Virus record (IMG/VR): IMGVR_UViG_3300031702_000038
Location: 1 to 28,793 of that record
Source of the DNA: a virus
Direction: 5' to 3' (one strand)
Length of the DNA stretch: 28,793 nt
Below are positions 1 to 28,793 of the stretch, piece by piece. Position 1 is the stretch's first letter. Each line of letters starts with the position of its first letter. The position numbers were made by a program, and so were the translations under genes. The notes beneath the pieces are model-generated. The model did no database searches and was not told the DNA's origin. It was given only the letters and a program-made list of their open reading frames with translations.

Positions 1-575
1 TCATGAAAGGTATCCTCACTGAGGCTGGTGTAATATGGCAGGATGGTGAACACTTAAAGCTTAACTTAGGTAAGCATGTTATCAATGGTACGCCTGACCT
101 TATCATTGATGGTGCTGTATGGGATATCAAATCTTGTAGTCCTTGGGCTTATGCAAACAAGTGGATAGACTTTGCTACTGTTAAGGAACATGATTCCTTT
201 GGGTATGTAGGGCAGCTAGTAGGGTACAGTAGGGCGTTAGACTTAGACGCAGGTGGTTGGATAGTTATCAACAAAGCAAATGGTCAGTTCAAGTTTATAA
301 CTGCTGACGGCATTGATATGCAAGCTGAGTTAGATAAGCTAGAGGATAAGGCTAATCGCATAGTAGACGGAGATTCTTTTGAGAGATGTTACGAACCCAT
401 CAAAGAAAAGTTTCGTAAGGTAGAGACAGGTAACCTAACTCTTAGCATTGAGTGTGGATTCTGTCAGCATAAGTACAAGTGTTGGGATACTCTAGTAGAA
501 CGCCCATCCATACCATCAAAGGCTAAGGTTCCTGCAATGGTTAACTACATTCATATAGAAGAGGAAGCAGCATGA
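1..575 (+). CDS. Cas4/RecB-like PD-(D/E)XK exonuclease, 5' end outside window
   Basis: Probable DNA exonuclease of the PD-(D/E)XK superfamily, acting in phage replication, recombination or host DNA breakdown. Numbering from the ATG at base 3, the motifs are D32 (in TPDL), D41-I-K43 and the QxxxY helix Q71-Y75. A C-terminal cysteine triad (C151, C154, C160) matches the three clustered cysteines that bind an iron-sulphur cluster in Cas4 and AddB. The fourth cluster cysteine of that family is N-terminal and would lie off the window. The reading frame is open to the window edge and the N-terminal helical part is missing, so the ATG at 3 is probably internal. It overlaps the next gene by ATGA, suggesting translational coupling. 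The nuclease fold is fairly secure; the iron-sulphur cluster is an inference from cysteine spacing. Confidence 0.75.
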   Translation, partial: MKGILTEAGVIWQDGEHLKLNLGKHVINGTPDLIIDGAVWDIKSCSPWAYANKWIDFATVKEHDSFGYVGQLVGYSRALDLDAGGWIVINKANGQFKFITADGIDMQAELDKLEDKANRIVDGDSFERCYEPIKEKFRKVETGNLTLSIECGFCQHKYKCWDTLVERPSIPSKAKVPAMVNYIHIEEEAA

Positions 576-925
576 TCGACATGACAGAGAATGACTTTGG
601 AGTATTAATGCGGCCTGTGGAATCTGACAGGGATGATGCAGATACCCACTCTAGTCTTGAGGTGTCTGTATTCAGCAACCATATGCCTGATGTAGATGAT
701 TCAACTCATGCACAGCTTATGTTCTTAGCCTACAAGATGGCAGCTATGGTACAGTTCTGTGAAGACAACCCAGACTTTGACGAAGCCTTAGCTGAGTACA
801 CAGAAGATTTACTGGATGACTTAGGAATCAAAAGTGAGGAACCAAGTACATCCTCTAGCATTGTTGGCAGAGAAGGTAATGTTATTACACTAGACTTCAA
901 TACTAAATGCGGAGGTAATGGCTAA
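572..925 (+). CDS. Acidic hypothetical phage protein
   Basis: 117 residues, not recognised. The protein is strongly acidic, with a D/E-rich N-terminus (DRDDAD) and an amphipathic central segment around residues 48-85 that includes FDEALAEYTEDLLDDL. No signal peptide or membrane segment is visible. The start is supported by a purine-rich ribosome site (AGAGGAAG) inside the preceding gene and by the ATGA overlap with it. The stop shares a base with the next start (TAATG). Position within the nuclease/resolvase operon suggests an accessory DNA-metabolism role, but nothing in the sequence shows an activity. Confidence 0.7.
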   Translation: MIDMTENDFGVLMRPVESDRDDADTHSSLEVSVFSNHMPDVDDSTHAQLMFLAYKMAAMVQFCEDNPDFDEALAEYTEDLLDDLGIKSEEPSTSSSIVGREGNVITLDFNTKCGGNG

Positions 926-1191
926 TGAATGTAGTACCAGAGTTAACCGCTAGCTTAGATGATGCACTAGAGGATTTAGTTAATCATCCCAACCACTATA
1001 AGTCGGAGGGAGTTAGTGGAGTAGAATGCATTGACGCTATACAGTCAGCATTAAGTGCAGAAGAGTTTCAAGGTTTCTGTAAAGGTAACATAATCAAGTA
1101 CACATGGAGGGCTAACAAGAAGCAGGATGCACGTACTAACCTAGAGAAGTGCCGTTGGTATATCAATAAGCTACTGGATAACCTAGTATGA
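925..1191 (+). CDS. DUF3310 family protein
   Basis: 88 residues. The segment from HPNHYKS through a second block with IIKYTWRANKK and a final LEKCRWYINKLL is the signature of the small phage family DUF3310, found next to nucleotide-metabolism and replication genes in many phages. Its biochemical role is not established. A strong GGAGG ribosome site lies just before the start, inside the end of the previous gene. The ATG overlaps the previous stop (TAATG), and the stop overlaps the next ATG (ATGA), so all four left-hand genes form one translationally coupled set. The length is normal for the family. Confidence 0.85.
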   Translation: MNVVPELTASLDDALEDLVNHPNHYKSEGVSGVECIDAIQSALSAEEFQGFCKGNIIKYTWRANKKQDARTNLEKCRWYINKLLDNLV

Positions 1192-1736
1192 GATACCCTA
1201 TTAAGAAGGAGAAGAAACCTAAGCACCGCAAGGTAACGCCTAGCATACTAGGTAAAACATGCGGCATTAAATGTAAGGTCATACCACCAGAACCTTACCA
1301 ATCATGGAGTGATTACCTTGCCATGAATCGTGACCAGCCTAAACCCTACCGATCATGGTTAGAGTTTAGGTTGTTTGCTGATGGCCCTATGAAGGATATA
1401 GATTACGAACCCATCAAGGTGGACTATGAGGTCGTAGAGAATAGGAAGTACACACCCGATGGGGTGATGGGTAACGTATGGTTTGAAGTCAAGGGAAGAT
1501 TCAGAACACGGCATGAAATGGACAAGTACATCCATGTTCGTAAATCAAACCCAATGGCTGTCATAGTATTTGTACTGCACTCAGAGAACGTGGCACTTCC
1601 TGGCGCACAGAAACGAAAGAATGGCACACGTAGATGTATGGAAGACTGGCTACTAGAGAATGAGTTTGCTTATACTTATGAGAGTAAGATGCAACACTTC
1701 ATGGATAACTTTAATAAAGGTTTAAATAGTGCTTGA
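1188..1736 (+). CDS. T7 endonuclease I-like Holliday junction resolvase
   Basis: 182 residues. Residues 55-132 align with T7 gp3: E59 in the SWLEFRL helix, D91 in the YTPD motif, then E100-V-K102, corresponding to E20, D55, E65 and K67 of T7 endonuclease I. The family resolves branched DNA intermediates during phage replication and packaging and contributes to host DNA breakdown. Compared with T7 gp3 there is an N-terminal extension of about 40 residues, basic and proline-containing, with a possible C25-x3-C29 pair, which I do not recognise. The C-terminal part after residue 135 diverges. It overlaps the DUF3310 gene by ATGA, and the downstream promoter begins inside its last codons. All four catalytic positions are present, so it should be active. 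Confidence 0.88.
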   Translation: MRYPIKKEKKPKHRKVTPSILGKTCGIKCKVIPPEPYQSWSDYLAMNRDQPKPYRSWLEFRLFADGPMKDIDYEPIKVDYEVVENRKYTPDGVMGNVWFEVKGRFRTRHEMDKYIHVRKSNPMAVIVFVLHSENVALPGAQKRKNGTRRCMEDWLLENEFAYTYESKMQHFMDNFNKGLNSA

Positions 1737-1760
1737 CTTCTTTCATAAAATCAGTATAAC
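1733..1760 (+). promoter_or_regulatory. Sigma70-like promoter for the nrdJ unit
   Basis: TTGACT at 1733-1738 and TATAAC at 1755-1760 are separated by 16 bases, close to the bacterial sigma70 consensus. The -35 box overlaps the stop codon of the resolvase gene. It lies just ahead of the small membrane peptide and nrdJ, so it could let host RNA polymerase transcribe these two genes separately from the upstream operon. Judged by eye only; no transcript evidence. Confidence 0.5.
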
Positions 1761-1790
1761 TGTACAACCCAACAAATTGAGGCTTATATA

Positions 1791-1883
1791 GTGTGGCTAT
1801 TATCTGCAATATATCTTGTAACACTGGGGTTCTTTATCCATATGATAGTAAAAGGAATAATAGATTATGCACGTAACAAATAA
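1791..1883 (+). CDS. 30-residue single-pass membrane peptide upstream of nrdJ
   Basis: A short reading frame starting with GTG at 1791, preceded by TTGAGG eight bases upstream, encodes 30 residues. A hydrophobic stretch (WLLSAIYLVTLGFFIHMIV) is followed by a short basic tail (DYARNK), a typical single-pass membrane peptide. It ends 17 bases inside nrdJ, so translation of the two may be coupled. The function is unknown. Support rests on the ribosome site, the hydrophobic pattern and the fact that it fills the only sizeable gap in the left block. It could be a chance frame. Confidence 0.5.
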   Translation: MWLLSAIYLVTLGFFIHMIVKGIIDYARNK

Positions 1884-3717
1884 AATACTCTCAGACATAA
1901 CAGTCTTCTCTAAGTACGCTAAGTACATCCCAACCTTACAGAGGCGTGAGACATGGGAAGAGTTAGTAACCCGTAACAAACAAATGCACATGCGTAAGTA
2001 TCCTCATATGGTAGAAGACATTGAGAGTGCATACAAGTTTGTGTATGAGAAGAAAGCCTTACCATCTATGCGCTCACTACAGTTTGGTGGCGCACCTATA
2101 GAGTTAGCACCTAACCGAATCTTTAACTGTGCTTACCTTCCAGTGTCTGAGGTGGAAGCCTTTAGTGAGACTATGTTCTTACTACTAGGTGGCACAGGTG
2201 TAGGCTATTCAGTACAGCGTCACCATGTTACTCAGTTACCTGAAGTGCGTGGCCCTAAGAAGCGTAAGCGTAGGTTCCTAGTATCAGATAACATTGAAGG
2301 TTGGGCAGACGCAGTGAAGGTACTGATGGAGTCTTACTTCAATGGCCTTATGGAAGTTGAGTTTGACTATCGTGACATACGCCCTAAGGGTGCTATGTTG
2401 ATTACCTCAGGTGGTAAGGCACCTGGCCCTCAGCCATTGAAGGATTGTATTCATCAACTCACTAAGGTGCTAGACAATGCGCTAGGCCGTAACCTTAGTA
2501 CATTAGAAGTGCATGACCTTATGTGTTACATTGCAGATGCAGTACTTGCAGGTGGCATACGTAGGGCAGCATTGATCTCCCTGTTCAGCATGGATGATCT
2601 TGATATGATGTCCAGCAAGGCTGGTGAGTGGTACGTAGACAACCCTCAACGTGGTCGTGCTAACAACAGTGCTGTTATCTTACGGCATCGTGCTACCAAG
2701 GATGATTTCCTTAAGTTGTGGGAGCGTGTAGAAGCTAGCGGATCAGGTGAGCCTGGGGTCTACTTCAGTAATGATAAAGATTGGGGGACAAATCCATGTT
2801 GCGAAATCGGGTTACGCCCATACCAGTTCTGCAATTTAGTTGAGCTAAACGTAAGTGACATAACCTCACAGGAGGACTTGAATGAAAGATCTAAAGCGGC
2901 TGCTCTTATTGGTACGCTGCAAGCTGGATACACTGACTTCCATTATCTCAGGGATGTATGGAAAGAGGCCACGGAGCGTGATGCTCTTATTGGAGTCGGT
3001 CAAACTGGAATTGGCTCTGGCGTTATACTATCCTATGACCTCGCTGAAGCGGCTGAGATTGTTAAAGAAGAGAATGAGCGTGTTGCTGGCCTTCTTAATA
3101 TTAATGTCAGTGCTAGGTGTACTACTGTCAAGCCATCAGGCACCTCTAGTTGCGTACTTGGTACAAGTAGTGGCATCCATGCTTGGCATAATGATTATTA
3201 CATTCGTAGACAGAGACTAGGAAAGAATGAAGCACTCTATCAGCACTTAGCTAAGCACCACCCTGAGTTAATAGAGGACGAGTACTTTAACCCAGAGCAA
3301 CAGGCTGTAGTAGAGATACCACAGAAGGCTCCTGAAGGCTCTATACTACGCACTGAGAATGCGTTAGATCTACTGGAACGTGTACGTATATTCAACACAG
3401 ATTGGGTTCAGGTAGGCCATAGAGAAGGGCAGAACTCACACAACGTAAGCTGCACTATCTCTGTCAAGGATGATGAATGGCCTGACGTAGGAGAATGGAT
3501 GTGGAAGAATCGTAACACCTTCAATGGCATTGCGGTACTACCATACAACGGAGGTACATATACGCAAGCTCCCTTTGAGGACATCACAGAAGAACGATTC
3601 AATATGTTAGAGAGTAGCCTTAACAGTATTGATCTTACTAAGGTGATAGAAGCGGAGGACGAGACTGACCTATCAGGTGAGGCAGCATGTGCAGGAGGTG
3701 CATGTGAAATCATTTAG
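1867..3717 (+). CDS. nrdJ: Adenosylcobalamin-dependent (class II) ribonucleoside-triphosphate reductase
   Basis: 616-residue monomeric class II reductase of the Lactobacillus leichmannii RTPR type, which reduces ribonucleotides to deoxyribonucleotides with adenosylcobalamin as radical source. The catalytic set is intact: NPCCEI places N309, C311 (thiyl-radical cysteine) and E313 with the spacing of N406/C408/E410 in RTPR. C88 and C322 match the redox pair C119/C419. The tail pair C608/C613 sits three residues from the end, as C736 does in RTPR. KPSGTSS (422-428) is the conserved phosphate-binding loop. It is about 120 residues shorter than RTPR. The host must make or import cobalamin. It closes the + strand block and is followed by the terminator at 3767-3802. 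Confidence 0.95.
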   Translation: MHVTNKILSDITVFSKYAKYIPTLQRRETWEELVTRNKQMHMRKYPHMVEDIESAYKFVYEKKALPSMRSLQFGGAPIELAPNRIFNCAYLPVSEVEAFSETMFLLLGGTGVGYSVQRHHVTQLPEVRGPKKRKRRFLVSDNIEGWADAVKVLMESYFNGLMEVEFDYRDIRPKGAMLITSGGKAPGPQPLKDCIHQLTKVLDNALGRNLSTLEVHDLMCYIADAVLAGGIRRAALISLFSMDDLDMMSSKAGEWYVDNPQRGRANNSAVILRHRATKDDFLKLWERVEASGSGEPGVYFSNDKDWGTNPCCEIGLRPYQFCNLVELNVSDITSQEDLNERSKAAALIGTLQAGYTDFHYLRDVWKEATERDALIGVGQTGIGSGVILSYDLAEAAEIVKEENERVAGLLNINVSARCTTVKPSGTSSCVLGTSSGIHAWHNDYYIRRQRLGKNEALYQHLAKHHPELIEDEYFNPEQQAVVEIPQKAPEGSILRTENALDLLERVRIFNTDWVQVGHREGQNSHNVSCTISVKDDEWPDVGEWMWKNRNTFNGIAVLPYNGGTYTQAPFEDITEERFNMLESSLNSIDLTKVIEAEDETDLSGEAACAGGACEII

Positions 3718-3744
3718 TGACATAGGTATTGCATTGTACTACTG

Positions 3745-3802
3745 TACTGTCAAGGATTAGACAGTAAAAAGCCCCATTGCTGTCAAGAGCTTTGGGGCTT
3801 TT
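3745..3802. terminator. Bidirectional terminator between converging blocks
   Basis: Two adjacent hairpins lie in the 105-base gap between nrdJ and the last - strand gene. The first has arms TACTGTC (3745-3751) and GACAGTA (3760-3766). The second has 10-bp arms AAAAGCCCCA (3767-3776) and TGGGGCTTTT (3793-3802). The second gives a G+C stem followed by T residues when read from either strand, so it can stop transcription from both sides. Confidence 0.85.
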
Positions 3803-3822
3803 CTTTGGGTGGAGTTTATGTA

Positions 3823-6462
3823 CTATCCAAACATGTTCTCCATTTCATCCTCTACTAAACCACCTTCGTTAAACTTACGTGTTAGTTCCTTTATAGCATT
3901 AGCGGCAGGTAGTCTTTCACTTTGGTATTTTTCTGCACCAAACTCCCCCGTAGAAAATTTAGACTCCTTTAAACCCAATAGATTTTCTCTAAGCTGTAGC
4001 ATGTTATCAGCTTGTTCTTTGGGTAAGCTGTCAGCTAGTATCTGAAACCTATCAGGGTTTCTAAAACCAGCATGACTAGTAAACTGCTCTAGTATACCTA
4101 CGTATGGCCCCCTAGATCCCATCCCTCTGTTGTGCTTTATACTGTCGGCAGCTTCATTAAGCATATACCTCCATTCTTTATACACTACTAGTGCTGCTTT
4201 TGGACTTAGTTTATCTGTGTTTTTTAACATGGTATTTTTGTTTGTTTTAGATTGAAACAAATCAAGCTTAGTATCCTTGCGATCAGTTACCCTATCCATT
4301 AGTGTAGACACTCTCTGTAAGGTAGAAATCTTTCTTGCGGTACCCTCTTCAATGCCCCACATTTTTAAACCTGCAAGGCGAGACTTTGTAGCTGTCTTAT
4401 CCGTTAGGCCATACAGTTCATCCCTAAACTTAGCTTGGGTCGGCCCTGTTAGTCTCCTGTTAGCCTCAGAAGATGCTTTATACTCAGCCTTAAGCTTTGG
4501 ATTGTCTAGTACATTCTTAAATTCCATATCCATAGGGGATGCAAAAGCAGTTTCATCTTCTAAATGTTTACTGTGTGGTATCTTAACACCCCTACCTTTA
4601 GTACCACCTGTAAGGGAGGCATCAAATAGTCTAGCTCTCTTACCTTTATATTGATACTCTGCCATATTCTCAGCAGCCTTGGGGGTGTTAGCTGTATTTA
4701 TAGTGTCGTATAGTTTAGGAGATATGTTATAGGTCTGATAAGCGTAGTCTGCGGCAGGGATAGTGGCGTACTTAACATTACCTATTTGATCTCCACCAAA
4801 TGCTTTTTGTCTGGTAGTGAAATTCATGTTGGTGCTAGTAGACATGTATCCGTCTTGAAGTTCACTGTGCTTTTCATTTACTTTATTTTTATTCTCAACT
4901 CGCTCTTGCCCATCTTGGAATGTACGGGTTGATCCTTTTTCATACTCGTCTGCCCAACCTAATTTAGATTTTATTATGGTAACATCGGGTCTGTTACCCA
5001 TCTTCTTTTTAAATCTGGAGTACCTAGATTGTTCCTTACTCATTAAGGATTTCATATCACTTACTGCGGTAGCGTCAGTGAGATCATAAGCACGATAGTA
5101 TCCACCGAAATCATCCAACTCGTCTGCTAAATCTGCAAGGGGCATCTGATCTGCAAAAGGACTGAGTGAATCTTTCATTCCCTGTACATCTATTGTTCCA
5201 TCTTTGTTAAAGAAGTTACTAAGTGAGTCTGTTCCTGACAATCCTATCATATCTAATTCTGCATCAATGTCCTTGTTTAACTCAATTAAATCATCACCAG
5301 TGGGGGAAGGTGCAAATTTATCAACCCCAATTCTGTCTTTCCTATACCTCTTAGCCTCTATTGTGCGCTTTATGGCTAGGTATACAAATGCATCCAGCTT
5401 ATTATCTTCTGTTATTTTTGGACGTTTGAACTTCGTCAGTGCCTCTGTTAAGACTATCTCAGGTACGTCTGGAAATGATTCTTTAAGAACCTTAACCTCT
5501 GCTATCTTATTGTCACGTAGATGTAGTAGTGACTGCTTCTCCATGTTAGCGTATCCATCTCTTAAGCCACCTACATAATCCTCCACAGTTTGATTGGCTA
5601 TATTTAAGTCCTCAACTTCCGCACCTGATGATTCATAGCTAGACTGTTCATCCGAAATTCTCTGTAGTTCAACAGAATCCATGTCTTCATTGGTCATATA
5701 AGGATCAGGCGTATTAGGATCACTAGCTGCCATAACCGCAGCAAACTTTTCTTCCTGATCTGACATACGCATATCATCTTCTAACTCTTTCAGATTGTCA
5801 GCATCATTTGCTTCATAGTCATCATCAAAGTCAATGTCTTGATCATCATCACTTGTTTTTACCATAGCTTGAGTAGATACAGGTGCGTCCAGTTCGGGTG
5901 TAACACTTGAGGGTACACCAGCAGTAGCCATATTAGCCTGAGGCATTAGGAAATCAGGGTCAACAGGTGGTAGGTCAGGTATAGCCCTAGCTACTTTGTT
6001 TACTGCACCTACTGCACCTCCGATAAGTTCCGCACCTTCTATGGTATTGTCTACCATGTTAAGTTGACGTTCTGACATTTGATTTCTAACTGCCTTAGTA
6101 CCTATATCAATAGCAGTATCCATCATCAGTAAAGAATCAGGTTTATACTTTCCCCAAAATTCCTCTACAGCAGCAGCACCCTCACCTAACTTACCTTGCA
6201 AGTATTCACTAGCCTCTGCACCTGCCTTGGAGCGAGGTTCAAAGTTTAACATGTTAGCAAACCTTTCCTTATTACTGCGTAGATCTACTAGATTTTTATT
6301 AGTGAGTGCTTGATCTACCATAGAACCTACAGCCGCAGCAGCAGGGCCAACCACACCAGATACAGTGTCTGCAACTACATCTGCAACAGCCCCGTATGCA
6401 TCATCTTTACTGAAGCTAGATCCAAATAAATTAGGATATTTATTTTTTAATTCTTCGTTCAT
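3823..6462 (-). CDS. Large virion/ejection protein with a candidate ADP-ribosyltransferase domain
   Basis: 879 residues, last gene of the late block, nine bases after the 1189-residue ejection protein. The N-terminus has Ala/Gly/Val-rich, possibly membrane-active helices (23-50 and 145-160), then a very acidic linker (204-285). Residues 450-650 resemble an R-S-E-class ADP-ribosyltransferase: YYRAYD with R457, a GYMSTST strand with S541-T542-S543, and, after GGTKGRGVKIP, an E635-D-E637 pair followed by a strand-like segment. Order and local context fit the family, but the spacing between motifs is long, so insertions must be assumed. By analogy with T4 Alt, such a protein could be injected with the DNA and modify host targets. 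The C-terminus ends in KFNEGGLVEDEMENMFG, a short tail like those of other phage structural proteins. Virion location is inferred from neighbours. Confidence 0.65.
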   Translation of the reverse strand: MNEELKNKYPNLFGSSFSKDDAYGAVADVVADTVSGVVGPAAAAVGSMVDQALTNKNLVDLRSNKERFANMLNFEPRSKAGAEASEYLQGKLGEGAAAVEEFWGKYKPDSLLMMDTAIDIGTKAVRNQMSERQLNMVDNTIEGAELIGGAVGAVNKVARAIPDLPPVDPDFLMPQANMATAGVPSSVTPELDAPVSTQAMVKTSDDDQDIDFDDDYEANDADNLKELEDDMRMSDQEEKFAAVMAASDPNTPDPYMTNEDMDSVELQRISDEQSSYESSGAEVEDLNIANQTVEDYVGGLRDGYANMEKQSLLHLRDNKIAEVKVLKESFPDVPEIVLTEALTKFKRPKITEDNKLDAFVYLAIKRTIEAKRYRKDRIGVDKFAPSPTGDDLIELNKDIDAELDMIGLSGTDSLSNFFNKDGTIDVQGMKDSLSPFADQMPLADLADELDDFGGYYRAYDLTDATAVSDMKSLMSKEQSRYSRFKKKMGNRPDVTIIKSKLGWADEYEKGSTRTFQDGQERVENKNKVNEKHSELQDGYMSTSTNMNFTTRQKAFGGDQIGNVKYATIPAADYAYQTYNISPKLYDTINTANTPKAAENMAEYQYKGKRARLFDASLTGGTKGRGVKIPHSKHLEDETAFASPMDMEFKNVLDNPKLKAEYKASSEANRRLTGPTQAKFRDELYGLTDKTATKSRLAGLKMWGIEEGTARKISTLQRVSTLMDRVTDRKDTKLDLFQSKTNKNTMLKNTDKLSPKAALVVYKEWRYMLNEAADSIKHNRGMGSRGPYVGILEQFTSHAGFRNPDRFQILADSLPKEQADNMLQLRENLLGLKESKFSTGEFGAEKYQSERLPAANAIKELTRKFNEGGLVEDEMENMFG

Positions 6463-6471
6463 TTGGCTTCC

Positions 6472-9400
6472 TTAGTTTTGCTTAAAACGGCTTTGGGCAT
6501 CTTTATATAAATCTAAAGCTTGTAAATACGCCCCATCGTTGGAGATAGAAACCCCATACTCTTCAAAGTAATCTCTTTCTACCTTATCTTTATAAACTTT
6601 AGGAACCCTACCCCAAGCTGCCCTGTCTACGGGATTAAATTTCGTTGTGTTTTCTATTTCACCCATTTCAGCTTGAGCAGGTTCCAGTGCTTCTACCTTA
6701 ACTACTTTCATCATTTCATGAATAGCAACTATCTTATCCTCTTTTGTGGTCATGTTTTTGTAATAGTCTGATTCAAATAGTGACCCCATAATTTCTTCTA
6801 TTTGCATAGCCATGTGAGATTTTACGGCTGCATCATATTGACTATCGCCTTTACGAGGGGATATAGTCCACAGGGGATATCCCATATCAACGAGTTCTCT
6901 TTCTATTTTAGTAGCATTAGGTAAAATACCTGCGCCTGTCATTTGAGTTAGATAAGGTGCTTGTCTTCTCATAATGCCAGCTTGCCTTTTCCCATCTATA
7001 ACCTCTGTCCTAGTAGAGGAAACTTGAGCAGGTAACGACTCTGATATATAGGGTTGATTCTTTATGATCTGATTTTTAAATGCATCTAGCCCTCTTTCAA
7101 CACCACCTGATCCTGTTATTACATTGGGGTTACGTACCACATTCATCTCTGCATCAAAAGCCCCAAGCACATCTCGGAGTACTCGACCTGTAGTAGCATA
7201 CTGTCCCACCATTTCTCCTGCAAACTTGCCAGCCCTTTCTCCAAACTTCTCTCCTGCTGTACCCTCCATTCCTTTCAGCGCATCTTGTGCTGATTCTGAC
7301 ATCCAATTCATGTATGCGTTGGCCTGTGAAGCACGTACTTGTGCGCCTGTAAAACCTTGCACTATCTTTGCTACATCTACTTCTTTTTCTTCTGCTCTAC
7401 CTTCATCACTTGCTTGAAATAACATCTCACCTGCCGCCATATAGAAAGGTAGGGGGAAGAAAGCCATTATATTCATGGTAGAATTTTGCCCTTCTATCCT
7501 CATTTCATCTACAGGTACATCTCTGTTATTTGCTCTGTAGTAGTACGCTGCTATTAAGGCTCCTGTACCTATTGCGGAGTCTGCTACATCTTTCTTAGCT
7601 TGTTTATTTAATCTTACGTAACCTTTTTGCCCCTTTTTTCTCATATTCCTAGAAGAATACATTCTCACTAAACCCCCTATTGAACTAGCAGGGGAATACT
7701 TATATTGAAAACTCAATGCACTTGCCATAAATCTAGCAAAAGGAAATGCTGCTGTACCTATAACAGGAACAAAAGGTAGAGTTTCTACAAAGGATACAAA
7801 TTTATGTGCAAGGCCGCCTTTAGGTACATCAGCAAAAGTAGCACGTAGTGAATCATCTACTGCTTTTTTTACTACGCTTGTAGGTATAGGCTTCTTTGAT
7901 CCAAGTATCTGCATAATGTCCGTACCAGAACCTCTAAGCTGCCTCTCAATACTCTCCACAAAAACTGCGGATCTAATAAACTGATCCTGTGCTATGTTAA
8001 GAGAGTTAAGCATAGTTACTACTTTAGGTAGTGTGTTAGTACCTGCTTCTTGAGTAGTACGTAATAAAATTTGATGTAATGCAGGGTGACCTTCCAATAA
8101 TGCCTCTGCAGTTTCTCTGGTTACTCCTGTGTCACCTAACTTACCTATCAAACCAAACGAGTTAACGAATATATCCTTTGTACCTTTTACAGTGCCAGCT
8201 ACAGATGCGTTGCCCTCTCCTACAGCCCTTACTGCTTTACCTAGACCATCAGCTGTATTCAACAAAATTTCACTAGCAGTATCAAACATTACATAGTTTG
8301 TTGCAGAGAATGCATTACGTGCAGAGGTTACAGGCTGTGATGTTAATATAGCCCTTCGTATTCTGTCCCATTTAGATGCTGTTTCTCCTATACTTAAATT
8401 CGGTATAACAGAACGACCAAATGTTGCATTGTGTATGTCTTGTGCAGATGGTTCTTCTAGGAACTCCAATACTTCTGGTGCTAGTTTTTGTATCTTCCTA
8501 ACAGATTTGGATAGTTGGCTTAGTCCAGTAAGAACCAGAGCAGATTGATTCTGTGTGAATCTAGTAATCTCTCCAAACTCAGCTATATCTATATTATTAT
8601 CTGCAAGAGTTTTATTAAGTGCAGTTACAGACTTATTAAAATCCCCAATGTCTATACCAGCATCTGTTATTAACCTTGATGTGTCACCACTATTAATGCC
8701 CAAAGCAAGTGCATCAAATACTCTGTACATTGCATCTGATACTTTTTCTCCTTTAGCAAAGTCAGGTTGGAAATGCGGCACAGCTATCATAAGCTTACCT
8801 ATAACTGCCTTAGCTTCTTTCAATACCTCTGGTGTTACTTGCGATTGCAAAGCGTCACTGGAAGGGCCAGCATCGTCCATCATACCTCTGGCATAAACAA
8901 CATCAAATATAGAATCCATACCAGCTAGGGATTCCTCTATCCTAGCAGCCGCATCAATGTTGTCTGCATCAGGTGTGTATGCTGCGGTTACTTTTGATTT
9001 AAGTTTATCTGCATAAGTTTTATCCCTAGCACCTAGCCAAAGACTACCCATGTTGATAGTACCACCTATAGCACCACTAATGGCACCTGCCCATACAATG
9101 TCGCTCCAATCTTTTTCAGTACGCATATCCGCTTCTACTTGAATAGATTGTAATGCTGACTCATGCATCATACCTACTAGGCTCTCACCAGCTACTGCTC
9201 CTGCTATCTTACCTGCATTGGATCGTATGGCATAGCGTAGTGCTGTACGTGCAGCCATGCGTCCTCCTACGAGCTTCAGACCCATAGAAGCACCTAAGGT
9301 GGCTACGTTGGTAGCATCAAACACACCAGCCATTATGCTGTCGGTTATTACGTTCCAACTACTTCCCCCACCTTCTTCGTGGAAAGATGGCATGTCAGTG

Positions 9401-10041
9401 TAAGCAGTATAAAGAAAACCAAAGTTTTGTTTCTGTTCTTCTTCTGCGGTAGACATCCATGCAAGGCCCAGACCTGTCATGCCCATGTTATGTTCCATCC
9501 AGCGCATCTTGCTAAAGAACCTATCAGCGTAGTCACTTTTAGATTCACCTTCTTTTTTAGCACCACCCTGTCCGTAGCGATCTACCATGTACTCGCCCAT
9601 GCTTCTTTGTACGGCATCTGTATTAAAGAAGTCTATAGTAATCTGACTGTTATCAATTAGATCACCTTCAGCATCCCCTAAGTCTTCTATCGTGTACAAG
9701 CTTTGAAGTTCATCAACTCCTGTGTCTACATCTGTGGCTACTGTGCCTGAGTTAACTGAGGGTTCGGAGTCACTCCACAAGTTTAGAAATTCATCCATTT
9801 CGGATTGATCATAATTTTCTTCGCCAGATTCCATAAGACTAATTGAAGAATCCTCAGGCTTTGCCATAAGGCTAGTAGCCTCTGTAGAAGAATCATCGGA
9901 AATAGTATTACCAGAGTCATTAAAAAACTGATCAATCTTTAGTTGTTTTTCCTTGTCTGCTTCCAGTGATTCATTACTGGTAAGCCCATCAAGCTGTACT
10001 TCATCTAAAGAAGCATCTTCATTATCTATTAGGTCACTCAT
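6472..10041 (-). CDS. Large internal virion / DNA ejection protein
   Basis: 1189 residues, the largest protein here. In size and position it corresponds to T7 gp16, the internal core protein ejected to form the DNA conduit across the envelope. I see no lytic transglycosylase motif such as T7 gp16 carries at its N-terminus; the first ~140 residues are instead acidic and low-complexity. Several hydrophobic, glycine/alanine-rich segments follow, including about 275-300 (AGKIAGAVAGESLVGMM), a nearby WAGAISGAIGG segment and FFPLPFYMAAGEMLF further on, compatible with membrane insertion. SLMAK (57-61) resembles a motif in three neighbouring ejection proteins. It is separated by nine bases from the genes on each side, as in a tightly organised operon. 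The function is inferred from size, order and hydrophobic pattern; I do not see homology strong enough to name the gene. Confidence 0.7.
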   Translation of the reverse strand: MSDLIDNEDASLDEVQLDGLTSNESLEADKEKQLKIDQFFNDSGNTISDDSSTEATSLMAKPEDSSISLMESGEENYDQSEMDEFLNLWSDSEPSVNSGTVATDVDTGVDELQSLYTIEDLGDAEGDLIDNSQITIDFFNTDAVQRSMGEYMVDRYGQGGAKKEGESKSDYADRFFSKMRWMEHNMGMTGLGLAWMSTAEEEQKQNFGFLYTAYTDMPSFHEEGGGSSWNVITDSIMAGVFDATNVATLGASMGLKLVGGRMAARTALRYAIRSNAGKIAGAVAGESLVGMMHESALQSIQVEADMRTEKDWSDIVWAGAISGAIGGTINMGSLWLGARDKTYADKLKSKVTAAYTPDADNIDAAARIEESLAGMDSIFDVVYARGMMDDAGPSSDALQSQVTPEVLKEAKAVIGKLMIAVPHFQPDFAKGEKVSDAMYRVFDALALGINSGDTSRLITDAGIDIGDFNKSVTALNKTLADNNIDIAEFGEITRFTQNQSALVLTGLSQLSKSVRKIQKLAPEVLEFLEEPSAQDIHNATFGRSVIPNLSIGETASKWDRIRRAILTSQPVTSARNAFSATNYVMFDTASEILLNTADGLGKAVRAVGEGNASVAGTVKGTKDIFVNSFGLIGKLGDTGVTRETAEALLEGHPALHQILLRTTQEAGTNTLPKVVTMLNSLNIAQDQFIRSAVFVESIERQLRGSGTDIMQILGSKKPIPTSVVKKAVDDSLRATFADVPKGGLAHKFVSFVETLPFVPVIGTAAFPFARFMASALSFQYKYSPASSIGGLVRMYSSRNMRKKGQKGYVRLNKQAKKDVADSAIGTGALIAAYYYRANNRDVPVDEMRIEGQNSTMNIMAFFPLPFYMAAGEMLFQASDEGRAEEKEVDVAKIVQGFTGAQVRASQANAYMNWMSESAQDALKGMEGTAGEKFGERAGKFAGEMVGQYATTGRVLRDVLGAFDAEMNVVRNPNVITGSGGVERGLDAFKNQIIKNQPYISESLPAQVSSTRTEVIDGKRQAGIMRRQAPYLTQMTGAGILPNATKIERELVDMGYPLWTISPRKGDSQYDAAVKSHMAMQIEEIMGSLFESDYYKNMTTKEDKIVAIHEMMKVVKVEALEPAQAEMGEIENTTKFNPVDRAAWGRVPKVYKDKVERDYFEEYGVSISNDGAYLQALDLYKDAQSRFKQN

Positions 10042-10050
10042 ATATTCACC

Positions 10051-11784
10051 TTATGCTGTTTTGGTTTTACTCATGAGGCCCGTAGTACTTGCCTGACTGT
10101 TAAAGCTTTTAATTAATTGACTACCCAGTATTTCTTTAAATATTGTGGAACCATTCTTACGTTTAAACTTAATTATATAAGATTGATCGGGATCTATGGT
10201 TGATACTTTATCCACCTTTTCATCAAACACCACGCTAATTCCCTGTTTTAAATAATTCTTAGCCTGTGCCATATTTATAATAGAACCAGACGAGTTTTCT
10301 CCATCCCAGTTAGAAGCTCCTCCTGGTGCTTTCATTTCTAATTTTGACCTATCATCTTTAAACATATCCTCTGTTACTGAACCTAGATCATTAATTTTAC
10401 GATACTCTTTTTCCTCCCTTGCAGCAGCCTCTTCCTGCCCATCTATTACTGCCAGCATCATAGTATAGCTTGGGCCAGTGGAACCTTGTGTGGCTAAGAG
10501 ATATCTTTCAGTAGCGTTTGCCCTAGCTTGTAGATATGTTTGTCTTGCTGCGTCAGATCTCTTACCTACAAATACAGGTTTTTGTCCTCCATCAGCAGTC
10601 TGAACTAGTTTATAATTACTATTATCTGTACCTTGTAATTTTATTAGTTCGTCTTGAAACATGGTGTCAAAAGCAGTACTAAGAGAGCTTATAGATTGCC
10701 TCTGACTAGCACCTGATATCATACTAGTAAGGTCAACGTACTGTAACTTGTATTGATCTACTTTAGATTGATAAAATTCTAACTTTTCTGGATCTGCAGC
10801 ATCTCCCTTTTTCTCTTCTTCCGTGTACTTATGTTGAAATAACATTATGCCACTTTTATAATCATCAGGTACGTTGATCATTTGCACTGTCTTTTCAGCG
10901 TTTGCAACCTGAGCTTTCAATACTTTTATTGAAGCATTATTATCTAGCTTCCACTCACCAACTACTAGATCATGTTCAGCTTTTATTCTACGTACCTTAT
11001 CTTCTTCTAATAGAATTTTTTTATTTATTTCATCCCGTTCCCCATCAAAGGTTGCAGCATCCAATTGTAACTTAAGCAGATTAATGTTAGTTGGCCTAGT
11101 GTCGGATAGGTATTTAGAAAGTTTCTTAGCCTCTGAAAATGATAAACTTTGCTGTAGGTCTTTAGTTTGAATAGTACCTGAGACTTGGTTGGCATCATCA
11201 TATACCATGTTACCTGTTCCAGCAGCTACTACATCCTTTACATTAATACCCATACCAGCAGACATCTTTGCAGCTTGTTGGTCATATCGGCTATTGCCGT
11301 TGCCAGTTGCAACCGAACCATTATTTAAATAAGAACCTAATATGCTATTATTCTTTGGGGCAATGTAATAACTTTCAGCAGCATCTTTATCAGGGCGACC
11401 CTGTATAACAGTGGTAATGTAATCTTCCCATGACGCACTTGAAGGTTTACCTGCTACGTTTACCCATGAAGCAACGTCTGTTGTAGGATCACCAAGGCTC
11501 TTTGCATCACTCACAGCTTTTATAAAGTTTTGAGTAGAAGTTTTGCCACCCTTTAATACTAGTTTGATTTGATTATTAGTAAAACCCTGAGCGTCTAACT
11601 GACTTCCCAGTTCCTTTAGAGTCTTATTCTCAGCCCTATACGCCTTTGTAGCTGCTTTACCTTCTGCTATACCAGCTTCAAGATATCGTTTAGCGTCTTT
11701 GTCTGCTGTATCTGACTGCTCTTTAACATTATCGGATAAGGCCTTAAGCGCACCTGTTGCAAAACTACCTAAATTAAAACCCAT
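10051..11784 (-). CDS. Helical internal virion protein
   Basis: 577 residues, predominantly polar and helical. A charged coiled-coil-like region at about 250-350 includes EEDKVRRIKAEHDLVV and a lysine/aspartate-rich stretch around DPEKLEFYQSKVDQYKLQYVD. There is no signal peptide, and the N-terminus (MGFNLGSFATGALKAL) is mildly amphipathic. It sits directly before the 1189-residue ejection protein, the place T7 gp15 holds before gp16, so an internal core or ejection role is likely. Its start overlaps the preceding stop (TAATG). The C-terminus ends in TTGLMSKTKTA, sharing the GLMSK pentapeptide with the C-terminus of the upstream protein. No enzymatic motif is visible. Confidence 0.65.
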   Translation of the reverse strand: MGFNLGSFATGALKALSDNVKEQSDTADKDAKRYLEAGIAEGKAATKAYRAENKTLKELGSQLDAQGFTNNQIKLVLKGGKTSTQNFIKAVSDAKSLGDPTTDVASWVNVAGKPSSASWEDYITTVIQGRPDKDAAESYYIAPKNNSILGSYLNNGSVATGNGNSRYDQQAAKMSAGMGINVKDVVAAGTGNMVYDDANQVSGTIQTKDLQQSLSFSEAKKLSKYLSDTRPTNINLLKLQLDAATFDGERDEINKKILLEEDKVRRIKAEHDLVVGEWKLDNNASIKVLKAQVANAEKTVQMINVPDDYKSGIMLFQHKYTEEEKKGDAADPEKLEFYQSKVDQYKLQYVDLTSMISGASQRQSISSLSTAFDTMFQDELIKLQGTDNSNYKLVQTADGGQKPVFVGKRSDAARQTYLQARANATERYLLATQGSTGPSYTMMLAVIDGQEEAAAREEKEYRKINDLGSVTEDMFKDDRSKLEMKAPGGASNWDGENSSGSIINMAQAKNYLKQGISVVFDEKVDKVSTIDPDQSYIIKFKRKNGSTIFKEILGSQLIKSFNSQASTTGLMSKTKTA

Positions 11785-12305
11785 TACTGACTCCTTTTAC
11801 TCATTAAACCTGCCGACTCTTCGGGTGCATCCATAGTATCTTCTTGCATAGGTTCTGTTTGCATAGGTTCTGCTTTATTAGGAACATATGCAGGAGCTTC
11901 ACCTAGTATTAAGCTGTCTACTAAAACATCAATAGACTCAGGACTAGGAATATCAGAGTCTTCACCCCCTAAACTAAATTTAATATTTGCTTCTTCAGAC
12001 TGCAATGCTAGATACTCTACTAGTACAGGGGCTGCTAATAACCCTACATCTAGTGTATGCATACCCTCCATCACTGCTGCTGTCTGAAGTGCATTAACTA
12101 TAGTTGATATAGCTACTCCAGCTTCTACTTGATCTAGCAGTGGGCCTAATAATTTAGGCTTAGCAAACTGTCCTATATAAAAATCTAGTGCCTCTACTAC
12201 AGTATTATACTTAGGGGGATTTTCCCAAGGTTTAGATCCTACTTCTCCAGTAAGAGATTGTCCTGGAATGGATGCATCCATAACATTAATAGCTTCATTT
12301 GCCAT
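11784..12305 (-). CDS. Conserved small virion protein with GLMSK tail
   Basis: 173 residues. The N-terminal part has an extended proline-containing segment (IPGQSLTGEVGSKPWENPP) leading into two or three helices (about 34-110), then a flexible acidic Pro/Met-rich tail with a repeated EPMQ element and a final SAGLMSKRSQ. I recall similar PGxSLT...PWExPP proteins among structural genes of marine phages, but the role is not established. The tail motif recurs at the end of the next protein. It overlaps the following gene by TAATG and the preceding 64-residue gene by 11 bases, indicating coupled translation. Probably an internal or scaffold-associated virion protein. Confidence 0.65.
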   Translation of the reverse strand: MANEAINVMDASIPGQSLTGEVGSKPWENPPKYNTVVEALDFYIGQFAKPKLLGPLLDQVEAGVAISTIVNALQTAAVMEGMHTLDVGLLAAPVLVEYLALQSEEANIKFSLGGEDSDIPSPESIDVLVDSLILGEAPAYVPNKAEPMQTEPMQEDTMDAPEESAGLMSKRSQ

Positions 12306-12489
12306 ACGTATTCCTTTGATTTCTAATAATCTTTACATAATTAGCAATAGTTTGTTTAGGATCATTATTGGTTTTAACAGAAGGTGAGGGGGTAACCCTG
12401 CCAGCTAGTCCCTTAGTAGTATCAGAAATTTCATCAGATATTAAGTAGGGTTCAAGGCTACGCATTGCGGTTATAACGTGCTTACTCAT
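12295..12489 (-). CDS. Small hypothetical protein in ejection operon
   Basis: 64 residues, not recognised. It is mildly basic with no signal peptide or membrane segment, and ends in a helix-like KIIRNQRNTYGK. The start is backed by a ribosome site (AGGAGC) just upstream, and the gene overlaps the 173-residue gene by 11 bases. Lying between two virion genes, it may be a minor structural or chaperone protein. Nothing in the sequence tells more. Confidence 0.6.
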   Translation of the reverse strand: MSKHVITAMRSLEPYLISDEISDTTKGLAGRVTPSPSVKTNNDPKQTIANYVKIIRNQRNTYGK

Positions 12490-12512
12490 ATTTAGCTCCT
12501 TTCATTTTGTTT

Positions 12513-14540
12513 CTATACCCACCCATCTAGTACAGTACCTGTTAGATTAGTAGTTAGTATTCCCATAATGCTGCTACCTAAACTTGATGATTGCGCAGCC
12601 TTAGATTCTAATGCTGCTGCATCTACTAGTGCTGCGGCTGATATTGAAGAGGCCGCTATTTTTGTCATGCGCTCCATTTCACTATCTGCATTCTTATATG
12701 CCCAGTCCATTTCATCTCGTTGTTCTTGCCACAGATTGTTATATGCTACATTACTTATATCCAATACAGCTTTAGCGTTTACTTCATTAGCCCTGTTTAT
12801 AGCAGCAGTATCTGCCGTAGCTATCTGCCTACGCCATTGTGCATTAGACTGATTAATAACCATACTGTTACTAGCATTAAATTGATCTCTTTGATTTTTA
12901 ACTTCGGTATTAAATTTACTCAACGCATTGGACTCACCTGCATTGAATTGGCTCATGGCATTCTTTTGAGTTGCATTAAACTGGGATACACTACTGGTAA
13001 GGTTAGAAAAAAACTGATCTGTTTGATTCTCAGAAGTAGCATTAAATTGCATAGAAGCATTTGCTGCGGCTACATCAGATAGTATAGTAGATACACTAGA
13101 CTGTGCTTTAAACATAGTTGCCTGTTGTTCCGAAGATAAGTTTGCCATATCCATATCAAGAAAGTTTTGTGCGCTTTGAACCGCAGCTTGCTGTCTATTA
13201 TTTAAATTAGAAACATCTAACTGAGATAAAGAAGCTGCTTCTGCCATTACAACTGCTTGTCGGTTTGATAGGTTTGTTAGATTTACACTGTTAGCTACCG
13301 ATGCATTTTCCATAACAATTGCTTGATCTGCTGTGAACTGCATATTAGCTATTTCACTAATCTTGTTAGAGTTCAGTACCCGTGATTGGAAGTCTTGATC
13401 AAACTCCTGACCCATAAAAGTAGCACGTTGTTGTGCAGATAACATGGCACGTTGCTGCCTATTGTTAAGATTGGTTATTTCAAAGTTAGCGTATGTCTGT
13501 GCATCAGCAGTAGCTATAGGCAATGAAGACTCTAAGGCTGCTTGTATGAGTGCCTGACCTGCCATGCTAGATGAACCAATACCACGGGCAGCCATCTGTG
13601 CAGTCACGTTACGCATAGCCCCTGCTGCCCATGCTGGTGTATTACCTTCATCAAAGGAGGTCATTAAGGTGGCAAGCTGCCCCTGTACAGTAGATTTAGA
13701 TGATGGGTCTGCTTGTGCTGCTGTTATCTGTTCAGTAAATGCTGCTGCTTTCTGTGCATCTGCAACAGGATTAACTAACTCACCACCTTCAAGAGTACGT
13801 GTAGGTGCGCCCTCTACTTGTGTAGCTGTACCTTGTGCTGCATCTACTTGGGATACGGAAGAACCTACCTGTTGTGCGGCATTTACTTTAGAGTCATCCG
13901 ATATTTCACCTTTAGCTGCTACAAGTTTTGATGTAGAAGTTTCAACTGCTGGTACTGCTTTGGCTACAGGCCCAGTTGTGTTAGCAGATAAGGTAGGACT
14001 AGCTACAGAATTAGTAGATGTAGCCCCAGTTACTGATGCGGTAGGTAAAGTTCCTAGCGGTGTACCACTAGTTGAAACATTTTGATTATTATTAGTTTCA
14101 GTAGTTTTAACTTGAGCTACGCTACCCGTTGGTAGTCTAGGAGCTAAACTTTGAGATAAAGTTATATCTCCTATTGTACTGTTTTCATTATAGTCAATAC
14201 CTTCTGGGGGCTTCGGTGTAAGAGGTGGAGTATATCCTTTAACCATCCTAGGATCTGTCTTACCTATAGGAAGCTCACCCGGAGGAAGAACTGGCCCCCA
14301 ACTATATCTTGGTGAACCATCTTCATTGGTTCCTCCACCTTCAGAGAACATAGGAGCTACTGCTCCACCAACTGCATATCGTTTAGTAACAGCACTATTA
14401 AAAGTATTAAACTTACTCATGGCGTTAGGATTACTATTCAAATAGTTTTCAAACTGTTCTATGTCTCCCGTATGCCCAAGCTTAGATGCTACACGCATCT
14501 TCTGATCATCTGTGAAACCTGTAAATTGTTGTTGAGGCAT
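12513..14540 (-). CDS. Internal virion protein with long 11/22-residue helical repeats
   Basis: 675 residues, first gene of the ejection set. Residues 1-55 form a small helical domain ending in RYAVGGAV, a short motif common in marine phage structural proteins. Residues 70-260 are a low-complexity Thr/Ser/Ala/Pro linker. From about 356 to 570 the protein is a regular repeat. NLxxxQ-type units start at 357, 423, 445 and 467, all multiples of 22 apart, then F/SN units at 499, 510, 521, 532, 543, 554 and 565, exactly 11 apart. This is hendecad periodicity, expected to make a long straight helix or right-handed coiled coil. A helical C-terminal part follows. Position suggests a role like T7 gp14/gp15 in the ejection apparatus. 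The protein is rich in Asn, Gln and Ala with few charges. Confidence 0.7.
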   Translation of the reverse strand: MPQQQFTGFTDDQKMRVASKLGHTGDIEQFENYLNSNPNAMSKFNTFNSAVTKRYAVGGAVAPMFSEGGGTNEDGSPRYSWGPVLPPGELPIGKTDPRMVKGYTPPLTPKPPEGIDYNENSTIGDITLSQSLAPRLPTGSVAQVKTTETNNNQNVSTSGTPLGTLPTASVTGATSTNSVASPTLSANTTGPVAKAVPAVETSTSKLVAAKGEISDDSKVNAAQQVGSSVSQVDAAQGTATQVEGAPTRTLEGGELVNPVADAQKAAAFTEQITAAQADPSSKSTVQGQLATLMTSFDEGNTPAWAAGAMRNVTAQMAARGIGSSSMAGQALIQAALESSLPIATADAQTYANFEITNLNNRQQRAMLSAQQRATFMGQEFDQDFQSRVLNSNKISEIANMQFTADQAIVMENASVANSVNLTNLSNRQAVVMAEAASLSQLDVSNLNNRQQAAVQSAQNFLDMDMANLSSEQQATMFKAQSSVSTILSDVAAANASMQFNATSENQTDQFFSNLTSSVSQFNATQKNAMSQFNAGESNALSKFNTEVKNQRDQFNASNSMVINQSNAQWRRQIATADTAAINRANEVNAKAVLDISNVAYNNLWQEQRDEMDWAYKNADSEMERMTKIAASSISAAALVDAAALESKAAQSSSLGSSIMGILTTNLTGTVLDGWV

Positions 14541-14609
14541 ATTTATACTCTCTTATAGGAATGATTAATAGGGAAGGAAGAAGACACAGAGAGAGTCGTA
14601 ACCTTATAG

Positions 14610-14650
14610 TATATTCTATATGTATCACGGGGGGTGGGGGTTTCACTAGA
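14610..14650 (-). promoter_or_regulatory. C-rich repeated intergenic element, copy A
   Basis: Read on the - strand, this stretch holds ACCCCCACCCCCCGT followed, after a few bases, by CATATAGAATATA. It matches copy B (21391-21430): the first 24 bases agree at 20 positions, and the two differ by a two-base gap before CATATAG. It lies in the 139-base gap between the holin-like gene and the 675-residue ejection protein, about 70 bases before the latter's ATG. The leader between them is CT-rich on the transcribed strand. Probably a promoter or RNA processing site. Confidence 0.55.
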
Positions 14651-14679
14651 GTAGCATGAAAATTCTATTAAGTCTACCA

Positions 14680-15120
14680 TTACTTTAGTTTAATTCCACC
14701 AAGCTTACCCGATACTAATTTTGTAAGTAACCCACGCATACCAAACTTAACTACGTATACACCGATAACTAAGTACTGATACCAATCAGGCATAACAGCA
14801 AAGGATTCAAATGCTGCTGTAACTTCTGCTTGATACCCTAAGAAGGATGCTGCTATAGGAACTAGTAGTAGGGCAATCATAACCTCGTCTAAAAAAGACT
14901 TGTCCATTTGCTGCATAGCTACTAGATCTAAATTAAAATCTTGTGTCTGTCCATCATCAGCCAACTTGTTAGCTGCCCTAGCCCCTGCTGTCTTAACATC
15001 AGCGTCTGCCTGTATTCCTACAATGGCTGCTGCTGACTTAGCTTTAGCTACTTGGTTCTTACCTTCTAAGTATGTCTTACCAATACTCGCAATGGGGTTT
15101 AAGAAACTTAAGAAACTCAT
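14680..15120 (-). CDS. Holin-like membrane protein
   Basis: 146 residues. An N-terminal helical, alanine/lysine-rich part (about 10-60) is followed by two membrane segments near 81-95 (IALLLVPIAASFLG) and 113-130 (WYQYLVIGVYVVKFG), then a basic end (KLVSGKLGGIKLK). The pattern of a short soluble helix, FLDEVMIALL, a membrane hairpin with MPDWYQ in the turn and a basic tail matches proteins often annotated as holins in marine podoviruses. It starts two bases after the endolysin stop, so a lysis cassette is likely: holin pores would release or activate the endolysin. It could instead be an unrelated membrane protein. Confidence 0.65.
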   Translation of the reverse strand: MSFLSFLNPIASIGKTYLEGKNQVAKAKSAAAIVGIQADADVKTAGARAANKLADDGQTQDFNLDLVAMQQMDKSFLDEVMIALLLVPIAASFLGYQAEVTAAFESFAVMPDWYQYLVIGVYVVKFGMRGLLTKLVSGKLGGIKLK

Positions 15121-15122
15121 AG

Positions 15123-15512
15123 TTAATCCTTTAGTTCAAAGTGAGGCATATCTTGCCATGACTTCCACAGCCCACCCCACTTTAGTTTATAACCTAACTG
15201 GGCTGATGCCTGTAGCATTGAAGATGCTATGAGTGCTAGATGTAATTTATCCCAAGAAGCTTTCCCGTCAACGTAAGCGTACACATCAAGTGCTTTTCCT
15301 GATTGGTGGTAGGACTTGTTGTTGACCCCATCTGCTTTGGATACTCCATCTTCAAACAGCTTGGCTTGATCCTCGGTTGATCGCAAGCCACCAGTGCTAG
15401 GAATACCAAAATCAATATTAGAAAGCGTAATAGCGAGATCCGCAATTGCAATAAGTCTTCCATCTACACCTACTAAATTATTAATACTGTTCTTACCTAG
15501 TTTAAAGCTCAT
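15123..15512 (-). CDS. M15-type peptidoglycan peptidase (endolysin)
   Basis: 129 residues, a zinc metallopeptidase of the VanY/L-alanyl-D-glutamate or D-Ala-D-Ala peptidase type (M15), as in the T5 endolysin. The SYHQSGKALDVY motif gives zinc ligands H69 and D76; DMPHFEL gives the third ligand H124 and the likely catalytic acid D121. The domain fills the whole protein, with no cell-wall-binding domain and no signal peptide, so it needs a holin for access to the wall. It is preceded by AAGGAGAAG seven bases before the ATG and followed at once by the holin-like gene. All active-site residues are present. Confidence 0.88.
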   Translation of the reverse strand: MSFKLGKNSINNLVGVDGRLIAIADLAITLSNIDFGIPSTGGLRSTEDQAKLFEDGVSKADGVNNKSYHQSGKALDVYAYVDGKASWDKLHLALIASSMLQASAQLGYKLKWGGLWKSWQDMPHFELKD

Positions 15513-15543
15513 GTATCACTTCTCCTTGGAACAATTGACCACA

Positions 15544-15711
15544 TTACTTCTTCATCTTCTTCTTTACTGCATCTGATAAGTCTTTCTTATGGAACAGGTC
15601 TTTACTAGCCTTAGTATGCTTAGCACCTGTCATAGCCATACCTGCAGTCTTATGGACTGGGCCGTTATACTCTGTACCATTCTTTAAGTAATGCTTTACA
15701 CCCTTAGCCAT
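15544..15711 (-). CDS. Small lysine-rich protein, 55 residues
   Basis: A 55-residue frame starting MAKGVKHYLKNGTEYNG and ending DLSDAVKKKMKK. It is strongly basic and rich in Lys and His, with TGAKHTKASKDLFHKKDLS in the middle. I recall similar small proteins with a TGKxHTKxSKxLxH core in other marine phages, without known function. An AGGGGAAG ribosome site lies just before the ATG, and the gene starts one base after the preceding stop. A DNA- or RNA-binding or virion-packaged role is plausible but inferred only from charge. Confidence 0.65.
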   Translation of the reverse strand: MAKGVKHYLKNGTEYNGPVHKTAGMAMTGAKHTKASKDLFHKKDLSDAVKKKMKK

Positions 15712-15712
15712 G

Positions 15713-15883
15713 TTACTTCCCCTTAGACTTCTGAGAAGGTTTCATTGATGCCCCACAGTTTACGTAACCACCTTTGGCATAGCCCATAGTCTTCTCAGGC
15801 ATTCCACCCATGTTGTATCCTGTAGGCTTCATAGCCATTCCACCTGACATATATCCTGATTTAGGTAACCCTTTCTTCTTCAT
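15713..15883 (-). CDS. Small Gly/Met/Lys-rich protein, 56 residues
   Basis: A 56-residue frame (MKKKGLPKSGYMSGGMAM..., ending in KPSQKSKGK). It has repeated GGM elements and a YAKGGYVNCGAS motif near residues 35-46. The YAxGG and NCGAS elements are familiar from short marine phage proteins next to lysis or tail genes. There is one cysteine (C43) and a basic tail. No function is known to me. It is separated from the next gene by a single base and by three bases from the one before. Confidence 0.62.
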   Translation of the reverse strand: MKKKGLPKSGYMSGGMAMKPTGYNMGGMPEKTMGYAKGGYVNCGASMKPSQKSKGK

Positions 15884-15886
15884 AGT

Positions 15887-16033
15887 CTATACCTTCTTTT
15901 TCTTTGCTGTCTTAGCAGCTTGTTTAAAGTTCTTAGCAGTAGGCGCACCCTTAGCTCCTGCTGCCTTCATTGTTTCTTTAGAACCTGCTTTAATACGCTT
16001 ACGTTTAGCGTGTATGTTTGAATATAAACCCAT
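15887..16033 (-). CDS. Small lysine-rich protein, 48 residues
   Basis: A 48-residue frame (MGLYSNIHAKRKRIKAGS..., ending KTAKKKKV), over one third Lys or Arg. The GLYxNIHAKRKRI start and the GAPTAKNFKQAAKTAKK end are patterns I recall from very small proteins of marine phages. A near-perfect ribosome site (TAGGAGGTTAC) precedes the ATG, so it is probably well translated. Likely nucleic-acid binding by charge alone; function unknown. Confidence 0.65.
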   Translation of the reverse strand: MGLYSNIHAKRKRIKAGSKETMKAAGAKGAPTAKNFKQAAKTAKKKKV

Positions 16034-16042
16034 TGTAACCTC

Positions 16043-16318
16043 CTACCATTTTATTTTATTACTCCAATAAGCTGCACTAGTTTTACCCTTTGCAATGTTC
16101 TTAGCGTGTCGTGCTTTAAAAGATTTACGTTTAGCTTTCATTGCATCTGACTCACCAGCTTTAGGCTTACCTGCTGTGCTAGCGCCTTTCTCACCGAAGC
16201 GTATCATTCGATCTTTACCATCATCCTTGATAAGAACTACATGAGATTTCTTACCTTTAGAAGAAGCTTTAGGTTTATTATACCCTTCAAACTTCTCCCC
16301 TCTATATTCTATAGCCAT
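16043..16318 (-). CDS. Conserved basic protein (DUF5872-like)
   Basis: 91 residues. The order YRGEKFEGYNKPK, SHVVLIKDDG, MIRFGEKG and a C-terminal KARHAKNIAKGKTSAAYWSN matches a small conserved family seen in marine phages and some large DNA viruses, which I believe is listed as DUF5872. The function is unknown. The first half looks like a small beta-barrel-like domain and the second half is a lysine-rich helix. Its ATG overlaps the stop of the zinc-ribbon gene (TAATG). It belongs to the run of small basic proteins between the exported cassette and the endolysin. Confidence 0.75.
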   Translation of the reverse strand: MAIEYRGEKFEGYNKPKASSKGKKSHVVLIKDDGKDRMIRFGEKGASTAGKPKAGESDAMKAKRKSFKARHAKNIAKGKTSAAYWSNKIKW

Positions 16319-16401
16319 TACTTTTTCCCCTTAGTGCAGTTCCTGCATACATTATGCCCTGCTTTAACATCATACGAACCACAGATTTTGCATATGACCA
16401 T
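16318..16401 (-). CDS. 27-residue zinc-ribbon micro-protein
   Basis: A very short frame with two CxxC pairs (C4/C7 and C19/C22) around a GSYDVKAGHNV hairpin, the minimal arrangement of a zinc ribbon. It ends in a basic KGKK. It overlaps the upstream stop and the downstream start, both as TAATG, so it is coupled to its neighbours on each side, strong support that it is translated. It may bind nucleic acid or a protein partner. Confidence 0.65.
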   Translation of the reverse strand: MVICKICGSYDVKAGHNVCRNCTKGKK

Positions 16402-16619
16402 TATACTTTACCCATAAGGTAGGCACTGAGGCCTCCTAGAATGGCTGCTAAGGCTAATGCACCTGCAGCCATACCTTTGCCCTTAGCTAACTGTAACTCT
16501 TGCACAGCCAGCCTCTCATTAAGCTTAATCATGGTACCCGTCAAACTCTCAACATCTTTAGTGAGTTGAATAACTACGTGTACTAACTGTCCTGCTTCAA
16601 AGTCTGACATACCTGACAT
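16401..16619 (-). CDS. Small coiled-coil protein with C-terminal membrane anchor
   Basis: 72 residues: a helical, heptad-like part (about 10-45, VIQLTKDVESLTGTMIKLNERL) and one hydrophobic segment at 50-70 (MAAGALALAAILGGLSAYLM). This tail-anchored layout is like small phage lysis-associated proteins of the XhlA or antiholin type, though I see no sequence match that proves it. It sits between the membrane-anchored coiled-coil gene and the small basic genes, upstream of the endolysin. It could help in lysis control or act at the inner membrane for another purpose. Confidence 0.6.
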   Translation of the reverse strand: MSGMSDFEAGQLVHVVIQLTKDVESLTGTMIKLNERLAVQELQLAKGKGMAAGALALAAILGGLSAYLMGKV

Positions 16620-16632
16620 TATGTAAATCCTT

Positions 16633-17196
16633 TTAATTAGCTAACGGGTTATCTAGTGAACGCTGTAACTTCTTATTCAATCTTGTTTCCAGATCAGTAA
16701 TCTTTCTCTCTACATCTTCACGGATAGTGTCAGACTTCTGTACGTAATCTTTCTGTAGCTGGTCACGCTTACTTTCAAAGCGACCTTCAGCTGTATCTAT
16801 GGTAGCCCTAACATCTTCTTCAATACCTGAGATGTCATCCTCTACCTTATCTATAATCTTTTCTTGCCTGTTGATATCATCCCTAATGGAGTTCTTAAGG
16901 TCTTTTATGGTGATGTACTGTCCTTCTGAGGTATCCTTAATAGAGGAGATTTCATCCTTTAGTAGGGCAAGTGTCTTGTCTATTACGGCAAACTTCCCAT
17001 CCATGACAGCGATACGCTTATCATAGTCTGAGAGATCTGGTGTAACAAACTCACTGATCCTTGCTTCCATACTAAGGTATCTTTGGTAAGCTTCAAAGCC
17101 TCCCCATAGACCACCAACTATTGTACCGATTAGTGGTACTACTAAGAGTAGCTTACTACCGCCTAACTTAACACCACCATACTCTATCTCTGCCAT
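16633..17196 (-). CDS. Membrane-anchored coiled-coil protein (spanin-like layout)
   Basis: 187 residues. A short MAEIEYGGVKLGG head is followed by one membrane segment (about 14-34, SKLLLVVPLIGTIVGGLWGG) and then a long charged coiled coil to the end (residues ~55-180). The start of this protein (EIEYGG, GGSKLLL) is one I recall from many marine phages, with unknown role. The layout, with a short cytoplasmic head, a membrane segment and a coiled coil reaching the periplasm, is that of an inner-membrane spanin, and the lysis genes are nearby. No neighbour has a lipobox to be its outer-membrane partner, so this remains a guess. It starts one base after the exported 138-residue gene. Confidence 0.65.
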   Translation of the reverse strand: MAEIEYGGVKLGGSKLLLVVPLIGTIVGGLWGGFEAYQRYLSMEARISEFVTPDLSDYDKRIAVMDGKFAVIDKTLALLKDEISSIKDTSEGQYITIKDLKNSIRDDINRQEKIIDKVEDDISGIEEDVRATIDTAEGRFESKRDQLQKDYVQKSDTIREDVERKITDLETRLNKKLQRSLDNPLAN

Positions 17197-17197
17197 A

Positions 17198-17614
17198 CTA
17201 TCCCCCTAACTGTAGCCGTCTAAGGGCGTTTAATTCTGTTTCTAGCTTCATTATCTCAAGACGTTTTTTACTTAACTCTAGCTCGTAAAGTGTGTTGCAG
17301 TTTATGCGCTCTTTAGGTGCATTCAGTGGCATGATGATCCTAGCAAACACACCAAGATCTTTTGACTTTGGCAATGCACTAGAGCTAGACCACAGGCTGG
17401 TCGCATTGTTAATGATGCCCGTTACACCAAACTCTAGGTTGATCGTGCCACCTATGGCATTGGAGCAATCCATATCGCCCGTCTTAAACTTATCTGACTG
17501 ATAGCTACCACTACTGCTTGGTAGTTGCAGAGATAGTGAGTTATTTGCAAGTACATTGGTGCTTAACATCAGTAGTGATAGAAAAAGCACATATCCTGCA
17601 ACTAGCCACTTCAT
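17198..17614 (-). CDS. Exported protein with signal peptide, last of cassette
   Basis: 138 residues with a Sec signal peptide (charged start, hydrophobic 4-20, cleavage likely after VLA23). The mature part has a Ser-rich segment, a TGDMDCSNAIGG motif, beta-type strands (INLEFGVTG, LGVFARIIMP) and then a C-terminal helix (LELSKKRLEIMKLETELNAL). Two cysteines, C50 and C106, could form a disulphide. I recall similar signal-peptide proteins in other marine phages but know no function. It overlaps the gene before it by ATGA. It probably acts in the periplasm or outer membrane; no lipobox is present. Confidence 0.65.
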   Translation of the reverse strand: MKWLVAGYVLFLSLLMLSTNVLANNSLSLQLPSSSGSYQSDKFKTGDMDCSNAIGGTINLEFGVTGIINNATSLWSSSSALPKSKDLGVFARIIMPLNAPKERINCNTLYELELSKKRLEIMKLETELNALRRLQLGG

Positions 17615-17970
17615 TTAATTCTCGAACAAATCTTTGACGATACTGTCGCCCCAGCCTGTACTTGTGACACCGAACAAATGTACTCGACCGAACCAAGAGA
17701 CAGGTTGCTCACATAAACATCAAAGGCTAGCGTGTCTAAATATTCCATAGGTATGATCGTGTATTGAGACACAAACGGAATGGGTTCCCACTCATCGTCA
17801 AATACACCGATCTCATAATATGAAACATCTGTCCTTTTGTTAAAAAGGTTCATCGTTGTAACCGATATACCTGCCATAAACGACTCAGTAAACACTGGGT
17901 AAGTCGGTGTCATCTCATGGGCCATAGCATTACCAAAAGGTAACAGCGCCAAGAGCAGGATAGCTTTCAT
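17611..17970 (-). CDS. Exported beta-rich (Ig-like?) protein
   Basis: 119 residues from the ATG at 17970. An upstream in-frame ATG at 18018 would bury the signal peptide and overlap the previous gene by 47 bases, so the later start, one base after that gene's stop, is preferred. The signal peptide is MKAILLLALLPFGNAMA, cleaved before HEMT. The mature protein alternates hydrophobic residues in a way typical of an Ig-like beta sandwich (TDVSYYEIGVFDDEWEPIPF, DTLAFDVYVSNLSLGSVEY) and has two cysteines, C99 and C115. It loosely recalls the first domain of pilus chaperones; that is an impression, not a match. It overlaps the next gene by ATGA. Confidence 0.62.
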   Translation of the reverse strand: MKAILLLALLPFGNAMAHEMTPTYPVFTESFMAGISVTTMNLFNKRTDVSYYEIGVFDDEWEPIPFVSQYTIIPMEYLDTLAFDVYVSNLSLGSVEYICSVSQVQAGATVSSKICSRIK

Positions 17971-17971
17971 G

Positions 17972-18469
17972 TTATTTTGCAATACACTCAGCCAATACGA
18001 TGGCTGTATAGCTACCACCTGGGAATGACTTACTCACCCCGTACACTGCCGTAGCTGTAGATGAGAACCATGTTGATCCAGCCTTCGTTAAGTCAAACTG
18101 AGTCGTTGAGCCGTAAGTAACCTTTGCTGCCTCATAGCCAGACATAGCCGCATCAGACGTTTTGCTCACTGCTGTTGAGCCTGTCCATGTGACAGAGTCC
18201 GATAAAGATGGGCTTGTGCTGAACGCAGTAGGGGTTGTCACCTTTGCTAAATAAGCATCTGCCAGAGTTACATCGTATCGAACAACAGGCACCACGCCCC
18301 CATCCGCTGAGGCTGTACTCAGCTTACTAGGTAAAGGGTTGCCGAACACACCATTGGTGTCAGTCGTGATTAAGCACCGAGTCTGGACATTGCCTACAAT
18401 AGGCGTGTCTGCTGCGAGAACTGATGTGGACGATGCGAGTAACACAACAGCTATTAGTAAATTCTTCAT
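17972..18469 (-). CDS. Exported beta-rich (pilin- or adhesin-like?) protein
   Basis: 165 residues with a clear Sec signal peptide (MKNLLIAVVLLASSTSVLA, cleaved before ADTP). The mature part is rich in Ser, Thr, Ala and Val with many short strands and two cysteines placed near each end of the mature chain (C32 and C162), which could close the fold with a disulphide. The composition resembles small fimbrial or coat subunits, but no family signature is visible. It lies three bases after the 287-residue gene and one base before the Ig-like gene. Base composition is richer in G+C here than in the ejection genes. Confidence 0.62.
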   Translation of the reverse strand: MKNLLIAVVLLASSTSVLAADTPIVGNVQTRCLITTDTNGVFGNPLPSKLSTASADGGVVPVVRYDVTLADAYLAKVTTPTAFSTSPSLSDSVTWTGSTAVSKTSDAAMSGYEAAKVTYGSTTQFDLTKAGSTWFSSTATAVYGVSKSFPGGSYTAIVLAECIAK

Positions 18470-18472
18470 ACG

Positions 18473-19336
18473 TTATTCCTTTGGTTCATACTGAGAGTTG
18501 ACCATCTTGGTATGCAATATCTGCTGGGCTAGTCCTGCTCTAGCGCCCTTCTTGTTATCAGGTAGTTGACCGCCATCAAGAACAACTGTCTCTTTGTAGG
18601 TGCCACCAGATAACTTCTTATCGTAATAAGGGTTTAAATTACTGTTACGAGACATTGCAAACATCAGAAGATTTTGGGAGCTTACATTTGCGTAAAGGAT
18701 TGAGTCATTGACTCCGCTTAACATGCGCTGCAACCTGTCTTTCGCTTCAGCCTTCTCTTCATCTTCTTGCTGAACATCCTCATCTAACTCGGCTTTCTCA
18801 TCAATTACATCAGCTATGTTTTCATCTGCTAATGGGTCGTAAACCTCAACCTTACTTTCGCCCATCATTGACAGCACTGCATCAATATAACCAGAGCAAG
18901 AGGGGTCTGACATAGGCGTTAGGCAGTCGTTATTGTATTTGTAGCTGTAGACCACATTGGCATCAACAACCGATCCCGTACCCTCAACGTCAATCGACCC
19001 GTCACCCCATAACTCGATGGGTAAGTTATCTATAACGAAGCCCTTAGTAATGGGTATGCCGCCTTGCAGCCCACTCCAATCATCGGTACTTGAGAAGATG
19101 TAACCACCACCTACTCGCTTGTTCCTAACATGAACTAGCATGTCATCTTCGGTGTTCTTGGTTGGCGTGTACTGATAAAACACCCCATTAATCTTTAAAC
19201 TTTGTGAGCCACTAGGCCCGATATTCATGCCCCAAGTATGTCCAGCGCCTGCCATATTCCCTGTCAGGCCGTATAGATACTCGCTGTGGGCGCTTGTTGC
19301 GTAGATCGCTAGCAAGGCAACAACTAGCCTAATCAT
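18473..19336 (-). CDS. Exported protein with acidic coiled-coil segment
   Basis: 287 residues. The signal peptide is MIRLVVALLAIYATSAHS, cleaved before EYLY. The mature protein has a Gly-rich beta domain (20-135) with ELWGDGSIDVEGTGSVVDA, then a C138...C147 pair in NDCLTPMSDPSCSGY. A strongly acidic helical stretch follows (about 165-205, with DEKAELDEDVQQEDEEKAEA) and a helical C-terminal part (205-285) with ANVSSQNLLMFAM and ARAGLAQQILHTKM. I recall the GDGSxDVEGTGSVV and NDCxxPxSDPSC elements from uncultured marine phage proteins of unknown role. It overlaps the 179-residue gene by ATGA. Envelope location is well supported; function is not known. Confidence 0.66.
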   Translation of the reverse strand: MIRLVVALLAIYATSAHSEYLYGLTGNMAGAGHTWGMNIGPSGSQSLKINGVFYQYTPTKNTEDDMLVHVRNKRVGGGYIFSSTDDWSGLQGGIPITKGFVIDNLPIELWGDGSIDVEGTGSVVDANVVYSYKYNNDCLTPMSDPSCSGYIDAVLSMMGESKVEVYDPLADENIADVIDEKAELDEDVQQEDEEKAEAKDRLQRMLSGVNDSILYANVSSQNLLMFAMSRNSNLNPYYDKKLSGGTYKETVVLDGGQLPDNKKGARAGLAQQILHTKMVNSQYEPKE

Positions 19337-19872
19337 AGTAGTAGAAGCAAACCTAAGATTGAGCCGCCTACACTAAGCAAAAACTCTTTTGTGTCGTACT
19401 TGGTAATGACTTCCTCTTTAGGGATTTCCCCTTCATCATTCTCCCAAGCGATCTTGGCATCAGCACCAATAATTCCATTATATGGGCAAGGTGTTCCAGC
19501 CATAATCATGGCATCAAATACCCGTAGGTCTTGGCACAATACCGACACAGCAGCTACCTTCATACCCATATCGTAGAGTGTTTTTGCATTCTTCAACCGC
19601 TCACAGTTAAGATCACGGGTTGTCGTTCCTGCTGAGATACCTAATATCTGTGTCTGCACCGCACCTGCCACTCCGACTGTACATGAGTCAGAGTTACTAC
19701 CACCTAAAGAGGGGGAGATAGCAGATGGTGGTGGAGACTTAAGTGTGGTGGTAACTGATCCTGTTGTGTGAACAGTACTCTTAGTAGTTGAATCTGTGAC
19801 TATTGGCTCAGCCATTACCAGCCTAGGGGCCAGTAAAGCTAAACCTATAATTACTACGAGTATTCTGCTCAT
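19333..19872 (-). CDS. Exported protein with four cysteines and C-terminal membrane segment
   Basis: 179 residues, first of the exported cassette. The signal peptide (residues 1-21, ...RLVMA, cleaved before EPIV) is followed by a Thr/Ser/Pro-rich linker. A conserved-looking domain comes next, with DSCTVGVAGAVQTQILGIS, LNCERLKNAK, MKVAAVSVLCQD and GTPCPYNG. C64, C90, C113 and C129 could make two disulphides. The last ~14 residues (LSVGGSILGLLLLL) are a membrane segment ending the protein. I recall this four-cysteine domain from other marine phages, function unknown. It starts eight bases after the halogenase stop, so the halogenase and the cassette may be one transcript. Confidence 0.66.
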   Translation of the reverse strand: MSRILVVIIGLALLAPRLVMAEPIVTDSTTKSTVHTTGSVTTTLKSPPPSAISPSLGGSNSDSCTVGVAGAVQTQILGISAGTTTRDLNCERLKNAKTLYDMGMKVAAVSVLCQDLRVFDAMIMAGTPCPYNGIIGADAKIAWENDEGEIPKEEVITKYDTKEFLLSVGGSILGLLLLL

Positions 19873-19880
19873 ACTTAATC

Positions 19881-21389
19881 CTAATCTTTATAAATGTTTT
19901 TAACTAAATACTCATAGTGAGTGGGTAGCGTATGAATAAAAGTGTCCACAATCCCTGTATAAGTAGTAAGTAGGTTTTTGTTCTCTTCCCACAATACCTT
20001 GTCCAAGGGTTCAAACATACTCTCGTCAAACAATTGCTGAGGCGACCAACCCATTCCAAGGGCAACATAGACTAAACTAGTATGTAGGTATGAATTAAGC
20101 TCACCGAAGTCAGACTCTGATAGAACTTCATGCTTGTACTCTACATCCTCTGTAACGTATCTCCAGTAAGGTGTATCTCTTCGTGATGAAAGACCATAAT
20201 GTATAGCAACGAAGTCTGATAAACTTACAACTTCATTTACTGAGTGCTTGTTAAAGTGTTCTCTATCTATACTGTTAACTAATCCATCATTACGGAGTAA
20301 CACTCGCACCAATAACATTATAAGTGAATGTGTTGTTAGCAACCCTGTGGATTCAAGGGGTTCAATGAATCCAAAAGACAATCCTATGGCTACTACGTTC
20401 TTATGCCAAGCTTTCTCATGATACCCATGTCTAAAATCAATGTGGTTAACTTCCCCGTCCCAGTTAGTTTCTTTTCTAAACTCAGCCTCTGCATCTTCTG
20501 TTGACTGGAATTTAGAACTATAAACGTATCCTGTACCTGCCCTATCCCATAATGGGATGTTCCACAACCAGCCACTACTTAACCCTTTGCAATCAGTTAC
20601 ATTATGTAGCTTACTAATCTTATCTTCTTCATCAGCATAAGGTACTTTTGCTGCTACTGCCTTATCGTTAGGGAGCTTTTCAAACTCTATAAAGGGAACG
20701 CCTAGCTTCTTTTCTATAAGTAAGGACTTAAATCCTGTACAGTCAATAAACATATCTGCAGCTAATACTTCACCTGTACTTAAACTAATACTCTCTATGT
20801 TACCCACTGCATCCATTTCAGCATCATCTACATCCCCAATAAGATGTTCAATGTCAGAGCAGAATCTACCCTTAAGGTACTGACCAAACAAAGTAGCATC
20901 CATGTGGTATGCTAAATCCTTACGTGGGTTATAACCATACTGGGGTAAAGGCTCTCCACTGATCTTGTTGTGACGAGCCATTAAACCATTTATGCTATAG
21001 TAATCACCAAAGTTCTCCACCTTAACATCATCAGGATATAACTCCCTTAAGGTAAGGAACTCAGAAGGGGATATGTCTAGCTGAGCCTGTGCTGCACTAA
21101 AGTCTCCAAAAGGATACTGGAATGTACTCCCTATATCCCTAAAGTCTGTGAACTGTATAGATGCTTTATAGGTGGCGTTACATGCTGCCATCCATTCTTC
21201 ATCCTTAATGCCTAACAGCTCCATGTAGTAATTGATCTGACCTAAAGTAGACTCCCCGACACCTATAGTATTTATAGTGTTGGACTCTACCAAGGTCAAC
21301 TTAATGTTAGGGCATTTGTGAGCTAAGGCTGCTGCAGTCATCCAACCTGCAGAACCTCCTCCTACAATAACTATCTTATTTATCTTCAT
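19881..21389 (-). CDS. Flavin-dependent halogenase (tryptophan halogenase family, viral type)
   Basis: 502 residues from the ATG at 21389, which has AGGA nine bases upstream; the 16 residues added by a start at 21437 have no homology value and run through the C-rich element. The FAD site is G10-G-G-S-A-G15. The family lysine is K75 in ATYKASI. The halogenase-specific WxWxIP motif is W274-L-W276-N-I278-P279. FIEPLESTG gives E346-S347, the catalytic pair of PrnA. The enzyme uses reduced flavin, oxygen and halide to form hypohalous acid, which reacts at the lysine with an electron-rich substrate. Marine phage relatives exist, for example VirX1 of cyanophage Syn10, which iodinates varied small aromatics. 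No flavin reductase is nearby, so the host must supply FADH2. The substrate is unknown. Confidence 0.93.
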   Translation of the reverse strand: MKINKIVIVGGGSAGWMTAAALAHKCPNIKLTLVESNTINTIGVGESTLGQINYYMELLGIKDEEWMAACNATYKASIQFTDFRDIGSTFQYPFGDFSAAQAQLDISPSEFLTLRELYPDDVKVENFGDYYSINGLMARHNKISGEPLPQYGYNPRKDLAYHMDATLFGQYLKGRFCSDIEHLIGDVDDAEMDAVGNIESISLSTGEVLAADMFIDCTGFKSLLIEKKLGVPFIEFEKLPNDKAVAAKVPYADEEDKISKLHNVTDCKGLSSGWLWNIPLWDRAGTGYVYSSKFQSTEDAEAEFRKETNWDGEVNHIDFRHGYHEKAWHKNVVAIGLSFGFIEPLESTGLLTTHSLIMLLVRVLLRNDGLVNSIDREHFNKHSVNEVVSLSDFVAIHYGLSSRRDTPYWRYVTEDVEYKHEVLSESDFGELNSYLHTSLVYVALGMGWSPQQLFDESMFEPLDKVLWEENKNLLTTYTGIVDTFIHTLPTHYEYLVKNIYKD

Positions 21390-21390
21390 T

Positions 21391-21430
21391 ATATATCCTA
21401 TATGCAACGGGGGGTGGGGTTCTGAGTAGA
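21391..21430 (-). promoter_or_regulatory. C-rich repeated intergenic element, copy B
   Basis: On the - strand it reads AACCCCACCCCCCGTTG and then CATATAGGATATA, ending at the halogenase start; the AGGA inside it doubles as ribosome site. It matches copy A at 14610-14650, which is not next to a start codon, so the shared CATATAGRATATA is not just a ribosome site. It sits in the 75-base gap between the chaperone-like gene and the halogenase. A promoter for the halogenase, envelope and lysis genes is the simplest reading. Confidence 0.55.
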
Positions 21431-21464
21431 CTACCACACTATTACATACAAGTAAAGATATTAA

Positions 21465-21833
21465 TTAAATTATTGCTGCTCTTGCTGCTACTCGTAGTGA
21501 CGCTATATCACTCGGTACAGCTACACCTGTTTCTGAAAACCTAATAACATACCAATCTGTAAGGGATAAGTATCTAAGACTCTCCCCATTTATAAGCTCC
21601 TGAGCTGTATAGGGTACTTCTTCTTCTGGGGCTTCCGCCTCCCAAGACGTTATAAACTCAGCTACGTCAGCGGCTTCAATGGTCGTACTAGGGCCATCTG
21701 TCCATTCTGCAGTTCCTGTTGTGCCGTCCCATTGGATAGCCCATAAGTTAGCTGGATAAGAACGATCACACTCACGAGCGTCACCATCCACTAAAATAAT
21801 CTTGTCTTCTACAATTACTGTTACTATTGCCAT
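21465..21833 (-). CDS. Tail fibre assembly chaperone-like protein
   Basis: 122 residues. The C-terminal third, from LRYLSLTDWYVIRFSETG through VPSDIASLRVAARAAI, has the pattern found at the end of many phage tail fibre or tail assembly chaperones (a TDWYVIR strand, then a conserved Glu/Pro and a final Arg-rich helix). The first half (IILVDGDARECDR, NLWAIQWDGTTGTAEW) looks like a small beta domain common in the same proteins. Such proteins help fold or trimerise fibres and are usually encoded just after them, as here, with only the Cys4 gene between. It starts one base after the previous stop. Confidence 0.72.
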   Translation of the reverse strand: MAIVTVIVEDKIILVDGDARECDRSYPANLWAIQWDGTTGTAEWTDGPSTTIEAADVAEFITSWEAEAPEEEVPYTAQELINGESLRYLSLTDWYVIRFSETGVAVPSDIASLRVAARAAII

Positions 21834-21834
21834 C

Positions 21835-22134
21835 TTAATTACCTATTAACTGTTTGTCTGTGGAGATAAGTAGCGCCCTAGACAAGTCATTTGATTTAAC
21901 CATTTCATTGCGAAAGGATTCTACGGCGGATGAAGTGCTGCGGGATTGTGCCGCATTTTCTATCAGCAAGGTGGGTAGCCATGACATTGCACAGCTCCAA
22001 TCCTCTATTTCTTTACCTGTATTAGGATCAGTGCCAACTATCTTGGTGTACCAAGCACATCTCTTAATTACGTTGTTCTCTGCTGTTTCACATTCAGACC
22101 CTAATGGGCAGGTGTGTTCTACTAACATTGCCAT
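21835..22134 (-). CDS. Conserved phage protein with four cysteines
   Basis: 99 residues with C9, C15, C26 and C48, spaced in a way that could hold a zinc ion or an iron-sulphur cluster, followed by a helical region (SWLPTLLIENAAQSRSTSSA, then VESFRNEMVKSNDLSRALL). I recall the CAWYTKIxG and DPNTGKEI elements from hypothetical proteins encoded near tail genes in cyanophages and other marine phages. A ribosome site (AAAGGAAAG) precedes the start, and the hairpin terminator lies just upstream, after the fibre gene. Function unknown; a tail-associated or regulatory role are both possible. Confidence 0.65.
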   Translation of the reverse strand: MAMLVEHTCPLGSECETAENNVIKRCAWYTKIVGTDPNTGKEIEDWSCAMSWLPTLLIENAAQSRSTSSAVESFRNEMVKSNDLSRALLISTDKQLIGN

Positions 22135-22151
22135 AATAACTTTCCTTTATT

Positions 22152-22174
22152 AAAAAAATAACATCCTTGTTATT
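22152..22174 (-). terminator. Hairpin terminator after tail fibre gene
   Basis: Read on the - strand, AATAAC and GTTATT form a 6-bp stem around the loop AAGGAT, followed by an unbroken run of T residues (A-run 22152-22158 on the + strand). It lies 11 bases after the stop of the 714-residue fibre gene. The stem is A/T-rich, so it may only reduce read-through into the Cys4 and chaperone-like genes. Confidence 0.55.
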
Positions 22175-22184
22175 ATATCATAAG

Positions 22185-24329
22185 TTAGTCTTTAGCGCAG
22201 ATGATTACATTAATGTATTTTGGAGCGAATGATGTAGGTGTTGTTGAACCACTGGCTCCCGGAGTTGTTGAACCACTGGCTCCCGGAGTTGTTGAACCCG
22301 TAGCACCCGGAGTTGCTGAACTTACACTACCTGACATACCATGGGAGTGAGATTGACCTCCGCCTGTATAATAGCCCCAATAGTTCTTACCACCAGTTGC
22401 ACTGTGACCTGACTGACAGTTCTTTCCAGTATATGCCACCCCGTTAGAACCTACATATACGTTAGAACCACCAGCATGGCGGTGACTTGGCATCTGAGCT
22501 TCAGTCAATGTATGAGCAGCAGCAGACAGGTTATTGCCGTGAGTGTGAGCCGCACTTGTATGCGTGTGAGCCGCAGCAGTGTGTGTGTGGGCTGCAGCAG
22601 TGTGTGTGTGAGCAAGACTTGGTGGACTAGATAAGTCATGCGTACCACCTGTACCACCACCTGATCCACTGACTACTCGTAAAGCTTTGTCGTTCTGTGC
22701 TGTGCTTTTAGTCCAACCTGTGGGTGCAGCAGATTGATAAAACACCATCACTGTGCCACTAGGGAAAGGATCGACACCTGTAAGGTTAGCACCACTAATA
22801 GCAGGTAAAGCACCTGTTAACTTACTAGCAGCCATTGTGTTGATGTGTTCGTTGTCAATAGACCCAGCAGCATAGTGCTGTGAGTTGACTACATCATTTC
22901 CAATCTCAGAAGCACCAACAGCCCCTGCAGCAATATCCCCAGCAGTGATAGAGTTAGCAATGATATTGGCAGAACCCACCGAATTATTTGCTAGTTCACT
23001 CGCACCTACACAGTCAGCAGCTAGTTGTCCAGCGGTGATAGTGTTAGCAGCAATGTGAACAGCATCAATAGAACCGTCCACATATTGGTCAGAATCTACA
23101 GAGTTAACATTCATCATAGCTAAGTCAATGGAAGCGTTAGGCATTCCAATGTTGCCAGTGAATGTAGGAGAAGCAATTGGTGCTTTCAAGCCAATAGCAG
23201 TAGTTGTAGTAGCAGCATAGTTGGCATCATCACCAAGAGCAGCAGCCAGTTCATTCAACGTGTTAAGGGCTGCAGGGGCTGTGTCAGCTAGGGCGGCAAT
23301 AGCAGCATCTGTGTAAGCTGTAGTGGCTACCTTAGTTGTGTTATCTCCAGCTGACTGTGTAGTAGTAGTTGGGCTACCACCCAGTGCAACACTGTCTGCA
23401 ATCTTAGCAGTGGTTACGGAGTCTGCACCTAAGGCTGCAGTATCTACTGACCCAGCGGCATAATGCTCTGCATCAATTGAATCCGCAGCAAGATGTTGGC
23501 TATCAATTAAGTCGTTGGCAATACTAGAAGCATTGATACGAGCAGTAGGTATAATGCCTGAAGTAAGGTTAGCACCTGATAGGGTTGTTAGATCAACAGT
23601 GCCCCAAGTTAAGCCACCTGCATTACCTGTTTGCTTCTGTAGGTACTGTCCATTAGAACCTGCATTAGAGATATGTAAGTTATCTTCATCAACAGATTCG
23701 GAACTCATGTGTTCCAGATCAATAGATCCAGCAGCATAATGCTCACTATCAACTGCGTTATCTGCAATCTTAGCCCCAGTAACTGCATCAGCACCTAGAG
23801 CAGCCGTGTTCACATCGCCAGCAGTTATAGAGTTTGAGCCAACTCCAGCCCAACTCATAATGCCAGAACCATCTGTAGTTAATACTTGGTTAGCATCACC
23901 ATCATTGTGAGGAAATACTAACGTATAACTCGCCCCTGCTGAATGTGGGGGGGACATAAGTTTAATTCCGTGGGAGTTTACTGTACAATTTAACTGTATG
24001 TAACCATCTGTTGTACCATCACTTCTTGCTTCCAAAGAGGGAGTGCTAGATGTAGATATTAAATGTACCTTATCTGTTGTAACTGAATCGTTAGCTAGAT
24101 GTTCCGCATCAATGGAGCCAGCCGCATAGTGCTGACTATCAATAGCATCATTAGAGATCAAGGCCGATACTTCAGCGGCAGTTCTTGGCAAGGCAAAACC
24201 ACCAGCGGTAGAACCATCATGAACTACCAGAGTGTCTTTAGTTGTGTCAACAGTAACTTCACGTACGGCACCTGTGAAAGATGAATGTTCGGAAGTCGTG
24301 CCACCACGTAGTTGTAGTAATTTACTCAT
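22185..24329 (-). CDS. Tail fibre protein with Mtd-like N-terminus and His-rich tip
   Basis: 714 residues. The N-terminus (LLQLRGGTTSEHSSFTGAV, then EVTVDTTKDTLVVHDG) fits the small domain found at the start of the major tropism determinant and related receptor-binding proteins. The shaft to about residue 530 is built of degenerate repeats (DSQHYAAGSID, TAALGAD, TTAKIAD), expected to make a trimeric beta fibre. The C-terminal tip begins PFPSGTVMVFYQSAAPTGW, the start of a tail-collar-like domain. It has a run of HxH motifs (574-597), more in SHRH and SHSH, then three GASGSTTP-type repeats and a closing FAPKYINVIICAKD strand. HxH motifs bind iron in the T4 gp37 tip. Probably the distal receptor-binding fibre. 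Confidence 0.82.
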   Translation of the reverse strand: MSKLLQLRGGTTSEHSSFTGAVREVTVDTTKDTLVVHDGSTAGGFALPRTAAEVSALISNDAIDSQHYAAGSIDAEHLANDSVTTDKVHLISTSSTPSLEARSDGTTDGYIQLNCTVNSHGIKLMSPPHSAGASYTLVFPHNDGDANQVLTTDGSGIMSWAGVGSNSITAGDVNTAALGADAVTGAKIADNAVDSEHYAAGSIDLEHMSSESVDEDNLHISNAGSNGQYLQKQTGNAGGLTWGTVDLTTLSGANLTSGIIPTARINASSIANDLIDSQHLAADSIDAEHYAAGSVDTAALGADSVTTAKIADSVALGGSPTTTTQSAGDNTTKVATTAYTDAAIAALADTAPAALNTLNELAAALGDDANYAATTTTAIGLKAPIASPTFTGNIGMPNASIDLAMMNVNSVDSDQYVDGSIDAVHIAANTITAGQLAADCVGASELANNSVGSANIIANSITAGDIAAGAVGASEIGNDVVNSQHYAAGSIDNEHINTMAASKLTGALPAISGANLTGVDPFPSGTVMVFYQSAAPTGWTKSTAQNDKALRVVSGSGGGTGGTHDLSSPPSLAHTHTAAAHTHTAAAHTHTSAAHTHGNNLSAAAHTLTEAQMPSHRHAGGSNVYVGSNGVAYTGKNCQSGHSATGGKNYWGYYTGGGQSHSHGMSGSVSSATPGATGSTTPGASGSTTPGASGSTTPTSFAPKYINVIICAKD
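22243..22314 (-). repeat. 24-bp tandem repeat, three copies, in fibre tip
   Basis: Units at 22243-22266 and 22267-22290 are identical; the third, 22291-22314, differs at a few bases. They encode eight-residue GASGSTTP repeats near the C-terminus of the fibre. The exact identity of two copies implies recent duplication, so copy number may vary between relatives. Confidence 0.85.
22536..22610 (-). repeat. 21-bp tandem repeat encoding HxH motifs
   Basis: Three 21-bp units (22590-22610, 22569-22589, 22548-22568) encode HTHTAAA, HTHTAAA and HTHTSAA, followed by a partial HTHG unit (22536-22547). In a trimer each HxH pair could give six histidines around one metal, as in the T4 long-fibre tip. Confidence 0.8.
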
Positions 24330-24331
24330 TG

Positions 24332-26875
24332 TTATAGACCTCCAAAGTCCATCTGTAAGTTAGTACCAGATACAGTACCGATATTTGTCAAGTTGTTATT
24401 CTGACCATCTAAAGTGCCAGCTAATTGAGGGGATGTGTCACCAGCTACAGACGCTATGCCAGCAGCAATAGATGCCCATACACTACTGGTGTAATATTTC
24501 AAAGTGTTTACACCAGAGGAAGAGTCATACCATAAGTCACCAGAATCAGGGCTAGAAGGAGCCGAAGAAGAAATAGTGTATTGATTTGCATATCTATTAA
24601 CGTCAGCTATAGAAGCACCAACTGTATTAACATTGGCTATTGAGCCACCTACTAAATTAACATTGGCTATTGAGCCAGCAGCTAAGTTTATATTAGCAGC
24701 ATTAGATACTACAGAGTTAATGTTAGAAGCATTACCTGCTACAGAATTAATGTTAGAAGAATTAGATACTGCGGAGTTAATGTTAGAAGCATTAGATACT
24801 GCAGAGTTTATGTTAGAAGAGTTTGAAACTGCAGAGTTTATGTTAGAAGCATTGGATACTGCAGAATTAATGTTAGTTGAATTTCCAGCAACGCTGGTTA
24901 CATTTGCAGATATACCAGCAACAGTAGTTACATTAGCGGATATGCCAGCAACAGTGTTAACATTTGCAATGGCATTACCTACAACCGATATTTTATTACC
25001 TACGCTTGTAGTAGTTGCTGTGGCTATAGAACCTAAGTCTTCCGTAGCGGTAAGCTGCCCACCAACAATATTAATTAAACTTTGATCAGCAGCACTAGGA
25101 GACATTGCTACCCAAGCAGATCCACTGTATACCCTCATGGCACTAGCACTGGTGCTCCAATACATTGCGCCTGTTAGTAAGGATGCCCCATCATTGTCAA
25201 CGGAAGGATTAGAACTCTTTGACCCAAGAAAACGATCATCAAATGCATCATAACTAGCAGCCGCAGCAGTAGCAGAGTTTCCTGCGTTTGTCTCACTAGT
25301 GGATGCATTAGATGCACTTGTAGCAGCAGCAGTAGCTGAACCAAGGATGGTATCAACATAGACCTTAGTGGCAGCATCTTGGTTAGTAGTAGGATCAGCT
25401 ACACCTGTAATCTTGTTAGCACCCATTGCTAAGACACCACTCATAGTGTCACCAGCTTTTAGTACCTGTAGTGCATCACCTGCATCTACATATGTCTTGT
25501 GTGCAGCGTCTGTGCCAGCCGTAGGAGCGCCTATGCCAGTAACTTTGTTGTTACCCATAGCAATGGCACCGCTCATGGTTCCACCTGCCTTAGCTAGCTT
25601 TGTAGCTATTGCAGCAGTAGTAGTAGAAGCATAGTTGGCATCATCACCCAGAGCAGCGGCTAATTCATTTAGAGTATTCAAAGCTCCCGGAGCAGAGTCT
25701 AGTACTGCAGCAACTTCGGCATCAACATAAGTCTTAGTAGCAGCATCAGAACCTTGAACAGGATTAGATAGACCAGTTACTGTGGCAGAAGTAGAAGCAT
25801 TCATATTCAATGAACCATTGATGGTTACATTAGTAAATGAACTTGTACCTGAACCTGCAGTGATATTACCAGTCACATTACCAGTAACTGCACCAGTGTG
25901 AACACCTGCAGTATTACCCGTTACGTTACCTGTTACTGCACCAGCAATTGGGCCTACAAAGTTACTAGCTGTTACTGTAGTTCCTACTACTGTACTGGCA
26001 GTAGTGTTACCAATCTGAGCATTGTTTAACGTGCCACCTGCAATGGTAGATCCGTCAATAGTACCACCATTAATGTCTGCAGTAGTAGCGACTAGTGAGG
26101 TTATGGTAGCTGCTGCTGGCGTTGATGCACCAATAATAGTTCCGTCTATAGTACCCGAATTAATGTCTGCAGTACCTGCTATAATTGCAGTAAAAGTACC
26201 AGCAGCAGGAGTAGTACCACCGATAGTAGCATCTACAGTACCTGCATTAATGTCTGCAGTTGCAGCAATAACAGAAGTAAATGTACCGACAGCAGGGGTA
26301 GTCCCACCTATAGTAGCGTCAACAGTACCAGCGTTAATATCTGCAGTAGTTGCAACTAACGTAGTGACTGTAGCGGCAGCAGGAGTAGCAGCACCAATGA
26401 CAGTAGCATCAATGTTACCCCCATTAATATCAACTGAAGCTAATGTGGATAAGCCTGTGACACCTAGTGTACCTGCAATGGTAGCATTCTCATGTACAGC
26501 TAAGGTATCAATATAACCTATACCATCAATGTATAGATTCTTGAACTCAGCACCAGCGGCACCAAGGTCAATGTCACTATCACTTACAGGAACAAATGCC
26601 CCATCTTGAATGCGTAGTTGTTCTACAGTGCCATTGCCTACTTGTACAAAGAAGCTAATACGATTATTCGCAGTATCAACTACTACTTTATTTAACGCAT
26701 CAACGTCTGCAATGAGAGGTACGTAAGCACCTTCAGTGGAAGTACCATCATGCTTATGTCCAGTTGCGTGAGTAAAGGCATCTCGTATAGCATTGTATTC
26801 TGCGTTAACGGGAGCCGCTTTGATTACTGCGTTTGCAACTATGTCTGCAACGGATTGTCTAGTATAGCCAGCCAT
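24332..26875 (-). CDS. Long repetitive tail fibre protein
   Basis: 847 residues. The N-terminal domain (about 1-130: SVADIVANAVIKAAPVNAEY, a GHKHDG motif, DIDLGAAGAEFKNLYIDG) is a type I know from tail fibres or appendages of marine podoviruses and probably attaches to the tail. Residues ~145-290 are 29-30-residue repeats (ADINAGTVDATIGGTTPA). Residues ~380-520 have three TMSGxLAMGxNKITGxxxP units, including an NTLNELAAALGDDANYA segment shared with the 714-residue fibre. Residues ~630-760 are ten-residue SNINSAV repeats, likely a trimeric coiled coil or beta spiral. A DSGDLWYDSSSG motif near 780 and a short tail follow. It starts one base after the nozzle-like gene stop and ends two bases before the other fibre. 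Confidence 0.82.
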   Translation of the reverse strand: MAGYTRQSVADIVANAVIKAAPVNAEYNAIRDAFTHATGHKHDGTSTEGAYVPLIADVDALNKVVVDTANNRISFFVQVGNGTVEQLRIQDGAFVPVSDSDIDLGAAGAEFKNLYIDGIGYIDTLAVHENATIAGTLGVTGLSTLASVDINGGNIDATVIGAATPAAATVTTLVATTADINAGTVDATIGGTTPAVGTFTSVIAATADINAGTVDATIGGTTPAAGTFTAIIAGTADINSGTIDGTIIGASTPAAATITSLVATTADINGGTIDGSTIAGGTLNNAQIGNTTASTVVGTTVTASNFVGPIAGAVTGNVTGNTAGVHTGAVTGNVTGNITAGSGTSSFTNVTINGSLNMNASTSATVTGLSNPVQGSDAATKTYVDAEVAAVLDSAPGALNTLNELAAALGDDANYASTTTAAIATKLAKAGGTMSGAIAMGNNKVTGIGAPTAGTDAAHKTYVDAGDALQVLKAGDTMSGVLAMGANKITGVADPTTNQDAATKVYVDTILGSATAAATSASNASTSETNAGNSATAAAASYDAFDDRFLGSKSSNPSVDNDGASLLTGAMYWSTSASAMRVYSGSAWVAMSPSAADQSLINIVGGQLTATEDLGSIATATTTSVGNKISVVGNAIANVNTVAGISANVTTVAGISANVTSVAGNSTNINSAVSNASNINSAVSNSSNINSAVSNASNINSAVSNSSNINSVAGNASNINSVVSNAANINLAAGSIANVNLVGGSIANVNTVGASIADVNRYANQYTISSSAPSSPDSGDLWYDSSSGVNTLKYYTSSVWASIAAGIASVAGDTSPQLAGTLDGQNNNLTNIGTVSGTNLQMDFGGL
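24601..24990 (-). repeat. 30-bp tandem repeats in fibre gene
   Basis: About 13 units with an exact 30-bp period run through this stretch; the six between 24721 and 24900 are the most alike (TGTTAGAAGCATTAGATACT on the + strand and close variants). They encode ten-residue NINSAVSNAS units. Being an uninterrupted reading frame without variable spacers, this is fibre shaft, not a CRISPR array. Confidence 0.88.
26071..26434 (-). repeat. 87-90-bp repeats in fibre gene
   Basis: The TAATRTC landmark recurs at 26071, 26161, 26248, 26335 and 26425, that is at 90, 87, 87 and 90 bases. Each unit encodes 29-30 residues of the ADINxGTxDxTIxGxxTPA type in the first half of the 847-residue fibre. Confidence 0.82.
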
Positions 26876-26876
26876 T

Positions 26877-28415
26877 TTATCTTAAATCTCCAGTGCCATA
26901 AGTTAACACTAAGCCCTGTATGCTGTGACTAGCATCTTGGCTATTAGTTACGTATTTAAAAGATACGGACTTACCAGATCCTGAGATGTTGGTTGTCCGT
27001 ATCGGGGAAGGGTTACCACTATAGATTGCTGTACTATTATAAGTAGCTTCATTGAAGTAAGCTGAAGCACCTACAGTAGTCATTGTATAGTTACTAGGGT
27101 TATATGCATCATTATCATCATAGTCATACACAGTGGACAGGACAATTTCATTATTCCCCTCTGATCTAAGGTAGGTAGTTACCTTATAAAATATCTTACG
27201 CTGTTCAGGGTTTTCCATGTACAGGAAAGGGGACTGATAAATACTAAAGATGTTCTGACCCGCAAAAGAATCTCCTGTCTCCTGCCTATGTACTTTACCT
27301 GTAGATGTGCCATGTATTACATATTCGTATTGTCCAAGGTACCCACTGGCAGCACAGGTAGCTTCAATGCCCAGTATCTGTCCAAACTCAAAGGCGAATC
27401 CCTCTTGGGCTTTTCGTATACCTCCAATGATACCCTGAGCTTCAGAGGCTGAAAAGAATATCCTGAACTGCGACTTCTGTCGGATTACAACAGAAGATAG
27501 GCCATTTAAGTCTTGTTGGAGTGAGATGTCATTGAATACAGATTGAATCTTCTTAGATATTGTCTCTAGCTCTACGTCACCAATACGACTTGTACCAGAG
27601 ATAGGGCGAATACCATCCTGACTAAGGAAGATAAGATCTCCACCAATCTCAATAACACTATCCGTAGCAAGACAACCTAGGTCGTGTGTAACACCTGTGA
27701 CTGTAAAGTTAGCAGAGCTAGTACCCTTCAATGCTTTAATACTGTTAGTTCCAAAGATGTATATAGAATCACGGAACTGCTTAACCGCTACTACGTCAAA
27801 GCCTACGTTGATTACACCAGCACCATTGCCCGTGGCAAAGTCAGTCTCGGCTAAAGGAGCACTGAAGAATAGTTTACTAGGGTGTGCAGGATCACCTGCT
27901 AAGAATAAATGGTTGGCGTAGTCTACAGCATACTTTGGATCTGTAGGCGCATTAGCATGAGTTATCTGTGTGTACGTAGTACCATCATAGGTAGCAGCAG
28001 GATTAATACCATCTGTAAGGACAGTCTTCTTTGCTGTGAAGTTAAAGTTAGTAAAGCGTACCTTGCTTACCCCTACCATTGTAGGTGAACCACCGCAGGT
28101 AACAGCTACCCATGCAGAGGTAGAGTTGTTCCATCGGTGTAAGTAGTTATTACCAGAGCTAGGCTTACGGCAAGCTAAGATACCATCATTGATACCAGCA
28201 ACTACGTTGACACCTAGAGTAGAACCTACTCCTGCGACTGTGCCATATGAATTAGCAAAACCATTAATACGCCTATAACCACCTGTTACAGCAGGTTCAT
28301 AGTTAACCATCTGAGTTGCACTACCAGGAGATTGTTCACCCTGTGCTAATACATTACGACTTGTGTCTAAGCCACCCTGACATATTACTTTGTGTACTAG
28401 TAGTTCGTCAGCCAT
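26877..28415 (-). CDS. Tail nozzle / stabilisation protein (P22 gp10-like)
   Basis: 512 residues. The N-terminus has GGLDTSRNVLAQ, then PGSATQMVNYEP and GGYRRINGF, a pattern typical of podovirus tail nozzle proteins that cap the short tail (P22 gp10, functionally T7 gp12). Repeated strands with DGxxxATYDGTTY, NHLFLAGDPAHPSKLFFS, VVAVKQFRDSIYIFG and LIFLSQDGIRPISG suggest a beta-propeller, the known fold of this family. A C-terminal beta domain follows. It lies between the adaptor-like gene and the fibres, the expected tail gene order. T7-type tail tubular protein B is the alternative name for the same role. No lytic or signal motif is seen. Confidence 0.78.
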   Translation of the reverse strand: MADELLVHKVICQGGLDTSRNVLAQGEQSPGSATQMVNYEPAVTGGYRRINGFANSYGTVAGVGSTLGVNVVAGINDGILACRKPSSGNNYLHRWNNSTSAWVAVTCGGSPTMVGVSKVRFTNFNFTAKKTVLTDGINPAATYDGTTYTQITHANAPTDPKYAVDYANHLFLAGDPAHPSKLFFSAPLAETDFATGNGAGVINVGFDVVAVKQFRDSIYIFGTNSIKALKGTSSANFTVTGVTHDLGCLATDSVIEIGGDLIFLSQDGIRPISGTSRIGDVELETISKKIQSVFNDISLQQDLNGLSSVVIRQKSQFRIFFSASEAQGIIGGIRKAQEGFAFEFGQILGIEATCAASGYLGQYEYVIHGTSTGKVHRQETGDSFAGQNIFSIYQSPFLYMENPEQRKIFYKVTTYLRSEGNNEIVLSTVYDYDDNDAYNPSNYTMTTVGASAYFNEATYNSTAIYSGNPSPIRTTNISGSGKSVSFKYVTNSQDASHSIQGLVLTYGTGDLR

Positions 28416-28419
28416 ATTA

Positions 28420-28793
28420 TTATGCTATCCCTGCAGAAGTAAGCTGACGATTCCTAACAACATAAGTTGATCTCATCTGTAAGGTATCATCCATTAATAC
28501 ATTACGCATTGCTTTAATACCATCTTCAAAAGAAGCTTGGTGCATTTGAGCACTCTGTGAGTTTGAACGGAACTGCATCATATACATCATAGCACCATCA
28601 ATGACTACATGGGAGAATCTCTCAGGTATAACACTTACATCGTTGTATAATTCAAGGCTGGAGGGGGAACTCCAATAGGTATATTCTACTTCATACGCTG
28701 CATCAGGAACTGGTGTAACACCGAAGGTAGAATTATATGTTTGGAATACTGATGTTGGAGCACTCAATCCCGTGGCTGGTGCAACATCGTCTG
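28420..28793 (-). CDS. Head-tail adaptor-like protein, 5' end outside window
   Basis: The last ~124 residues of a gene that continues past the window edge. The frame is open from 28793; a TTG at 28767 would be a poor start in mid-domain. The segment PDAAYEVEYTYWSSPSSLEL followed by VIPERFSHVVIDGAMMYMM is typical of small podovirus adaptor proteins joining portal and nozzle (T7 gp11/P22 gp4 role): beta strands with a YxxxP element, then an IPxxxxxxVIDGA helix. The position directly before the nozzle-like gene supports this. The head genes presumably lie further right. Confidence 0.68.
   Translation of the reverse strand, partial: DDVAPATGLSAPTSVFQTYNSTFGVTPVPDAAYEVEYTYWSSPSSLELYNDVSVIPERFSHVVIDGAMMYMMQFRSNSQSAQMHQASFEDGIKAMRNVLMDDTLQMRSTYVVRNRQLTSAGIA

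Follow-up and report, generated by a model that had tools for sequence, protein, structure and literature searches.

What does a phage do with five consecutive genes for exported proteins, and do these genes act as one system? We examined this question in the window, by which we mean the whole of a 28.8-kb virus record. Genes for a ribonucleotide reductase, an endonuclease and a Cas4-type exonuclease are found at one end. The minus strand carries structural genes, tail fibres, a tail-fibre assembly protein, a tryptophan halogenase, the cassette of exported proteins and an endolysin, the cassette being placed between the tail-fibre genes and the endolysin. Four large ORFs of structural size on this strand (879, 1189, 577 and 675 aa; 3823-14540) gave no significant PHROG match.

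The five exported genes are named here A, B1, X, Y and Z, and a sixth gene, C, follows them; all lie on the minus strand. Gene A (19333..19872, 179 aa) encodes a signal peptide, a domain with four cysteines and a hydrophobic C-terminal tail. Gene B1 (18473..19336, 287 aa) has a signal peptide, an N-terminal domain with conserved W, Y and G residues, an acidic segment and a conserved C-terminus. Gene X (17972..18469, 165 aa) has a signal peptide, a predicted Ig-like/pilin-like beta-sandwich and two cysteines (C32 and C162). Gene Y (17611..17970, 119 aa), which has a signal peptide, two cysteines and homologues in Vibrio phages, was read from an internal ATG, the longest ORF beginning 16 residues upstream. 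Gene Z (17198..17614, 138 aa) has a signal peptide, a small beta region, a C-terminal helix of 32 residues and two cysteines, and matches phrog_37374. Neighbouring exported genes either overlap by 4 nt (A/B1 and Y/Z) or are separated by 1-3 nt, and C (16633..17196, 187 aa) starts 1 nt after Z. The C protein has an N-terminal transmembrane segment (predicted N-in/C-out) and a long charged C-terminal part ending in NPL(AN).

An earlier note on this DNA had described five adjacent signal-peptide genes with SPase I sites and no lipobox, and the coordinates, leaders and sites were all confirmed. The hydrophobic leaders end in VMA↓EP (A), AHS↓EY (B1), VLA↓AD (X), AMA↓HE (Y) and VLA↓NN (Z), and none of the five proteins of the window has a lipobox. 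In a crude leader scan of 31 non-overlapping ORFs of the window, only these five were of the SPase I type, together with the membrane-anchored C. The mature proteins contain 4, 2, 2, 2 and 2 cysteines, the even numbers that the note had pointed out.

We further followed these features in the homologues, where they recur more than chance would give. A crude predictor gave a positive leader score in 84/90 A, 67/74 B1, 70/70 X, 56/64 Y and 59/59 Z homologues. A lipobox-like pattern was seen in 0/90 A homologues, and the rare matches to this pattern in X, Y or Z homologues sit inside SPase I leaders. The cysteine number was kept in A (four in 86/90), X (two in 69/70), Y (two in 60/64) and Z (two in 59/59), but it was not strict in B1, which had two in 42/74 and three in 27/74. 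The four-cysteine domain of A follows the pattern C..G..GA.QTQILGIS.G...D.NCER.K.AKTLYDMGMKVAAVS..CQD.RVFDAM..GTPCP.

The picture of five free periplasmic proteins holds for the exported leaders, but probably not for A. An uncharged hydrophobic tail ends 78 of the 80 A homologues of the six-gene type, so A is probably a C-terminally anchored membrane protein rather than a free periplasmic one. Gene C was also described correctly as the membrane-anchored protein that comes next. It has a single N-terminal transmembrane segment, with a more positive N-terminal flank in 49/56 homologues (by a crude charge rule, not a trained predictor), about 130 residues beyond this segment, and the NPL motif at the C-terminus in 56/56. 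Its coiled coil, however, is unproven, since a simple heptad measure was not above that of shuffled sequence (0.44 vs 0.44).

To what extent do the six genes belong together? A search of viral contigs seeded with A gave at least 600 candidate stretches, at least 599 of which encode relatives, and 80 loci were read. B1, X, Y, Z and C followed in that order wherever the contig was long enough. Every one of the 55 loci that extend 1.2 kb or more beyond Z has C, with other genes sometimes intervening. As this set had been chosen by A, a second search was seeded with Z. Among the testable contigs of that set, some of which are shared with the first, we found Y in 74/74, X in 68/68, B1 in 64/64 and C in 70/70, and A was present in 8/8 long contigs examined. 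The genes therefore do stay together, and homologues scattered singly were not a feature of the six-gene form. From family to family, pairwise distances correlate with r of 0.57-0.82 across 51 loci, which fits joint inheritance; shared phage ancestry alone would also be expected to give some correlation. We take A-B1-X-Y-Z-C to be one co-inherited unit, with a linkage that appears essentially absolute in these sequences. The proposed five-gene cassette was right in treating the genes as one inherited unit, but the unit has six genes, C included, and appears to be built from two modules.

The neighbours of the unit are podovirus-like, as in the window, or T4-like with DNA polymerase and UvsX genes. 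The tryptophan halogenase (19881..21437, minus strand), directly upstream of A, is outside the conserved unit and was not conserved beside the cassette at other loci. The closest DNA matches of this halogenase, which lies between the tail-fibre and cassette genes, are cyanophage halogenases at <70% identity. Among bacterial genomes, X matched only three contigs of one Rhodobacteraceae bin, and these are probably phage contigs. The unit is apparently an operon complete in itself that moves horizontally among dsDNA phages, and many aquatic phages carry it.

The two modules, A-B-C and X-Y-Z, were seen apart in other phages. We found A in ten cultured or environmental phages (pelagiphages, the myovirus Mosig, roseophages CRP-207 and CRP-810, the fosmid phage S28-C10 and an environmental podovirus), in line with the marine relatives mentioned in the note. 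In all ten, C is close to A, in most cases separated from it by a larger gene B, and X-Y-Z is absent. Two C-like genes occur in a single region of pelagiphage HTVC115P (L001:7878-8240 and 8583-9011), and a relative of the 675-aa ORF of the window adjoins the A-B-C genes of this phage. In CRP-207 and CRP-810, short lipoproteins matching the core of the A profile are encoded directly upstream of A (L006:1731-1940 and L007:5615-5875).

With tblastn against cultured phages, we observed no match for B1, X, Y or Z of the window, nor for an X consensus. The Vibrio relatives were found only by a Z consensus, an artificial average sequence, after which profiles were used to check them. Six Vibrio phage genomes match the X, Y and Z profiles in order: Bennett and pVp-1 (both T5-like), PS14A.1, 252E42.2, D81 and pVco-14. 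The E-values were 3e-6 to 0.08 for X, 8e-7 to 0.09 for Y and 1e-12 to 1e-7 for Z; the weak single scores are credible because order, size, leaders and cysteines are shared. A conserved small lipoprotein (around SGCT.N..IDTDYA) is usually found right after Z in the Vibrio phages (L094:3712-3915, L096:5149-5307, L098:5089-5256, L102:4350-4505 and L103:3616-3795), and it is also retained in Vibrio phage douglas 12A4, in which Z was detected only as a remnant. In the Klebsiella jumbo phages Eowyn and Miami, a Z match lies beside leader-bearing proteins of the size of Y and X, and the assignment of these two as X and Y is inferred only from position and sequence pattern. The six-gene unit thus appears to be a fusion of two modules that can travel separately.

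We also searched for a function of the components. No Pfam, PHROG or PDB match of the genes of the unit gave a function. A and Z belong to or resemble phrog_20531 and phrog_37374, respectively, PHROGs with no attached function, and X, Y and B1 had no significant PHROG. Profile searches against PDB, run with X, Y, Z and B1 as well as the Vibrio versions of X and Y, returned nothing significant. Y had been suspected from its sequence pattern to be a PapD-like domain, and Pfam and PDB profiles gave no support for this. Profile-profile comparison of X, Y, Z, B1 and C showed no relation to one another; the high scores seen with A were artefactual, its poly-Leu tail having been aligned to signal peptides or the transmembrane segment. 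The model of Z had low confidence (mean pLDDT 65.5), with only the C-terminal helix and the leader firm, and gave no fold match. We found no paper describing the unit in the open-access literature.

Among the genes downstream of the unit are those for small membrane proteins and for endolysins of unrelated types (endolysin PHROGs). In the window the neighbours on this side are, all on the minus strand, a 72-aa protein with a C-terminal transmembrane segment (16401..16619), holin-like by size and position only; a 91-aa basic protein (16043..16318, phrog_7595) conserved in many marine phages; the endolysin (15123..15512, phrog_465 by PHROG match); and a 146-aa protein with C-terminal hydrophobic segments (14680..15120; phrog_2524, of unknown function), which we consider a possible holin. 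The phrog_7595 protein is strongly conserved in roseophages, and cyanophage S-CBS2 DNA also matches it. With only eight query types, an endolysin homologue was found within 3.5 kb of C in 15 of 42 loci; the other 27 showed none in the vicinity of C.

A lipobox scan of the window found a lipoprotein-like ORF of 75 aa (15236..15463, minus strand; lipobox LVAC) in the +1 frame of the endolysin gene. This frame was open with a lipobox in all eight endolysins first compared, and both features occurred together in 0/2000 random-synonymous-codon trials for each. In a wider set of distinct related endolysins, 26/48 keep the lipobox frame, against 0.2% expected, and none has it in the +2 frame. The sequences are related, the start codons vary (ATG, or only GTG/TTG) and 22/48 endolysins are without the ORF, so a lineage-specific gene is likely, not proven. 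We consider it a likely overlapping o-spanin-like gene and a candidate o-spanin. It is not tied to the cassette; C was visible in only 10 of the 80 loci of the endolysin comparison, which had short flanks.

Late in infection, the unit probably forms some structure in the envelope of the host cell. The reading we favour, tentatively and at somewhat less than an even chance, is a late envelope-spanning complex, anchored by the A tail and C, that acts at the outer membrane in lysis or release. The five Sec-type exported products and C would assemble in the periplasm into one complex, held in the inner membrane by C and the A tail. The 130 or so residues of C after its transmembrane segment, if helical, would be long enough to cross the periplasm, and the Ig-like X, with Y and Z, would reach the outer membrane. 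Made late, the complex might act there when the cell is opened, destabilising or detaching the outer membrane for release, as an accessory to the spanins or in some phages as their substitute. We favour late action at the outer membrane because of the topology of C, the anchor of A and the frequent setting among lysis genes.

In contig G007, the cassette, a small transmembrane protein, an overlapped i-/o-spanin-like pair and an endolysin-like gene (this last name from sequence reading) follow one another without interruption. In the T5-like Vibrio phages, X-Y-Z lies between tail-fibre-like genes and an annotated holin/endolysin. A u-spanin-like gene between Z and C in locus L039 counts on this side too, as do the A-related lipoprotein just upstream of A in two roseophages and the lack of a convincing lipoprotein ORF in the complete genomes of the A-B-C carriers HTVC202P and S28-C10. 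Weighed against a role in lysis or release are other settings: the cassette forms an island of its own in contig G006, 33 kb from a spanin-like pair, A-B-C of HTVC202P is far from the M15 endolysin, and Z of the Klebsiella jumbo phages is away from lysis genes. The 27 loci without an endolysin match count in the same direction. So does the coexistence of spanins, seen in G007, in G006, in locus L039, where a u-spanin-like gene (lipobox and C-terminal transmembrane segment) lies between Z and C, and with X-Y-Z in pVp-1, whose record annotates an Rz-like spanin (F404_gp072). A spanin survey lists pVp-1 among the phages with two-component spanins (PMC6139136). Because canonical spanin-like genes coexist with it, the unit is not simply a spanin under another name, and a simple spanin substitute was rejected as a general account.

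The comparison with known spanins led to the same distinction. Like the two-component spanins (lambda Rz/Rz1), the unit would comprise envelope-located late proteins near holin and endolysin, and C resembles an i-spanin in its N-terminal transmembrane segment, its N-in/C-out topology (by the crude charge rule) and its long predicted periplasmic part. However, the unit includes five SPase I-type exported proteins and no o-spanin partner with a lipobox, and no sequence match to known spanins was found. Like the unimolecular spanin T1 gp11, A combines an export signal at the N-terminus with a hydrophobic anchor at the other end, but T1 gp11 is an outer-membrane lipoprotein (PMC6139136) and the A leader lacks a lipobox.

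The main rival is superinfection exclusion or receptor shielding, in which the exported proteins would obstruct receptors at the outer membrane, or the entry of DNA, and so guard the infected cell and keep progeny from sticking to debris; we regard this as possible but unlikely, and keep it chiefly because X-Y-Z follows tail-fibre-like genes in the Vibrio phages (directly, in 6/6 genomes read). The small lipoprotein that usually follows Z in these phages fits as well, and a protective trait would be in keeping with the mobility of the cassette between phages and its solitary position in G006. Llp of T5 shields FhuA and is encoded beside receptor-binding/tail-fibre genes, and the proteins of the unit are likewise exported and encoded beside tail-fibre genes. 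Llp is, however, a single lipoprotein with no homology found to the unit, whose five proteins are soluble or anchored and without lipobox; the exclusion proteins known to us are all single small proteins. Moreover, A and X are well conserved (mean pairwise differences 0.38 and 0.45), while tail fibres differ, the fibre of the window being detectable in only 7/90 loci. The target therefore looks conserved and not phage-specific.

It is improbable, in our estimate, that A-B-C is an unorthodox spanin, with A or a partner at the outer membrane and C as i-spanin, and that X-Y-Z came to lie between B and C as an independent exported module with another function. That the two modules occur apart, the i-spanin-like topology of C and the lipoprotein relative of A in roseophages are consistent with it, and we observed no convincing lipoprotein ORF in the complete genomes of the A-B-C carriers HTVC202P and S28-C10. 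Against this, G007 and G006 carry C plus an ordinary spanin-like pair, and no member of the six-gene form was missing where this could be tested.

An Ig-like or pilin-like assembly (an adhesin or fibre) on the surface of the infected cell or its debris is more doubtful still. X is predicted to be an Ig-like/pilin-like sandwich. Its high-confidence model (pLDDT 90.2) is a beta-sandwich whose best Foldseek matches were the pilin domains of PapG, FimG and CfaB, at marginal E-values (4e-3 to 2e-2). However, its VIA-align Z-scores stayed below 8, a range that the tool calls common, with generic Ig-like adhesin, integrin and CBM folds ranking first. In contrast to the chaperone-usher pili, to which these pilin domains belong, no significant Pfam pilin, chaperone or usher match was found in X or Y. 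A crude scan of the window, which is a fragment, found no large leader-bearing ORF, such as a signal-peptide usher of ~800 residues. Least likely is that these are virion or virion-assembly proteins with incidental leaders: the unit adjoins tail-fibre genes in the window, as X-Y-Z does in the Vibrio phages, but almost all homologues keep the cleavable leader and the cysteine number, the same unit is found in podovirus-like and T4-like settings that differ in their structural genes, and no tailed phage known to us assembles its virions from periplasmic proteins.

The earlier view that no known phage system explains the five genes is borne out, none having been found. Each known kind of system with which the unit was compared differed from it in a defining feature, and none of its components has a relative with an assigned function; should the lysis or the exclusion reading be proven, it would fall within an already known kind. 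That it is a phage envelope machine without a known phage counterpart, in which six co-inherited proteins form an inner- to outer-membrane structure in infected aquatic bacteria, and which arose by fusion of two older exported modules and is swapped among podo- and myoviruses, comes in our judgement just short of an even chance. The unit, which seems not to have been described before, bears on the means by which phages lacking recognisable spanins breach the outer membrane, a question that the spanin survey states as open (PMC6139136). Half of it is carried by cultured Vibrio phages, and it is hence testable now. Given its rigid conservation in uncultured aquatic phages, the unit must do something important to Gram-negative envelopes during infection.
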